Positions 1 to 64,000 of a stretch of DNA of 64,000 nt are shown here, one piece after another. The stretch's first letter is position 1, and each line of letters opens with the position of its first letter. The position numbers and the translations under genes were made by a program. Source of the DNA: Agromyces cerinus subsp. cerinus (GTDB lineage Bacteria; Actinomycetota; Actinomycetes; Actinomycetales; Microbacteriaceae); the NCBI RefSeq assembly GCF_900142065.1, contig NZ_FSRJ01000001.1:62001-126000 (forward strand). Reading direction: 5' to 3'. The notes under the pieces were generated by a model, which was given only the letters and a program-made list of their open reading frames with translations, was not told where the DNA came from and did not search any database.

Positions 1-517
1 GCGGGAGTCGCGCGCGGATCAGGAGCCCGGCGAAGAACGGCACGCCGATGATGAGGAAGATCTCGATGAGCATCTGCCAGCCGTTGAGGCTCACCTCGCG
101 CACGAGTTCGCCCGCGGTCGGGTGCAGGCCGCCCCAGAACGCGAGGCTGATCGGCAGCAGGAAGATGTAGACGACGTTCGAGACGGCCGTCATCGACACC
201 GAGAGCGCCACGTTGCCGCCCGAGCGGTAGGTCAGCACCTGGGAGATGTTGCCCGGCGGGCAGCACGCCACGAGGATCATGCCGAGCGCGATCGACGCCT
301 GGACGTTCAGGAGCAGGGTCAGGCCGAAGGTGACGGCCGGCAGCAGGATGATCTGCGCCGCGAGCGCGATGATCATCGCCTTCGGCGCCTTGGCGACGGC
401 CTTGAAATCGGATGGCGCGGTGTCGAGCGCGATGCCGAACATGATGAGGCCGAGCACCACGTTCAATGCGATGAGCGAGCCCGGCGTGAAGTTCAGGACG
501 ACGTCGTCGATGTTCAT
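1..517 (-). CDS. bile acid:sodium symporter (SBF/BASS) family transporter, C-terminal part outside window
   Basis: The first 172 residues are visible; the C-terminal part lies beyond the window edge. The protein is almost entirely hydrophobic, with about five membrane segments, and carries the family-typical stretch CCPPGNISQVLTYRSGG followed by NVALSVSMTAVSN, which in SBF proteins lies at the crossover helix and substrate/sodium site. The ATG at 515-517 overlaps the stop of the upstream monooxygenase gene as ATGA, so translation is probably coupled. Members move bile acids, pantoate, 2-keto acids or other organic anions with sodium; the substrate cannot be told from the sequence. The pairing with a flavin monooxygenase suggests uptake or release of a compound that enzyme handles (inference). 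Confidence 0.85.
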   Translation of the reverse strand, partial: MNIDDVVLNFTPGSLIALNVVLGLIMFGIALDTAPSDFKAVAKAPKAMIIALAAQIILLPAVTFGLTLLLNVQASIALGMILVACCPPGNISQVLTYRSGGNVALSVSMTAVSNVVYIFLLPISLAFWGGLHPTAGELVREVSLNGWQMLIEIFLIIGVPFFAGLLIRARLP

Positions 518-1932
518 GCGGTGCCGCTTTCGGTCTGGATGGTCGGGTCTGAGGCCGTCGTCGCATTCGTGCTCGCCGTGACGAGGCCGGAGGGGAGGAG
601 CGGGCCGCGCTCGGAGGTCGGCGGCAGCGTGCCGAGCAGTCGCTTCACGGTGCGCCGGTACGCGTCCTTGTTGACGTAGTACGACATGCGGTCGAGACCG
701 AGGTAGTCGTAGCCGCCGGTCAGGTCGGGCCACGGGGCATCCGCTCGCTGCCGGAAGCGCGCGGCGGCCTCTGGGGCGTCGTCGGCGGCGGCGAGGTAGG
801 CGGCGATGAGCTCGGCCTGCTCGTAGCGGCCCTGCCAGCCGATGCCCGACGCCTCGATCATGCCGAGCACGAAGAGGCCGTTGAACGAGGGCGGGAAGAC
901 GTTCATGAAGAGCGACGGGGAGGCGCCCTCCCAGTTCAAGTGGGTGCGCTCCACGAAGGGGTAGTCGAGGTGGTACCCCGTCGCGAGCATGATCAGGTCG
1001 TAGTCGCCCGAGGATCCGTCGGAGAAGTGCACCGTGCGCCCGTCGAAGCGGGCGATGTCGGGCACGACCCGCAGGTCGCCCTGGCCGAGGTGGTTCAGCA
1101 CCATGGTGTTCACGATCGGGTGCGACTCGTAGATCTTGTAGTCGGGCTTCGGGAACCCGAACCTCACGGGGTCGCCCGTGAACGCCCGCAGCACGCGCGT
1201 GTCGATGAACTGCTTGATGCGCGCCGGCAGTGGGCGGCCCTGGTTCAGCGTGTCCGACGGGCGGCCGAAGAGGTAGCGGGGCACGAAGTAGTACCCGCGC
1301 CGCACGCTCAGGTCGACGGATGCCGCGTGGTGCACGGCATCGACCGCGATGTCGCACCCGGAGTTGCCGGCCCCGATGATGAGCACGCGCCTGCCGTCGA
1401 ACACCTTCGCCGACTTGTACGCGCTCGTGTGCATGATCTCGCCGTCGAACGAACCCGCGAAGCCGGGAACGTTGGGCTCGGCGAGCGTGCCGTTGGCGAG
1501 GATCACGCCCGAGTAGTCGCCCGTGATGGTCTCGCCGTCGGCGGTGACGGCGGTGACGCGCCAGCGCGGCGCGCCGGGCTCCGCGCCGCCCTCGGGAGCG
1601 GGCAGCGGCGAGACATCCGTCACCCGCGTCTCGAAGCGGAACCGCTCGCGCAGTCCGAACGCGTCGGCGTAGGTGCGGAAGTACTCGAGCAGCTCGCGGT
1701 GGCTCGGGTAGTCGGCGGTCGAGGCCATGGGGAACTCGGCGAACTCGGTCGTCGTGCGACTCGAGATGAGGTGCGCGGACTCGTACATGGTCGATCGCGG
1801 GTTGTCGATATTCCAGAGGCCGCCGACGTCGGGGCCGGCCTCGAATCCGTCGAAGGGGATGCCGGCGCGGCTGAGTGCTCGCGCACCGGCGAGGCCGGAT
1901 GGGCCCGCTCCGATGAGGGCGATGTGGTTCAC
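514..1932 (-). CDS. flavin-containing monooxygenase (NAD(P)H/FAD-dependent)
   Basis: The protein has 472 residues from a GTG at 1930-1932. FAD-binding GAGPSG lies at residues 8-13, a second dinucleotide motif GAGNSG at about 187-192, and between them the FMO-type FxGxxxHTxxY motif (FDGEIMHTSAY, about 162-172). This arrangement fits oxygenation of soft nucleophiles or Baeyer-Villiger type reactions with NADPH. A GTG at 1975-1977 would add 15 residues; I prefer 1932 because the FAD motif normally begins within the first ten residues, but neither start has a good ribosome site. A -10-like TATGCT lies at 1999-2004 on this strand. It is the first gene of a two-gene operon with the SBF transporter. 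Substrate unknown. Confidence 0.88.
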   Translation of the reverse strand: MNHIALIGAGPSGLAGARALSRAGIPFDGFEAGPDVGGLWNIDNPRSTMYESAHLISSRTTTEFAEFPMASTADYPSHRELLEYFRTYADAFGLRERFRFETRVTDVSPLPAPEGGAEPGAPRWRVTAVTADGETITGDYSGVILANGTLAEPNVPGFAGSFDGEIMHTSAYKSAKVFDGRRVLIIGAGNSGCDIAVDAVHHAASVDLSVRRGYYFVPRYLFGRPSDTLNQGRPLPARIKQFIDTRVLRAFTGDPVRFGFPKPDYKIYESHPIVNTMVLNHLGQGDLRVVPDIARFDGRTVHFSDGSSGDYDLIMLATGYHLDYPFVERTHLNWEGASPSLFMNVFPPSFNGLFVLGMIEASGIGWQGRYEQAELIAAYLAAADDAPEAAARFRQRADAPWPDLTGGYDYLGLDRMSYYVNKDAYRRTVKRLLGTLPPTSERGPLLPSGLVTASTNATTASDPTIQTESGTA

Positions 1933-2087
1933 GGGTGGGTGTCTCTGTTCGGGTCGCACCGCTGGGGGAGTCGGCACGGCACGTCGATGTGCCCGAACAG
2001 CATAAGCGAAGACTGCTCGGGTTTCGCGCGCGGTGCGTGGCCGGGCGCGACCATAGGCTGGGGTGACGACGAACGAGGGGGATCTCA

Positions 2088-3425
2088 GTGGATGCAGGGC
2101 TCGTGAAACTGGCGGCGGAGGCGTACGTGTACGGCTTCCCGATCGTGTTCGACCTCGAGCAGGTGAACCGCTACGTGACGACCGGCGTGGGCGGGAACCC
2201 CGCGGCGTCGTTCAACACGTTCAGCCATGCGCGTGCTCTCACGACGGCCGAAGACACCTTCGTCTCGATCAACAACGACACCGTCTACTCGATGGCTTCG
2301 ATCGACCTGAGCGTCGGGCCGGTGCTGCTGAGCGTGCCGGACACTGCCGGCCGATACTACGTGCTGCAGTTCGTCGACGCGTGGACGAACAACTTCGCCT
2401 ACGTGGGCAAGCGCGCCACGGGCACCGGCGCCCGCGACTTCCTGCTGCTGCCGCCCGGCTGGGAGGGCGAGGCCGATGACGCCGGCGATGCGATCGCGAT
2501 CCGCTTCCCGACCCGCATCGCCTCCATCGTCGGGCGCTGGGCGTGCGACGGCACCGACGATCTGCCCGCGGTGCACGCGCTGCAGGACGCGACGACGCTC
2601 ACACCCTTGCGCCGCTCGCTCGTGCCGCCCGTCGGGCTCCCCGAGACCGAGGCCGGGCTGACCGAGGCGCTCGACTTCTTCGAACGGTACCGGGCGTATT
2701 CGCAGGCCTTCCCGCCGACGGAGCGGGATGCCGCGCTGCAGGCGTCGTTCGCCCCGCTCGGGCTCACCGGCTCGGAGCCCGTCGCGTCGCTCGACGACGA
2801 GGTGAAGACCGTGCTCGAGGCCGGCTTCGCCGAGGGCAGGGCGCTGCTCGAGAAGATCCTGCACTCGGGCAGCAGCCCGGTCGTGAACGGCTGGACGCTG
2901 ACCTACCACGTCTTCGACTACAACCTCGACTTCTTCGAGGTCGGTACCATCGACGACCCCGCGTGGAAGATCGCCGACCCGAAGGTGCGCATCGCGCAGC
3001 GTGCCGCCGGAGCGCTCGGCGGGCTCTGGGGCAACCACGCCTACGAGGCCGCCTACGTCATGACCTACGTCGACGCGGCGGGCGAGCCGCTCGACGGCTC
3101 GCACTCGTACACGCTGCGGCTGTCGCCGACGCCGCCGGTCGGTGCGTTCTGGTCGCTCACGATGTACAGCGTGCCGGACTTCTACCTCGTGGCCAACGAG
3201 ATCGACCGGTACTCGATCGGCGACCGCACGGCCGGCGTCGTACGCGACGCCGATGGCGGCATCACGATCACGATGAGCGCCGCCCGCCCCGCCGACCCGG
3301 CGGCGGCCGCGAATTGGCTGCCGGCGCCGACCGGGGCGTTCCGCCCGCTCCTGCGCATGTACATGCCCGACGAGTCCGTGATCGACGGCACCTACGTACT
3401 GCCCGCGATCGAGCGCTCGGCGTAG
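2088..3425 (+). CDS. DUF1254/DUF1214 domain protein
   Basis: The protein has 445 residues. The N-terminal part (AAEAYVYGFPIVFDLEQ... and SINNDTVYSMASIDL) is typical of DUF1254 and the C-terminal part (GAFWSLTMYSVPDFYLVAN, then RPADPAAAANWLPAP) of DUF1214; the two domains commonly occur together. No catalytic residues are established for the family and I assign no reaction. No signal peptide is seen, unlike many relatives. The GTG start is supported by GAGGGG at 2075-2080 and by a TAGGCT -10 box at 2054-2059. It is transcribed alone, divergent from the monooxygenase operon. Confidence 0.85.
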   Translation: MDAGLVKLAAEAYVYGFPIVFDLEQVNRYVTTGVGGNPAASFNTFSHARALTTAEDTFVSINNDTVYSMASIDLSVGPVLLSVPDTAGRYYVLQFVDAWTNNFAYVGKRATGTGARDFLLLPPGWEGEADDAGDAIAIRFPTRIASIVGRWACDGTDDLPAVHALQDATTLTPLRRSLVPPVGLPETEAGLTEALDFFERYRAYSQAFPPTERDAALQASFAPLGLTGSEPVASLDDEVKTVLEAGFAEGRALLEKILHSGSSPVVNGWTLTYHVFDYNLDFFEVGTIDDPAWKIADPKVRIAQRAAGALGGLWGNHAYEAAYVMTYVDAAGEPLDGSHSYTLRLSPTPPVGAFWSLTMYSVPDFYLVANEIDRYSIGDRTAGVVRDADGGITITMSAARPADPAAAANWLPAPTGAFRPLLRMYMPDESVIDGTYVLPAIERSA

Positions 3426-3441
3426 TTCCGCCCGAGCGCTG

Positions 3442-3491
3442 CCGTGGTCATCCGCACGGCGGATGGGCCGGCCGTGACGATCCGACCACGG
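3442..3491 (+). terminator. nested hairpin after the DUF1254 gene
   Basis: CCGTGGTC (3442-3449) pairs with GACCACGG (3484-3491), and inside it CATCCG (3449-3454) pairs with CGGATG (3460-3465). It lies 17 nt past the stop codon. There is no T-tract, so this is a terminator-like structure rather than a proven terminator. Confidence 0.35.
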
Positions 3492-3553
3492 TACGACGTC
3501 GGCGGTACCGGCAGCCGATGTGCGGGGCCTCGCGGTTTCCTAACGTGGAGACA

Positions 3554-4318
3554 GTGCCCCGATCCACTTCACACGTCTCCCCGTCCGCTTCGACCTGGCT
3601 CCGCCACCCGGCTGCCGCCGCGCTCCGCCTCGGCGGTGCCGGCCTGGTGCTGCTCGCCCTCGGCATGATGTGGGCGTCCCGCATCGTCTTCCCGGGCAAC
3701 ACCTACGTCAGCGGGCTGGGTGCTGCGGGGGAGATCACGTCAGTCGCCTTCAACGTGTCGCTCGCGATGGTCGCGCTCGGCGGCGCGGCGTCGGCCGTCG
3801 GCCTCTGGGGCCTTCGCAGCGGGCGGGGCCTCTTCGGGGCATGGGCGGTGAGCACGAGCCTCCTCGCCGCGAGCGCGATGTTCGGGGTCGGGGCGGCGGT
3901 GCCGTGCAGCACCGGCTGCCCGATCCCGCTCACGCCCGGCGCGGCCCCGCAGGATCTCGTGCACACCACGGCCGCGGTGCTCGGCTTCGCGCTCGCCGGA
4001 GTCGCGATCATCCAGACCCTCCGGTTCGGCCGGGTCTACGCGTCACTCGCCGTGCCGAGCCTCGTGCTGGTGATCGCGGCGGCAGCCGCCGGAGGCATCC
4101 TCTCGCTCGCGGGCGTCGCCACCGGGCTGGGCGGATGGCTCGAACTCATCGCGACCACCTCGGCGCTCATCTGGCTGACGGCCGTGTCGCTGGCGACCCA
4201 GCACCGGATCACGACCGCATCCGTGCTCCATCGATCGATGGCGGATTCCCAGACCCCGGACACCGCGCGCCCAATAGGCTGGACGGGTGGCGCACCGCAT
4301 CTACATCTGCTCGGCTGA
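3554..4318 (+). CDS. DUF998-type integral membrane protein
   Basis: The protein has 254 residues and about six hydrophobic segments. It shows DUF998-like features: an early GMMWASRIVFPGNTYVSGLG segment and the loop GVGAAVPCSTGCPIPLTPGA containing two cysteines. Function is unknown for the family. The GTG at 3554-3556 follows a TAACGT box (3541-3546) by 7 nt, which fits a leaderless transcript. The last 32 nt overlap the start of pta in another frame, so the two genes are closely linked. Confidence 0.75.
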   Translation: MPRSTSHVSPSASTWLRHPAAAALRLGGAGLVLLALGMMWASRIVFPGNTYVSGLGAAGEITSVAFNVSLAMVALGGAASAVGLWGLRSGRGLFGAWAVSTSLLAASAMFGVGAAVPCSTGCPIPLTPGAAPQDLVHTTAAVLGFALAGVAIIQTLRFGRVYASLAVPSLVLVIAAAAAGGILSLAGVATGLGGWLELIATTSALIWLTAVSLATQHRITTASVLHRSMADSQTPDTARPIGWTGGAPHLHLLG

Positions 4319-6449
4319 GGGCAACACGGGCAAGTCCACCGTGGCGCTCGGCACCCTCGACACGCTGACCCACCGGGCGACCAGGGTCGGCGTGTTCCGG
4401 CCGATCGCTCGATCGACCGCCGAACGCGACTACGTGCTCGAGCTGCTGCTCGCCCACGAGGGCGTCGTGCCGATCCCGTACGACGACGCGGTCGGCGTCG
4501 GCTACGACGACGTGCACGCCGATCCCGAGGGCGCGCTGGCGACCATCGTGAGCCGGTTCAAGGCCGTTGAAGACCGGTGCGACGCGGTCGTCATCATCGG
4601 CTCCGACTTCACGGATGTCGGCAGCCCCACCGAACTCGCCTACAACGCGCGCATCGCCGCGAACCTCGGCGCCCCGGTGCTGCTCGTGCTCGGCGGCCGG
4701 GTCGGCCAGGGGCAGGGGCGCAGCCGGTCGGAACGGCTCGGCTACTCCGACGCGCGCAGCCCCGAAGAGCTCGCACAGCTCACCGAGCTCGCCGTCGAGG
4801 AGCTCGAGCGCGAGCACGCGACACTGCTCGGCATCGTCGCGAACCGCGCCGACCCCGAGCGGCTCCCCGAGATCGTCGAGGCCGTGGCGTCGGCCGCGCG
4901 GCCGAACAGCATGTCGGCCGCCGCCGGGCGCGCCGAGGCATCCGTCGCCACCTGGGCGATCCCCGAAGACCCGTACCTCGTCGCCCCCTCGATGCGCGCC
5001 ATCATGGACGCCGTCGACGGCACCCTGCACGCGGGCGACCCCGAACTGCTGAACCGCGAGGCGCTCGGCGTCATCGTCGCGGCGATGTCGATGGAGAACG
5101 TGCTCACCCACCTCACCGAGGGCGCCGTGGTCGTCGTTCCCGGTGACCGCAGCGAGGTGCTGCTCGGGGTGCTCACCGCGCACTCGAGCGCGACCTTCCC
5201 GTCGCTGTCGGGCATCGTCCTGAACGGCGGCATCCCGATCGCCGAGCAGGTCGACCGGCTCGTCGACGGGCTGAAGGCCGGGCTGCCGATCATCCGCACC
5301 GAGCTCTCGAGCTACGACACGGCGCTCGCGATCACGCACACGCGCGGCCGGCTCGCCGCCGAGTCGCAGCGCAAGCGCGACACGGCGCTCGCCCTCTTCG
5401 AGAAGCACATCGACGGCCAGGCGCTGCTCGACCTGCTCGAGGTCGCCCGTCCCGAGGTCGTGACGCCCCTCATGTTCGAGTACGACCTGCTCGAGCGGGC
5501 CCGGCAGCAGCGAAAGCGCATCGTGCTGCCCGAGGGATACGACGACCGGGTGCTGCGCGCCGCCGCGACGCTGCTCGCCCGCGACGTGGCCGACCTCACG
5601 ATCCTCGGCGAGGAGATCGAGGTGCGCTCGCGCGCCATCGGCCTCGGCCTCGACATCTCGAAGGCCGAGGTGCTCTCGAACCACGACTTCGTGCACGTCG
5701 CCCGGTTCGCCGAGGAGTACCAGCGGCGGCGCGCGCACAAGGGCGTCACGCTCGAGCAGGCGCGCGAGACCGTGCAAGACGTCTCGTACTTCGGCACGAT
5801 GATGGTCGAGCTCGGCCTCGCCGACGGCATGGTCTCGGGTGCGGCGCACACGACGGCGCACACCATCCGGCCCTCGTTCGAGGTGATCAAGACGAAGCCC
5901 GGAGTCGACGTCGTCTCGAGCGTGTTCCTCATGGCACTCGCCGACCGGGTGCTCGTCTACGGCGACTGCGCGATCGTGCCCGACCCGACCGCCGAGCAGC
6001 TCGCCGACATCGCGATCTCGTCGGCGGCGACGGCGACGCAGTTCGGCATCGAGCCGCGCATCGCCATGCTCTCGTACTCCACGGGCGAGTCCGGTTCGGG
6101 CGTCGACGTCGACAAGGTGCGTCGGGCGACCGAGCTCGTGCGCGAGCGGGCGCCGCAGCTCGCGGTCGAGGGGCCGATCCAGTACGACGCGGCCGCAGAT
6201 GCCGCGGTCGCCCGCACGAAACTGCCCGAGTCGGATGTCGCGGGGCGGGCGACGGTCTTCATCTTCCCCGACCTCAACACGGGCAACAACACATACAAGG
6301 CGGTGCAGCGCTCCTCGGGCGCCGTCGCCATCGGGCCGGTGCTGCAGGGCCTGCGCAAGCCCATCAACGACCTCTCGCGTGGCGCGCTCGTGCAGGACAT
6401 CGTCAACACCGTGGCGATCACGGCGATCCAGGGAGCAGACCCGTCATGA
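4287..6449 (+). CDS. pta: phosphate acetyltransferase, long form
   Basis: The enzyme converts acetyl-CoA and phosphate to acetyl phosphate and CoA in the cytoplasm. It has 720 residues, the length of long-form Pta: an N-terminal P-loop domain (EGNTGKSTVAL, residues 11-21), a middle DRTGG-type regulatory domain, and from about residue 395 the catalytic PTA_PTB domain with FIFPDLNTGNNTYKAVQRS near the end. The GTG start is 6 nt after TAGGCT (4275-4280) with no ribosome site, so a leaderless mRNA is likely. Its stop overlaps ackA as ATGA; the pair forms the acetate overflow and assimilation route, with a separate acetyl-CoA synthetase at 51729-53681. Confidence 0.97.
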   Translation: MAHRIYICSAEGNTGKSTVALGTLDTLTHRATRVGVFRPIARSTAERDYVLELLLAHEGVVPIPYDDAVGVGYDDVHADPEGALATIVSRFKAVEDRCDAVVIIGSDFTDVGSPTELAYNARIAANLGAPVLLVLGGRVGQGQGRSRSERLGYSDARSPEELAQLTELAVEELEREHATLLGIVANRADPERLPEIVEAVASAARPNSMSAAAGRAEASVATWAIPEDPYLVAPSMRAIMDAVDGTLHAGDPELLNREALGVIVAAMSMENVLTHLTEGAVVVVPGDRSEVLLGVLTAHSSATFPSLSGIVLNGGIPIAEQVDRLVDGLKAGLPIIRTELSSYDTALAITHTRGRLAAESQRKRDTALALFEKHIDGQALLDLLEVARPEVVTPLMFEYDLLERARQQRKRIVLPEGYDDRVLRAAATLLARDVADLTILGEEIEVRSRAIGLGLDISKAEVLSNHDFVHVARFAEEYQRRRAHKGVTLEQARETVQDVSYFGTMMVELGLADGMVSGAAHTTAHTIRPSFEVIKTKPGVDVVSSVFLMALADRVLVYGDCAIVPDPTAEQLADIAISSAATATQFGIEPRIAMLSYSTGESGSGVDVDKVRRATELVRERAPQLAVEGPIQYDAAADAAVARTKLPESDVAGRATVFIFPDLNTGNNTYKAVQRSSGAVAIGPVLQGLRKPINDLSRGALVQDIVNTVAITAIQGADPS

Positions 6450-7657
6450 GCGTCGTGCTCGTCGTGAACTCGGGATCTTCGTCGCTGAAGTACCAGCTCA
6501 TCGAGGTGGAGTCGTCGGAGACGCTCGCGAGCGGGCTCGTCGAGCGCATCGGCCGGGGGGTCGGGCACGCGAGGCACCGTCACGAGGGGCCCGAGAACAG
6601 CAGCCTCGGTTCGACGTGGGATGCGGCCGTTGAGGTGGCCGATCACGAGGCCGCGTTCGCGGTGATGCTCGAGGCGTTCGCCGCGCACGGCCCGTCGCTC
6701 GAGGTGCACGCGCCGATCGCCGTCGGCCACCGGGTCGTGCAGGGCGGTGCCCGGTTCTTCGAACCGACCGTCATCACGCCGCTCGTGAAGATCAACATCG
6801 ACGAGCTCTCGGCGCTCGCGCCGCTGCACAACCCCGCGAACCTCGAGGGCATCGAGGCGGCGCAGCGGGCGTTCCCCGACGTGCCGCACGTCGCGGTGTT
6901 CGACACCGCGTTCCACCAGACGATGCCGCCGGCCGCGTACACGTACGCGATCGATCGAGAGCTCGCGGCGAAGCACCGCATCCGCCGCTACGGCTTCCAC
7001 GGCACCTCGCACCGGTTCGTCTCGCGGGCTGCGGCGGCCTTCCTCGAGCGCCCGGTCGAGGAGCTGCGCATGATCGTGCTGCACCTCGGCAACGGGGCAT
7101 CCGCCTGCGCGGTCGCCGAGGGCCGCTCGGTCGAGACGAGCATGGGCATGACGCCGCTCGAGGGCCTCGTCATGGGCACCCGATCGGGCGACATCGACCC
7201 GGCGGTGCTGCTGCACCTCGAGCGCCGGGCAGGGCTCGACGCCGACGGTCTCGATCGGCTGCTGAACTCGCAGAGCGGCATCCTGGGCCTCAGCGGCCAC
7301 GCCGACATGCGCGACCTCGTCGCCGCGCAGGCGGCGGGCGATGAGGCGTCCGCGCTCGCGCTCGACGTCTACGCGCACCGGGTGCGCTCCTACGTCGGGG
7401 CGTACGCCGCCCAGCTCGGCCGGGTCGACGCGATCGTCTTCACGGCGGGCGTCGGCGAGAACTCGCCCGAGGTGCGCGCGATGTCGCTCGCCGGGCTCGA
7501 GGGCTTCGGCGTCGAGCTCGACGCCGAGCGAAACCGGGTGCGGGGCTCCGAGGGTCGTCGCATCTCGACGGATGCCTCGAAGACCGCCGTGCTCGTCGTG
7601 CCGACGAATGAAGAGCTCGAGATCGCGCGCCAGACGCTGGAGCTCGTCGGCGCCTGA
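6446..7657 (+). CDS. ackA: acetate kinase
   Basis: The enzyme interconverts acetyl phosphate plus ADP and acetate plus ATP. At 403 residues it has the usual family length. Motifs in order: VNSGSSSLKYQL at the N-terminus, GHRVVQGG, VFDTAFHQTMP with the catalytic-region Asp/His, RRYGFHGTSHRFVS, and GNGASACAV in the nucleotide site. The ATG overlaps the pta stop by 4 nt (ATGA), indicating translational coupling with the enzyme that supplies its substrate. Confidence 0.98.
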   Translation: MSVVLVVNSGSSSLKYQLIEVESSETLASGLVERIGRGVGHARHRHEGPENSSLGSTWDAAVEVADHEAAFAVMLEAFAAHGPSLEVHAPIAVGHRVVQGGARFFEPTVITPLVKINIDELSALAPLHNPANLEGIEAAQRAFPDVPHVAVFDTAFHQTMPPAAYTYAIDRELAAKHRIRRYGFHGTSHRFVSRAAAAFLERPVEELRMIVLHLGNGASACAVAEGRSVETSMGMTPLEGLVMGTRSGDIDPAVLLHLERRAGLDADGLDRLLNSQSGILGLSGHADMRDLVAAQAAGDEASALALDVYAHRVRSYVGAYAAQLGRVDAIVFTAGVGENSPEVRAMSLAGLEGFGVELDAERNRVRGSEGRRISTDASKTAVLVVPTNEELEIARQTLELVGA

Positions 7658-7708
7658 GACGTCGGCGATGCGACCCCGGGGGAGCCGGTCCGCGGCGACA
7701 TGCGAATA

Positions 7709-7742
7709 TCCACAAGAACTGTTGTGCAATGGTTCTTGTGGA
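7709..7742 (+). promoter_or_regulatory. inverted-repeat operator of the ArsR-type regulator
   Basis: Perfect 11-bp arms TCCACAAGAAC (7709-7719) and GTTCTTGTGGA (7732-7742) are separated by 12 bp. The dyad covers the -35 element and most of the spacer of the promoter that drives the adjacent regulator, the usual geometry for autorepression by a dimeric winged-helix protein. Confidence 0.8.
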
Positions 7743-7750
7743 ACTATGCT
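7722..7750 (+). promoter_or_regulatory. promoter of the ArsR-MFS operon
   Basis: TTGTGC (7722-7727), 17-bp spacer, TATGCT (7745-7750). The predicted transcript start falls on or next to the ATG at 7758, so the mRNA should be leaderless. Confidence 0.75.
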
Positions 7751-7757
7751 GAGCCGC

Positions 7758-8336
7758 ATGAACGACCCACGCGAGACCATCGACCTGCACGACGCCGGCT
7801 CCATGCGGGCGCTCGCGCACCCCATGCGGCTGCGCATCCTCGGCCTGCTGCGCGTCGAGGGCCCGAGCACGGTGGGCGCCCTCGCCGAACGCACCGGCGA
7901 GGCGCCGGGTTCGGCGAGCTATCACATCGCGACCCTCGCCAAGCACGGCTTCGTGGTCGAGGCGCCCGAGCTCGCTCGCGACAAGCGCGAGCGATGGTGG
8001 CGGGCCGCGCACCTCATCACGAGCTGGCGCTCCGAGGAGTTCCTGGGGGACCCGGAGGCCCACGCGGCATCCGATGCCATGCGGCGCGTGGTGCTCGACT
8101 CCTACCATCGCGAACTGCTCGAGGCGATCGACGCCGAGGCCGAGCTCGAGCCCGAGTGGGTCGCCGCCTCCGACTCGAGCGACGGCGCCGCGCGCCTCAC
8201 GATCGACGAGTTCCGCGAGCTGAACGCCGAGCTCGACGCGGTGCGCGAGAAATGGTGGGGCGTCGGCCGCGAGCCGCGCCCCGGCACCCGTGCCGTGCGC
8301 TGGATGACCCACACCTTCCCGAGGCCCGAGCGATGA
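7758..8336 (+). CDS. ArsR-type winged-helix transcriptional regulator
   Basis: The protein has 192 residues. An ArsR/HTH_20-like DNA-binding domain occupies about residues 12-90 (MRALAHPMRLRILGLL, then a recognition segment PGSASYHIATLAKHGFV). The C-terminal half is a longer effector or dimerisation region without a cysteine metal site, so drug or metabolite sensing is more likely than metal sensing. The ATG was chosen because the promoter and operator end just upstream; there is no ribosome site. Its stop overlaps the MFS transporter start (ATGA), so it probably controls that exporter and itself through the dyad at 7709-7742. Confidence 0.9.
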   Translation: MNDPRETIDLHDAGSMRALAHPMRLRILGLLRVEGPSTVGALAERTGEAPGSASYHIATLAKHGFVVEAPELARDKRERWWRAAHLITSWRSEEFLGDPEAHAASDAMRRVVLDSYHRELLEAIDAEAELEPEWVAASDSSDGAARLTIDEFRELNAELDAVREKWWGVGREPRPGTRAVRWMTHTFPRPER

Positions 8337-9655
8337 CCAACGACACCACCGCCGCTGCGACGGCGGAGACGTCGACGACGGATGCCCGCCGCCGCCGCAC
8401 CCCGCTCGTCGCGCTCTTCGCCGCGCAGCTCTTCTCGCTCTCGGGCAACGCGATCGCCCTCATCGCGATCCCGATCATCGCGCTCACCGAGACCGGCTCC
8501 CCGCTCGCGGCCGGTGTCGCGGGGGTGTTCGCGACCGTGCCGCTCGTCATCGGCGGCGCGCTCGGGGGAGTGCTCGTCGACCGCTTCGGCTACCGCACGT
8601 CCTCGATCGTCGCCGACATCGCGAGCGGCGTCACCGTGCTCGCGATCCCGGTGCTCGCGGCGACCGTGGGGCTGCACTTCGGGGTGCTGCTCGCCCTCGT
8701 CTTCCTCGGCGGCCTGCTCGACGCGCCCGGCGACACGGCGAAGACCGTGCTCATGCCCGACCTCGCCGCGCTCGCCCGGGTGCCGCTCGCTCGTGCTGCC
8801 GGCGCCCAGTCGACCGTGCAGCGCACCGCCACGATGATCGGCGCCGGCGTCGCCGGCGCCCTCGTGGCGCTCGCCGGCCCGATGCCGGCGCTCGTCGTCG
8901 ACGCCGCGGGCTTCGCGGTGTCGGCGCTGCTCATCGTGTGCTTCGTGCCGCGGCGAGCCGCGGCATCCCCACGGCCGGCTCACGACGGCGCCGATGGCGA
9001 CACGCCCGTGCAGGGCGGGTTCGTCGCCGGCATCCGCTTCATCGCCGGCGCACCGCTGCTGCGCTCGATCGTGCTGCTCGTGACCCTCACGAACGCGATC
9101 GACGCGGCGGGCATGACCGTGCTGAAGCCGGTGTACGCCACGCAGGTGCTCGGGGATCCCGCGGTGCTGGGCTTCATGGTCGGATGCTTCGCGGCCGGCG
9201 CCCTCACCGGGTCGGCGCTCTTCGCCGCCGCGGGCCATCGCTACTCGGGCCGCGTCGTCTTCGCCCTGTGCTTCGTGCTGGCCGGCACACCGCCGTATCT
9301 CGCGATGGCGCTCGGCGCGCCGGTGCCGGTGCTGCTGCCGATCCTCGTGTTCTCGGGCCTCGCGGCCGGAGCGCTCAACCCCATGATGGCGACCGCGATG
9401 TACGGGCTCGTGCCCGACGGCATGCGCGCCCGCGTCTTCGGCGCGATGACCGCGGGTGTCGCGGCCTCGATGCCGCTCGGCGCCTTCCTCGGAGGCCTCT
9501 CGGTGGAGCGATTCGGCCTCGCGCCGACGCTGCTCGGCTGCGCGATCGTCTACCTCGTGCTCGGTTCGAGCCCCCTCTACCTGCGCTCGTTCTCGGGGCT
9601 CGCTGCGGCACGCACCCCTACGGGGGTACGGGGTACGAATGGCTCACCCGGGTGA
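8333..9655 (+). CDS. MFS transporter, probable drug or metabolite exporter
   Basis: The protein has 440 residues with about 12 hydrophobic segments. The loop GGVLVDRFGYRTS after the second segment is the MFS motif A region. A hydrophilic, Ala/Pro/Asp-rich central loop lies at about 215-225. The N-terminal 25 residues are polar and Thr/Ala-rich. It is co-transcribed with the preceding ArsR-type regulator (ATGA overlap), a pairing typical of repressor-controlled efflux. The 12-bp perfect palindrome TCACCCGGGTGA (9644-9655) includes its stop codon. Confidence 0.9.
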   Translation: MTNDTTAAATAETSTTDARRRRTPLVALFAAQLFSLSGNAIALIAIPIIALTETGSPLAAGVAGVFATVPLVIGGALGGVLVDRFGYRTSSIVADIASGVTVLAIPVLAATVGLHFGVLLALVFLGGLLDAPGDTAKTVLMPDLAALARVPLARAAGAQSTVQRTATMIGAGVAGALVALAGPMPALVVDAAGFAVSALLIVCFVPRRAAASPRPAHDGADGDTPVQGGFVAGIRFIAGAPLLRSIVLLVTLTNAIDAAGMTVLKPVYATQVLGDPAVLGFMVGCFAAGALTGSALFAAAGHRYSGRVVFALCFVLAGTPPYLAMALGAPVPVLLPILVFSGLAAGALNPMMATAMYGLVPDGMRARVFGAMTAGVAASMPLGAFLGGLSVERFGLAPTLLGCAIVYLVLGSSPLYLRSFSGLAAARTPTGVRGTNGSPG

Positions 9656-9774
9656 TGTGATCGCGGGCATCGTGTTCGTACGCTCGCTGCACGGTCGACA
9701 TCGGCCGGTGAAGCACACCCCCGAAACGTTCGTCTGAGTTCCATTCGCACCTTCGGACGACGAGATGAGCACGC

Positions 9775-10905
9775 ATGAGCCTGCAGGTCGTAGAACGCCC
9801 CGATGGTGCACTGGGCACCATGTCGCCCGTCATCCTCACGGCGGGCCGCCGACGCGAGGGCGTGGATCCGGCGCAGAGCGGGTTCGCGCAGCTCTCCCGC
9901 CAGATCAAGGCCGAGGGCCTGCTCGACCGCTTCGTGGGCTTCTACGTGCGCAAGGCCGTCTTCTGGACCGTCGTGCTCGGCGCCGTCATCGCGGCATCCG
10001 TCATGATCGGCGACTCGTGGTGGCAGCTCGTCGTCGCAGCTGCGCTCGGCGTGATCTTCACCCAGTTCGCCTTCATGGCGCACGAGGCCTCGCACCGCCA
10101 GGTCTTCCGCTCCGGGCCGGCCAACGACTGGGCGGGCCTCATCCTCGCCAACTTCGTCGTCGGCATCAGCTACAGCTGGTGGATGAACAAGCACACGCGT
10201 CACCACGGCAACCCGAACGTGATCGGTCGCGACCCCGACATCGTGAAGGACACGATCTCCTTCCTCGAAGAGGACGCCGCGGAGAGCCGCGGGCTCGTGC
10301 GCATGATCACGCGCAAGCAGGGCTACCTGTTCTTCCCGCTGCTGCTGCTCGAGGGCATCAACCTCCACGTGCACGGCATCCGCCACGTGCTCGGCAAGGG
10401 CACCGTCAAGCGACGCGGCCTCGAGATCACGCTCATCGCGGTTCGCCTCATCGGCACCGTCGCACTCGTCTTCTGGGCCTTCCCGCCGCTCCTGGCCGCC
10501 GTCTTCCTGTTCGTGCAGCTCGGCGTGTTCGGCGTCTACATGGGCGCCTCGTTCGCCCCGAACCACAAGGGCATGCCGCTCATCCCGCGCGGCATGCGCG
10601 TCGACTTCCTCGAGCGCCAGGTGCTCACCAGCCGCAACATCCGCGGCGGGAAGTTCATGGACTCGTTCATGGGCGGCCTGAACTACCAGATCGAGCACCA
10701 CCTGTTCCCGAGCATGGCGCGCCCCGCGCTCGCCCGCACGCAGCAGATCGTGCGCGAGTACTGCCGCGAGAACGACGTGCGCTACACCGAGACGGGGCTC
10801 GTCGAGTCGTACGCGATCGTCATCGCGTACCTCAACCGGGTCGGGCTCGCGGCACGCGACCCCTTCGACTGCCCGATGATCAACTCGTACCGCCGGCGCG
10901 ACTGA
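9775..10905 (+). CDS. membrane fatty acid desaturase
   Basis: The protein has 376 residues and introduces a double bond into acyl chains at a di-iron centre in the membrane. The three histidine boxes are visible: HEASH (103-107), HTRHH (140-144) and QIEHH (305-309, with Gln in the first position as in front-end and actinobacterial acyl desaturases). Hydrophobic segments flank the boxes at about 62-100, 115-135 and 215-260. No electron-transfer domain is fused. The 119-nt upstream region (9656-9774) holds no gene; I could not assign a promoter there with confidence. Confidence 0.92.
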
Positions 10906-10946
10906 CGCGGCCCTCGCCCGTGCTCGCGCAGGAGCGGGCGCAGCAT

Positions 10947-10975
10947 ACGCCGGCGACTCAGCGAGTCGCCGGCGT
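10947..10975. terminator. bidirectional terminator-like stem between convergent genes
   Basis: Perfect 13-bp arms ACGCCGGCGACTC (10947-10959) and GAGTCGCCGGCGT (10963-10975) with a 3-nt loop. It sits between the desaturase and the convergent zinc-finger gene and touches the latter's stop codon. No T-tract. Confidence 0.6.
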
Positions 10976-11346
10976 CAGCGCGCGTTCCGTGCGCAGTCGA
11001 TGCAGAGCTCGGCCGTCGGCCGTGCTTCGAGGCGCGGCACGGTGATGCGCTTGCCGCAGTTGCTGCAGAAGCCGTAGCTGCCGTCGTCGATGCGCGCCAG
11101 CGCGTGATCGATGTCGGCGAGCTCGGCGCGAGCGTCGGCGAGCACCGCGGTGCGCTGCGACCACTCCTGCGTCATCGTCGGCCCCTCGGGGTCGTGTTCG
11201 TCATCGGCGGAAGCGCCCGACCTCGCGGCCCGCACCTCGCTCATGACGTCGCCGAATTCGGCGAACCTGCCCTCCGCATCGGCCCGCTCCTGCAGGAGTT
11301 TCGCCCGGAACCGATCGAGCTGTGCCGGTGTCATCGTCGACGTCAT
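10975..11346 (-). CDS. TraR/DksA family zinc-finger protein
   Basis: The protein has 123 residues: an N-terminal helical, charged region (about 1-88) and a C4 zinc finger with Cys94, Cys97, Cys115 and Cys118. DksA relatives enter the RNA polymerase secondary channel; actinobacterial members are less well understood, and the acidic coiled-coil tip of E. coli DksA is not obvious here. The ATG at 11344-11346 has a good ribosome site (AAGGGGG) just upstream. Longer upstream open reading on this strand lies antisense to dnaX and is not coding. Confidence 0.85.
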
Positions 11347-11424
11347 GACGCCCCCTTCCGATTCCCGCATGGTACGCCCCCGACATCCGGCCGTGGTGTC
11401 GGACGCGGCAACTACGATTGATGC

Positions 11425-13842
11425 GTGGTCACCGCCCTGTATCGCCGCTACCGGCCAGAGACGTTCGCCGAGATGATCGGCCAGTCCCAGGTGACGGAGC
11501 CGCTCATGACGGCGCTCCGCACCGATCGTGTCAATCACGCCTACCTGTTCAGCGGCCCTCGCGGCTGCGGCAAGACGACGTCGGCGCGCATCCTCGCGCG
11601 CTGCCTGAACTGCGCAGAGGGCCCGACGGATGTCCCGTGCGGCGTCTGCCCCAGTTGCGTCGAGCTCGCTCGGGGCGGCGGCGGGTCGCTCGACGTCGTC
11701 GAGATCGACGCCGCGAGCCACAACGGCGTCGACGACGCGCGCGACCTGCGCGAGCGCGCCGTGTTCGCCCCGGCGCGCGACCGGTTCAAGATCTTCATCC
11801 TCGACGAGGCCCACATGGTCACGCCGCAGGGCTTCAACGCGCTGCTGAAGCTCGTCGAAGAACCGCCCGAGCACATCAAGTTCATCTTCGCGACGACCGA
11901 GCCCGACAAGGTGCTCGGCACCATCCGCTCGCGCACGCACCACTACCCGTTCCGCCTCGTGCCGCCCGGGCCGATGCTCGAGTACGTGCAGCAGCTCTGC
12001 ACCGAAGAGGGCGTCGAGGTCGCGCCAGGCGTGCTGCCGCTCGTCGTGCGCGCCGGCGGCGGGTCGCCGCGAGACACGCTCTCGCTCCTCGACCAGCTCA
12101 TCGCCGGATCCGACGGCCCGACGATCGACTACGAGCGGGCCGTCGCGCTGCTCGGCTACACCCACGGCGCCCTGCTCGACGAGGTCGTCGACGCGATCGG
12201 CGCTGGCGATGCGGCGGGGGCGTTCGCCGCGGCCGACCGGGTCGTGCAGACCGGGCAAGACCCCCGCCGCTTCGTCGAAGACCTGCTCGAGCGGCTTCGC
12301 GACCTCATCGTCGTCGCGGCCTCCTCGCCAGAGACGGCCGCCGCGGTGCTCCGCGGAGTGCCCGAAGACGAGCTCGCCCGCATGGCGGCCCAGGCCGCCG
12401 CCTTCGGCCAGGCCGAGCTCTCTCGGGTCGCCGACCTCGTCAACCAGACGCTCACCGAGATGACGGGCGCCACCTCGCCGCGCCTGCACCTCGAGCTCAT
12501 GCTCGCGCGGGTGCTCGTGCCCGCGGCCGACGACACCGAGCGGGGTGCGCTCGTGCGCGTCGAGCGGCTCGAGCGCCGGGTCGGCGTTGCCGACGCAGCA
12601 GGGTCGCTTCCGGCTGCATCCGACTCGCGCCCGGTCGCCCGAAACGAGCCGGCTGCTCCGGCAGCCCGGGTTGCGGCCGAGCGCGTCGCGACTCCGGTGA
12701 CGGTTTCGCCGTCGGCGACCGCTGCGCCGGTCGAGGCGGCGCCTGCGGCGGCGCCTGCACCCGCGGCTGCATCCCGACCCGAGACCGCGTCGCCCGCGGC
12801 CCCCGAGGTCGCGGCTCCCGAGGCCGCGGCGCCCGCTGCATCGCCCGCGAAACCCGTCGGACCGGTGACGCTCCAGCAGGTCCGCGACGCGTGGCCCGAG
12901 GTGCTCTCGTCGCTCCAGCGCACCAAGCGCAGCGCGTGGATGGTGGCCTTTACCGCGCAGGTGCGCGACTTCCGCGACGATGACGTGCTCGTGCTCACGT
13001 TCCCGAGCGAGCACGACGTCGCGGGCTTCCGCGGTGGCGCACCCGGTCAGAGCGTCAGCGAGCTGCTGCGCGGTGCGATCGTCGAGGTGCTCGGCGTGCG
13101 GGTGAAGTTCGTCGCGCGCGTCGACGGCCAGGGCGGCTCGCCGAACGCTGCGGCCCCGGCGCCGTCGACCCCGCCCGCGCCGGCCGAGCCGCAGGCTCCG
13201 GTCGAGCCGCGCGGGTCCTCTGCCGATGCCAAGTCCGAATCATCGACGGCTCGACCGCCGTCGCCCGCATCGGACGCGGCCGCGACTGCGCGGCCCTCAT
13301 CCTCGGCGCCCGCGGCGCCCGCCCGCGCCGAGGCGACGGCTGCACCGGCTGCTCCCACTGGGCCGGTGGACTCGTGGGCGACCGTGGCGATCCCACGCGA
13401 CCCGGTCGCCGACGCCGGTTTCGAATCGGCGCCGTCCGGCACCGGCACGGCGACCGCCGTGATCGAGCGGCCGCAGGCGGCGGCGTCCCCGGTGCAGGCC
13501 ACTGCCGCACCGGAGGCCGCGCCGGCGACATCCGCTCGCGTCGATGTCGCCCCGCCGCCCGACGACGCCGATGCGCCGCCCGAAGACGAGGAGCCGCCCT
13601 TCGACCCCGGGCCCGAGCCCGAGCTGATCGTCGAGGCATCCGCGCCTGCGGCCGTCGCACCGGCGGAGGCTCCCGCGCCGGCCCGCACGCCCAAGCGCAC
13701 GGGCCGCCCGCTGTCGACGGCGGCGGGCCACGACGGCGGCATCCAGCGATACGGCGAGGCCGTCGTGCGCGAGGTGCTCGGTGCGACCTTCCTCGAAGAG
13801 GTCGAAGCACCGCAGCGGCCCGGCTTCGGAGAGCGTGGCTGA
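11425..13842 (+). CDS. dnaX: DNA polymerase III subunit gamma/tau
   Basis: The clamp-loader ATPase has 805 residues. The AAA+ part has Walker A GPRGCGKT (44-51), a zinc site from Cys60, Cys63, Cys72, Cys75 and Cys78, Walker B FILDEAH (about 124-130) and the arginine-finger region GTIRSR (165-170). After domain III there are two long Ala/Pro/Glu-rich linkers (about 390-475 and 575-760) around a conserved tau-like domain at about 480-570, and a short C-terminal tail. The GTG start is 6 nt after TACGAT (11413-11418), so the mRNA is probably leaderless. I saw no slippery sequence for a shorter gamma form. recR follows after 2 nt. Confidence 0.96.
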
Positions 13843-13844
13843 TC

Positions 13845-14441
13845 GTGTACGAAGGCATCGTCCAAGAACTGATCGACGAGCTCGGTCGCCTGCCCGGCAT
13901 CGGGCCCAAGTCGGCCCAGCGCATCGCGTTCCACATCGTGCAGACCGAGCACTTCGACGTCAGCAGGCTCGCCGAGATCCTCATGCAGATCCGCGACAAG
14001 GTGCGGTTCTGCGAGATCTGCGGCAACGTCTCCGAAGAAGCCACGTGCGGCATCTGCCGCGACCCGCGACGCGATCCTGCCCTCATCTGCGTGGTCGAAG
14101 AGGCCAAAGACGTCGTCGCCATCGAGCGCACCCGTGAGTTCCGCGGGCTCTATCACGTGCTCGGCGGCGCGATCAGCCCGATCGACGGCATCGGCCCCGA
14201 CGAGCTGCGCATCCGCCAGCTCATGCAGCGGCTCGCCGACGCGACCGTGACCGAGGTCATCATCGCCACCGACCCGAACCTCGAGGGCGAGGCGACCGCG
14301 ACCTACCTCAGTCGGCTGCTCTCCACGCTCGAGATCCGCGTCACGCGCCTCGCCTCGGGCCTGCCGGTCGGCGGCGACCTCGAGTACGCCGACGAGGTGA
14401 CGCTCGGGCGCGCATTCGAGGGTCGGCGCGTCGTCGGCTGA
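13845..14441 (+). CDS. recR: recombination mediator RecR
   Basis: The protein has 198 residues, typical for RecR. It carries the N-terminal helix-hairpin-helix ([18 protein letters not shown]), a C4 zinc finger ([16 protein letters not shown]), the Toprim domain ([14 protein letters not shown]) and the C-terminal Walker-B-like segment ending [18 protein letters not shown]. It loads RecA at gaps together with RecO/RecF. The GTG start lies 2 nt after dnaX with GGAGAG at 13828-13833 as a possible ribosome site. The dnaX-recR order is widely conserved in bacteria. Confidence 0.97.
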
Positions 14442-14465
14442 CGCCCGCCGGCGCCGCCGCTGCCC

Positions 14466-14494
14466 TTGACGCTCCACTCGCACACGGCTAGAAC
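14466..14494 (+). promoter_or_regulatory. promoter of the NTF2-like gene
   Basis: TTGACG (14466-14471), exactly 17 bp, TAGAAC (14489-14494). The start codon at 14501 is 6 nt downstream, which predicts a leaderless mRNA. Confidence 0.75.
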
Positions 14495-14500
14495 GGAGCC

Positions 14501-14860
14501 ATGGCGAGCAGAGGTGCCGAATGGGTCGCGGGATACGTCGCGGCGTGGGAGTCGAACGATCCGGCCGAGATCGGAGCGCTCTTCACCGATGACGCCCGCT
14601 ACCTCACGAGTCCCGACTCCGAGCCGCGCATCGGCCGCAACGCGATCGTCACGGGCTGGCTCGCCGACCTCGACGAGAAGGGGAGCTGGGCGTTCGACTG
14701 GCGCATCGTGCATGAGGACGACGGCTTCGTCGTCATCCAAGGGCGCACGAACTACCCGGCGGAACGCGACTACCTGAACCTCTGGATCGTGCGCCTGGCC
14801 GAAGACGGCCGAGCCACCGAGTTCACCGAGTGGTACATGCCGCGCTCGCACAAGGGCTGA
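14501..14860 (+). CDS. SnoaL/NTF2-like domain protein
   Basis: The protein has 119 residues. The N-terminal helix and strand pattern (WVAGYVAAWESNDPAEIGALFTDDARYL) is characteristic of SnoaL-like cone-shaped alpha+beta proteins, followed by the polar beta-sheet half with several tryptophans (WLAD, WAFDWRI, LWIVRL, TEWYMP). Such proteins are small isomerases, hydrolases or ligand binders; no specific active site can be named. It stands alone with its own strong promoter and no operon partner, converging on the membrane-protein gene 4 nt downstream. Confidence 0.8.
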   Translation: MASRGAEWVAGYVAAWESNDPAEIGALFTDDARYLTSPDSEPRIGRNAIVTGWLADLDEKGSWAFDWRIVHEDDGFVVIQGRTNYPAERDYLNLWIVRLAEDGRATEFTEWYMPRSHKG

Positions 14861-14864
14861 GCCG

Positions 14865-15359
14865 CTATCGCAGCACCTCGACGAGCACCACCCAGGCCAT
14901 CAGCAGTGCGGCGATGATGCTGAGCACCGCGCCGACCGCCATCGCGACGAGTCCCGCCTCCACCACGCCCGCGACGACGAGCACGGCGCCGCCGAGGAAG
15001 GCGACGATCGGCAGCACCCCGGCGATGCTCTTCAACACCCGGTCGAGCGGTGAGACGCGGTCCTCCCGCATGACCACCCGGATCGCATGCACCTGGAAGA
15101 CACCGGCGAGCACGGCTGCCGCGAGCACTTCGATGCCGTACGCCACGATGGGCTGGCCGGGCACGAGCCCGAACGCGCCGGCGGTGATCGCCAGCACGAG
15201 CGCCGCGATCGATGCGGCCGCACGGGGCGGCAGCGTCGCCGACTTCATGATCTCGCCGATGTTCACCGACATCGCCACGATGAGGAGACCGGCGAGGGCG
15301 GCGGTGGCGCCCACCATCGCGACGTTGAACTCGGTCCAAGCCTCGAGTGCCTCCGACAT
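14865..15359 (-). CDS. small integral membrane protein, function unknown
   Basis: The protein has 164 residues and five hydrophobic segments: about 14-32 ([19 protein letters not shown]), 48-66, 70-90, 112-132 and 135-160. The [22 protein letters not shown] loop is the only notable polar stretch. I do not recognise a named family. The ATG at 15357-15359 lies 6 nt after TAGCGT (15366-15371 on this strand), again a leaderless arrangement. It is divergent from lysC and convergent with the SnoaL-like gene. Confidence 0.75.
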
Positions 15360-15485
15360 GGGAACACGCTACCGCCGCCCGGCGGAGCGTCACATAGCCG
15401 GGCGCGCATGCGGGCCCGCCGTATGATGGTGCTTCCGGCGCCGGCCACCCGAGCGGCAGCCAGCAAACCACCCCTGGGAGACCAC

Positions 15486-17997
<2,512 letters not shown>

Positions 17998-18009
17998 CAC
18001 CCAGCACGA

Positions 18010-18045
18010 CGGATGCCCCGTGGCCGATCGGCCACGGGGCATCCG
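18010..18045. terminator. 36-bp perfect palindrome, shared terminator of asd and ridA
   Basis: 16-bp arms CGGATGCCCCGTGGCC (18010-18025) and its complement (18030-18045) around GATC, which is itself palindromic. It lies between convergent genes and belongs to the GGATGCC family of palindromes. There is only a short T run after it. Confidence 0.75.
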
Positions 18046-18061
18046 CTGTTCTCGGGGTTTC

Positions 18062-18445
18062 TCAGCCCTGGGGGATCGCGGCGACGACGTCGATCTCGAC
18101 GAGGATGTTCGCGAGGCGCGAGCCCACCGTGGTGCGCACCGGGTAGGGCTCGGTGAAGAACTCGGCGTAGGCCGCGTTGTACTCGGCGAAGTCGGCCAGG
18201 TCTTCGAGGTGGGCGGTGACCTTCACGACGTCGTCGAACGACAGGTCGTATTCGGCGAGCACGGCGCCGATGTTGCGCAGCACCTGGCGGGTCTGCTCGG
18301 CGGCGCCGCCGGGCACGACCTCGCCCGTGGCCGGATCCTGCGGGCCGAAGCCGGCGGTGTAGAGGAAGCCGTTGGCGACGACCCCGTGGCTGTAGGGGCC
18401 CGCGGGCTTCGGCGCGTTCGAGAGGGTGACGGCGATCTTGGACAT
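18062..18445 (-). CDS. RidA family enamine/imine deaminase
   Basis: The protein has 127 residues. RidA proteins hydrolyse reactive 2-aminoacrylate-type enamines and imines released by PLP dehydratases to the 2-keto acid and ammonia. Family features are the GPYSHGV start region, AGFGPQDPATG, and the conserved Arg in PYPVRTTVGS that binds the substrate carboxylate. ATG at 18443-18445 with GGAGGA immediately upstream. It is the last gene of the minus-strand operon after iclR; the 61-nt spacer contains about four copies of the hexamer GGTCGT (18467-18489). A PLP deaminase in the same operon offers an obvious source of its substrate. Confidence 0.93.
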   Translation of the reverse strand: MSKIAVTLSNAPKPAGPYSHGVVANGFLYTAGFGPQDPATGEVVPGGAAEQTRQVLRNIGAVLAEYDLSFDDVVKVTAHLEDLADFAEYNAAYAEFFTEPYPVRTTVGSRLANILVEIDVVAAIPQG

Positions 18446-18506
18446 GGTTCCTCCGCTGTGGTGATCGGTCGTGGTCGTGGTCGTGGTCGGTGGCGAGCGT
18501 GCGGAC

Positions 18507-19238
18507 TCAGCCGAGTTCGCGGGCGATGGCGTCGGCGGTCTCGCGCATCGCGGGCAGGTGCGCCCGCAACCGGTCGAGGTCGGCGACCATGCGGATCGCG
18601 GTGACCGAGAGCGCGCCGACGATGCCGAGCGAGCTGCGGATCGGCACGGCGATGCAGTTGACGAAGTCCTCGAACTCGCGGTCGTCGGTCGCCCAGCCGC
18701 GGGAGCGCACGAGGGCGAGCTCCCGGTCGAGCCGCTCGCGGGTGGTGATGGTCAGCTCGGTGTAGCGCTCCCAGGTGATCCCGGCGAGCACCGCGTCGCG
18801 GCCGGCACTGTCGAGGTCGGCGAGGATCGCCTTGCCGACGGCCGAGCAGTTGGGGATGACCGCGCGGCCGATGCGGGAGTACATGCGCACCCCGGACTCG
18901 TCTTCGGCCTTGTCGACGTAGACGATCGAGCGGTCCATGAGCGCGGCGAGGTGCACGGTGTTGCCCGTGCGGCGCTGCAGGCGGCGCACATGCTCGGCGC
19001 CGGCCTCGCGCAGGTCGAGCGAGTCCAACGCCTCCTTCGACAGGGCGGCGAGCCGGGCGCCGAGCGTGTAGCGACCGGATGCCCGGCGGCGCACCCAGCC
19101 GACCTCTTCGAGCGACTGCAGCTCGCGGAACATCGTCGACCGGTGCAGCTCGAAGGCCTCGGCGAGCTCGGCGACCGTGCGCGGGTCGGCCGCGATCGCG
19201 TCGATGATGCGGGCCGCGCGTTTCACGCTCTGCGACAT
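18507..19238 (-). CDS. IclR family transcriptional regulator
   Basis: The protein has 243 residues. The N-terminal winged helix (about 1-65: SVKRAARIIDAIAADPRTVAELAEAFELHRSTMFRELQSL) is followed by the IclR effector domain with YSRIGRAVIPNCSAVGKAILA and ATDDREFEDFVNCIAVPIRS, where the Cys-containing loop frames the ligand pocket. Family ligands are small organic acids and sugar acids, such as 2-keto-3-deoxygluconate for KdgR. ATG at 19236-19238 is 1 nt past the deacylase stop. Likely target: the divergent promoter region with the dyad at 22205-22221 (inference). Confidence 0.93.
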   Translation of the reverse strand: MSQSVKRAARIIDAIAADPRTVAELAEAFELHRSTMFRELQSLEEVGWVRRRASGRYTLGARLAALSKEALDSLDLREAGAEHVRRLQRRTGNTVHLAALMDRSIVYVDKAEDESGVRMYSRIGRAVIPNCSAVGKAILADLDSAGRDAVLAGITWERYTELTITTRERLDRELALVRSRGWATDDREFEDFVNCIAVPIRSSLGIVGALSVTAIRMVADLDRLRAHLPAMRETADAIARELG

Positions 19239-19239
19239 G

Positions 19240-20886
19240 TCAGGCCTCCTCGAGTGCCGCGGTGTCGACCGCCGCGACGTCGGTCGTGATGCCGCCGCGA
19301 CGGATGCCGCGGCCGGGCGTCGCCCCGGTGAGTGCGCCTCCCGCGAGCACGGGCACGCCGGCGACCAGCACGTCGTCGATGCCGACGGCGAGCCCGAGCG
19401 GTTCCACGTAGCTCGCGGTCGCGCGTACGGCATCGGGGTCGACGAGCACGAGGTCGGCGACGAAGCCCTCGCGCACCGCGCCGCGGTCGCCGAGCCCGAA
19501 CCGGGCCGCCGCGCGTGAGGAGACGAGCGCCGCGGCATCCGCCCAGCCGAGCGCGGCCTGCTCGCGCACGAGCATCGCGAGGTATCGGGAGAACGAGCCG
19601 CGCGCCCGCGGGTGCGGGTGGCGGCCGATGAAGATGCCGTCGGAACCGCCGATGGCCGCCCGGTGCGAGAGGATCTCCGCGAGCCCGGCATCGCTGCGCT
19701 CGCGTTGCACGGCCATCACGACGTTGACCTCGAGTCGCGAGGCCACGAGCACGTCGAGGGCGAAGTCGATCGCGTCGATCGACGTGCCCGAGCGACCGGA
19801 TGCCTCGGCAGCCCCCTGTGCGATCGTGAGGCCGTGCGCCCAGTCGTAGTCGGGCGCCGCGACATGGGCGAGCGTGAGCATCGACGGCCACTCGGGGCCG
19901 AGGCCCGCGGAGCGCGTGATGGTCGGGAACCACTCCCGGCGGAGTCGCGCACGCGCCGCGGGGTCGGCGAGTTCGGCGACGACCTCGGACCCGGGCCGCA
20001 CGGTCAGCGAGGCGGGCAGGATCGGCATCGCGAGGATCGAGCAGCCACGCGTGTACGGGTAGGCGTCGAAGGTCGCATCGACGCCGTCGCGCTCGAGCTC
20101 GGCGAGCAGCTCCCGCACGAGGTGCGGTTCGGCGTGGAAGTGCGAGACGTGGATCCGCGCCCCCGTCTCGCGGGCGATCGCGGCCATCTCAGCGATGCCC
20201 GCGGCCGAGTTCGCCTCGTAGCCGCCGCGCATGTGCGAGACGTAGACGGCTCCCGCATCGGCGACGGGCCCGGCGAGGGCGGCGAGCTCGGCGGTGTCGG
20301 CGAAGATGCCGGGCACGTAGTCGAGGCCCGTCGAGAGCCCGAGCGCGCCGTCGGCGAGGCCGTCGGCCACGAGCACCCGCATGCGGTCGAGCTCGTCGGG
20401 CGAGGCGGCATCCGTCGACCGGCCCGAGACCACGAAGCGCACCGTGCCCGCGGGCACGAGCACGCCGGCGTTCACGGCCGTGGTGCCGTCGTAGGCGGCG
20501 AGCAGTGCGGCGATCCCGCCGCCGCGGTAGCTCGGGTGCCCTCCGTTGATCGCGGCGAAGTACTCGGTGGCGTAGGCGCCGTCGCCCGGGGCGTACGAGA
20601 CGCCGTCCTGGCCGCCGATGACGGTCGTGACTCCCTGGCGCAGCAGCGCGAGCTGCACGTCGGGGTCGAAGAGCGCGCCGTCGGCGTGCGAGTGGGCGTC
20701 GACGAAGCCGGGCATGAGCAGCCGGCCACGGCCGTCGATGACGTGGGCGTGGGCGGCGTCGCGGGCGTCGTCGGACGTCGCGGGACCGATGCGTGCGATG
20801 CGCTCGCCGTCGACGACCACGTCGGATGCGCCGGCGCCGGCACCGGCGGCATCGACGACGATCGCGTTCCTGATGAGGATCGACAC
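19240..20886 (-). CDS. N-acyl-D-amino-acid deacylase family amidohydrolase
   Basis: The protein has 548 residues. It is an amidohydrolase-superfamily enzyme of the D-aminoacylase group: beta-sandwich ends plus a TIM barrel with metal ligands HSH (His65, His67), His218 (VSHMRGGY), His249 (HVSHFHA) and Asp416 (GSDGIF). The cysteine metal ligand of classical D-aminoacylases (GNCG) is replaced here by Asp94 in GGQDGVS. GTG start with AGGAG upstream, overlapping the stop of the preceding deaminase gene. Expected reaction: removal of an N-acyl group from a D-configured amino acid. The neighbours suggest N-acetyl-D-glucosaminate as substrate (inference). Confidence 0.88.
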   Translation of the reverse strand: MSILIRNAIVVDAAGAGAGASDVVVDGERIARIGPATSDDARDAAHAHVIDGRGRLLMPGFVDAHSHADGALFDPDVQLALLRQGVTTVIGGQDGVSYAPGDGAYATEYFAAINGGHPSYRGGGIAALLAAYDGTTAVNAGVLVPAGTVRFVVSGRSTDAASPDELDRMRVLVADGLADGALGLSTGLDYVPGIFADTAELAALAGPVADAGAVYVSHMRGGYEANSAAGIAEMAAIARETGARIHVSHFHAEPHLVRELLAELERDGVDATFDAYPYTRGCSILAMPILPASLTVRPGSEVVAELADPAARARLRREWFPTITRSAGLGPEWPSMLTLAHVAAPDYDWAHGLTIAQGAAEASGRSGTSIDAIDFALDVLVASRLEVNVVMAVQRERSDAGLAEILSHRAAIGGSDGIFIGRHPHPRARGSFSRYLAMLVREQAALGWADAAALVSSRAAARFGLGDRGAVREGFVADLVLVDPDAVRATASYVEPLGLAVGIDDVLVAGVPVLAGGALTGATPGRGIRRGGITTDVAAVDTAALEEA

Positions 20887-20895
20887 CGAGGACTC

Positions 20896-22188
20896 CTAGA
20901 AGAACGTGCGCACGAGTGCGACCACGCGGTCGGAACCACCGCCCTCGACGACCGGGATGAGGCGCCACTTGTCGAACGCGGTGCACGGGTGCGAGAGGCC
21001 GAGCGAGACGACCTCGCCGATGGCGAGTTCGAGCGGGCCGTCGGCGCGGAGATAGGCGTGCTGGTCGTTGAGGGCGGTGACGGATGCCCCGGCGAGCGGC
21101 CGCTCGGCGGCACCGGGCGCCTCGGCGACGCCGAAGGGCACGGGCAGGCCCTCGTCGTAGGGGAAGTCGCGCTTGCCGCCGTCGAGCAGCGCGAGGCCGG
21201 GCTCGGGGTGCGAGACGACGCGGGCGTAGCCGCGCATCGCGGGGGCGAGTTCGCCGTCGATCGGCGAGATGCCGTGGTAGAAGCCGTCGTCGTGCAGGAG
21301 CGAGGCGCCCGAGCGGAGGATCCAGCGGGTGCTCCCCGCCGTCGCACCTGCTGCAACGGTTGCCGCGGCTTCCGCGGCGATCGCCGGGGCGAACGCCTCG
21401 GCGACGAGTTCCAGGTACGCGCTGCCGCCGGCCGTGACGATGAGCTCGCCCTCGGCGAGGCCGCGCACGACCTCGTGCACCTCGAGCATCTCGGCGAGAT
21501 AGCCCCGCACGGCATCGAGCACCGCGGGCGAGCGATCGTGGCCGAGGCTGCCCTCGTAGCCGGCCGTGCCCGCGAGCCGGAGCACGGGCGAGGCGGCGAC
21601 GCGCTCGGCGACGCGCACGGCCTCGGCAACGCCGCGAGCGCCCGTGCGACCACCGGCCCCGCCGAGCTCGACGAGGACGTCGATCGGGCGGGGGAGTGCG
21701 AGGCCCGCGAGGCCGCGTTCCATCGCCTCGACGGTCTCGACCGAGTCGACCCACGAGCGGAACGCGACGGCGGAGTCGGCGAGTTCACCGGCGACGAACG
21801 CGAGGGCGGCCGGCGCGACGAGCGTGTTCGCGAGCATGATCGAGGCGACGCCGAACGAGCGGGCCGTGCGCACCTGCCCCGGGGTCGCGAGGGTGAGTCC
21901 GGTGGCGCCCGCGTCGAGCTGGAGCTGCCAGAGGGCCGGGGCCATGGTGGTCTTGCCGTGCGGCATGAGTTCGAGTCCGCGATCGGCGCACCAGCCCTGG
22001 ATCACCGAGGCGTTGCGTGCGAGCGCCCGCTCGTCGAGCGCGAGGAGCGGCGTCCAGAACTCGGCGAGCGCCGGCCCGGTCGCGAGGAACTCGCGCACCG
22101 TGAGGCCGTCGGCGCGGGCGGGCAGGCCCTTGTCTGCTGCGCTCAGCCGCTCGTCGGCGAGTGCTGCGAGTCGCGTGTGCTGCGGCAT
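20896..22188 (-). CDS. PLP-dependent amino acid deaminase (D-serine dehydratase/D-threonine aldolase-like, fold III)
   Basis: The protein has 430 residues and has an alanine-racemase-like N-domain with the PLP lysine at Lys79 (MPHGKTTMAP) and a C-terminal domain with the metal pair His...His-x-Cys (NDQHAYL, then SHPCTAFDKW), the zinc site of metal-dependent D-serine dehydratases. Such enzymes eliminate the beta-hydroxyl of D-hydroxy-amino acids to give an enamine and then the keto acid. Start ATG at 22186-22188 with GAGAGGGG upstream. First gene of the operon with the deacylase, IclR and RidA. D-glucosaminate to 2-keto-3-deoxygluconate would fit the downstream kinase and aldolase. Automated pipelines often label this family amino acid deaminase or alanine racemase. 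Confidence 0.88.
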   Translation of the reverse strand: MPQHTRLAALADERLSAADKGLPARADGLTVREFLATGPALAEFWTPLLALDERALARNASVIQGWCADRGLELMPHGKTTMAPALWQLQLDAGATGLTLATPGQVRTARSFGVASIMLANTLVAPAALAFVAGELADSAVAFRSWVDSVETVEAMERGLAGLALPRPIDVLVELGGAGGRTGARGVAEAVRVAERVAASPVLRLAGTAGYEGSLGHDRSPAVLDAVRGYLAEMLEVHEVVRGLAEGELIVTAGGSAYLELVAEAFAPAIAAEAAATVAAGATAGSTRWILRSGASLLHDDGFYHGISPIDGELAPAMRGYARVVSHPEPGLALLDGGKRDFPYDEGLPVPFGVAEAPGAAERPLAGASVTALNDQHAYLRADGPLELAIGEVVSLGLSHPCTAFDKWRLIPVVEGGGSDRVVALVRTFF

Positions 22189-22204
22189 CCGGAGCCCCTC
22201 TCGT

Positions 22205-22221
22205 GTTGCAGATGCTGCAAC
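22205..22221. promoter_or_regulatory. dyad operator candidate between divergent deaminase and kinase operons
   Basis: GTTGCAG (22205-22211), ATG, CTGCAAC (22215-22221): a perfect 7-bp inverted repeat in the 72-nt divergent promoter region. A related half-site (CTGCACA) follows at about 22247. The IclR regulator in the operon is the likely ligand-responsive binder (inference by position). Confidence 0.6.
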
Positions 22222-22260
22222 GCGTTTGCGCCGAATCTGCACACCCGACAGCATAGGGGC

Positions 22261-23184
22261 GTGCCTGACATTCCGCTGCCCGAAGTCGTCGCCCTCGGCG
22301 AGACCATGGCGCTCGTCGCCCCCGTGTTCGCCGAACCGCTCGAGACGGCCGACGAGTTCCGCGTCGACTCGGCCGGCGCCGAGGCGAACGTCGTCGCCCA
22401 CCTCGCGGCCCTCGGTCGTCGCGCCGCGTGGGCGGGGCGACTGGGCGACGATGCGCTCGGTCGGCGCGTCGCGGGGCACCTGCGCGACCGAGGCGTCGAC
22501 CTGCGCTGGGTCGAGACCGACGACGGGGCGCCGACAGGCGTCTACTTCAAGGATCCGGGTCGAGGCGTGCAGTACTACCGGGCAGGGTCGGCGGCTTCGC
22601 GCATGACGCCGTCCTTCCTCGACGCGCTCCCGCTCGACACGGCACGGGTCGTGCACGTCAGCGGGATCACGCCGGCGCTCTCCGCGAGCTGCGACGCGCT
22701 CGTCGACGCACTCCTGGGCCGGGTCGCCGCCGCGCCCGCGATGCTGAGCTTCGACGTCAACCACCGGAGCGCGCTCTGGCCCGCAGGGGTCGCGGCCGGT
22801 CGCCTGCTCGAGCTCGCCGCCCGCGCCGACCTCGTCTTCGTGGGGCTCGACGAGGCCGAGGCGCTCTGGGGCACTGCGACGCCCGACGCCATGCGGGCGC
22901 TGCTGCCCGAGCCCGCGCTCCTCGTCGTGAAGGACGGCGCGATCGGTGCCACCGAGTTCCGCGGCGGTGCGGATTCCGGGTCGACCCACGTTCCGGCGCT
23001 GTCCGTCGAGGTGGTCGAGGCCGTCGGGGCCGGCGACGCCTTCGCGGCCGGGTACCTCGCGTCGCTCCTCGCCGGCGGCGACCCGAGTGATCGACTCGCC
23101 GCCGGACATGCCCGAGCCGTCACGGTGCTCGGCGGCACCGCAGACTTCCCCCTTGCCGAACCCACCACGAGGAGCACCCGATGA
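22261..23184 (+). CDS. kdgK: PfkB family sugar kinase, probable 2-keto-3-deoxygluconate kinase
   Basis: The protein has 307 residues. It shows the PfkB N-terminus (VVALGETMALVAP), substrate-binding GAEANVVAHLAALGRRAAWAG, and the C-terminal signature EAVGAGDAFAAGYLA with the catalytic Asp. KdgK members phosphorylate 2-keto-3-deoxygluconate to KDPG; the specificity is inferred from the KDPG aldolase that overlaps its stop (ATGA at 23181-23184). The GTG at 22261 is the only start that keeps the complete N-terminal strand. It is divergent from the deaminase operon across the dyad at 22205-22221. Confidence 0.85.
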   Translation: MPDIPLPEVVALGETMALVAPVFAEPLETADEFRVDSAGAEANVVAHLAALGRRAAWAGRLGDDALGRRVAGHLRDRGVDLRWVETDDGAPTGVYFKDPGRGVQYYRAGSAASRMTPSFLDALPLDTARVVHVSGITPALSASCDALVDALLGRVAAAPAMLSFDVNHRSALWPAGVAAGRLLELAARADLVFVGLDEAEALWGTATPDAMRALLPEPALLVVKDGAIGATEFRGGADSGSTHVPALSVEVVEAVGAGDAFAAGYLASLLAGGDPSDRLAAGHARAVTVLGGTADFPLAEPTTRSTR

Positions 23185-23792
23185 CCGCCATCAGCAACGC
23201 CGAGTTCGACGCGATCTTCGAGGGGCAGCCGCTCATGGCGATCTTCCGGGGCATGGGCGCCGAGCGGAGCCTCGAGCTCGCCGAGCTCGCCTGGGGCCTC
23301 GGCATCGACGTGATCGAACTGCCGATCCAGACCGAGGCCGACCTCGAGGCGCTGCGCGCCGTCGCCGCTGCCGGGCGCGCTGCCGGCCGGATCGTCGGGG
23401 CGGGCACCGTCGTGTCGGTGCGGCATGTCGAGCTCGCGGCTTCCGCCGGCGCGGCCTTCACTGTGAGCCCGGGCTTCGATCCGGTGGTCTCGCGTGCCTC
23501 GGCGCAGGCGGGGTTGCCGCCGATGCCGGGCGTCGCGACCGCGACCGAGGTGCAGGCCGCGATGGCCTCGGGCCTCACCTGGCTGAAGGCGTTCCCGGCG
23601 TCGCTCCTCGGGCCCGCGTGGTTCCAGGCGATGGCCGCCCCGTTCCCCGGTGCCCGCTTCGTCGCCACCGGCGGCATGGATGCCTCGAACGCGGGAGCGT
23701 TCCTCGCGCGTGGTGTGCGCGCCGTCGCCGTCGGCTCGGCGCTCGAGGACCCGGCGCAGTTGCCGGCGCTCGCCGCCCTGCTCGCCGAGTAG
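23181..23792 (+). CDS. eda: KDPG/KHG aldolase (2-dehydro-3-deoxy-phosphogluconate aldolase)
   Basis: The enzyme cleaves KDPG to pyruvate and glyceraldehyde-3-phosphate. It has 203 residues, a class I aldolase with Schiff-base Lys136 in WLKAFPA and Glu46 in VIELPIQTE. Phosphate-binding GARFVATGGMD and GVRAVAVGSAL follow. Overlap of 4 nt with the kinase gene implies coupled translation. It completes an Entner-Doudoroff-type lower route from the keto-deoxy acid made by the divergent operon. Followed by a strong terminator. Confidence 0.95.
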   Translation: MTAISNAEFDAIFEGQPLMAIFRGMGAERSLELAELAWGLGIDVIELPIQTEADLEALRAVAAAGRAAGRIVGAGTVVSVRHVELAASAGAAFTVSPGFDPVVSRASAQAGLPPMPGVATATEVQAAMASGLTWLKAFPASLLGPAWFQAMAAPFPGARFVATGGMDASNAGAFLARGVRAVAVGSALEDPAQLPALAALLAE

Positions 23793-23814
23793 CCGGGTCT
23801 TCGAACGATCCCGA

Positions 23815-23845
23815 GCGCGGTGCCGACCTGGTCGGCACCGCGCTT
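23815..23845 (+). terminator. terminator after the KDPG aldolase gene
   Basis: Perfect 14-bp arms AGCGCGGTGCCGAC (23815-23828) and its complement (23832-23845), loop CTG, followed by a weak T-rich run TTCGTCGTC. Confidence 0.8.
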
Positions 23846-23906
23846 TCGTCGTCTCCTCCCCGGAAACGTGTGGGAAACGCGGCCGCAACAGAAACTGAAT
23901 GACTTG

Positions 23907-23935
23907 TTTCCAGTTACTATCTTTTCTGTTAGGGT
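23907..23935 (+). promoter_or_regulatory. promoter and putative ROK operator of the oligosaccharide ABC operon
   Basis: The AT-rich stretch 23887-23935 stands out in this GC-rich DNA. TAGGGT (23930-23935) can serve as -10 with TTTCCA (23907-23912) at 17 bp. AACAGAAA (from 23887) pairs with TTTCTGTT (ending 23930). On the minus strand CAGAAAAGAT (23919-23928) matches CAGTAAAGAT in front of the ROK gene at nine of ten positions. Confidence 0.5.
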
Positions 23936-24023
23936 CGCTTCCAGTAACGCGTGAGCACCGAGATCCTGCACGCGGCACTGCGCACCACCTTCCACGCAAC
24001 GAAGCACGAGAGGAATGCCGGAG

Positions 24024-25688
24024 ATGACTCGAACCAAACGCTCCTTCGCGGTGGCACTCGCCGCCGGAGCGGCCGCGATCGCCCTGGGGATGACCGGATG
24101 CACGCCGTCGGCAGGAGGAACCGGCGACGATGCCTCGGTCCTCCGCGTCTGGGCGGGCAGCGCCACCCCGATCAACAACAACTTCAACCCGTTCGCCGTC
24201 GACACGGCCGTGCATGCGACCTTCGGCGTGATCTACGAACCGCTGTTCTTCTTCAACCAGCTCTCGGCGGATGCGCCGGTCGGCCTCGTCGGCGACAGCT
24301 ACGAGTACAGCGAGGACGGGCGCACGCTCACCGTCACGATCAAGCCCGACCTCAAATGGAGCGATGGCGAGGACCTCACGGCCGACGATGTCGCGTTCAC
24401 CTTCGGGTACGGTTCGAACAAGTCCGAGCAGTTCGTCTCGGCCGAGGCGACCGACGCCACCACCGTCGTGCTCACCTACACCGAGCCGCAGTTCACGAGC
24501 GCCTCGCTCACGCTCGGTTCGACGTACATCATCCCCGAGCACATCTGGGCCGACATCGACGACTTCATGGCCGAGACGAACCCCGAGCCCGTCGGCTCCG
24601 GTCCGTACGTGCTGAAGAGCTTCTCCGATGCTGCCTACACGGTCGAGGCCAACGAACTCTTCCGCGACGGCGCTCCCGCCGTGACCGAGGTGCAGTACCT
24701 CGGCCTGGACTCGAACCAGTCGTCGCAGGACCTGCTGACGACCGGCAAGATCGACTGGGTCGGCCAGTTCATCGCGAACCCCGACGCCGTCACGGGCGAG
24801 GGCGACATCACGACGCTGAACCTCCAGCAGGACCCGACGACGATCACGACGTGCGCGAACGCCGACCTCGGGTGCGAGGGCGCGCAGACCGACCCGGCCG
24901 TGCGCCAGGCGATCAACGTCGCGATCGACCGGGCCACGATCGCCGACAAGGCGTTCGCCGGACTGGCGGGCGAGTCCTCGCCGTCGTTCACCCTGCAGCC
25001 GCGCGACGAGCAGTGGCTGAGCGACCCCGAGCTCGCCACGAGCCCCCAGGAGGCGAACGCCGCAGAGGCGGGTGCGATCCTCGAGGCCGCCGGCTACACG
25101 AAGGACGCCGACGGCTTCTACGGCAAGGGCGGCACGGCCTTCGAGATCGACCTGTTCTCGCCCGACGGCTGGACCGACTACAACGACGCCGCGAAGCTCA
25201 TCTCCGAGCAGGCGGCCGAGGCGGGCATCCGCATCAACGCCCGCACCGTCTCCGATGCCGAGTACTGGACGCCGATCCAGTCGGGCGACTTCCAGATGGC
25301 GCTCTACGGACTCACGCAGAGCCTCGTCGCCGACCCGTACTCGAACTACCACGAGTACTTCGCCGGCACCTCGACCGCGAAGGTCGGCGAGACCCCGCTC
25401 GTCGGTCAGAACTACGCGCGCTACTCGAACCCCGCCGTCGACGCGGCCGTGCTCGCGGCCGGTGCGACGCAGGACGTCGCCACGAAGCAGGCGGCCTACG
25501 CGACCATCCAGGCCGAGATCGCGCGCGACCTCCCGTACATCCCAGTGGTGCTGAACGCCTCGCAGTCGTTCTTCAACACCGAGAAGTTCAGCGGATGGCC
25601 GAGCGAGGGCGACCTGTACGCCGCACCGTTGCCGTACCTCGCGGTGGCCAACGCGGTCGTGCTCTCGCACCTCACCCCGGCGAAGTAG
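24024..25688 (+). CDS. ABC transporter substrate-binding lipoprotein, SBP_bac_5 (peptide/oligosaccharide) family
   Basis: The protein has 554 residues. It has a lipoprotein signal peptide with Lys/Arg residues, a hydrophobic core and lipid-attachment Cys26 in LGMTGC. Family-5 features follow: VIYEPLFFFNQLS, LKWSDGEDLTADDVAFTF and AVRQAINVAIDRATIADKAF. I chose the ATG at 24024 because GAGAGGA (24008-24014) is 9 nt upstream; the ATG at 24015 directly abuts it. Family 5 binds peptides but also chitin and cello-oligosaccharides; the co-located glycosidase, ROK regulator and amino-sugar kinase favour a sugar ligand (inference). First gene of a five-gene ABC operon. Confidence 0.92.
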   Translation: MTRTKRSFAVALAAGAAAIALGMTGCTPSAGGTGDDASVLRVWAGSATPINNNFNPFAVDTAVHATFGVIYEPLFFFNQLSADAPVGLVGDSYEYSEDGRTLTVTIKPDLKWSDGEDLTADDVAFTFGYGSNKSEQFVSAEATDATTVVLTYTEPQFTSASLTLGSTYIIPEHIWADIDDFMAETNPEPVGSGPYVLKSFSDAAYTVEANELFRDGAPAVTEVQYLGLDSNQSSQDLLTTGKIDWVGQFIANPDAVTGEGDITTLNLQQDPTTITTCANADLGCEGAQTDPAVRQAINVAIDRATIADKAFAGLAGESSPSFTLQPRDEQWLSDPELATSPQEANAAEAGAILEAAGYTKDADGFYGKGGTAFEIDLFSPDGWTDYNDAAKLISEQAAEAGIRINARTVSDAEYWTPIQSGDFQMALYGLTQSLVADPYSNYHEYFAGTSTAKVGETPLVGQNYARYSNPAVDAAVLAAGATQDVATKQAAYATIQAEIARDLPYIPVVLNASQSFFNTEKFSGWPSEGDLYAAPLPYLAVANAVVLSHLTPAK

Positions 25689-25738
25689 GCCGCCGGTCCC
25701 ATGGAACGAACCCTTCCGAACTCGAGGACGGCAGCGGC

Positions 25739-26743
25739 ATGAGCTTCTACCTTCGGCGGGTCGCCTTCTACCTGGTGACCCTCTGGGCGGCGATCTCGCT
25801 CAACTTCCTGCTCCCGCGGCTCCTCCCGGGCGACCCCGCCGCCATCATGCTCGGCAAGCTCCGGCGTGCCAGCGGCGGGCGCCCGCTCTCCGAGGAGACG
25901 ATCGAGGCCATCACCTCGATCCTCGGCGCAGGGAAGGACATGTCCCTCTGGGACCAGTACGTGGCGTACTGGGGCCGGTTGCTTCAGGGAGACCTCGGCG
26001 TCTCCTCCACGAGGTATCCGGCCTCGGTCGCCGATCTCATCGCGGCGGCCCTGCCGTGGACGATCATCCTGGTCGGCGTCGCGACCGTCATCTCCTTCGT
26101 GCTCGGCATCATCGTCGGCGCATGGGTGGGATGGCGGCGAGGCACCGCGCTCGACCACCTGGTGCCGGTCACCACGGTCTTCCAATCCATCCCGTACTTC
26201 TGGCTCGCCCTCGTGCTCGTCGCGGTGTTCTCGGTGCAGTTGGGCTGGTTCCCGATCGTCGGCGGGTACGACGTCTTCGAGTTCCCGGCCGGCCCCGAGC
26301 TCAGCTGGGCGTTCGTCGGCAGCGCGATCTACCACGCCATCCTCCCGGCGATCACGATCGTGCTCTCCTCGGTCGGCGGCTGGCTCCTCGGCATGCGCAA
26401 CATGATGGTGTCGACGATGTCGGAGGACTACGTCGTCACCGCCGAGGCGAAGGGGCTCACCCCGCGACGGGTGCGCACGAAGTACGCCTCGCGCAACGCC
26501 GCCATCCCGAGCCTCGCCGGTTTCGGCATCGCCCTCGGCTTCGTCGTCGCCGGCTCCATCGTCATGGAGCAGGTGTTCAGCTATCCGGGCATCGGCAAGC
26601 TCATGATCCAGGCCGTGCAGGGCCTCGACTACGCGCTCATGCAGGGCGTCTTCCTCGTGATCACGCTCACCGTGCTCGCCGCCAACTTCTTCATGGACCT
26701 CATCTACGGCTTCATCGACCCGAGGGTGCGACACAATGGATGA
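25739..26743 (+). CDS. ABC transporter permease, DppB type
   Basis: The protein has 334 residues and about six membrane segments, beginning with the DppB-like YLRRVAFYLVTLWAAISLNFLLPRLLPGDP. The cytoplasmic coupling (EAA) loop reads EDYVVTAEAKGLTPRRVRTKYASRNA at about 225-250, and the C-terminus ends DLIYGFIDPRVRHNG, a usual DppB ending. GAGGA upstream at 25723-25727. It overlaps the second permease by 8 nt. Confidence 0.94.
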   Translation: MSFYLRRVAFYLVTLWAAISLNFLLPRLLPGDPAAIMLGKLRRASGGRPLSEETIEAITSILGAGKDMSLWDQYVAYWGRLLQGDLGVSSTRYPASVADLIAAALPWTIILVGVATVISFVLGIIVGAWVGWRRGTALDHLVPVTTVFQSIPYFWLALVLVAVFSVQLGWFPIVGGYDVFEFPAGPELSWAFVGSAIYHAILPAITIVLSSVGGWLLGMRNMMVSTMSEDYVVTAEAKGLTPRRVRTKYASRNAAIPSLAGFGIALGFVVAGSIVMEQVFSYPGIGKLMIQAVQGLDYALMQGVFLVITLTVLAANFFMDLIYGFIDPRVRHNG

Positions 26744-27823
26744 CTCCCAGCCCACCCTCGATCGCGCCGACGACGCCTACGCGACGGGCGACGACGCGCC
26801 GTTCCAGTCGCCCGTCTCCGCCGAGGCGGTGCGCGAGACGACCCGCGAGGCGACCGCCACCGCCGCGATCGCGGCCGCACGTGCGACGCGCGGCGGCCGG
26901 TTCCGGCACATCCTGCCGAGCCGCTCCGGCAAGCTCATCACCGGTGTCGTGATCGTCGGCCTCATCACGCTGTTCGGCATCTTCGGCCCGATGATCGCCC
27001 AGCCGCCCCGTGACTCGAGCAACGAGGCGCTGCAGCCGCCGTCGGCCGAGCACTGGCTCGGCACGACCAAGCTCGGCTACGACGTCTTCTCGCAGCTCGC
27101 CTGGGGCACGCAGGGCTCGCTCTTCATCGGCCTCGTCGCCGGACTCGTCGCCCTCTTCCTCGCCGTGGTCTTCGGCGTGTTCGCCGGCTACTTCGGCGGC
27201 GTGCTCGACGAGGTGCTCACGCTCTTCACGAACATCGTGCTCGTGATCCCGGGCCTGCCCGTCGTCATGGTGATCGCCGCCTACGTGCAGACCGCCGAGG
27301 GCCTCGGGCCGCTCGCCCGAAGCTCCCTCCTCGTCGCGCTCGTGCTCGGCATCACGGGCTGGGCGGGCTCCGCCGTGGTGCTGCGGGCCCAGGCGCGCTC
27401 ACTGCGCACCCGCGAGTACGTCGCCGCAGCCCGGGTCGCGGGCGAGAAGCCCGGCCGCATCATCTTCGTCGAGATCCTTCCGAACCTCGTGCCGCTGCTC
27501 GCGGCCCAGTTCATCTTCGGCGTCATCTTCGCGGTGCTCGGCGAGGCGGGGCTCTCGTACCTCGGCCTCGGGCCGACCGGGTCGATCACGCTCGGCACGA
27601 TGCTGAACGACGCCCAGACCGGCCAGGCGGTGGGCACGGGTGCCTGGTGGTGGTTCGTGCCTCCGGGCCTCATCATCGCCGCGCTCGGCGCCGGACTCTC
27701 CCTCATCAACTTCGCGATCGACGAGGTCGTGAACCCGAAGCTCAGGCTCGCGCCTGAGAACGCGAAGCGCCAGCGCAGGGCCGCGAAGGCCGGCAAGGGC
27801 GTCGCCGATACCGGAGCATTCGC

Positions 27824-27827
<4 letters not shown>
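26736..27827 (+). CDS. ABC transporter permease, DppC type
   Basis: The protein has 363 residues. It has a long polar N-terminal extension (about 60 residues, Ala/Thr/Arg-rich), then the DppC pattern: first membrane helix, HWLGTTKLGYDVFSQLAWGTQGSLFIGLVAG, EAA loop EYVAAARVAGEKPGRIIFVEILPN, and a Lys/Arg/Ala-rich cytoplasmic tail. Pairs with the preceding permease to form the transmembrane channel. Overlaps the next gene as ATGA. Confidence 0.94.
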
Positions 27828-28707
<880 letters not shown>

Positions 28708-28711
<4 letters not shown>

Positions 28712-29556
28712 GCGGGCGGGCGACTGCGATCGAGGCCACGACCCTCGAGGCGCGCAACCTGGTCAAGGACTTCCGGCTGCGGAGCGGCACGAAGGTGCGC
28801 ACCCTGCACGCGGTGAAGGATGTCTCGTTCACCCTCGAACCGGGTCGCACGATCGCCCTCGTGGGCGAGAGCGGCTCGGGCAAGTCGACGATCGCGCGCA
28901 TGATGGCCAAGCTCGAGACGCCGTCGTCGGGCGAGGTGCTGCTCGACGGACGCGTGAGTGCGACCCGCGGCGGGGGCCTCGCCCGCTACCGGCGCGACGT
29001 GCAGATGGTCTTCCAGGACCCGTTCAGCTCGCTGAACCCGTTCCACCCGATCCTGCACCACCTCGAACGGCCGTTGCGCATCCACAACCCGCGGCTCTCG
29101 TCGCGGCAGATCCGCGAGCGGGCCGAGGAGCTCCTCGAACGCGTTCGCCTGTCACCGGCGGCGACGTTCGCCGATCGCCGTCCGCACGAGCTCTCGGGCG
29201 GTCAGCGGCAGCGCGTCGCGATCGCCCGTGCGCTCGCCCCCGGGTCGCGGTTCATCATCGCCGACGAGCCGGTGTCGATGCTCGACGTGTCGATCCGCCT
29301 CGGCGTGCTGAACCTGCTCGCCGAGCTGCAGCGGCAGGAGCACCTCGGCGTGCTCTACATCACGCACGACCTCGCGACCGCGCGGCACTTCTCCGACGAG
29401 ATCCTGGTGATGTACCGCGGGGAGATCGTCGAACGCGGGCCGAGCGAGCAGGTGATCCTCGATCCTCGGCACGAGTACACGAAGACCCTGCTCGAGGCCG
29501 CGGCCGACCCGGATCGACTCGGGCGACTGCGCGACGATGTGCGGAACGGCGGGTGA
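28708..29556 (+). CDS. ABC transporter ATP-binding protein, DppF type
   Basis: The protein has 282 residues. It has Walker A GESGSGKSTIA, Q-loop MVFQDPFSSLNPFHPI, signature LSGGQRQRVAIARAL, Walker B FIIADEPVSMLDVSI and H-loop YITHDLATA. Together with the DppD-type subunit it powers the transporter. Last gene of the operon; 69 nt separate it from the ROK gene, with no terminator visible, so read-through is possible. Confidence 0.94.
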
Positions 29557-29565
29557 GCCGCCAAT

Positions 29566-29591
29566 CAGTAAAGATTCCTTGCAGATAGAGT
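29566..29591 (+). promoter_or_regulatory. ROK gene promoter region with CAGTAAAGAT motif
   Basis: CAGTAAAGAT at 29566-29575 matches, in opposite orientation, the motif in front of the ABC operon (23919-23928). A -10-like TAGAGT lies at 29586-29591. The shared motif is the best candidate for the ROK repressor's own site. Confidence 0.45.
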
Positions 29592-29625
29592 GACCACCAA
29601 CACGAAACGAGAGAGGCGGCCTGCC

Positions 29626-30780
29626 GTGAACCAGATCGACCCGGGCACCCCGACGTGGCTCGCGGCGCGCAACGACCGCACCGCCTTTCGGCTCCTCCTC
29701 GAACACGGTCCGCTCACACGGTCGCGTCTCGGCGAGCTCACCGGGCTCTCGAAGCCGACCGCATCGCAGATGCTCGCCCGGCTCGAGCGGGTCGGCCTCA
29801 TCCGGCCGGTCGGCGAGCGGTCGGGCGGCCGCGGGCCGAACGCGATCACGTACGGTGTGCGCACCGATCGCATCACGGGCGTCGCGATCTCGATCCTCGA
29901 CCGCGCCATCCAGGCGGTCGTGGTCGACGCCGTCGACCACGACCACCCGATCGTGCAGATCGCGACCGATGGGCACGAGCGTTCTCCCGAGGGCGACGTG
30001 CGCGCCGCCGTTCGGGCCGCCTGCGCGGAGGCCGGCATCGACGAGAGCACGGTCAGCCGCGTCGTGATCGGCGTGCAGGCCGCGTTCTTCGTCGACGGCG
30101 ACGAGCTCTCGTTCACCGACACCCTGCCCGGGTGGCCGGAGGTCGGGTCGCGGGCTCGCATCGAGCAGGAGCTCGGCCTCCAGGTGACGATCGACAACGA
30201 CGTCAACCTCGCGACGATGGCCGAGCGCTCGTCCGGCGCGGCGCAGCAGGCTGCGAGCTTCGCGCTGTTCTGGATCGGCGACGGTCTCGGCGTCGGACTC
30301 GACCTCGGCGGGGTGGTGCACCGCGGTGCCTCGGGCGGGGCCGGAGAGATCGGCTACCTCGCGGTGCCGAGAACGGCGGCTCCGCTCGCCCCCGCGGCGA
30401 ACGACTTCACCGACCTGCTCGGCGGCCCGGCCGTCGCCCGCCTCATCGGCGGCGACGACGAGACGCTCGCCGAGGTGCTGCCCCGACTCGCCGCCGACGA
30501 CGACGCCCTGTCGGCGCTCGCCGACCGGGTGATCCTCGCCGTCAACCCCCTGCTCGCGATCCTCGATCCCTCGATGATCGTGCTCGGCGGGCCCACGGGC
30601 ACCGCCGGCGGTGCCCGCCTCGCCGAGCTCGTCGCGGAGCGCGTCGACCCGGCAGCGCACCCGAAGCTCGCGATGCGCACGAGCGGCACCGGCGCCCAGC
30701 CGGTGCTGCTCGGCGCGCGCCAGCAGCTCGTCGAGCAGATCCGCGACCACCTCGAGGCGGACATCTCGCTCGCCACCTGA
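29626..30780 (+). CDS. ROK family transcriptional repressor
   Basis: The protein has 384 residues. A winged helix (about 10-75: NDRTAFRLLLEHGPLTRSRLGELTGLSKPTASQML) is fused to a ROK sugar-kinase-like domain with IDNDVNLATMAE and GVGLDLGGVVHRGASGGAGEIGY. The zinc site (CxCGxxGCxE) and the His of GEIGH that characterise active ROK kinases are missing, so it is a ligand-sensing regulator rather than a kinase. GTG at 29626 has GAGAGG at 29611-29616; a GTG at 29590 would add 12 residues but overlaps the -10 box. Likely controls the ABC operon and the GH4/kinase genes around it. Confidence 0.92.
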   Translation: MNQIDPGTPTWLAARNDRTAFRLLLEHGPLTRSRLGELTGLSKPTASQMLARLERVGLIRPVGERSGGRGPNAITYGVRTDRITGVAISILDRAIQAVVVDAVDHDHPIVQIATDGHERSPEGDVRAAVRAACAEAGIDESTVSRVVIGVQAAFFVDGDELSFTDTLPGWPEVGSRARIEQELGLQVTIDNDVNLATMAERSSGAAQQAASFALFWIGDGLGVGLDLGGVVHRGASGGAGEIGYLAVPRTAAPLAPAANDFTDLLGGPAVARLIGGDDETLAEVLPRLAADDDALSALADRVILAVNPLLAILDPSMIVLGGPTGTAGGARLAELVAERVDPAAHPKLAMRTSGTGAQPVLLGARQQLVEQIRDHLEADISLAT

Positions 30781-30794
30781 CTCGGCCGCAGAGA

Positions 30795-30816
30795 GCGGAT
30801 GCCACGGGGCATCCGC
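30795..30816 (+). terminator. GGATGCC hairpin after the ROK gene
   Basis: 9-bp arms GCGGATGCC (30795-30803) and GGCATCCGC (30808-30816), loop ACGG. Member of the GGATGCC/GGCATCC palindrome family; no T-tract. Confidence 0.6.
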
Positions 30817-30884
30817 CGCCCGGCCATCGACCCTTTCGTTCCGCGCTCGCGCGCGGGGCGCACCACGCACGGAATTGAGGACTG

Positions 30885-32144
30885 ATGAAGCTCGCCATCG
30901 TCGGCGGAGGTTCGACCTACACGCCCGAACTCATCGACGGGTTCGCACGCCTGCGCGACACGCTGCCGCTCGAGGAGATCCGTCTCGTCGACCCCGACGA
31001 GCACCGTCTCGCGCTCGTCGCGGGCATGTCGCAGCGCATGCTCGAGCACGCCGGGCATGCCGCGAAGGTGATCGGCACGACCGACCTCGTCGCCGGCGTC
31101 GCCGATGCCGATGCCGTGCTCATCCAGTTGCGGGTCGGCGGGCAGGACGCCCGTCACGCCGACGAGACCTGGCCGCACGAGGCCGGATGCATCGGCCAGG
31201 AGACGACCGGGCCCGGTGGCCTCGCCAAGGCGCTGCGCACCGTACCCGTGGTGCTGCGCATCGCCGACGTCGTGCGGGCGCATGCGAAGCCCGACGCCTG
31301 GATCGTCGACTTCACGAACCCCGTCGGCATCGTCACCCGCGCGCTGCTCGAGGCGGGCCACCGCGCCGTCGGCCTGTGCAACGTCGCGATCGGCTTCCAG
31401 CGCCGCTTCGCCTCGCTCTTCGACGTCGACCACGACCGGGTGAGCCTCGGCCATGTCGGCCTCAACCACCTGACCTGGGAGCGGAGCGTCGTCATCGACG
31501 GCGCCGACCGGCTGCCCGGGCTGCTCGAGCACCGACTCGGCGAGCTCGCAGGCGAGGTGCACCTGGCACCGGCGCTCATCGCGCAGCTCGGCGTCGTGCC
31601 CTCGTACTACCTGCGCTACTACTACGCGCACGACGAGGTGCTGCGCGAGCAGCTGCACGAGCCGACGCGGGCCGAGGCGGTGCGCGCGATCGAGCGAGAG
31701 CTCCTGGAGCTCTACGCCGACCCGGCCCAGCACGAGAAGCCGGCAGCGCTCGAGGGCCGCGGCGGCGCGTTCTACTCCGAGGCGGCGATCGAGCTGCTCG
31801 CGGCGATGCGCGACGGCGAGAGCCGCTCCCGCGTGGTCAACCTGCGCAACGACGGGGTGCTGCCGTTCCTGCCCGACGACCACGTCATCGAGGTTCCGGC
31901 CGTGTTCCGCGACGGGGGATTCGTCGCAGACCCGGTCGCGCCGCTGCCCGACGACATCCGCGGTCTCATCGCCGGGGTCGCCGGCTACGAGCGCCTCGCG
32001 CTCGACGCGGCGGTGCACGGCGGTCGCGATCGCGTGCTCCGCGCGATGCGTGCGCACCCGCTCGTGCTGCAGCACGACCGGGCCGAGCAGCTCACCGACC
32101 TGCTCATGGCGGAGAATGCGCCGTTCCTGGAGTGGGCGCGATGA
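30885..32144 (+). CDS. glycoside hydrolase family 4 enzyme, 6-phospho-beta-glucosidase-like
   Basis: The protein has 419 residues. GH4 enzymes cleave glycosides by an NAD+-dependent oxidation-elimination mechanism needing a divalent metal. Visible: dinucleotide fold VGGGSTYTPEL (6-16), GQETTGPGG (104-112), DFTNPVGIV around Asn145, metal ligands Cys165 (GLCNVAIG) and His195 (GLNHLTW), and the Tyr cluster PSYYLRYYYA with the probable catalytic base. GAGG ribosome site before ATG. Overlaps the kinase gene as ATGA. Most characterised GH4 of this type act on 6-phosphorylated beta-glucosides or amino-sugar analogues, but there is no PTS here, so phosphorylation would have to come from the adjacent kinase. 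Confidence 0.93.
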   Translation: MKLAIVGGGSTYTPELIDGFARLRDTLPLEEIRLVDPDEHRLALVAGMSQRMLEHAGHAAKVIGTTDLVAGVADADAVLIQLRVGGQDARHADETWPHEAGCIGQETTGPGGLAKALRTVPVVLRIADVVRAHAKPDAWIVDFTNPVGIVTRALLEAGHRAVGLCNVAIGFQRRFASLFDVDHDRVSLGHVGLNHLTWERSVVIDGADRLPGLLEHRLGELAGEVHLAPALIAQLGVVPSYYLRYYYAHDEVLREQLHEPTRAEAVRAIERELLELYADPAQHEKPAALEGRGGAFYSEAAIELLAAMRDGESRSRVVNLRNDGVLPFLPDDHVIEVPAVFRDGGFVADPVAPLPDDIRGLIAGVAGYERLALDAAVHGGRDRVLRAMRAHPLVLQHDRAEQLTDLLMAENAPFLEWAR

Positions 32145-33154
32145 GCGGCGTGATCGTCGCCGTCGACGGCGGAGGCTCGAAGACCGACGCCGTCGCGCTC
32201 ACGATCGAGGGCGAGCTCGTCGCCCACGAACGGGGTGCCGGCTCGAGCCCGCACTTCGAAGGGCTCGGTGAGGCGGTCGCCGTCGTCGACGAGCTCGTGC
32301 GTGCGGTTGCGGGGGAGTTCCCCGTCGTGCATGCGGGGCTCTACGTCTCGGGTCTCGACCTGCCCGTCGAGGTCGAGCAGTACGCCGCCTCGATCGCCGG
32401 CTTCGCGTGGTCCGGGTCGTCGACCGTCGTCGCCAACGACCTCTACGCCGTGCTGCGCGCGGGCACCGACGAGCCCGACGCGGTGGCGATCGTCTGCGGC
32501 ACCGGCGTGAACGCGGTCGGCGTGCGCGCCGACGGCGCCGAGGTGCGCTTCCCGTCGCTCGGCGCCCTCTCGGGCGACTGGGGCGGCGGCAGCGGCATCG
32601 GCGAGCAGGTGCTCTGGCATGCCGCGAGGGACGTCGACGGCAGGGGGCCGCGAACGGTGCTCACCGCGGCGATCGTCGAGCAGCTCGGCGCCGGCTCGGT
32701 GCCCGCCCTCATCGAGGACCTGCACTTCGGCCGGCGCGACTCGAGCGAGCTCACGGCGCTCGCGCCCGCCGTCTTCGAGGCCGCACGGACGGGCGACGCC
32801 GTGGCGGCGGGGATCGTCGATCGTCAGGCCGAGGAGATCGTGGCGTTCGCCCGTGCCTGCGTGACGCGACTCGGGCTCGCCGACCGCGCCGTTCCGATCG
32901 TGCTCGGCGGCGGGATCGTCCGCTCGGGCGACGTACGGCTCATCGGCGGCATCACTTCGGGGCTCGCCGCCGTCGCTCCCCGGGCGCGCATCGAGATCCT
33001 CGATGCGTCGCCGATCGTCGGAGCGGCGCTGCTCGCGCTCGAACGGGCGGGGGCCGGCGCCGAAGCGCTCGACCGGGCGCGTGACGCGGTCACGCAGGCG
33101 ACACGGATGACGCCCGCCGCGGCCGTGCGCGAGGCGGCGCCCGTCGCGCGTTGA
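32141..33154 (+). CDS. BadF/BadG/BcrA/BcrD-type kinase, probable N-acetylglucosamine/glucosamine kinase
   Basis: The protein has 337 residues with the ASKHA fold: phosphate-1 motif VDGGGSKTDAVAL at the N-terminus, ANDLYAVLRAG, IVCGTGVNAVGV (phosphate-2) and LSGDWGGGSGIGEQVLWHAARD typical of the GlcNAc/glucosamine kinase branch of BadF proteins (compare Vibrio GspK and clostridial MurK), and the C-terminal GGGIVRSGD adenosine motif. Start by ATGA overlap with the GH4 gene. The Ala-rich C-terminal 40 residues look disordered. Role inferred: phosphorylating imported or released amino sugars. Confidence 0.88.
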   Translation: MSGVIVAVDGGGSKTDAVALTIEGELVAHERGAGSSPHFEGLGEAVAVVDELVRAVAGEFPVVHAGLYVSGLDLPVEVEQYAASIAGFAWSGSSTVVANDLYAVLRAGTDEPDAVAIVCGTGVNAVGVRADGAEVRFPSLGALSGDWGGGSGIGEQVLWHAARDVDGRGPRTVLTAAIVEQLGAGSVPALIEDLHFGRRDSSELTALAPAVFEAARTGDAVAAGIVDRQAEEIVAFARACVTRLGLADRAVPIVLGGGIVRSGDVRLIGGITSGLAAVAPRARIEILDASPIVGAALLALERAGAGAEALDRARDAVTQATRMTPAAAVREAAPVAR

Positions 33155-33190
33155 CCACGCGGTGAGCCCGAGCAGTCGACCGTTCGGAGC

Positions 33191-33811
33191 TCAGGCCTCT
33201 CGGCCGAGGCGTCGCACGGCGGCGTCCTGGTGCGCGAGTCGCCGAAGCGCGAGCAGCACCGGTTCGTAGAGCGCGGTGCCGAGCACCGTGTACTCGACGG
33301 CGGCGTGGGGCTCAGGAGGCATCCGCTCGAGGTCGTAGGCGGCGAGGTCTGCGGCTGCGCTGCCGTAGCGGGCGAGTCGTTCGGGCGTGATCGGCATGCC
33401 CGCGTCGTCGGCGGCGGCGAGCGCGCCCTCGAGTTGCGCGACCGCGGCGAACTCTGGGTCGTAGACCTGGCCGAGTGCCTCGAGCGCGGCGCGCGCACGC
33501 GGATACGGGTCGTCGGCACCCGCGGGCTCGGCGCCGTCGGGCGGCAGCGCGCCGACCGCGCGGCCGAGGGTGGAGTAGAGGTCGTCGCCGGGCTCGTCGA
33601 CGAGCTGCAGCACGGAGCGCGCCTGCTGCACGCTGAGCCCGACCGGGCCGGTGAGCGCGCGCACCAGCCGGAGCCGGCGCAGATGGTGCTCGTCGTAGCT
33701 CGCCTGGGTGGCCGAGGTCGCGGTGCCCGGCTGCAGGAGCCCCTCGCGGAGGTAGTACTTGACGGTCGCGACCGGCAGGCCGGCCTCGGCGGCGAGTGCG
33801 GAGATGCGCAT
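33191..33811 (-). CDS. MerR family transcriptional regulator
   Basis: The protein has 206 residues. The N-terminal MerR domain (RISALAAEAGLPVATVKYYLREGLLQPG, then YDEHHLRRLRLVRAL) is followed by a longer helical effector region without conserved cysteines. ATG at 33809-33811 with AAGGGG upstream. Divergent from the small membrane protein gene; the shared 88-nt region is filled by a 46-bp nested dyad (33826-33871). Probable role: sensing an unknown signal and controlling itself and the divergent gene. Confidence 0.92.
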   Translation of the reverse strand: MRISALAAEAGLPVATVKYYLREGLLQPGTATSATQASYDEHHLRRLRLVRALTGPVGLSVQQARSVLQLVDEPGDDLYSTLGRAVGALPPDGAEPAGADDPYPRARAALEALGQVYDPEFAAVAQLEGALAAADDAGMPITPERLARYGSAAADLAAYDLERMPPEPHAAVEYTVLGTALYEPVLLALRRLAHQDAAVRRLGREA

Positions 33812-33821
33812 GCGGGACCCC

Positions 33822-33871
33822 TTGCATTGGATAGTGCAACTCTCTAATATTGGAGAGTACAACTATCCAAT
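33822..33871. promoter_or_regulatory. nested dyad operator and promoter for the MerR/membrane-protein pair
   Basis: Outer arms ATTGGATAGT (33826-33835) and ACTATCCAAT (33862-33871); inner arms ACTCTC (33839-33844) and GAGAGT (33853-33858); both dyads share one centre. On the plus strand TTGCAT (33822-33827), 17 bp, TAATAT (33845-33850) make a near-consensus promoter whose -10 is the dyad centre. The two halves also form near-direct repeats TTGGATAGTGCAACT and TTGGAGAGTACAACT. Confidence 0.85.
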
Positions 33872-33899
33872 CATGATCCACGCGACGAAGGGAACGGCC

Positions 33900-34319
33900 A
33901 TGCCGTCCGCACCAGATCTCATCCTCATCGGCGTCCTCCTGCTCGCCCTCGTCACGGTCGAGAGCGGCGGCTACTTCCTCACCCGCGTGGTGCGGGGGCT
34001 GGCGCCCGCGAACCGGCTGCAGACGAACTTCTTCCGCGCGGGCCACGCCCACGCGGCCGTGCTGCTCGTGCTCTCGATGGTGATCCTCTCGGTCATCTCC
34101 TACGCCGCACTCGACGGGTTCTGGCTCTGGCTCGCCCGGCTCGGGGCGCCGATCGCGGCGATCCTCATGCCCGCCGGCTTCTTCCTCTCGGTGCTCGGCC
34201 GGGAGCCCGAGAAGCCGAACCGCCTCATCGTGCTGCTCTGGATCGGCGCCGCCTCGCTCACCGCCGGGCTGATCGCGGCAGGCGTCGGCCTCGTGGCCGG
34301 CGGCATCGCGGCGCTCTGA
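33900..34319 (+). CDS. small four-helix membrane protein, function unknown
   Basis: The protein has 139 residues with four hydrophobic segments at about 7-25, 50-68, 75-97 and 112-136. A distinctive NFFRAGHAHAAVLL motif precedes the second helix, with two histidines that could bind a metal or heme. ATG at 33900-33902 with AAGGGA upstream; an earlier ATG at 33873 lies next to the dyad. Controlled by the divergent MerR protein, judged by the shared operator. I do not recognise a characterised family. Confidence 0.8.
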   Translation: MPSAPDLILIGVLLLALVTVESGGYFLTRVVRGLAPANRLQTNFFRAGHAHAAVLLVLSMVILSVISYAALDGFWLWLARLGAPIAAILMPAGFFLSVLGREPEKPNRLIVLLWIGAASLTAGLIAAGVGLVAGGIAAL

Positions 34320-34366
34320 ACGAGCGGATGGGTGCGCGATCGCACCGAGCGGCGTAGCGTCGGCCC

Positions 34367-34813
34367 ATGGCCATTCCCCAGCGCTTCTCACTCGTCACAC
34401 TCGGCGTCGCCGACGTCGAGGCCGCGACGGCGTTCTACCGCAGGCTCGGCTGGCGCGAGGCGCCGTCGTCAGTCGACGGCGACATCGCCTTCTTCGCCAC
34501 TCCCGGCGGCGTGCTCGCCCTCTGGGAGACCGCCGAGCTCGCGAAGGACGCCGCCCTGCCGACCATGCACGCGAACGCACCGGGCTTCCGGGCCGTCGCG
34601 CTCGCCATCAATCTCGCCTCGCGCGAGGAGGTCGACGATGCCGTCGGCGACTGGGTGCTCGCGGGCGGATCGATCTCCAAGGCCGCCGCCGAGACCGAGT
34701 GGGGCGGGTACAGCGGCTACGTGGCCGACCCCGACGGCAACCTGTGGGAGCTCGCGCACAACCCGTCGTGGCCGCTCGACGAGCGGGGCCTGCCGGTGCT
34801 CCGCGGAACCTGA
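34367..34813 (+). CDS. VOC (glyoxalase/bleomycin resistance-like) family protein
   Basis: The protein has 148 residues. Paired beta-alpha-beta-beta-beta units: LVTLGVADVEAATAFYRRLGW opening the first and VALAINLASREEVDDAV opening the second; it ends with GYSGYVADPDGNLWELAHNP, the usual VOC metal-region signature. The substrate is unknown. The ATG is 6 nt after TAGCGT (34355-34360), a leaderless arrangement. Single gene between the membrane protein and mqo. Confidence 0.88.
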   Translation: MAIPQRFSLVTLGVADVEAATAFYRRLGWREAPSSVDGDIAFFATPGGVLALWETAELAKDAALPTMHANAPGFRAVALAINLASREEVDDAVGDWVLAGGSISKAAAETEWGGYSGYVADPDGNLWELAHNPSWPLDERGLPVLRGT

Positions 34814-34859
34814 ACGCCGCTGGTCGGGGGCACCATCCACGGCATCTACACTGGAATCC

Positions 34860-36338
34860 GTGACTTCAGAGGAAACCGTCGACGTCGTGCTGATCGGCGG
34901 GGGCATCATGAGCGCGACTCTCGGCTCCCTGCTCTCGCAACTCCAACCCGATTGGACGATCCGCGTCTACGAGCGACTCGGTGAGGTCGCGCAGGAGTCG
35001 TCGAACGCGTGGAACAACGCCGGCACCGGCCACGCGGCGCTCTGCGAGCTCAACTACATGCCCGAGAACCCCGACGGCACGGTCAGCGCCGACAAGGCCG
35101 TCTCGATCAACGAGCAGTTCCAGATCAGCCGTCAGTACTGGTCGTACCTCGTCGAGCAGGGCGCGCTGCCCGAGCCGCACAACTTCATCAACACCGCGCC
35201 GCACATGACCTTCGTCAGGGGCAAGGCCAACATCGAGTACCTGAAGAAGCGCGTCGCCGCCCTGCAGGATCAGCCGCTCTTCCCTGACATGGAGTACACG
35301 GAGGACCTCGAGCGCATCGCCGAGTGGACCCCGCTCCTCGCGAAGAAGCGCAACCCGAAGGCGCGCGTCGCCGCGACCCGCACGGTCTCGGGCACCGACG
35401 TCGACTTCGGCGCGCTCACTCGACTCCTCCTCCGCGACATCGAGCTCCGCGGTGCGGAGATCGCCACGAACCACCAGGTCACCTGGCTCAAGCGCCAGAA
35501 GGACGGCACCTGGAAGCTGCGCCTGCGCCACCTCGTCGGCAACACCCCGAAGACGATCAACGCGCGCTTCGTCTTCGTCGGCGCCGGCGGCGGCGCACTC
35601 GCACTGCTGCAGCACTCGGGCATCCCCGAGATCAAGGGCTTCGGCGGCTTCCCGATCTCGGGCCAGTTCTTCCGCACGACGAACCCCAAGATCGTCGCGC
35701 AGCACCACGCGAAGGTCTACGGCAAGGCCGCGAAGGGCGCCCCGCCGATGTCGGTGCCGCACCTCGACACCCGTGTCGTCGACGGCGAGACCGCGCTGCT
35801 GTTCGGGCCGTATGCCGGCTTCACGCCGAAGTTCCTGAAGAGCTCGACGTGGTTCGACCTGCCGTTCTCGATCCGCCTGCACAACCTCGGGCCGATGCTC
35901 CAGGTGGGCCTGAAGAACTTCGACCTCGTGAAGTACCTCGTCTCCGAGCTGCTCGCCTCGCGCGACAAGAAGCTCGCGGCGCTGCGCGAGTTCATGCCCA
36001 CCGCCAAGAGCGAGGACTGGGAGCTCATCACCGCGGGCCAGCGCGTGCAGGTGATGAAGAAGGACCCCGAGAAGGGCGGCGTGCTGCAGTTCGGCACCGA
36101 GGTCATCACGGGCGCCGACGGCACCATCGCGGGACTCCTCGGCGCCTCCCCGGGTGCTTCGACCGCTGCCCCGATCATGCTCGACGTGCTCGGCCGCTGC
36201 TTCCCCGACCGCATGGCCGGGTGGGAGCCGAAGCTGCGCGAGATGATCCCGAGCTACGGCACGAAGCTCTCGGGCGACCCCGAGGCGGCCGCCGCCTCGA
36301 TCGCGGCGACCGCGAAGGTGCTCGACCTCACGGCCTGA
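34860..36338 (+). CDS. mqo: malate:quinone oxidoreductase
   Basis: The protein has 492 residues. This peripheral membrane flavoprotein oxidises malate to oxaloacetate and feeds electrons to menaquinone. FAD motif VVLIGGGIMSATLGSLL at the N-terminus, the family-typical SSNAWNNAGTGHAALCELNY, TVSGTDVDFGALT, FVGAGGGALALLQ and LLGASPGASTAAPIMLDVL near the end. The GTG start is 7 nt after TACACT (34847-34852), predicting a leaderless mRNA. Single gene. Confidence 0.97.
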   Translation: MTSEETVDVVLIGGGIMSATLGSLLSQLQPDWTIRVYERLGEVAQESSNAWNNAGTGHAALCELNYMPENPDGTVSADKAVSINEQFQISRQYWSYLVEQGALPEPHNFINTAPHMTFVRGKANIEYLKKRVAALQDQPLFPDMEYTEDLERIAEWTPLLAKKRNPKARVAATRTVSGTDVDFGALTRLLLRDIELRGAEIATNHQVTWLKRQKDGTWKLRLRHLVGNTPKTINARFVFVGAGGGALALLQHSGIPEIKGFGGFPISGQFFRTTNPKIVAQHHAKVYGKAAKGAPPMSVPHLDTRVVDGETALLFGPYAGFTPKFLKSSTWFDLPFSIRLHNLGPMLQVGLKNFDLVKYLVSELLASRDKKLAALREFMPTAKSEDWELITAGQRVQVMKKDPEKGGVLQFGTEVITGADGTIAGLLGASPGASTAAPIMLDVLGRCFPDRMAGWEPKLREMIPSYGTKLSGDPEAAAASIAATAKVLDLTA

Positions 36339-36368
36339 CGGGCGTCCGTCGAACGCGCACGACGACAG

Positions 36369-36679
36369 TTGGCTTTCCCGGCGAGCTCTGGTACCGTCGT
36401 ACCCGCTATGAAGTGAGTACACACCCTCGTCCCGCGCCTGAGGCGCCGTAGACATCGGGTGTGCCCACGGTTCTGATCGCACCGTCGATCGTGACCTGCG
36501 CTGACGCGACGGCGTCGGCGAGCACCCATCCACGGCAATGCCCGGCGGGATCCTCTCCGCTCCCGGGCGGTCGTCGGCGCCGTGCGCCCGCGTTCCGCAG
36601 CTCGGTGCATCGTGCCTACGGCACGCGTGCCGCGGCATCCGTCGACTGCCCGGGGGCTTTTGCGCAAAGGGCGTATCGC
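36369..36679 (+). promoter_or_regulatory. promoter and long leader of the ABC-F gene
   Basis: TTGGCT (36369-36374), 17 bp, TACCGT (36392-36397) predict a start near 36404 and a leader of about 275 nt. It holds a minimal ORF ATG AAG TGA (36408-36416), a 12-codon ORF (36413-36451), the palindrome GGCACGCGTGCC near 36620 and a small hairpin CTTTT-GCGC-AAAGG (36657-36670) that hides the ribosome site. Long leaders with short ORFs are the usual attenuation device of antibiotic-resistance ABC-F genes. The remaining 30 nt after mqo show nothing. Confidence 0.6.
36413..36451 (+). CDS. 12-codon leader peptide candidate upstream of the ABC-F gene
   Basis: GTG-initiated peptide MSTHPRPAPEAP ending in TAG. 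It lies about 10 nt after the predicted transcript start and 228 nt before the ABC-F ATG. Four prolines in its last eight residues could slow ribosomes. No ribosome site is visible, so translation would have to start near the 5' end of the mRNA. Judged on position only. Confidence 0.35.
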   Translation: MSTHPRPAPEAP

Positions 36680-38446
36680 ATGGCGGTATCCGTCACCCAT
36701 TCCCACCATCTCCGCGTAAACGGGCTCTCCGTCTCCTATTCCGATCGACGCGTGTTCTCCGACCTCGGGTTCGCCGTCGCCCCGGGCCAGCGCCTCGGGC
36801 TCATCGGCGAGAACGGGGCAGGCAAGTCCACGCTGCTCCGGCTCATCGCCGGCGAGTTCGAGCGAGCGGATGCCGCGGCATCCGCCGGCTCGGAGGCCAC
36901 GACCTCGGGTCGCATCACCCGGCCGAGGCGCACCGCGCTGCTCGCCCAGGAGCTGCCGTTCGGCCCTGAAGAACGCATCGGCGAGGTGCTCGAGGCCGCG
37001 CTCGCCGAGGTGCGCGCGATCGAGCGAGAGCTCGATGCCGCCGCTGCGGCGCTCGCCGTCGACTCCGATGCCGCCGCCGTCCGCTACTCGGCAGCGCTCG
37101 ACGCCGCCGAACGCGCCGACGTGTGGAGCGCCGAGGCGCGTCGCGACGAACTGCTCGACGGGCTCGGCGTCGGTGCCCTCGGCCTCGACCGTCGCGTCGA
37201 CGAGCTCTCGGGCGGCCAGCGATCGCGCTTCGCGCTCGCCGCGCTGCTGCTGAGCGCCCCCGACGCGTTGCTGCTCGACGAGCCGACGAACCACCTCGAC
37301 GACGCCGCGGCGGCGTTCCTCGAGGACCGGCTGCGCGCGTGGCGCGGGCCGGTCGTCTTCGCGAGCCACGACCGGGCGTTCCTCGACCGCGCGGCCACGG
37401 GGCTGCTCGACCTCGACCCCGGCCGGGCGGGCGCGCTCGCGCTCGCCGGTGCGCCGGCCGCGCCCGGCATGCAGGACGCCGCGCCCGACCGATCGCTCGC
37501 CGCCGCGGGCGGGGCCGTCTTCGGCGGCGGCTTCAGCGAGTTCCTCCGAGTGAAGGCCGAGGAGCGGCAGCGCTGGCTGCGGCAGTACGACGACGAGCAG
37601 GAGGAGCTCCGACGACTCCGCGTCGGCTTCGCCGAGACCGCTCGCGCGGTCTCGCACAACGCGCCCATCTCCGACCGGAACAAGATGGCGTTCGGTCGTC
37701 GTGGCGATCGCGTCGAGCAGCAGGTGAGCCGTCGGGTGCGGAACGCCCTGCTCAGGCTCGAGACCCTCGAGCGCGAGCAGGTGCCGAAGCCGCCTGCGCC
37801 GCTCGTCTTCGCGGGCATCCCCTCGGGCTCGCACGCGTTCGACGAGGAGTCCGGGCTGCTGCTGCAGCTGTCGGAGGTCGCCGTCGACGGCCGCCTCTTG
37901 CTCGAGACGCTGCAGGTGGCACCGCTCACGCGGCTGCTCGTGACGGGGGCGAACGGCGCGGGCAAGTCGACCCTCCTGAACGTGCTCGCGGGTGCGCAGC
38001 GCGTCGATCGGGGCACCGTGCACCGGCGCAAGGGGCTGCGCGTGCAGCTGCTCGAGCAGGACGTCCGGTTCGCCGACCCCGCAGCGTCGCCCCGCCGGCT
38101 GTACGAGCGCACGCTCGGTGAGCGGCGGGCCGAGCAGGTGCCGCTCGGCAGCCTCGGCCTGATCGCCCCGCGCGACGAGTCGCGGCCGGTCGGCGCACTC
38201 TCGGTCGGGCAGCAGCGGCGCCTCGCGCTCGCGCTCGTGATCGCGCGGCCGCCGCACGTGTTCCTGCTCGACGAGCCGACGAACCACCTCTCGCTCGGGC
38301 TCGCCACCGACCTCGAGGAGGCGCTCGGCGCCTACCCCGGCGCCGTCGTCATCGCGAGCCACGACCGGTGGCTGCGGCGGCGTTGGGCGGGTGAGTCGCT
38401 CGAGCTCGCGGCGGGCAGCCCGGTGGCGGCCGGCGCGCTCCGGTGA
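36680..38446 (+). CDS. ABC-F family ATP-binding protein, antibiotic-resistance (ribosomal protection) type
   Basis: The protein has 588 residues with two ATP-binding cassettes and no membrane part. First cassette: GENGAGKST (43-51), LSGGQRSRFALAAL and LLLDEPTNHLDD; second: GANGAGKSTLLNVLAG, LSVGQQRRLALAL and LLDEPTNHLS. The linker (about 300-370) has KAEERQRWLRQYDDEQEELRR and NKMAFGRRGDRVEQQVSRRVRNA, resembling resistance ABC-Fs of antibiotic-producing actinomycetes that dislodge macrolides, lincosamides or similar drugs from the ribosome. ATG at 36680 with AAAGG at 36666-36670. The specific drug cannot be deduced. Ends in a GGATGCC terminator. Confidence 0.9.
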   Translation: MAVSVTHSHHLRVNGLSVSYSDRRVFSDLGFAVAPGQRLGLIGENGAGKSTLLRLIAGEFERADAAASAGSEATTSGRITRPRRTALLAQELPFGPEERIGEVLEAALAEVRAIERELDAAAAALAVDSDAAAVRYSAALDAAERADVWSAEARRDELLDGLGVGALGLDRRVDELSGGQRSRFALAALLLSAPDALLLDEPTNHLDDAAAAFLEDRLRAWRGPVVFASHDRAFLDRAATGLLDLDPGRAGALALAGAPAAPGMQDAAPDRSLAAAGGAVFGGGFSEFLRVKAEERQRWLRQYDDEQEELRRLRVGFAETARAVSHNAPISDRNKMAFGRRGDRVEQQVSRRVRNALLRLETLEREQVPKPPAPLVFAGIPSGSHAFDEESGLLLQLSEVAVDGRLLLETLQVAPLTRLLVTGANGAGKSTLLNVLAGAQRVDRGTVHRRKGLRVQLLEQDVRFADPAASPRRLYERTLGERRAEQVPLGSLGLIAPRDESRPVGALSVGQQRRLALALVIARPPHVFLLDEPTNHLSLGLATDLEEALGAYPGAVVIASHDRWLRRRWAGESLELAAGSPVAAGALR

Positions 38447-38449
38447 GCG

Positions 38450-38486
38450 AGCGGATGCCGCGGGGCGCGTCGCCGCGGCATCCGCT
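38450..38486 (+). terminator. terminator after the ABC-F gene
   Basis: 14-bp arms AGCGGATGCCGCGG (38450-38463) and its complement (38473-38486), 9-nt loop. GGATGCC-family palindrome ending 14 nt before the SOS box. Confidence 0.75.
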
Positions 38487-38499
38487 CACTTGCTTCTCG

Positions 38500-38517
38500 T
38501 TCGAACATGTGTTCGAA
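38500..38517. promoter_or_regulatory. LexA (SOS) box of the radical SAM gene
   Basis: TTCGAACATGTGTTCGAA is an 18-bp dyad containing TCGAAC-N4-GTTCGA, a perfect match to the Gram-positive/actinobacterial SOS box. It ends 7 nt before the ATG at 38525, so bound LexA would cover the transcription start. Confidence 0.9.
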
Positions 38518-38524
38518 TGATGGC

Positions 38525-39634
38525 ATGCGGTGGAGCGGACAGGAACTGGGGGTCGAGCAGTCGGGAGCCCTGCCCGGGCTCGCGAAGCTCAACAACCTCG
38601 TGCGCTCGGTGCAGACGCCCGACTTCGCGGGGGTCACCTTCCACGAGGTGCTCGCGAAGTCCGCGCTCAATCGCGTGCCGGGCCAGTCGGCGATGCCGTT
38701 CGGGTGGACCATCAATCCCTATCGGGGCTGCACCCACGCATGCTCGTACTGCTTCGCCCGGCCCACGCACACCTACCTCGACCTCGATGCCGGTGACGAC
38801 TTCGACCGGCAGATCATCGTGAAGGTCAACGTCGCCGACGTGCTGCGGCCCGAGCTCGCGAAGCCGTCGTGGCGGCGCGAACCCGTTGCCCTCGGCACCA
38901 ACACCGACCCCTATCAACGTGCCGAGGGGCGCTACGCCCTCATGCCCGGCATCATCGAGGCGCTCGCGTCGAGCGGCACGCCGTTCAGCATCCTCACCAA
39001 GGGCACGCTGCTGCGACGCGACCTGCCGCTCCTCGTCGAAGCCTCGGGGCACGTGCCCGTCGACGTCGCGATGTCGATCGCGATCTACGACGACGAACTG
39101 CAGCACTCGGTCGAGCCGGGTACTCCGAGCACGAAGGCGCGTCTCGCGACCGTCACCGCGGTGCGTGACGCAGGCCTCGACTGCTCGGTGTTCCTGATGC
39201 CGATCCTGCCGTACCTCACCGACACGAAGGCCCATCTCGACGAGGCATTGCGTTCCGTGAAGGCGGCCGGGGGCACGAGTGTGCTCTACTCCGCACTGCA
39301 TCTGCGCGGGGCCGTGAAGCCGTGGTTCATGCAGTGGCTCGAGCGCGCTCATCCCGACCTCGTGCCGAAGTACCGTTCGATGTACTACGGCACCAATGCC
39401 TACGCGCCGAAGGCGTACCGGCAGTGGCTCGGTCAGCGGATCCGGCCGCTGATCAGGGCGCACGGCCTCGACCACGGCCGCGAAGACCCGGTCACCGGGG
39501 GAGTGCGCTCCTCGGCGCTCGCCGGTGCGCCGGCAGGCGGTCAACGCGCTCCGGGGCGTGCACGTCTCGTCGCTGCAGACGACCGGCTCCCCGATTCGCT
39601 GAGCCTCCCGCCGGATCCGTCGGCCCTGTTCTGA
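38525..39634 (+). CDS. Rv2578c-type radical SAM protein (spore photoproduct lyase-like)
   Basis: The protein has 369 residues. The 4Fe-4S radical SAM motif CxxxCxxC is Cys69, Cys73, Cys76 (CTHACSYC), followed by ARPTHTYLDLD, GTNTDPYQRAEGRYALMPGIIEAL and ILTKGTLLRRDLPLL as in mycobacterial Rv2578c, itself an SOS gene. The reaction is not established; a DNA-repair role is suggested by the LexA box and distant similarity to spore photoproduct lyase. ATG at 38525 matches the start of relatives; an in-frame ATG at 38507 lies inside the LexA box. The C-terminal 50 residues (after about 315) are low-complexity Gly/Ala/Pro-rich and probably not part of the fold. Confidence 0.92.
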   Translation: MRWSGQELGVEQSGALPGLAKLNNLVRSVQTPDFAGVTFHEVLAKSALNRVPGQSAMPFGWTINPYRGCTHACSYCFARPTHTYLDLDAGDDFDRQIIVKVNVADVLRPELAKPSWRREPVALGTNTDPYQRAEGRYALMPGIIEALASSGTPFSILTKGTLLRRDLPLLVEASGHVPVDVAMSIAIYDDELQHSVEPGTPSTKARLATVTAVRDAGLDCSVFLMPILPYLTDTKAHLDEALRSVKAAGGTSVLYSALHLRGAVKPWFMQWLERAHPDLVPKYRSMYYGTNAYAPKAYRQWLGQRIRPLIRAHGLDHGREDPVTGGVRSSALAGAPAGGQRAPGRARLVAADDRLPDSLSLPPDPSALF

Positions 39635-39726
39635 TCGCGTCGTCCCCCTGAGCCCCTCGGAAACTGGGATAATCCGCTGGAGGCCCGAACAGTGGTGTTC
39701 GCAGGCGGTACGAGCGGAGGATCACG

Positions 39727-41043
39727 ATGACCCTGGGGTTGCCGGGACACCTTGCGCGTGAGTCGCTGAGCCGGGCGCTCGCGACCGCCGGGCACGGAGC
39801 GGCGTTCACCTGCCTCGCGCTCGGGGTGGTGCTCGGCGGCCTCATGGCATCCGTCGGCGGTCAGCCCGAGCGGTGGACCGCATCGCTGCTCCTGATCATC
39901 ATGATCGTGCTGCTCGCACTCGTCGCCCGGTACCCGACCGTCACCCTGACCGTGCTGTACCTCATCGTCGGTGCCGGGGTCGTGCTGGCGATCACGATCA
40001 TGGTCATGCCGAGCGGTGAGTTCCCGACGACGAACAACGCGGTCCTCGCCCTGCCCAGCACCGCCCTGCTCCTCGTCGGCGGCGCGGGCGCCGGCTCTGT
40101 GATCGGGCTGACCTGGGCGACCCTCGGCTTCGCATTGAGCGAGGCGGCGGCGTTCCTCGGCGTCGTCATCTCCGGCGGCGTCTACTCGCCGAACTTCGCC
40201 GTCTGCTTCGCGTTCGGAGTGGTCGTGATCGTACGGGTGTTCGACGGGATCACCCGCCGGTCCGACATGCGCCGCGACACCGGCCTCCATCGGGCGAGCC
40301 AGCAGACGAGGGAGCTCGCGATCCGGCACGACTACGAGCTCCGTGCCATCGCGCGCCTGCACGACACAGCGCTCAGCCACCTGGTGGCCATCGCGGCCGC
40401 AGGATCCGGCCCGGTCGACGAACGCCTGCGCGTCGGCATCCGTCAGGATCTCGGCCTCATCGTGGGGCGCGACTGGGCGATCGACCACGTGCTGTACGAC
40501 GAGTCGGGCGCGGCCGTGCGCGGGACCGCGACCCAGCGCTCGTTCGCGCCCGCTGCGCCGTCGCCTGCCGCATCGAACGGACGGCAGAACGGATGGCGCG
40601 GCCGCGCACGTGGCAACGGGGTGCCCTCCGACCCTCGAACGCCGGTCGAGGAGACGGTCCCGTCGCTCGCGCACGCGTTCTCGGCGGCGGCCAACGCCGG
40701 CCTCGAGGTGCGGGTCACCGGCGACTTCGCGGTGCTGGGCACGCTCGGACCGCGCCGGGTGGCAGCACTCGATGCTGCGGTCGCGCAGTGCCTCATCAAC
40801 GTCGCCCGTCACGCCGGCGTGGACCAGGCCGAGCTCGCGCTGGGTCTCGGCGGCGGCGAAGTGACGGTCGCCGTCATGGACAGCGGCGTGGGATTCGACG
40901 AGAACGAAGTGCCGCCCGACCGGATCGGGCTGCGCACCTCCATCCGCGCCAGGATCGAACAGGAGCAGGGCACGGTTCGCCTCTGGTCGACGAGAGGCAT
41001 CGGCACGACGATCGTGCTGACGGTGCCGGAGGGCGGCGAATGA
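39727..41043 (+). CDS. membrane sensor histidine kinase (NarL/DesK-type)
   Basis: The protein has 438 residues. About six membrane segments occupy residues 22-180, then a cytoplasmic part with a probable phosphoacceptor His in IARLHDTALSHL (about 218), a Pro/Gly/Arg-rich linker (about 275-310), and a HATPase_c domain with N-box CLINVARHAG and G1 box DSGVGFD. The order matches kinases that pair with LuxR-type regulators. GGAGG ribosome site at 39715-39719 and an extended -10 TGGGATAAT (39665-39673) upstream. First gene of a three-gene signalling operon, overlapping the next by ATGA. The sensed signal is unknown. Confidence 0.88.
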   Translation: MTLGLPGHLARESLSRALATAGHGAAFTCLALGVVLGGLMASVGGQPERWTASLLLIIMIVLLALVARYPTVTLTVLYLIVGAGVVLAITIMVMPSGEFPTTNNAVLALPSTALLLVGGAGAGSVIGLTWATLGFALSEAAAFLGVVISGGVYSPNFAVCFAFGVVVIVRVFDGITRRSDMRRDTGLHRASQQTRELAIRHDYELRAIARLHDTALSHLVAIAAAGSGPVDERLRVGIRQDLGLIVGRDWAIDHVLYDESGAAVRGTATQRSFAPAAPSPAASNGRQNGWRGRARGNGVPSDPRTPVEETVPSLAHAFSAAANAGLEVRVTGDFAVLGTLGPRRVAALDAAVAQCLINVARHAGVDQAELALGLGGGEVTVAVMDSGVGFDENEVPPDRIGLRTSIRARIEQEQGTVRLWSTRGIGTTIVLTVPEGGE

Positions 41044-42191
41044 GCGGGCATCTGCGCTTCACCCAGCAGGAGGCCGACCCGATCGGGGCGATCAGCGCCT
41101 CGCCGATCGTGGCGGTTGGAGCGGTGCTCGCCTTCCTCCTCGCCACGGGCCTGACCTGGTCGCACTGGAGCGAGGTGGGCTCGCCCCCGGCCGCGGTGCT
41201 CGCGCTCGTGCTCGTGGCGGCCGCGGGCGTCGCCGCCGCGTTCGCGGCGTCGCCTGCACGGGCGCCGTTCACGAACGAACGCCTCTGGCTCGTCGTGACG
41301 CTGGCGGTCGGCGCGGCGATCGCCGAGTACGTCAGCACGGTCGGCAACAACCAGCAGTTCTACGACGACTTCGGGCCGACCGTCATCGGCATGCTGATCC
41401 TCTCGCTCGCTCCCTTCTGCACGTGGGTTTCGGCTGCGCTCGCCGGCGTGTTCGCTGCGGCCGTGCTCTCGATCCTCGTCGTCGGAGCGTCGATGTACAC
41501 GGCGTCGGATGCGCCGGTCGCCGCGCTCATCACCCTGAACGCCGCGCCCGTGCTCGCGATGTCCGCGGCGGCGGCGGGGTACTCGTACGGCATCGTGGCC
41601 GAGACGCTCGCCTGGCAGCGCGAGGCGAACCGGGCGGCACTGCAGCGCGACGCCGAGTTGCGGGCGGGCATCGCCCGCTCGGTGCAGCAGAGTCGCGTCT
41701 CGGTACTGGGTCGCGAGGTGCTGCCCTTCCTCGCGGGAGTGATGACGGCCGAGCGCATCTCGGTGGCCGACGCCGACCGGGCACGAGAGCTTGCCGAGGC
41801 GCTCCGCCGGGCGCTGCGAGCGGGCATCGAGTCCACCTGGCTCGACGAGCTCGCCGCGAACATCCGAGTGAATCGCGGAGTCGACACGATCGTCGACGAC
41901 CCGACGGGTGCGGCGGCGGCGCTCACCGCGGACCAGCGCTCCGCCCTGACCGCGCTGATCTCCTGGCTCGGCGACTCCGCACGATCCCGGCTCATCAAGG
42001 TCGCGTTCACCGGTGGGAGCGACGGCGGCGGCCACCGGGACATCGTGCTCGTCGCGGACTCGGGTGCCTCACCACCGAGTCGACGAGAGCTCGACCGCTT
42101 CGTCGCCGTGGCGCGCGCGGTCGCACTGCGTGCGGATGCCGAGCTGACGCGAGAGAATGTGAAGGTGGGGTTGAGCTATGACATCGATTGA
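41040..42191 (+). CDS. membrane protein with degenerate kinase-like cytoplasmic region
   Basis: The protein has 383 residues. Its build mirrors the preceding kinase: about six membrane segments (residues 22-180) and a cytoplasmic helical part. No phosphoacceptor His in an HD context and no N-box asparagine can be found; the place of the G1 box reads VADSGASPPS. It is therefore probably a pseudokinase or co-sensor that heterodimerises with the upstream kinase (inference). Start by ATGA overlap; its end overlaps the response regulator gene by 14 nt, arguing for tight co-expression. Confidence 0.75.
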   Translation: MSGHLRFTQQEADPIGAISASPIVAVGAVLAFLLATGLTWSHWSEVGSPPAAVLALVLVAAAGVAAAFAASPARAPFTNERLWLVVTLAVGAAIAEYVSTVGNNQQFYDDFGPTVIGMLILSLAPFCTWVSAALAGVFAAAVLSILVVGASMYTASDAPVAALITLNAAPVLAMSAAAAGYSYGIVAETLAWQREANRAALQRDAELRAGIARSVQQSRVSVLGREVLPFLAGVMTAERISVADADRARELAEALRRALRAGIESTWLDELAANIRVNRGVDTIVDDPTGAAAALTADQRSALTALISWLGDSARSRLIKVAFTGGSDGGGHRDIVLVADSGASPPSRRELDRFVAVARAVALRADAELTRENVKVGLSYDID

Positions 42192-42864
42192 ACAGGGACC
42201 GACACCGGTACCCGTACCGCCGCATCGGCTGGCGATCCTCGACGACCATGAACTGATCGTCGACGGGCTCGCCCGCTGGTTCACCGACGTCGCCGCCGAT
42301 TTCACCGTGGTCATTCGTGCCACCAGCTGGATGGACCTCGTGCGCGACCCCGAGTTCCCCGTCGACCTCGTGCTGATGGATCTGCAGCTCGGCGACACCG
42401 TCTCGATCGAGTCCCGCATCAGGGCCTGTCGCGCGGCCGGGGCGAAGGTGATCGTGGTGACCGCGATCGACGACGAGGAGTCGCGCAGGCGTTCGCTGGT
42501 CGCCGGCGCGGCCGGCTTCGTCTCGAAGACCCTGCCCGCCGACGAACTCGTCGACTACGCGCGGCGCGTGATGCGCGGCGAGCGGGTGCAGCGGCATCCG
42601 CCGTCGGCCGACGCTGCCACTTCGGGTGCCGGCGTCGCACCCGACCGCCACGGTGTCGCGCTGAGCGCCGCGGAGGAGAAGGCGCTCCGCTACTACGCGC
42701 AGGGCCTCAGCACGGTCGAGGTCGGCCGGCGCATGGACGTCGGCTACGAGACGGCGAAGACCTACCTGCGACGCGTGCGCGAGAAGTACGCGAAGGCCGG
42801 GCGTCCCGCCAGCCGCAAGGCCGAGCTGATCCGCCGTGCGGCGGAGGACGGGTACCTCGAATAG
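42178..42864 (+). CDS. LuxR/NarL-type response regulator
   Basis: The protein has 228 residues. The receiver domain has Asp22/Asp23 (ILDDHE), phosphoacceptor Asp68 (LVLMDLQLG), the switch Thr in VIVVTA and Lys in FVSKTL. A linker leads to a LuxR-type HTH (about 162-220: LSAAEEKALRYYAQGLSTVEVGRRM, ETAKTYLRRVREKYAKAGRP). Partner of the two membrane proteins upstream. Its stop codon directly abuts the ATG of thymidine kinase. Confidence 0.93.
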   Translation: MTSIEQGPTPVPVPPHRLAILDDHELIVDGLARWFTDVAADFTVVIRATSWMDLVRDPEFPVDLVLMDLQLGDTVSIESRIRACRAAGAKVIVVTAIDDEESRRRSLVAGAAGFVSKTLPADELVDYARRVMRGERVQRHPPSADAATSGAGVAPDRHGVALSAAEEKALRYYAQGLSTVEVGRRMDVGYETAKTYLRRVREKYAKAGRPASRKAELIRRAAEDGYLE

Positions 42865-43479
42865 ATGGCGAAGCTGTACTTCCGCTATGGGGCGATGAAC
42901 TCCGGCAAGTCGACGGCGTTGCTCCAAGCGGCGTTCAACTACGAGGAGCGCGGCCATCAGGTGCTGCTGGCGAAGCCCGCAATCGACACCAAGGGCGACT
43001 GCGACATCGTGTCGCGCCTCGGCGTCGTGCGCGAGGTGGACTTCACCATCGGGTCCGACTCGAGCGTGCGCGAGGCGTTCGCGGCCAATCGCGATCGCGT
43101 GATCGCGCAACGCGGCCGCGACGTGAGCTGTCTGCTCGTCGATGAAGCGCAGTTCCTGAACTCCGACCAGGTCGACGATCTGCTGCGCATCGCACTCCTC
43201 GACGGCGTGCCGGTGCTCGCCTACGGCATCCGCACGGACTTCCAGACGGTGGCGTTCCCCGGCAGTCGGCGACTGCTCGAGGTCGCGCACAGCCTCGAAG
43301 AACTGAAGACGATCTGTCGCTGCGGCCGGAAGGCCATCTTCAACGCGCGACTGATCGAGGGGCGGTTCGTCTTCGACGGCGCTCAGGTCGCGATCGACGG
43401 CGAGGCGGTCACCTACGAGTCGCTCTGCGGCGTCTGCTACCTCGCCGAGAGCGGTGGAGTGCTGAACGGCCGTCACTGA
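42865..43479 (+). CDS. tdk: thymidine kinase (type II)
   Basis: The enzyme phosphorylates thymidine to dTMP in the salvage pathway. It has 204 residues with P-loop GAMNSGKST (9-17), Walker B-like LLVDEAQFLN, the lasso/zinc region with CRCGRKAIFNAR and the second cysteine pair CGVC near the C-terminus. No intergenic nucleotides separate it from the response regulator gene, so it is read from the same transcript; its own ribosome site is weak. Why it follows a two-component system is unclear. Confidence 0.95.
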   Translation: MAKLYFRYGAMNSGKSTALLQAAFNYEERGHQVLLAKPAIDTKGDCDIVSRLGVVREVDFTIGSDSSVREAFAANRDRVIAQRGRDVSCLLVDEAQFLNSDQVDDLLRIALLDGVPVLAYGIRTDFQTVAFPGSRRLLEVAHSLEELKTICRCGRKAIFNARLIEGRFVFDGAQVAIDGEAVTYESLCGVCYLAESGGVLNGRH

Positions 43480-43583
43480 GGCGGATGTCTCCGAGCGGAT
43501 GTCTCGGAGCCGATGCCTCGGCGGCTCTGGTGCTTTCGGTGCGCGGCGCGTGATGATGGAGTGAGGCTCCACGGAGGTGCGCC

Positions 43584-44411
43584 ATGAACGAGATCGCAGT
43601 GGGTGTCGGCACCGGCGGTTCCGCCACCGAGCGCGCCGTGGGCTGGGCGGCAGCACGAGCGTCCCGCTCCGGGAGCAGGTTGCGACTCGTGCAGGTCGTC
43701 GACGAGGCATCGAGCGAGCCCGCCGAGGTCCGGGCGCGGGAATGCCTCGATGAGGCCGCCGCGCTCGCCGCCTCGGTCGACGCAGGCCTCGAGGTCGTCA
43801 CGACGCTCGAACGCGGGTCGCCGATCGACGTCTTCGAACGGATCTCCGCCGACGTCGAGATGCTCGTGGTCGGCAGCGATTGGCACGGGGGCCGCCGGGC
43901 GAGTCGGCGCCGGGTCCTGAGCCTGCGCATCGCGGCGGTGAGCCGCGCGGCGGTCGCGGTCATCCCCGATCGTGATCCCGGCGAACGCCGCGGCATCGTG
44001 GTCGGCGTCGACGGTTCGCATATCTCCGATCACGCCCTCGCGTTCGCCGCCGACGAGGCCGAACGAGCCGGCGAGCCGCTCATCGCGGTGCATTCCTGGG
44101 ACGTCGTCGCGATGGTCGGCGGAGAGTACGGCTACGGCGCCCCGCTCATCGCGGCCGACGACCTCGCCCGCGCGGAGTCGGAGATCCTCGACGCCGCACT
44201 CGCACCGGTCGCCGCCGCGCACCCGGGCCTCGACGTGCGTCGCACCGTCGTCGCCGGCGACCCGGTCCACGACCTCACGGAGGCAGCATCGGAGGCGAGC
44301 ATGCTCGTCGTCGGCAGTCATGGGCGCGGCGCGCTCGCGAGGTTCCTGCTCGGATCCGTCAGCCAGGGCGTGCTCGCCGACCTCGTGGCGCCGACGATCG
44401 TGCTCAGATGA
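43584..44411 (+). CDS. tandem-domain universal stress protein
   Basis: The protein has 275 residues and two Usp domains (about 1-130 and 135-275). The second has an intact nucleotide motif, VVGSHGRGALARFLLGSVSQ; in the first the equivalent (VVGSDWHGGRRASRRRVLS) has lost the G-x9-G(S/T) pattern, so probably only one domain binds ATP. It overlaps the next gene by ATGA. The 104-nt upstream spacer (43480-43583) holds repeated GCGGATGTCT units and two short hairpins (CTCCGA/TCGGAG and GAGCCG/CGGCTC). Confidence 0.9.
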   Translation: MNEIAVGVGTGGSATERAVGWAAARASRSGSRLRLVQVVDEASSEPAEVRARECLDEAAALAASVDAGLEVVTTLERGSPIDVFERISADVEMLVVGSDWHGGRRASRRRVLSLRIAAVSRAAVAVIPDRDPGERRGIVVGVDGSHISDHALAFAADEAERAGEPLIAVHSWDVVAMVGGEYGYGAPLIAADDLARAESEILDAALAPVAAAHPGLDVRRTVVAGDPVHDLTEAASEASMLVVGSHGRGALARFLLGSVSQGVLADLVAPTIVLR

Positions 44412-45535
44412 CCGACGCCGCCCGCGTCGCCACGGCGACCTCGGCCTCGCCTCGAGCGAGGCGGGTCGACGGCGTCGATGCCGCGCGCGGGCTCGCCCTC
44501 ATCGGCATGTTCGTCGCGCACGTCGCGCCCGCCGTGGCATCCGCTGATCTGGCGTCGCTCCTGGCGATCGCCGACGAACGGCCCCGGCTGCTGTTCGCGC
44601 TCACTGCGGGCATGGGGTTGGCTTTCATCTCGGGAGGCACCCGGCCGATCGCGACCGGGCGGAACCTGCTGCGGCGCCAGGTCGCGATCCGGGCGGTGAT
44701 CCTCATCGCGCTCGGGCTGATCATCGCCGTGACCCTGCAGCCGCTCGTGTTCATCATCCTCGACGTCTACGGGGTCGCGTTCCTCGTCATGCTGCCGTTG
44801 CTGTTCATGCCGGCGCGTGCGGCACTCGGTGCCGGCATCGCCCTGCTCGCGATCATGCCGGGCTTCGCCGCGCTCGCGAGCACCACCGACCTCGTCGTCG
44901 ACCTGCAGCAGGGCTCGGCCGCGATCCTCGTCGACTGGTTCGTCAGCGGCGCCTATCCGGTCGTGGAGTGGGTCCCCGTCATGATGATCGGCCTCGCCCT
45001 CGTGCGCTTCGACCTCGCTTCGCCGCGGGTGGTGACGATCGCGGCACTCGCGGGGGCTGCCACGGCCGCGGTGCTGCTGCCGATCGTCGCGGTCATGCCG
45101 GGCGGTGCCGACGCGGCATCCGCCCACGAGACCGACCCCTGGGTCTCGGCGCTGCGCACTTCCCTCGAGGCCCTCGGCAATGTCGGCGTCGGGGTCGTCG
45201 TCGTGGCCGGGCTGCTGCTGCTGACCTTCTTCGCCCGTCCGTCGGTGCGCCGCGTGGCCGGCGCCGTGCTCTCACCCGTCATCGCGATGGGGTCGATGCC
45301 GCTCACGATCTACACGCTGCACCTCGTCGTGCTCGCCGCATCGATCCGCGTCGAGGGCGGGTACTACACCGACGACTCCTTCGAGCTGCTGCTCGGGCTG
45401 ATCGCCGGTTCGATGGTCTTCGCCTGGCTCTGGCGGCGCTACCTCGGCCGCGGTCCGCTCGAGCGCGCGCTCCGGTGGGCGAGCGGTCGGAACCGAGCGG
45501 ATGGCGCGCTGGAGGCCGGCCCCCCGCCGCGCTGA
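44408..45535 (+). CDS. HGSNAT/DUF418-like multi-pass membrane protein
   Basis: The protein has 375 residues and about nine or ten hydrophobic segments. The N-terminal VDGVDAARGLALIGMFVAHVAP is the hallmark of the DUF418/DUF1624 (heparan-alpha-glucosaminide N-acetyltransferase-like) group, and the C-terminal SMPLTIYTLHLVVLAASI with a conserved His fits a membrane acyltransferase. Acceptor unknown. Starts by ATGA overlap with the universal stress gene, an unusual pairing that may only reflect dense packing. Confidence 0.82.
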   Translation: MTDAARVATATSASPRARRVDGVDAARGLALIGMFVAHVAPAVASADLASLLAIADERPRLLFALTAGMGLAFISGGTRPIATGRNLLRRQVAIRAVILIALGLIIAVTLQPLVFIILDVYGVAFLVMLPLLFMPARAALGAGIALLAIMPGFAALASTTDLVVDLQQGSAAILVDWFVSGAYPVVEWVPVMMIGLALVRFDLASPRVVTIAALAGAATAAVLLPIVAVMPGGADAASAHETDPWVSALRTSLEALGNVGVGVVVVAGLLLLTFFARPSVRRVAGAVLSPVIAMGSMPLTIYTLHLVVLAASIRVEGGYYTDDSFELLLGLIAGSMVFAWLWRRYLGRGPLERALRWASGRNRADGALEAGPPPR

Positions 45536-45623
45536 ACACGGCGACCCCGCGGCGGTACCGCTCCCGCCCGTGTGGGCTCACCAACGGTACGACAGAATGG
45601 AACGGTTCGATCGGGAGGATCCC

Positions 45624-46931
45624 ATGCGCATCTCCGTCATCGGCTGCGGCTACCTCGGTGCGGTGCACGCCTCCGCGATGGCCGAACTCGGCCACGACGT
45701 GGTCGGCATCGACGTCGACGAGCGCAAGATCGCGGCGCTCGCGGCCGGACGGCCGGCGTTCTACGAGCCGGGACTGCCCGAGATCCTCGCCTCGGCGACG
45801 GCGAGCGGGCGGCTGCGATTCAGCACCGACATCGCCGCCGCAGCAGATGCCGAGGTGCACTTCGTCGCCGTCGGCACGCCGCAGTCCGCCGAGACGGGCG
45901 CGGCCGACGTCTCGTTCGTCGATGCGGCCTTCTTCGCGCTGTTGCCGCATCTTGCCGACGGCGCCCTCGTCGTCGGCAAGAGCACGGTGCCCGTGGGCAC
46001 GGCCGCACGCCTCGCCGAACGCCTCGCGGCGGAGGCGCCGCATGCCCGCCTCGCGTGGAATCCCGAGTTCCTGCGCGAGGGCTTCGCGGTGAAGGACACC
46101 CTTTCGCCCGACCGCCTGGTGTACGGCATCGGAGCGGGCGACGGCCACGCGGCATCCGTGCTCGATCACGTCTACCGTGCCGCGATCGAGGCGGGTACGC
46201 CCCGCATCGTCACCGACTACGCCACGGCCGAACTCGTGAAGGTCGCCGCGAACGCATTCCTCGCGACGAAGATCAGCTTCATCAACGCGATGTCCGAGAT
46301 CGCCGATGCCACGGGGGCGGATGTCACGGCGCTCGCCGACGCGATCGGGCATGACGCCCGCATCGGCCGGCGCTTCCTCAATGCGGGGGTCGGCTTCGGC
46401 GGCGGTTGCCTTCCGAAGGACATCCGCGGGTTCATCGCTCGAGCCGAGGAGCTCGGCCTGCACGACACGCTCGCCTTCCTCGGCGCGGTCGACGAGACCA
46501 ACCTGCGTCAGCGGCGCCGCGTCGTGGACCTGGCGGTGCAGGACCTCGGCGGCACCGCGGCCGGCCGGAAGGTCGCCGTGCTCGGCGTGACCTTCAAGCC
46601 CGATTCCGACGACGTGCGCGATTCGCCGGCGCTCGACATCGCCGTCAGCCTGCAGGAGCTCGGCGCAGAGGTGGTCGTGACCGACCCCGAGGGGCTCGAG
46701 AACGCACTGGCACGGCGCCCCGACCTCCGCGCGGCGTCGACGACGCGCGAGGCCCTGTTCGGCGCGGATCTCGTGATCCTCGCCACCGAGTGGAACGAGT
46801 ACCGCGCGCTGGACCCTGCGGCCGCCGGCCGGCTCGTGGGGGAGCGGCGGATCATCGACGGGCGCAACGTGCTCGATCCCGCCGCGTGGCGGTCTGCCGG
46901 CTGGCACTACCGGGGCATCGGCCGGCCGTAG
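45624..46931 (+). CDS. ugd: UDP-glucose 6-dehydrogenase
   Basis: The enzyme oxidises UDP-glucose to UDP-glucuronate with two NAD+. It has 435 residues: dinucleotide motif GCGYLG (7-12), Thr121 in KSTVPVGT, Glu148 in WNPEFLREG, Lys206 and Asn210 in ELVKVAANAF, catalytic Cys262 in GFGGGCLPKD and the C-terminal domain (VLGVTFKPDSDDVRDSPA). ATG at 45624 with GGGAGGA at 45612-45618. No glycosyltransferases are adjacent, so the use of UDP-glucuronate (capsule, glycolipid or other) is open. Confidence 0.96.
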   Translation: MRISVIGCGYLGAVHASAMAELGHDVVGIDVDERKIAALAAGRPAFYEPGLPEILASATASGRLRFSTDIAAAADAEVHFVAVGTPQSAETGAADVSFVDAAFFALLPHLADGALVVGKSTVPVGTAARLAERLAAEAPHARLAWNPEFLREGFAVKDTLSPDRLVYGIGAGDGHAASVLDHVYRAAIEAGTPRIVTDYATAELVKVAANAFLATKISFINAMSEIADATGADVTALADAIGHDARIGRRFLNAGVGFGGGCLPKDIRGFIARAEELGLHDTLAFLGAVDETNLRQRRRVVDLAVQDLGGTAAGRKVAVLGVTFKPDSDDVRDSPALDIAVSLQELGAEVVVTDPEGLENALARRPDLRAASTTREALFGADLVILATEWNEYRALDPAAAGRLVGERRIIDGRNVLDPAAWRSAGWHYRGIGRP

Positions 46932-46969
46932 CGGCCGCTGCGCCCGGCCGAGCGCAGGCGGACATGAGA

Positions 46970-46995
46970 AAACCCCCTCCCGAAGGAGGGGGTTT
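46970..46995 (-). terminator. intrinsic terminator of tRNA-Pro
   Basis: 11-bp arms AAACCCCCTCC (46970-46980) and GGAGGGGGTTT (46985-46995), loop CGAA. Read on the minus strand it is followed by TTTTCTC. It also ends the convergent ugd transcript. Confidence 0.9.
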
Positions 46996-47000
46996 CACCC

Positions 47001-47076
<76 letters not shown>

Positions 47077-47180
47077 GGTGGCCCTTGCGAGCCTCAACAA
47101 GAATAGCCGATAAATCGAGGCCGTCAGACCATCTCGGGCCCGCGACGGGCGATCGCCCGCCCCGACCTGCCTACGGACGA

Positions 47181-48152
47181 CTATTCGGTGGGCACGAGCG
47201 TCAGCAGGGTCGCCTCCGGCGGGCACGCGAAGCGCACCGGGGCGTAGATCGAGGTGCCGAGGCCCGCGGAGACGTTCAGGAACGCCGACCGAAGACCGTG
47301 ACGCCAAACACTGAGACCCTTGACCTGATCGCGGGGGATGTCGCAGTTGGTGACGAGCGCGCCGAAGCCCGGCACGCACACCTGGCCGCCGTGCGTGTGC
47401 CCGGCGAGCATGAGCTGCGCGCCGTGGTTCACGAACGAGTTGAGCACGCGCTGGTACGGCGCGTGGGCGACGCCGACGGTCACGGTGGGACGAACGACCG
47501 CGGATGCCTCGTCGGGCCACGTCTCATCGCCGAGCGGGTCTTCGGCACGCAACTCGTCGATCGCCGCGGTGATGAGGTCGAGGCGGTCGTAGCCCTTGTG
47601 CGGGTCGTCGACGCCGAAGAATTCGAAATGCGTGCCGCGCAGGTCGAGCGCGGTCGCGGTGTTGTCGAGGTCCTGCCAGCCGAGCTCGTCGAAGAACGCG
47701 TGCAGTTCGCCGATGTCGAGCCGACTGGCGCGACGGCCGAGGCGCGACGGTCCGGCGAAGTACGCGAACGGGTTCTTCATCACCGGGCCGAAGTAGTCGT
47801 TCGAGCCGTTGACGAAGACGCCGGGCACGCCGCGGAACGGCTCGAGCGCCCGACGGACTCCCTCGATACCGCGCTCGTGTCCGAGGTTGTCGCCGGTGTC
47901 GACGACGAGATCGGGCTGCAGCGCGGCGAGGCTCCGCACCCATTCCTGCTTGTCGCGCTGCCACGGCGCCATGTGCAGGTCGGAGAGGTGCAGCACGCGG
48001 ATCGGCTCCGCGCCCGGTGGGAGCACCGGGACATCCACTCGGCGGAGCGTCCAACGCGTGCGTTCGACCAATGATCCGTAAGCGAAGGCGGCGACGCCCG
48101 CCGCGCCGATCGCCAGGGCGATCCGCGCGACGGGCGTCAAGCGGGCGGTCAA
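47181..48152 (-). CDS. membrane-anchored metallophosphoesterase
   Basis: The protein has 323 residues. An N-terminal hydrophobic segment (about 8-28) anchors it. Calcineurin-like motifs: HLSDLHM (His, Asp), VVDTGDN, NGSNDYF (in place of GNHD; the Asn/Asp step is kept), VGVAHAP and LAGHTHGGQ. Metal-dependent phosphoesterase of unknown substrate; relatives sit next to bifunctional PBP genes in many actinobacteria. The start is a rare TTG at 48150-48152 whose last two bases are part of the PBP stop (TTGA overlap), so translation depends on the PBP gene. Confidence 0.9.
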   Translation of the reverse strand: MTARLTPVARIALAIGAAGVAAFAYGSLVERTRWTLRRVDVPVLPPGAEPIRVLHLSDLHMAPWQRDKQEWVRSLAALQPDLVVDTGDNLGHERGIEGVRRALEPFRGVPGVFVNGSNDYFGPVMKNPFAYFAGPSRLGRRASRLDIGELHAFFDELGWQDLDNTATALDLRGTHFEFFGVDDPHKGYDRLDLITAAIDELRAEDPLGDETWPDEASAVVRPTVTVGVAHAPYQRVLNSFVNHGAQLMLAGHTHGGQVCVPGFGALVTNCDIPRDQVKGLSVWRHGLRSAFLNVSAGLGTSIYAPVRFACPPEATLLTLVPTE

Positions 48153-50782
48153 CCGTTGTCCGGAGGGTTGCCGCCGCCGTCGCCGCCATTGCCGAGACGG
48201 CCGACCACGATCGTCACCTTCGAACCCGCCTTGGCGTTCTCACCTGACCCGGGCGACTGGGAGAGCACGAATCCGATCTTGGACGGGTCGGCCGTGTCCT
48301 CCTCGTTCCGCTCGACGCGGAAGCCGGCCGCCGTGAGGGCGGCTTCCGCCTGATCCGCCTGCATGCCGGTCACGTCGGGGACTCCCGATTGGTTGCCCCG
48401 GCTGGTCTTGAGGGAGATCGCAGAGCCGCGCGGAGCCTGGCCGGTGGCCGACTGGCTGCCGATCGTGCCCTTCGGCTGCGACGAGTCGACCTCGCCGTCC
48501 ATCGACCAGCCGAATCCGGCCTGTTCGAGCGCCTTCTGGGCGGCTTCGGGAGCGAGACCCAGCACACTCGGCACGGTCGCCATCGGGGTCGACAGGTACT
48601 CCTGCTTCGGCTCGGGGAAGTCGGATCCGGGGTACTTCGTATTCGCGACGTCCATGATGCGCGGCCAGATGTTGTGGCGGAGGACCGCGGCCTGCTCACC
48701 GTCGAAGTAGGTGTCGCGGAGGTTGACGAATCCGGTGACGTTGTACACGCCGACGACCGTCGCCACCCTCGACGAGGCGCCGCTCATCCAGGTCGCGTAG
48801 GCGTCGTCGGTGGTACCGGTCTTGCCGATCATCGGCGTGTCCGAGGTGTCCATCTTGTAGCGCGACGATCGGCCGGTGCCGTCGGTCATCACGCGCTGCA
48901 GCGCATAGTTCATGCCGGCGGCCACATCGGGGGTGATCGCCTGCGTGCACGTCGACTTGGGCACGTCGATCGGCTCGCCGTTCGCATCGGTGATGCTGTC
49001 GATCGCGATCGGGGTGCACGACTTGCCGCCACCTGCCACGGCGGCGAACGCGGTCGCCATCGAGACCGGGGCGACCTCTTCGGTGCCGAGCACCGCGGAG
49101 GGGCCGAACGGGATGCGGTTGCCGTTCTCGTCGAGGCCCTCGCCGAGCGGCTTGCCGTCGGCGCGACCGGCGCTCATGAGGCCGGACGCGGTGTTCTTGA
49201 TGCCGCAGAGGTCGAGCTGCTTCGCCATCGCCACGAAACCGGTGTTCTCGGAGTTGACGGTGTTGAACAGGGCGCTCCAGTAGCCGCCGTTGCCGCCTTC
49301 GTCGTTGCGGGGGTCCCAGTCGCCGGCGTCCTTCGGGCCGTCGCAGCTGTCTTGGAACGTGCCCCAGTTCGAGCGCTTCTTCGCGTCGACGCTCTCGTTG
49401 ACCGAGTGCCCCTCGTTCAGCCACTCGCCGAGCGTGAAGATCTTGAACGTCGAGCCGGGCTGGAATCCGTGGGAGCTGCCGTAGTCGATCGTCGCGTTGT
49501 AGTTCACCGCGTCGTACTGGTCGCCGGTCACGTCGGGGTCGACGTTGTACGTGGTGTTCTGCGCCATCGACAGGATGCGTCCGGTGCCGACCTCGACCGA
49601 GACCGCCGAGCCGCCGATGTTGACGCCCTCCGCCGACGCCGGCACGTTCTCGTGCACTGCGGCGTCGGCCGTGGTCTGCAGGTCGACGTCGATCGTCGTG
49701 TAGATGTCGAGGCCGCCGCGCTCGAGCATGCGGGCACCCTCGTTGACGTCTTCGGTCGCGGGATCGTCGAACTTGTTCTTGATCTCCCACGTCACGTAGT
49801 CGCAGAAGTAGGCGTAGATTCCCGCGGCCTGGCATCCGCTCGACGGCTCGGTGATCTTCGGGGCCACAGGCTCGGCGACGGCTGCGTCGTACTGCTCCTG
49901 CGTGACCTTCTTCTCGGAGAGCATCTTGCCGAGGATGTAGTCGCGGCGCTCCTTGTTGCGCGCATAGGGCACGGGTTCGCCGTCGACCACGGTCGCGGCG
50001 CCGTTGAGCTCGTCTTCGGGGTAGTCGAGGCGGAACTCCTCGGGGCTGTTGACGATCGCGATGAGGCTTGCCGCCTGCGCGAGCGAGAGGTCTTTCGCGT
50101 TCGTGCCGAAGTAGTAGGACGCGGCGGTCTGCACGCCGTAGATCTGCCCGCCGAATCCGGCGATGTCGAGGTAGCCGCGGAGGATCTCGTCCTTCGGGTA
50201 CTCCTTCTCGACGGCGATCGCGTACCGCATCTCCTTGAGCTTGCGGTCGATCGACGTGCGGGTGTGCTTCTCCCAGGCCTCGGCGCGTTCTTCGTCGGTC
50301 GTCGCCTTCGCCATGTCGTTCGCGACGAGCACGTTCTTCACGTACTGCTGGGTGATCGACGATCCGCCCTGGGTGCCCTTGTTGAGCGCGGTGCTGACCG
50401 CGCCGCGCACGGTGCCCGCGATGTCGATGCCGCCGTGGTCGTAGAACCTCGGGTCCTCACCTGCGATCGCCGCGTCCTTGAGGAACTGCGAGATGTAGTC
50501 GAACGCCACTTCCTCGCGGTTGTCGTCGTAGAAGTTGGCCAACGGCACGACCGACTTGTCGGCGTTCACCGCGTAGATCGTGGACTTCTGCGCCAGCTCC
50601 TCGATCTGGAGGTACCCGGGCAGGTTCTCGAACATCGTGATGCTGTTGTTCGCGGCCATGCCGGTGACAGCGAGGGCCGGAGTCACTGCGGCGGTGACGA
50701 GCACGCCGGCGAGAGCGCTCATGCCGACGAAGCCGAGGATTCCGGCGCCGACGTCGCTCATCGTACGTTTTTGGGCAGACAT
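48149..50782 (-). CDS. bifunctional class A penicillin-binding protein with PASTA repeats
   Basis: The protein has 877 residues. It polymerises and crosslinks peptidoglycan outside the membrane. One N-terminal membrane helix (about 10-40); GT51 transglycosylase with EDPRFYDHGGID and QGGSSITQQYVKN; transpeptidase with STFK (GSTFKIFTLGEW), SEN and KTGT (MIGKTGTTDDAY); then two PASTA domains (VPSVLGLAPEAAQKAL and VPDVTGMQADQAEAAL) and a Gly/Asn/Pro tail. ATG at 50780-50782 is preferred; an in-frame ATG at 50761 is an alternative because TTGTCA and CACTAT upstream could place the transcript start just inside. Resembles mycobacterial PonA2. Confidence 0.95.
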   Translation of the reverse strand: MSAQKRTMSDVGAGILGFVGMSALAGVLVTAAVTPALAVTGMAANNSITMFENLPGYLQIEELAQKSTIYAVNADKSVVPLANFYDDNREEVAFDYISQFLKDAAIAGEDPRFYDHGGIDIAGTVRGAVSTALNKGTQGGSSITQQYVKNVLVANDMAKATTDEERAEAWEKHTRTSIDRKLKEMRYAIAVEKEYPKDEILRGYLDIAGFGGQIYGVQTAASYYFGTNAKDLSLAQAASLIAIVNSPEEFRLDYPEDELNGAATVVDGEPVPYARNKERRDYILGKMLSEKKVTQEQYDAAVAEPVAPKITEPSSGCQAAGIYAYFCDYVTWEIKNKFDDPATEDVNEGARMLERGGLDIYTTIDVDLQTTADAAVHENVPASAEGVNIGGSAVSVEVGTGRILSMAQNTTYNVDPDVTGDQYDAVNYNATIDYGSSHGFQPGSTFKIFTLGEWLNEGHSVNESVDAKKRSNWGTFQDSCDGPKDAGDWDPRNDEGGNGGYWSALFNTVNSENTGFVAMAKQLDLCGIKNTASGLMSAGRADGKPLGEGLDENGNRIPFGPSAVLGTEEVAPVSMATAFAAVAGGGKSCTPIAIDSITDANGEPIDVPKSTCTQAITPDVAAGMNYALQRVMTDGTGRSSRYKMDTSDTPMIGKTGTTDDAYATWMSGASSRVATVVGVYNVTGFVNLRDTYFDGEQAAVLRHNIWPRIMDVANTKYPGSDFPEPKQEYLSTPMATVPSVLGLAPEAAQKALEQAGFGWSMDGEVDSSQPKGTIGSQSATGQAPRGSAISLKTSRGNQSGVPDVTGMQADQAEAALTAAGFRVERNEEDTADPSKIGFVLSQSPGSGENAKAGSKVTIVVGRLGNGGDGGGNPPDNG

Positions 50783-50945
50783 ATAGTGGAGCTTAACGGA
50801 GAAGGCTGACAAATCCCGCTATGCAGGCTGAACGTTGCATCGCGGCGGAGGCGCGCCGAAGTACGCGAATCCCGCGCTCCGTTCGACCTCGCCGCGGCAT
50901 TCGGCCGCGGCCCGGTCGATGCAGGCGACACAGAGACGAGGAACC

Positions 50946-51179
50946 ATGACGACCTGGGAGTACATCACCACTCCGCTGCTCATCCACAACACCGCGGCGA
51001 TCCTGAACAACTGGGGCTCCGAGGGATGGGAGCTCGTGCAGATCGTGCAGGGCCCCGAGGGCGGTCTCGTCGCGTACCTGAAGCGGCCCAAGGGCGGCGA
51101 GGACTCGGTAGCGGCTTCGGCCGGTGCCGCCGCGGCCGCGCAGGCCGCGAAGCAGTTCGAGGGCGAGGGGCACGCCTGA
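50946..51179 (+). CDS. small DUF4177-like protein
   Basis: The protein has 77 residues. The first half (WEYITTPLLIHNTAAILNNWGSEGWELVQIVQGPEGG) has the strand-helix-strand pattern with the WELV motif seen in DUF4177-type proteins; the second half is Ala-rich and probably flexible. No function known. GAGGA precedes the ATG. It overlaps the RidA gene by one base (TGATG), the same order as in other actinobacteria near the PBP gene. Confidence 0.8.
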   Translation: MTTWEYITTPLLIHNTAAILNNWGSEGWELVQIVQGPEGGLVAYLKRPKGGEDSVAASAGAAAAAQAAKQFEGEGHA

Positions 51180-51649
51180 TGGCCGCCTACGAGGCACGCC
51201 TGGCCGAGCTCGGCATCGAGCTGCCCGACGTCGCTCCGCCCGTCGCCGCATACGTGCCGGCCGTCGTCACCGGCGCCCACGTCTACACCTCGGGCCAGCT
51301 GCCCTTCACCGCAGGCGCCCTCCCGGCGACCGGCAAGGTCGGCGACGGCCACGGGCTCGTGCCGGCCGATGACGCGAAGGCCTACGCCCGCACGTGCGTG
51401 CTCAACGCCCTCGCGGCCGTGCGTGCCGAGATCGGCTCGCTCGACCGGGTCACCCGCATCGTGAAGCTCGTCGGCTTCGTGGCGTCGGACCCGTCGTTCA
51501 CCGGCCAGCCCGGAGTCATCAACGGCGCATCCGAAGTGCTCGGCGAGATCTTCGGCGACGCGGGCCGTCACGCCCGCTCGGCGGTCGGCGTCGCGGTGCT
51601 GCCGCTCGACTCGCCGGTCGAGCTCGAACTGGTGGTCGAGTTCGCCTAG
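51179..51649 (+). CDS. RidA family protein (longer Rv3678c-like form)
   Basis: The protein has 156 residues, longer than canonical RidA (about 127). Features: ELGIELPDVAPPVAAYVPAVVTGAHVYTSGQLP, GKVGDGHGLVPADDAKAYARTCVLNALAAV and the conserved Arg region HARSAVGVAVLPLDSPVELELVVEF. This subgroup is widespread in actinobacteria beside PBP and phosphoesterase genes; whether it deaminates enamines like RidA at 18062-18445 is not established. Confidence 0.9.
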   Translation: MAAYEARLAELGIELPDVAPPVAAYVPAVVTGAHVYTSGQLPFTAGALPATGKVGDGHGLVPADDAKAYARTCVLNALAAVRAEIGSLDRVTRIVKLVGFVASDPSFTGQPGVINGASEVLGEIFGDAGRHARSAVGVAVLPLDSPVELELVVEFA

Positions 51650-51669
51650 TCGGACCTCGCCACGAACTT

Positions 51670-51705
51670 GGATGCCGCGTCGGGATCGATCCCGACGCGG
51701 CATCC
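51670..51705. terminator. 36-bp perfect palindrome between convergent ridA and acs genes
   Basis: 18-bp arm GGATGCCGCGTCGGGATC (51670-51687) followed at once by its exact complement (51688-51705). Shared terminator-like element, 20 nt past the RidA stop and 23 nt before the acs stop; member of the GGATGCC family. Confidence 0.75.
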
Positions 51706-51728
51706 GTCGTTTCAAGCCGGGTGAAGCC

Positions 51729-53681
<1,953 letters not shown>

Positions 53682-53879
53682 GGTTCTTCAGTCGCTCCTT
53701 CGCGAGTGTTCTTCGGATGGGTCGCCTGCCCCACGCAGCACACTACCCGCCGCTCCGATCAGGTGAGGAATCCTGTCGTCCTGTAGCGTCGCAGAGCGGT
53801 TTTCGAGCCGAACGGCGCGCGTTCCTGTGCCCAAGCGCAGAGAATTCTGTGTGTCGGCACAAATGAGGACAGAAAATAC

Positions 53880-53907
53880 TTGCGCATCCTTCTGCAAGCC
53901 GTATGCT
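53880..53907 (+). promoter_or_regulatory. promoter of the 6C-type small RNA
   Basis: TTGCGC (53880-53885), 16 bp, TATGCT (53902-53907). Predicted start near 53914. Part of the 465-nt gene-free stretch 53682-54146, which otherwise holds the acs promoter region, the small RNA and the tadA promoter. Confidence 0.7.
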
Positions 53908-53913
53908 GAGTAC

Positions 53914-54089
53914 CGCCCGAACACTCGTTTCGTGGCCTGCAGCGCTCGCGATTCCCCCCAATCCTTGCGCTGCCGAGGCGGCACCTGTTCCCCCCAATGG
54001 GTGCCGCCCCCTTTCGTTAACAGGCAGTGCACGATGTGCGCCGCGACCCGATCGAGTCCTCCTCCACAACGGTGTGGGGGAGGCTCTTT
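53914..54089 (+). ncRNA. 6C RNA-type small RNA
   Basis: About 176 nt from the predicted start to a terminator. Hairpin 1: GCAGCGC (53939-53945) with GCGCTGC (53967-53973), inner stem GATT/AATC closing a CCCCCC loop (53954-53959). Hairpin 2: GGCGGCACC (53977-53985) with GGTGCCGCC (54000-54008), inner TT/AA closing a second CCCCCC loop (53990-53995). Two hairpins each showing six cytosines define the actinobacterial 6C RNA family (B11 in mycobacteria). The 3' stem CCTCCTCCACA/TGTGGGGGAGG (54058-54083) with CTCTTT is an intrinsic terminator. The C-rich loops pair with G-rich mRNA sites in mycobacteria. Confidence 0.88.
54058..54089 (+). terminator. intrinsic terminator of the 6C RNA
   Basis: 11-bp stem with one G-T wobble, tetraloop ACGG, then CTCTTT. 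It lies between the small-RNA promoter and the tadA promoter and would isolate tadA from upstream transcription. Confidence 0.85.
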
Positions 54090-54146
54090 CCATATCTGGG
54101 GCCGAACGGATGCCTCCGAGCCCGCACCGGTTCCTACGCTCGCGAC

Positions 54147-55304
54147 ATGCCCCATCCCTTCGTGGCGTCGCCGTCCTGGCAGCGGGAGCCCCCCGTGCCA
54201 TCCTCCGTCGAGCGCGCATTCGGGCCGCGCGACCGTGACGCGCCCCGGGCGAGGGTCGGGTCGCCGGTCGTCGGTCCGGCAGGTGCCGGGAGGCTCGACC
54301 GCGGCGGCGGAGCCCCCGGCGGCTCCGTGCCGACCGTGCCGACCGTGCCGACCGTGCCGACCGAGGCGACGCGACGGCCCGGCGCGGACCTGTCGTTGCT
54401 CGGCCCGCTCGAGGTGTTCGCCGCCGATGGGCCGGTCACCGACCTCTTCGTCAACGGCGACCGCGGCCTCTGGATCGATCGCGGCGCCGGTGCCGAGCGC
54501 GAGCCCGGCTGGACGGCCGACGAAGCCGAGGTTCGCGCGCTCGCCGTGCAGCTCATCGCGCGAGGCGGGCGTCACATCGACGAGGCGACGCCCGCGGTCG
54601 ACGTGCGGCTGGGGGCGGGCATCCGGGTGCACGCGGTGCTGCCGCCCGTGTCGTCGACCGGCACGACGATCTCGGTGCGGGTGCCGCGGGCGGGCGGGTT
54701 CTCGCTCGCCGCGCTCGCGCGGGCGGGCATGATCGACCCGTCGCAGGAGTCGGCGTTGCGAGCTGCGGTCGGCGGCCGCAAGAACCTGCTCGTGACGGGT
54801 GCCGGCGGCACCGGCAAGACGACCCTGCTCGCCGCACTCCTCGCCGAGGCGCCCGAGCGCGAGCGGCTCGTGATCATCGAAGACGTCGCCGAGCTGCAGG
54901 TCCACCATCCGCACGTGGTCTCGCTCGAGGCGCGGCAGGCCAACCTCGAGGGCACGGGCCGGGTCGGGCTCGATGCGCTGCTCCGCGAGGCGCTGCGCAT
55001 GCGCCCCGATCGCCTCGTCGTCGGCGAGTGCCGCGGCGCCGAGCTCCGCGAACTCCTCGCCGCGCTCAACACCGGTCACGACGGAGGCGCCGGCACCCTG
55101 CACGCGAACTCGCTCGCCGACGTCCCCGCCCGGCTCGAGGCGCTCGGGGCGATCGCCGGCCTCTCGCCCGATGCCCTCGCGCGGCAGACGGTGAGCGCCT
55201 TCGACCTCGTGCTCCATCTCGAGCGCGTCGACGGACGGCGCCGACTCGCGCAGATGGGCCGATTCGAGCAGCGCGACGACCGCCTCGCGGTCGAGGCGAC
55301 ATGA
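54147..55304 (+). CDS. tadA: TadA/CpaF-type pilus assembly ATPase
   Basis: The protein has 385 residues. This cytoplasmic secretion ATPase powers Flp/Tad pilus assembly. After a disordered N-terminus with a VPT repeat come the VirB11-like N-domain (GPVTDLFVNGDRGLWIDRG), Walker A VTGAGGTGKTTLL, the Asp box ERLVIIEDVAELQ, Walker B region RPDRLVVGECRGAELRELLAALNTGHDG and the His box AGTLHANS. The ATG at 54147 lies 6 nt after TACGCT (54135-54140), leaderless. In many actinobacteria a septum-site (Ssd/TadZ) gene precedes tadA; here the 6C RNA and acs do. Overlaps the next gene by ATGA. Confidence 0.93.
   Translation: MPHPFVASPSWQREPPVPSSVERAFGPRDRDAPRARVGSPVVGPAGAGRLDRGGGAPGGSVPTVPTVPTVPTEATRRPGADLSLLGPLEVFAADGPVTDLFVNGDRGLWIDRGAGAEREPGWTADEAEVRALAVQLIARGGRHIDEATPAVDVRLGAGIRVHAVLPPVSSTGTTISVRVPRAGGFSLAALARAGMIDPSQESALRAAVGGRKNLLVTGAGGTGKTTLLAALLAEAPERERLVIIEDVAELQVHHPHVVSLEARQANLEGTGRVGLDALLREALRMRPDRLVVGECRGAELRELLAALNTGHDGGAGTLHANSLADVPARLEALGAIAGLSPDALARQTVSAFDLVLHLERVDGRRRLAQMGRFEQRDDRLAVEAT
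54327..54362 (+). repeat. 9-bp tandem repeat in tadA
   Basis: Four exact copies of GTGCCGACC, encoding Val-Pro-Thr four times in the disordered N-terminal region. Likely to vary in copy number between strains. Confidence 0.85.
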
Positions 55305-56287
55305 GCGGGCGGATGCCGCGGCGGCCGTCGTTCCTCGATCGACTCGGCGGCCGACGGCGCTCAGACCCTGCGGCCGAGGTCGACGCGATCGCCGCGGTCA
55401 CCGAGCGGCTCGCGGTGCTGCTCGCGGCCGGAGTGCCGGCACCCGGCGCATGGAGCAACGTCGGCGCCGACTCGGCCTCCGGTGCCGACGCGGCAGTGCT
55501 CGCGGTCGCCGCGTCGGCGGCACGGCGCGGCGACCCGGTCGCGCCGGCCATCGCCGACGCGCTGTCCGAGCGCCCCGAGGCATCCGCCGCATGGCCGGTG
55601 CTCGCCGCGGCGTGGGGCGTCGCCGCCGAGTCCGGTGCGCCGCTCGCGGGGAGCCTGCGCGAGCTCGCCGCCGTGCTGCGCGACGAGGCGCAGCTGCGCC
55701 GGGAGGTTCGGGCCGCGCTCGCCGGCCCGGCTGCGAGCGCCCGGCTCGTGATGGCGTTGCCCGCGATCGCGGTGCTGTTCGGCGCCACACTCGGCTTCGA
55801 CACGCTGGGCGTGCTGTTCGGCAATCCCCTCGGTCTCGCCTGCCTCGTGCTCGGGCTCGGCAGCCTCTGGGGCGGCCACCGATGGAACCTGGCGCTCGCG
55901 GCTCGAGCCGGACGATCGCGGGTCGATGCCGGCCTCGAGCTCGAACTGCTGGCGATCGCCATGTCGAGCGGGGTGTCGATCGACCGGGCTCGGGCCTTGA
56001 CCCGCGACACGACCGTGCGGTTCATACCGCACGCCGGCGACGGCGCGGAGGTCGACGCGGTGCTCGGCCTCGCCGCACGTGCCGGTGCCCCGGTCGCCGA
56101 ACTGCTGCGTGCGGAGGCATTCCGCCTGCGCCGGGCCGCGAGGTCCGACGGCGTCGAGCGGGCTGCTGCGCTCGGTGTTCGGCTCATGCTGCCCCTCGGG
56201 CTCTGCGTGCTCCCGGCGTTCGTGCTGCTCGGCGTCGCACCCCTCATGATCTCGGTCGTCACCGGCACCCTCGGCGGTGCTCTGTGA
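55301..56287 (+). CDS. type II secretion F-like membrane protein (TadB/TadC-like)
   Basis: The protein has 328 residues. Two helical halves, each rich in Ala and Leu: an early T2SSF-like stretch (LAVLLAAGVPAPGAW, WGVAAESGAPLAGSLRELAAVLRDEAQLRREVRAALAGP) followed by membrane segments at about 145-190, then a second helical region (ELELLAIAMSSGVSIDRARAL) and a final membrane pair at about 292-325. It likely represents both inner-membrane platform proteins TadB and TadC in one chain, since no other candidate is present. Forms the base on which TadA acts. Confidence 0.82.
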   Translation: MSGRMPRRPSFLDRLGGRRRSDPAAEVDAIAAVTERLAVLLAAGVPAPGAWSNVGADSASGADAAVLAVAASAARRGDPVAPAIADALSERPEASAAWPVLAAAWGVAAESGAPLAGSLRELAAVLRDEAQLRREVRAALAGPAASARLVMALPAIAVLFGATLGFDTLGVLFGNPLGLACLVLGLGSLWGGHRWNLALAARAGRSRVDAGLELELLAIAMSSGVSIDRARALTRDTTVRFIPHAGDGAEVDAVLGLAARAGAPVAELLRAEAFRLRRAARSDGVERAAALGVRLMLPLGLCVLPAFVLLGVAPLMISVVTGTLGGAL

Positions 56288-56345
56288 CCCGACCCGACTC
56301 GTGCCACCCGACCGCCGGAACGCCGGCACCACCGAAAGGAACACC

Positions 56346-56585
56346 ATGCACGGAAACTCGAGCACTGCACCGCCCCGAGGTCGCACTCGACGCGGACGCG
56401 GTCGCGGCGTCGTCAGGCGGATCACGGTGCGGCTCGCCGGCGAGCGAGGAGCCGCCACGGCCGAGTACGCGGTGGCGACGATGGCCGCGGTCGGCTTCGC
56501 CGGGCTCCTCGTCATCATCCTCCGCGGCGACGAGGTGCGCGGCATCCTCACCGACCTCGTGCGGAATGCGCTCACGGTCGGCTGA
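56346..56585 (+). CDS. DUF4244 small Flp pilin-like protein
   Basis: The protein has 79 residues. A basic N-terminus (RTRRGRGRGVVRRI) is followed by ERGAATAEYAVATMAAVGFAGLLVIIL, which resembles type IVb (Flp) pilins with the conserved Glu five residues after the G cleavage site, and a short tail. Probable major or minor pilin subunit. ATG at 56346 with AAGGA (56336-56340). Confidence 0.85.
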   Translation: MHGNSSTAPPRGRTRRGRGRGVVRRITVRLAGERGAATAEYAVATMAAVGFAGLLVIILRGDEVRGILTDLVRNALTVG

Positions 56586-56910
56586 GCGCGAACGCGGCAG
56601 CGTGACCGCGGAGTTCGCGGTCGCGCTGCCTGCCATCGCCCTGGTGCTCGCGGCCTGCCTCGCCTCGGTGCAATTGGCGGCGCAGCAGGTGCGATTGACG
56701 GATGCCGCGGCTGACGCGGCCCGAGCGCTCGGTCGCGGCGAGTCGGAGGCCGCGGCGGCGGCCATCGCCGATCGCGTCTCGGGCGGAGCTGGGCTCTCCG
56801 CCTCCGACGACGGGCAGTTCGTCTGCGCGACGCTCACCGCCTCGGGCGGCGGACTGCTCGCGGCGATCGAGCTGCGCGCCGAGTCGTGCGCCGTGACGGG
56901 AGGGCGGTGA
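56566..56910 (+). CDS. TadE family minor pilin-like protein
   Basis: The protein has 114 residues. RGSVTAEFAVALPAIALVLAACLASVQLAAQQVRLTDAAADAARALGRGE is the TadE signature: a Gly before the hydrophobic segment, Glu, then a membrane helix followed by an extracytoplasmic domain with two cysteines (FVCATL, ESCAV). The ATG at 56566 overlaps the pilin gene by 20 nt; a GTG at 56602 would give a shorter product with almost no N-terminal leader. Neither start has a strong ribosome site. Confidence 0.8.
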   Translation: MRSRSAERERGSVTAEFAVALPAIALVLAACLASVQLAAQQVRLTDAAADAARALGRGESEAAAAAIADRVSGGAGLSASDDGQFVCATLTASGGGLLAAIELRAESCAVTGGR

Positions 56911-57392
56911 TGCGCCGGGCAGTCGTGACCGAAGCGCCCTGCCCGGGCGCCGGGTCACGCGGCCTCGATCGCGACGGTGGAGCCGAAGCGGGTGCAGCCG
57001 AAGCGGGTGCAGCCGAAGCGGGTGCAGCCGAAGCGGGTCGCGCCGAAGCGGGTGCCGCTTCGGTGCTCGCGATCGGCATCATCGGTGCGATGACCGCGCT
57101 CGCCGTGGCGCTGCTCGCGCTGCTCGGCGTCTTCGTCGTGTCGCAGCGCGCGGCGAACGCCGCCGACGCCGCCGCGCTCGCGGCGGCCGATGCGATGTCG
57201 GGCGCCGTCGCGGGAGTGCCGTGCCGACTCGCGGGCGCGGTCGCCGCGCGCAACGGCGCCCGGCTCGGCGACTGCGCGGGCGATGGGGCCGCAGCATCCG
57301 TCACCGTGACCATCGAGGCGGTGCCCGGGTTCGCGGTCACGGCCTCGGCACGTGCCGGACCGCCGGGCTGGTCGGGCGCGGCGCCTCCGTGA
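56910..57392 (+). CDS. TadE/TadG-like (Rv3654c-type) pilus accessory protein
   Basis: The protein has 160 residues. A polar N-terminus with five AEAGA repeats leads into one membrane helix (SVLAIGIIGAMTALAVALLALLGVFVVSQ) and the typical RAANAADAAALAAADA segment, then an exported domain with two Cys (GVPCRL, GDCAG). Last gene of the Tad operon; one-base overlap with TadE (TGATG). Role in the pilus is inferred from location and the helicase/secretion neighbourhood seen for Rv3654c. Confidence 0.85.
   Translation: MRRAVVTEAPCPGAGSRGLDRDGGAEAGAAEAGAAEAGAAEAGRAEAGAASVLAIGIIGAMTALAVALLALLGVFVVSQRAANAADAAALAAADAMSGAVAGVPCRLAGAVAARNGARLGDCAGDGAAASVTVTIEAVPGFAVTASARAGPPGWSGAAPP
56982..57056 (+). repeat. 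15-bp tandem repeat encoding AEAGA
   Basis: Five copies of GCCGAAGCGGGTGCA, three exact and two with changes at the last bases, in the N-terminal part of the TadE/TadG-like gene. The frame is kept at each copy change. Confidence 0.9.
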
Positions 57393-57401
57393 CCGGGCCG
57401 A

Positions 57402-57638
57402 TCAGTCGAACACGGTCTCCACGAAGCGGTACTCGACGGCGGTGGGCCGATCGTCTCCGGGCTCCGCGAACTCCATGCCCGCCGTGCGCGAGTACACGTA
57501 GTGCTTGCCCTGGTCGGTGTTCAGCTCGATGCGGGGTCGCGGGTCTCCGGACTCGAGGAAGGCGGTGGCCACCGTCTTCCCCTCGAGCGGCCCGTCGACC
57601 AGCATCGCCGTGTACGAACTCGTCGTTGAGGTGTCCAT
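57402..57638 (-). CDS. small conserved-looking hypothetical protein
   Basis: The protein has 78 residues. It reads MDTSTTSSYTAMLVDGPLEGKTV and then a polar beta-rich sequence ending VEYRFVETVFD; no membrane segment or cysteines. I do not recognise a family with a function. GAGGAG at about 57649-57654 fits the ATG at 57638 better than the ATG at 57647, which it nearly touches. Convergent with the Tad operon and divergent from topA. Confidence 0.7.
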   Translation of the reverse strand: MDTSTTSSYTAMLVDGPLEGKTVATAFLESGDPRPRIELNTDQGKHYVYSRTAGMEFAEPGDDRPTAVEYRFVETVFD

Positions 57639-57849
57639 GATGGCCATTCTCCTCAGCGCTCCGAGAACCGCAAGGGGGCGCGGGGAGCGCGGCGGAACCG
57701 GTTCGACCGTTCCGCGTGTACGCCTCCTCTCGGCCAGTGTGTGTATGGTGTGGCTGTCGGCGCAGCATTTTCGCCGGCTTTGGCACACCGCTCGGGGGCG
57801 CGGCTTCGAATGTGCGTTCTCGTCCCAATTGTCAACAAAGAGGAGTCTG

Positions 57850-60693
57850 GTGTCAGGCGCGAAAAAACTGGTCATCGTCGAGTCGCCCACCAAGATGAAG
57901 TCGATCGCCCAATACCTGGGCGACGGCTACCAAGTGCTGTCGTCCGTCGGACACATCCGCGATCTCATCGAGCCAAAGAACCTGCCGGCAGAGCTCAAGA
58001 AGGGCCCGCTCGGCAAGTTCTCCGTCGACGTCGACAACGGCTTCGAGCCGTACTACGTGGTCTCCGACTCCAAGAAGAAGACGGTCGCCGAACTGAAGCG
58101 CGCGCTGAAGGATGCCGACGAACTCCTGCTCGCAACCGATGAGGACCGCGAGGGCGAGGCCATCGCGTGGCACCTGCTGCAGGAGCTGAAGCCGAAGGTG
58201 CCCGTGCGCCGCATGGTCTTCCACGAGATCACGAAGGACGCCATCCAGAAGGCGAAGGACAACACCCGCGAGCTCGACACCGCACTCGTCGACGCGCAGG
58301 AGACCCGGCGCATCCTCGACCGCATCTACGGCTACGAGATCTCGCCCGTGCTCTGGCGCAAGGTCGGCCCCGGCCTGTCCGCCGGCCGCGTGCAGTCCGC
58401 GGCCACCCGCCTCGTCGTCGACCGCGAGCGTGAGCGCCTCGCCTTCGTCGCCGCGGGCTACTGGGACCTCGCGGGTCGCTTCTCGGCCGAGGCATCCGAC
58501 AATGCGACGTCGTTCGAGGCGAAGCTCGTGCGCCTCGGCGGCGAGCGCGTCGCGACCGGCCGTGACTTCGACGACGCCGGAACGCTGAAGAGCAAGGCCG
58601 TCGTGCTCGACGAGGCGACCGCAGCTGCGCTCGTCGCGGCGCTCGCCGACGACGCCGTCTCGCGCACCGTCTCCAAGGTCGAGTCGAAGCCGTACTCGCG
58701 TCGACCGGCGGCGCCGTTCACGACCTCGACGCTGCAGCAGGAATCGGCCCGCAAGCTCCGTCTCTCGGCCCGCGACACCATGCGCGTGGCGCAGTCGCTC
58801 TACGAGAACGGCTACATCACCTATATGCGCACCGACTCGTCGTCGCTGTCGCAGCAGGCGATCACCGCCGCCCGGGCGCAGGCGACCGCGCTCTACGGGG
58901 CCGACTCGATCCCCGACAAGCCCCGCGTCTACGCCGGCAAGTCGAAGAACGCGCAGGAGGCGCACGAGGCGATCCGCCCGTCGGGCGAGGTGTTCCGCAC
59001 CCCTGCCGAACTGGCGAGCGTGCTGCGCGGCAGCGAGTTCAAGCTCTACGACCTGATCTGGAAGCGCACGGTCGCCTCGCAGATGGCAGACGCGAAGGGT
59101 CAGACGGCCACCGTCACGATCGAGGTCGGACCGACGGCGACGGATGCCGCGGCTCCCGCCGAGGCATCGGCGCCGGTCGGCGGCACGATCGCCGAGTTCA
59201 CCGCGAGCGGCACGGTCATCACCTTCCGCGGCTTCCTCGCCGCGTATGAAGAGAGCCGCGACGAGGAGCGCAACGCCGAGGAGACGCCCGGCGAGGCGAA
59301 GCTGCCCCCGCTGAAGGAGGGTCAGTCGCTCGCGATGGCCGACCTCGAGGCAAAGGGCCACGAGACGTCGCCGCCGCCGCGCTACACCGAGGCGAGCCTC
59401 GTGAAGCGACTCGAGGAGCTCGGCATCGGCCGGCCCTCGACGTTCGCCTCGATCATCTCGACGATCATGGACCGCGGCTACGTCACCCAGCGCGGCCAGG
59501 CGCTCGTGCCGAGCTGGATCGCGTTCTCGGTCGTGCGGCTGCTCGAAGAGCACTTCGGCGACCTCGTCGAGTACGACTTCACCGCCGAGATGGAGGACGA
59601 CCTCGACCACATCGCCGCAGGCGAGGCCGACCGCGTCGACTGGCTCTCGAGCTTCTACTTCGGCTCCGACAAGCACCGGGGCCTCCGCCAGGTCGTCGAC
59701 AACCTCGGCGAGATCGACGCCCGCGAGATCAACTCGGTGCGGATCGCGCCCGACATCACGCTGCGCATCGGCAAGTACGGTCCCTACCTCGAGGTCGTCG
59801 AGGAGGGCGCCGCGCCCGATGCGACCCCCCGGCGGGTGAACCTGCCCGAGGGCCTCGCCCCTGACGAGCTCACCGAGGCGAAGGCCCGCGAGCTCATCGA
59901 CGCGCCCGTGCAGGAGGCGCGCGTGCTCGGCGTCAACCCCGAGAACGGCAAGGAGGTCGTCGTGAAGGACGGCCGCTTCGGCCCGTACGTCACCGAGCTA
60001 GACCCCGAGCCCGTGGCGGAGCCCGAGCCCGAGGCCGCGGCATCCGTCGACCCGGCGACCGGCGAGGTGATCGATGCGCCGAAGCCGAAGGCCAAGCGCG
60101 CCGCGAAGAAGCCCCCTGCCGAGAAGCCGCGCACCGCGTCGCTCTTCAAGAGCATGCAGGTGGCCGAGATCGACTTCGAGACCGCCCTGAAGCTCTTGAA
60201 CCTGCCGCGCGTCGTGGGCGTCGATCCCGAGACCGAGACCGAGATCACCGCACAGAACGGTCGCTACGGCCCCTACCTGAAGAAGGGCGCCGACACGCGC
60301 ACCCTGCCGAGCGAGGACGCGATCTTCGAGATCGGCCTCGACGGTGCGCTCGAGCTCTTCGCGCAGCCGAAGTACGGCGGTCGCGCCGCGTCGAGCGCGC
60401 TGAAGGAGTTCGAGGCCGACCCCGTGAGCGGCAAGCCGATCAAGGTGAAGGACGGCCGTTTCGGGCCGTACGTCACCGACGGCACCACGAACGCGACCAT
60501 CCCGCGGGCCGAGTCGGTCGAGGACATCACTTTCGAGCGTGCGGTCGAGCTGCTGCAGATCAAGCGCGACAAGGGTCCCGCGGCGCCGCGCGCCAAGAAG
60601 GCCCCGGCCAAGAAGGCCCCGGCGAAGAAGACCCCCGCGAAGAAGGCCCCGGCGAAGAAGGCGCCCGCGAAGAAGGCGGCGACCGAGCAGTGA
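57850..60693 (+). CDS. topA: DNA topoisomerase I
   Basis: The enzyme relaxes negative supercoils. It has 947 residues. Toprim domain with Glu11 (IVESPTK) and Asp97/Asp99/Glu101 (ATDEDREGE); active-site Tyr325 in GYITYMRTDSS; SAGRVQSAATRLVVDRE. The C-terminal part carries repeats of the actinobacterial type (NGKEVVVKDGRFGPYVTE, NGRYGPYLKKG, VKDGRFGPYVTDG) instead of zinc fingers, and ends with a lysine tail made of AKKAP repeats that helps DNA binding and processivity. GTG start with AGGAG (57841-57845). tmk overlaps its stop as GTGA. Confidence 0.98.
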   Translation: MSGAKKLVIVESPTKMKSIAQYLGDGYQVLSSVGHIRDLIEPKNLPAELKKGPLGKFSVDVDNGFEPYYVVSDSKKKTVAELKRALKDADELLLATDEDREGEAIAWHLLQELKPKVPVRRMVFHEITKDAIQKAKDNTRELDTALVDAQETRRILDRIYGYEISPVLWRKVGPGLSAGRVQSAATRLVVDRERERLAFVAAGYWDLAGRFSAEASDNATSFEAKLVRLGGERVATGRDFDDAGTLKSKAVVLDEATAAALVAALADDAVSRTVSKVESKPYSRRPAAPFTTSTLQQESARKLRLSARDTMRVAQSLYENGYITYMRTDSSSLSQQAITAARAQATALYGADSIPDKPRVYAGKSKNAQEAHEAIRPSGEVFRTPAELASVLRGSEFKLYDLIWKRTVASQMADAKGQTATVTIEVGPTATDAAAPAEASAPVGGTIAEFTASGTVITFRGFLAAYEESRDEERNAEETPGEAKLPPLKEGQSLAMADLEAKGHETSPPPRYTEASLVKRLEELGIGRPSTFASIISTIMDRGYVTQRGQALVPSWIAFSVVRLLEEHFGDLVEYDFTAEMEDDLDHIAAGEADRVDWLSSFYFGSDKHRGLRQVVDNLGEIDAREINSVRIAPDITLRIGKYGPYLEVVEEGAAPDATPRRVNLPEGLAPDELTEAKARELIDAPVQEARVLGVNPENGKEVVVKDGRFGPYVTELDPEPVAEPEPEAAASVDPATGEVIDAPKPKAKRAAKKPPAEKPRTASLFKSMQVAEIDFETALKLLNLPRVVGVDPETETEITAQNGRYGPYLKKGADTRTLPSEDAIFEIGLDGALELFAQPKYGGRAASSALKEFEADPVSGKPIKVKDGRFGPYVTDGTTNATIPRAESVEDITFERAVELLQIKRDKGPAAPRAKKAPAKKAPAKKTPAKKAPAKKAPAKKAATEQ

Positions 60694-61310
60694 GCGACGG
60701 GCTCTTCATCACCCTCGAGGGCGGCGACGGGTCCGGCAAGACGACCCAGGCCGAGCTCCTCGGCGCCTGGCTCGCCGAGTCCGGGCGCACCGTCGTGCGC
60801 ACGCGAGAGCCCGGCGGCACCGAGGTGGGCGTCGAGGTGCGCGAGATCGTGCTGCACCATCGCGGCGACATCGCGCCCCGCGCGGAGGCGCTGCTCTACG
60901 CCGCCGACCGCGCGCACCACGTCGCGACCGTCGTGCGGCCGGCGCTCGGTCGAGGCGAGGTCGTCATCCAGGACCGCTACATCGACTCGTCGGTGGCCTA
61001 CCAGGGCGCCGGGCGAGTGCTCGACGCCGAGGCCGTGCGCGGTCTCTCCGAGTGGGCGACCGAGGGGCTCGTGCCCGATCTGACGATCCTGCTCGATCTC
61101 GATGCCGCTTCGGCGCGCACCCGCCTCGACGATGCGCGCACGCGCTACGACCGGCTGGAGGCCGAGGCATCCGAGTTCCACGACCGGGTTCGCGGCGCGT
61201 ACCTCGAGATCGCGGCGGCCGAGCCCGCCCGCTTCCTCGTGGTCGACGCGGCGCAGCCGGTCGAGGAGATCGCCGCGGCGATCCGCGGTCGAGTGGCCGG
61301 GCTGCTCTGA
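60690..61310 (+). CDS. tmk: thymidylate kinase
   Basis: The enzyme phosphorylates dTMP to dTDP. It has 206 residues: P-loop EGGDGSGKTTQ, TREPGGTEVG (DR/E region), QDRYIDSSVAYQG and the LID region. GTG start in a GTGA overlap with topA, indicating coupling. With thymidine kinase at 42865-43479 the window encodes both phosphorylation steps of thymidine salvage. Confidence 0.97.
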   Translation: MSDGLFITLEGGDGSGKTTQAELLGAWLAESGRTVVRTREPGGTEVGVEVREIVLHHRGDIAPRAEALLYAADRAHHVATVVRPALGRGEVVIQDRYIDSSVAYQGAGRVLDAEAVRGLSEWATEGLVPDLTILLDLDAASARTRLDDARTRYDRLEAEASEFHDRVRGAYLEIAAAEPARFLVVDAAQPVEEIAAAIRGRVAGLL

Positions 61311-61353
61311 ACACGCCGATCACATCGTCAGCCGCTGACGGTAGCGTTGAATC

Positions 61354-62544
61354 GTGAGCGTGTGGAGTGAGCTGACGGGGCAGGACGCCGCGATCGCGCT
61401 CTTCCGCGCCGCGGCCGAATCGGCCGGCGCCGCCGGAGCGGCTGCCGAGGGCTCGAGTGCCCAGCAGATGACCCACTCGTGGCTCGTCACGGGTCCGCCC
61501 GGATCGGGGCGTTCGAACCTCGCCTACGCCTTCGCGACCGCGCTCATCTCGGGCACGGCCGACGGCGACGACCGAACGCAGGCGCAGGTCGATGCGCGCA
61601 GCCACCCCGACCTGCACGTGCTCGCCACCGAGGGCGTCATCATCAAGCGCGACGACGTGCGCGACATCGTGCGCCGCTCGCACTACGCGCCGTCGATCGG
61701 CCGGCACCGGGTCATCATCGTCGAAGATGCCGACCGCATGACCGAGCAGACCTCGAACTTCCTGCTGAAAGAGCTCGAAGAGCCGCCCGAGCGCACGGTG
61801 TGGATCCTCTGCGCGCCGAGCGAGGCCGACCTCATCCCGACCATCCGCTCCCGCGTGCGCTCGGTCCGCCTCCAGGTGCCGAGCATCGCGGATGTCGCTG
61901 CCCTCCTCGAACGCCGCGACGGCGTCGACCCCGTGCTCGCCGAGCGCGCGGCCCGCGAGGCGCAGAGTCACATCGGCATGGCGCACCGGCTCGCGACCAA
62001 CGAAGAGGCGCGGCGACGCCGCTCCGAGACGCTCGAGCTCGCCCTCGCCGTGCGGTCCGCGTCGGGTGCGGTGACGACCGCCGCCCGCTTCATCGAGATC
62101 GCGGGCGAAGACGCCAAGGCCATCGGCGAACTGCGCGACGCAGAAGAGCGCGCCAGCGCCCTGCACTCGCTCGGCGTAGCGCCGGGTCAGGCGGTGCCCA
62201 ACGCCCTCCGGCCGCAGCTGAAGGCGCTCGAAGACGACCAGAAGCGTCGCGCCACCCGGAGCCTTCGCGACGGCATCGACCGCATCCTCGTCGACCTCGC
62301 TTCGCTGTACCGCGACATCCTGCTCATCCAGCTCGCCGCCGACGTGCCGCTCGTCAACCGCGAGCTCGAAGCGGGCATGCAGCGCGCCGCGGCATCCGCT
62401 GCGCCTGCTCGAACGCTCGCGACGCTCGACGCGATCCAGCAGGCGCGCACCCGCATCGACGGCAACGTCTCGCCGGCGCTCGCGCTCGAGGCGATGCTGG
62501 TCTCCGCCATCCGACGACCGTCCACCGAACGAGGGGCCGCATGA
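61354..62544 (+). CDS. holB: DNA polymerase III subunit delta'
   Basis: The clamp-loader subunit has 396 residues. The P-loop reads GPPGSGRSNLA, with Arg in place of the catalytic Lys, as expected of the non-hydrolysing delta' subunit. Sensor-region VIIVEDADRMTEQTSNFLLKELEEPP and IPTIRSRV (SRC-like) are present; the zinc cysteines are lost. GTG start 6 nt after TAGCGT (61342-61347), leaderless. topA-tmk-holB order is standard in actinobacteria. Confidence 0.95.
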   Translation: MSVWSELTGQDAAIALFRAAAESAGAAGAAAEGSSAQQMTHSWLVTGPPGSGRSNLAYAFATALISGTADGDDRTQAQVDARSHPDLHVLATEGVIIKRDDVRDIVRRSHYAPSIGRHRVIIVEDADRMTEQTSNFLLKELEEPPERTVWILCAPSEADLIPTIRSRVRSVRLQVPSIADVAALLERRDGVDPVLAERAAREAQSHIGMAHRLATNEEARRRRSETLELALAVRSASGAVTTAARFIEIAGEDAKAIGELRDAEERASALHSLGVAPGQAVPNALRPQLKALEDDQKRRATRSLRDGIDRILVDLASLYRDILLIQLAADVPLVNRELEAGMQRAAASAAPARTLATLDAIQQARTRIDGNVSPALALEAMLVSAIRRPSTERGAA

Positions 62545-64000
62545 TCGACACGACCACCGCCAGACGACGGATGCCGCGTGGCGCGCGTGCCGTCGCGATC
62601 GTCGGCGCCCTCGCGGCCCTGCTCGCGATGAGCGGCTGCGTGCCCTCGTTCCTGAACCCGCAGCAGCCGGTCTCGACGCCGACCGGCGAAGAGGTCGCGG
62701 CCGACCTCGAGCCCTTCTACACACAGGTGCTGAAGTGGGAGCGCTGCGGCGACGGCATGGGCTGCACCACGGCGAAGGCCCCGCTCGACTGGAGCGATCC
62801 CTCGGCCGGCGAGACCGAGCTCGCCCTCGTGCGCCACGTGGCCACGGGCGAGAAGCTCGGCTCGCTGCTCGTGAACCCGGGCGGCCCGGGCGGCTCGGGC
62901 TACGACTTCGTGATGGACTCGCTCGACTACGCCGTCGGGCAGCCCCTGCAGGAGCGTTTCGACGTCGTCGGCTTCGACCCCCGCGGCGTCGGCCGCTCGT
63001 CGGGCGTGGCCTGTTACGACGCCCCCGAGATGGACGAGTACCTCTACGGCATCACGCCGGGCGTTCGCGGCAGCGACGAGTGGATCGCCGAGGTCGAGTC
63101 GACCGAGCGCGCCTTCGGCGAGGCCTGTGCCGAGAACACCGGTGAACTGCTCGGCAACGTCGACACCGAGAGCGCGGCGCGCGACATGGACCTGCTGCGC
63201 GCGGTCCTCGGCGACGATCAGCTCAACTACCTCGGGTTCTCGTACGGCACGTTCCTCGGCGCCACCTACGCCGAGCTCTACCCCGAGAAGGTCGGCAAGC
63301 TCGTGCTCGACGGGGCGATCGACCCTTCGGCAAGCGAGTCCGAGGTCTCCCAGGCGCAGGCGATCGGCTTCGAGAACGCACTGAAGGCGTACCTCGAGTT
63401 CTGCCTCTCGGGCAGCGACTGCCCGTTCGACGGCACGGTCGACGACGCGCTCGACGAGATCAGCCGGCTCCTGGCATCCGTCGACCAGAGCCCGCTGCGC
63501 GGCAGCGACGGCCGCCTCGTCGGCGCCGACACCCTCGTGACCGCGATCATCTACCCCCTCTACAGCGAGGATTCCTGGTCGTACCTGAACGACATGTTCG
63601 AGTCGGTCATGTTCGGCGAGGCCGACATGGCCCTCGCCTTCGCCGACGGCTACAACGGGCGCAGTGAAGACGGCACCTACCTCGACAACTCGGCCGAGGC
63701 GTTCACCGCGGTCAACTGCCTCGATTACACGTACCAGTCCGATGTCGCGGTCATGCGCGAGAACGCCGCCGCGACCGCGGAGGTCGCACCGATCATCGGC
63801 CCGTACTTCGGCTTCGGCGATCTGGGCTGCATCAATTGGCCCTACCAGAGCCATGCCGAGCGGGCGGAGATCCACGCGGAGGGCGCCGCGCCGATCCTCG
63901 TCATCGGCACCACGGGCGACCCGGCGACGCCGTACGAGTGGGCCGTCGCGCTCGCCGAGCAGCTCGACAGCGGCGTGCTCATCTCGTACGAGGGTGAGGG
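62541..64000 (+). CDS. secreted alpha/beta hydrolase lipoprotein (tripeptidyl aminopeptidase-like), truncated by window end
   Basis: 486 residues are visible. Lipoprotein signal peptide with Arg-rich N-region and Cys in LLAMSGC. Then VNPGGPGGSGYDF (oxyanion region), FDPRGVGRSSG, nucleophile Ser in GFSYGTFLG, and the catalytic Asp region VIGTTGDPATPYEWA close to the window end; the catalytic His lies beyond it. The TAP-like C-terminal domain is therefore incomplete here. Family members remove short peptides from N-termini outside the cell or cleave esters. ATGA overlap with holB is the conserved order in this family of bacteria. Confidence 0.93.
   Translation, partial: MIDTTTARRRMPRGARAVAIVGALAALLAMSGCVPSFLNPQQPVSTPTGEEVAADLEPFYTQVLKWERCGDGMGCTTAKAPLDWSDPSAGETELALVRHVATGEKLGSLLVNPGGPGGSGYDFVMDSLDYAVGQPLQERFDVVGFDPRGVGRSSGVACYDAPEMDEYLYGITPGVRGSDEWIAEVESTERAFGEACAENTGELLGNVDTESAARDMDLLRAVLGDDQLNYLGFSYGTFLGATYAELYPEKVGKLVLDGAIDPSASESEVSQAQAIGFENALKAYLEFCLSGSDCPFDGTVDDALDEISRLLASVDQSPLRGSDGRLVGADTLVTAIIYPLYSEDSWSYLNDMFESVMFGEADMALAFADGYNGRSEDGTYLDNSAEAFTAVNCLDYTYQSDVAVMRENAAATAEVAPIIGPYFGFGDLGCINWPYQSHAERAEIHAEGAAPILVIGTTGDPATPYEWAVALAEQLDSGVLISYEGE

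Follow-up and report, generated by a model that had tools for sequence, protein, structure and literature searches.

Oxidative chitin utilization has been described for the ong cluster of Pseudoalteromonas prydzensis, and the complete ong pathway has been reported only in Gammaproteobacteria and one betaproteobacterium; the census behind that distribution required at least four ong homologues with an identity above 30% (PMC9537276). OngB of this pathway is a deacetylase of N-acetyl-D-glucosaminate (GlcNAc1A), with structures 9KB1 and 9KB3 in the PDB (PMC12017989). In the part of an Aeromonas study available as a source, OngB and OngC were not found (PMC11653859), and the accessible part of an Arthrobacter chitinase study gives the LPMO route as background, with no GlcNAc1A in it (PMC13106269). 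An actinobacterial GlcNAc1A pathway was not found in the open-access literature searched, an absence that is not proof.

We analysed a window of 64,000 nucleotides of Agromyces cerinus subsp. cerinus, by which we mean the whole stretch of DNA, and all coordinates refer to it. Open reading frames and family profiles revealed a divergent six-gene cluster at 18062-23792, with the RidA, IclR, deacylase and PLP enzyme genes on the minus strand and the PfkB kinase and aldolase genes on the plus strand. They confirmed the six genes and families as placed by a preliminary description made from the sequence:

18062..18445, minus strand: RidA-family protein, presumably an enamine/imine hydrolase (PF01042, 4e-34; above the TIGR00004 cut-off)
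18507..19238, minus strand: IclR-family regulator, KdgR-like (PF01614 and PF09339; best NCBIfam model KdgR, 143.9 bits against a cut-off of 275)
19240..20886, minus strand: Asp-type D-aminoacylase-like amidohydrolase, proposed N-acyl-amino-aldonate deacylase (PF07969, 3.4e-22; residue map, tree, alignment)
20896..22188, minus strand: fold-III PLP/metal dehydratase-deaminase, proposed D-glucosaminate deaminase (PF14031, 9.5e-18; closest PDB entry 3gwq)
22206..22221, no strand: palindrome-like conserved site between the divergent genes, candidate IclR operator (TTGCRNATNNTGCAAC)
22261..23184, plus strand: PfkB kinase, proposed 2-keto-3-deoxygluconate kinase, GTG start (PF00294, 3.7e-45; closest PDB entries 4du5, PfkB, and 1v19, KDG kinase)
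23181..23792, plus strand: KDPG/KHG aldolase of the Eda family (PF01081, 1.3e-32; 1wa3 108.6 bits, 2v81 70.4 bits)

The two gene runs diverge around 22189-22260, and the kinase and aldolase genes share four bases (23181-23184). A scan for promoters and terminators found none. The gene set at 18062-23792 stood as first described, but the end given for the cluster was too short, as genes on the same strand run on to 33154.

The window cluster shares with ong a deacylase, a PLP deaminase, a RidA protein and a KDG kinase, their grouping in one cluster and unphosphorylated intermediates; a KDPG aldolase gene, found in the ong clusters of some genera, is also present. However, the window enzymes are only 26-36% identical to the ong-type enzymes, straddling the 30% line of the ong census, and belong to other clades. 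The regulator is of the IclR family instead of MurR/RpiR, the transporter is an ABC importer instead of SSS/TonB importers, and the locus carries GH4 and a kinase where ong has GH20. Orthology to ong was rejected for the deacylase on the basis of its residues, the tree, low identity and its PDB neighbours, and for the PLP enzyme on the basis of the tree and low identity. The oxidative chitin/GlcNAc precedent named in the preliminary description exists as the ong pathway (PMC9537276), and the steps it proposed match those of ong for GlcNAc1A, but a reading of the two as the same system is not supported: the deacylase does not carry the residues of a GlcNAc1A deacetylase and is no closer to OngB than to D-aminoacylases.

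We consider an amino-aldonate quite likely as the substrate class, judging from the gene context in relatives, and somewhat favour the reading that the locus is the actinobacterial equivalent of the oxidative GlcNAc route, with GlcNAc1A as its most likely substrate. The Asp-type amidohydrolase would deacylate an N-acylated 2-amino-2-deoxyaldonate, most likely converting GlcNAc1A to D-glucosaminate. The PLP/metal enzyme would dehydrate D-glucosaminate, with RidA speeding the loss of ammonia to give 2-keto-3-deoxygluconate, which the PfkB kinase would phosphorylate to KDPG for cleavage by the aldolase into pyruvate and glyceraldehyde-3-phosphate. We infer every reaction, the acyl group and the gluco configuration. 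In the phosphorylation-first glucosaminate route, deamination feeds KDPG aldolase as in the proposed route, without a deacylase.

The deacylase exceeded the cut-off of none of the NCBIfam models shown in the profile search. In OngB numbering, it has Asp at the metal-ligand position Cys97 (Asp94 in the window protein), Tyr for Glu226 and Ile at 298, and nothing is aligned with Lys254, whereas the HxH motif and the positions of both metal His (His222 and His252), Ser292, Tyr285, Asp368 and Arg379 are kept. The residue map and a quick tree place it in a clade that has Asp at Cys97 and lacks Lys254 and Gln298: all 13 Cys-type rows carry both the Cys metal ligand and Lys254, and none of the 55 Asp-type rows carries either. 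The subtype V D-aminoacylases (1M7J, 3GIP) and OngB belong to the same fold family by sequence, with HxH, two metal His and the catalytic Asp. The closest relatives of the window enzyme are D-aminoacylases, but these have the Cys metal ligand and a Lys254 carboxylate contact, both of which it lacks. No close member of the Asp-type clade with a solved structure was found in the PDB comparison. Replacement of Cys by Asp and absence of Lys254 across the clade, together with this lack of a close structure, could suit an enzyme that opens a lactone or lactam ring of an amino-sugar acid, with D-glucosaminate itself imported; we regard this as very improbable given the retained HxH, metal His, Tyr285, Asp368 and Arg379 positions and the separate lactonase genes in seven of the loci described below.

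The PLP enzyme has the features of fold-III D-serine dehydratase-like proteins, namely the PLP lysine, the His/Cys metal motif and the PF14031 domain, and is closest among its PDB neighbours to a D-serine deaminase. K79, H377, H400 and C402 are identical in all 59 aligned rows, and we take His400 and Cys402 to be zinc ligands by analogy with D-serine dehydratase. In a quick tree the enzyme lies outside the OngC clade, the OngC references forming a separate clade (SH-aLRT 99). The RidA protein is 33-35% identical to OngD.

The kinase and aldolase can be assigned at family level, both below NCBIfam cut-offs. The best NCBIfam models for the kinase are bifunctional KDG/KDGal kinases, which would also suit a pathway of the same shape acting on another aminoaldonate, for instance N-acetyl-D-galactosaminate via KDGal and KDPGal, or on a non-acetyl N-substituent. 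Such a substrate would account for the changed deacylase active site, with Asp for Cys97, Tyr for Glu226 and no Lys254 across the clade. It is nevertheless unlikely in our judgement, since the aldolase is nearer to the natural KDPG aldolase 1wa3 than to the KDPGal aldolase 2v81, and the chitin-type binding protein and the GH18 association presented below also speak against it.

We surveyed gene neighbourhoods at 144 loci, of which 128 were Asp-type and one Cys-type by motif; the 15 untyped loci (eight Cys-type by the residue map, six reading GQDG and one GQTG) were excluded from the counts. As named loci we used the best 80 of 581 confirmed relatives, with genes called by a simple ORF caller or tblastn, and the rows are not independent because some loci occur twice (L041/L123; L046/L140). 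Within 6 kb of the Asp-type deacylase, the PLP gene was found in 110, RidA in 108, IclR in 53, the kinase in 50 and the aldolase in 44 of the 128 loci. No PLP or RidA partner was found near the deacylase relatives of Planctomycetota (L154-L158, L160) and of one MAG (L163). The six-gene grouping is more than chance because these families are found together again in other genera, with their genes in many different orders. The expected co-occurrence of the kinase and aldolase held in part: PLP, RidA, kinase and aldolase were all present in 38 loci, including 21 from other genera, whereas neither kinase nor aldolase lay within 6 kb in 73.

The many loci with the deacylase-PLP-RidA trio alone, along with the relationship of the deacylase to D-aminoacylases and of the PLP enzyme to D-serine deaminase, would fit a routine degradation of N-acyl-D-amino acids, for example N-acetyl-D-serine or -threonine, in which the kinase and aldolase are mere neighbours. 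A gluconate-type GntP permease occurs in 10 of the 128 loci, nine of these with the kinase; both permeases tested exceeded the gluconate symporter cut-off, and the match to the D-serine carrier DsdX, also of the GntP family and hence compatible with D-amino acids, was below its cut-off. We find this explanation improbable. In 55 of the 128 loci the trio is accompanied by a kinase, an aldolase or both, arranged in many different orders; N-acetyl-D-serine would be converted straight to pyruvate and make them superfluous; and the deacylase lacks Cys97 and Lys254, which the 13 Cys-type rows retain.

A GH20 hexosaminidase was present in 13 and a lactonase in seven of the 128 loci, and neither a kinase nor an aldolase lay within 6 kb in any locus of either set. 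The evidence for an amino sugar and that for KDPG therefore come mostly from separate loci, which lowers our confidence in both the substrate class and GlcNAc1A. An SDR accompanies the lactonase in L038, L114 and L145, and the SDR of L038 exceeds the glucose 1-dehydrogenase cut-off.

Downstream of the aldolase, the window continues with genes that look like a module for importing and cleaving oligosaccharides (24015-33154), the permease and ATPase labels being assigned by eye and synteny:

24015..25688, plus strand: family-5 solute-binding protein, chitooligosaccharide-binding type (PF00496; PDB neighbours)
25739..26743, plus strand: ABC permease, DppB type (ORF)
26736..27827, plus strand: ABC permease, DppC type (ORF)
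27824..28711, plus strand: ABC ATPase, DppD type (ORF)
28708..29556, plus strand: ABC ATPase, DppF type (ORF)
29590..30780, plus strand: ROK-family regulator (PF00480, 4.2e-17)
30885..32144, plus strand: GH4 glycosidase, 6-phospho-beta-glucosidase-like (PF02056; closest PDB entry 5c3m, 288 bits)
32141..33154, plus strand: BadF-type sugar kinase, NagK-like (PF01869; hexokinase 2e2n 65 bits, MurNAc/GlcNAc kinase 8zo3 64 bits)

The solute-binding protein is closest to chitin-oligosaccharide-binding proteins among its PDB neighbours, and the importer, NagK-like kinase and GH4 probably take up GlcNAc dimers, whether or not these are oxidized, and cleave them. In a near relative (G018), RidA, IclR, deacylase, kinase and aldolase were lost together from this place, which speaks for the proposed reading, and the PLP gene and the module of ABC importer, GH4 and kinase remain without them, which speaks against it. 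Georgenia (L150) and Flavimobilis (L152) have a homologous importer (42-74%), followed by GH20, deacylase, PLP and RidA genes. We tentatively suggest, as a doubtful wider reading, that an oxidative amino-sugar pathway was recruited separately a second time and extends across Actinomycetota, with an undescribed Asp-for-Cys amidohydrolase subtype and two feeds. In one, C1-oxidized chitin fragments would enter through the chitooligosaccharide-type ABC importer, combined either with GH20 or with GH4 and a kinase; in the other, represented by the SDR-lactonase clusters, GlcNAc would be oxidized inside the cell by a non-phosphorylating route that needs no LPMO.

The site TTGCRNATNNTGCAAC is conserved: of 23 intergenic regions between divergent PLP and kinase genes, 19 contain it exactly, and the pattern was derived from these same regions. 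The IclR protein, closest to KdgR among NCBIfam regulator models, probably acts at the divergent promoter and may be the protein that binds this site. A wider regulon was rejected: with a simple gene caller, the sole other exact 15-base match in the genome lies inside a gene, and two one-mismatch sites compare with one for a reversed control pattern.

Within the genus, 28 of the 29 genomes with GH18 carry the deacylase (Fisher 1.9e-11; G033 scored positive with its gene in two pieces), as opposed to nine of 14 for the GH10 control (p 0.54). With phylogeny controlled on a quick tree, 4.9 of 8 pairs were supportive (median p 0.0625), and the association is only suggestive. Unlike ong genomes, the window genome has no LPMO (PF03067), which is present in 18 of 199 relatives; all eight LPMO genomes of the genus carry the deacylase (Fisher 0.006), but phylogeny on the quick tree leaves 0.9 of 8 pairs, and the association was therefore not used as support.

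Taken as a counterpart of the oxidative GlcNAc pathway, the widely conserved gene set probably degrades an oxidized chitin sugar by the steps of the ong pathway, with key enzymes of different descent. If so, oxidative amino-sugar catabolism would be spread through actinobacteria and would not be mainly gammaproteobacterial, obscured by annotations such as alanine racemase or amidohydrolase family protein, as in one locus (L095). One pathway logic would then have arisen twice from the same superfamilies, and the changed metal-ligand position is open to direct test.

ORF calling and family searches in the window bore out all six genes of the preliminary description, each real and rightly placed. 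Permease and ATPase names in the module beyond them were assigned by eye and from synteny.

Features of the window locus
Leftward, single run: RidA, IclR regulator, deacylase, PLP/metal dehydratase-deaminase (PLP enzyme)
Rightward, from 22261: PfkB kinase, KDPG aldolase
Right of the aldolase: family-5 binding protein, two permeases, two ATPases, ROK regulator, GH4 glycosidase, BadF-type kinase

In the oxidative chitin (ong) pathway of Pseudoalteromonas prydzensis, OngB deacetylates N-acetyl-D-glucosaminate (GlcNAc1A) and OngC then deaminates to 2-keto-3-deoxygluconate (KDG), a KDG kinase and the essential RidA protein OngD also take part, and KdgA is added in some genera (PMC9537276). Our ong-type references were clusters of equal gene content from P. 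piscicida (L097) and Vibrio (L098), labelled as such in this analysis. Identities to them were 27-32% for the window deacylase, 32-36% for the PLP enzyme, 26-30% for the kinase and 33-35% for RidA and aldolase. The substrate-binding residues of OngB are given in its structure paper (PMC12017989). In PpOngB numbering, the window deacylase shares H68, H70, H222, H252, Y285, D368 and R379. It also carries Ser292, a mark of OngB, within G-C-S at 290-292, but differs in Asp at 97, Tyr at 226, Ile at 298 and the lack of an aligned residue at 254. In the residue map, Asp97 and Tyr226 occurred in 55/55 Asp-type rows, and Cys97, Glu226 and Lys254 in 13/13 Cys-type rows; Asp97 of the window deacylase would be a metal ligand. 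Residues K79, H377, H400 and C402 of the PLP enzyme are kept in the window and invariant in 59/59 rows. Quick trees separated the window deacylase from OngB and the window PLP enzyme from OngC, and a 15-row deacylase profile scored D-aminoacylases at 374 and 361 bits as opposed to 321 bits for OngB. On the identities, deacylase residues, quick trees and profile, orthology to ong is rejected for the window deacylase and PLP enzyme; the window pathway probably functions like ong without being a member of it.

Other deacylase loci were also noted. In the cluster of the betaproteobacterium Cupriavidus campinensis (L101), the deacylase has OngB-type Gln298 and Ser290-292 and the PLP enzyme falls in the OngC clade; RidA, kinase and aldolase are joined by an RpiR-like regulator and a GntP-like permease. 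This cluster is an ong variant using a different importer. On a Klebsiella pneumoniae plasmid (L099), the gene at 7914-9353, annotated as D-aminoacylase, probably encodes a GlcNAc1A deacetylase, because it has the OngB residue pattern and adjoins an OngC-clade enzyme annotated 'amino acid deaminase'. In a mixed arrangement (L073, genome G094), the deacylase is of Cys type, has Leu at position 298 and shares the locus with GH20, PLP, RidA and a NagB-like gene. Asp-type deacylase relatives from Planctomycetota and one MAG (L154-L158, L160, L163) carry the GQDG motif, with no PLP or RidA gene nearby. In the L109 deacylase, a member of the window deacylase's clade, GQTG replaces GQDG and the putative ligand is missing.

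The deacylase occurs in 32 of 59 other Agromyces genomes: 28/29 with GH18, 8/8 with LPMO and 9/14 with GH10. We controlled for phylogeny with eight supported independent pairs differing in deacylase on a LysC-Asd quick tree. GH18 varied the same way in 4.9 and the opposite way in 0 (median p 0.0625), GH10 in 2.5 and 0.6, and LPMO in 0.9 and 0, respectively. A link of the deacylase to chitin is no more than suggestive. The window genome has a single GH18 gene, with a signal-like start judged by eye, and a search of that genome found no LPMO.

The 72-base gap separating the divergent runs contains TTGCAGATGCTGCAAC at 22206-22221, a candidate operator that IclR would bind. The pattern TTGCRNATNNTGCAAC was exact in 19 of the 23 divergent PLP/kinase intergenic regions extracted, including L052 and L058 from other genera, with one mismatch each in L079 and L092, two in L034 and five in L055; this conservation is a description and not a test, because the pattern was derived from these same regions.

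The family-5 binding protein matched best 6lzu/5yqw (~177 bits), entries named peptide-binding in the search output that we take to be Vibrio chitooligosaccharide-binding proteins, followed by 1zty, 'Chitin Oligosaccharide Binding Protein' (157 bits), and 1vr5/4pft/4pfu (143-123 bits); metal and peptide binders ranked lower, from 103 bits (4jsd, oligopeptide-named), with nickel binders from 87. The nearest PDB relatives of GH4 are 6-phospho-beta-glucosidases, and those of the BadF-type kinase are hexokinase and MurNAc/GlcNAc kinase. In the window pathway, a GlcNAc dimer would be phosphorylated first and cleaved afterwards. An importer homologous to that of the window, at 42-74% identity, immediately precedes GH20, deacylase, PLP and RidA in Georgenia (L150) and Flavimobilis (L152). 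Genome G018 (locus L252), a very near relative with an aspartokinase identical to that of the window strain, retains ABC, ROK, GH4 and BadF genes (87-98%) and the PLP gene (88%), and its corresponding stretch lacks RidA, IclR, deacylase, kinase and aldolase. The importer/ROK/GH4/BadF module is separable from the six-gene set, as in G018, where the loss of the five genes surrounding PLP makes for a natural comparison strain.

Within 6 kb of the 128 Asp-type deacylase genes, tblastn placed PLP at 110, RidA at 108, IclR at 53, kinase at 50 and aldolase at 44, in many gene orders. The expected co-occurrence of kinase and aldolase with PLP and RidA stood for 38 loci, 21 outside Agromyces; 55 loci have at least one of kinase and aldolase, and 39 have both. 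GntP permeases occur at ten loci, nine of them with the kinase; both of the two scanned exceeded the gluconate symporter cut-off, and the D-serine carrier model also matched, below its cut-off. At 12 loci an MFS carrier is accompanied by a YheO-PAS/HTH regulator, and ten of these loci have aldolase. GH20 is found at 13 loci (two verified by Pfam), in Cellulosimicrobium, Oerskovia, Myceligenerans, Sanguibacter, Promicromonospora, Georgenia, Flavimobilis and other genera, and a lactonase homologue at seven, with an SDR alongside in L038, L114 and L145; the L038 SDR exceeded the 'glucose 1-dehydrogenase' cut-off and that of L145 did not.

Separately, a ~390-aa family (L133 12944-14125; homologues in L103, L127, L128, L129, L134, L137, L143, L146, L149 and L170) recurs next to the deacylase, PLP and RidA genes at 11 searched loci. 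It had no Pfam match and no PDB match below E 0.37, and in those genera it may represent a pathway component that has yet to be described.

Neither kinase nor aldolase lies within 6 kb of the deacylase at any of the 13 GH20 or seven lactonase loci, which tells against a simple reading; hence the amino-sugar and KDPG arguments join mainly through GntP and the shared deacylase, PLP and RidA. We consider it likely that the pathway class is the conversion of an N-acyl-2-amino-2-deoxyaldonate to pyruvate and triose phosphate, and the balance tips modestly towards GlcNAc1A as its actual substrate.
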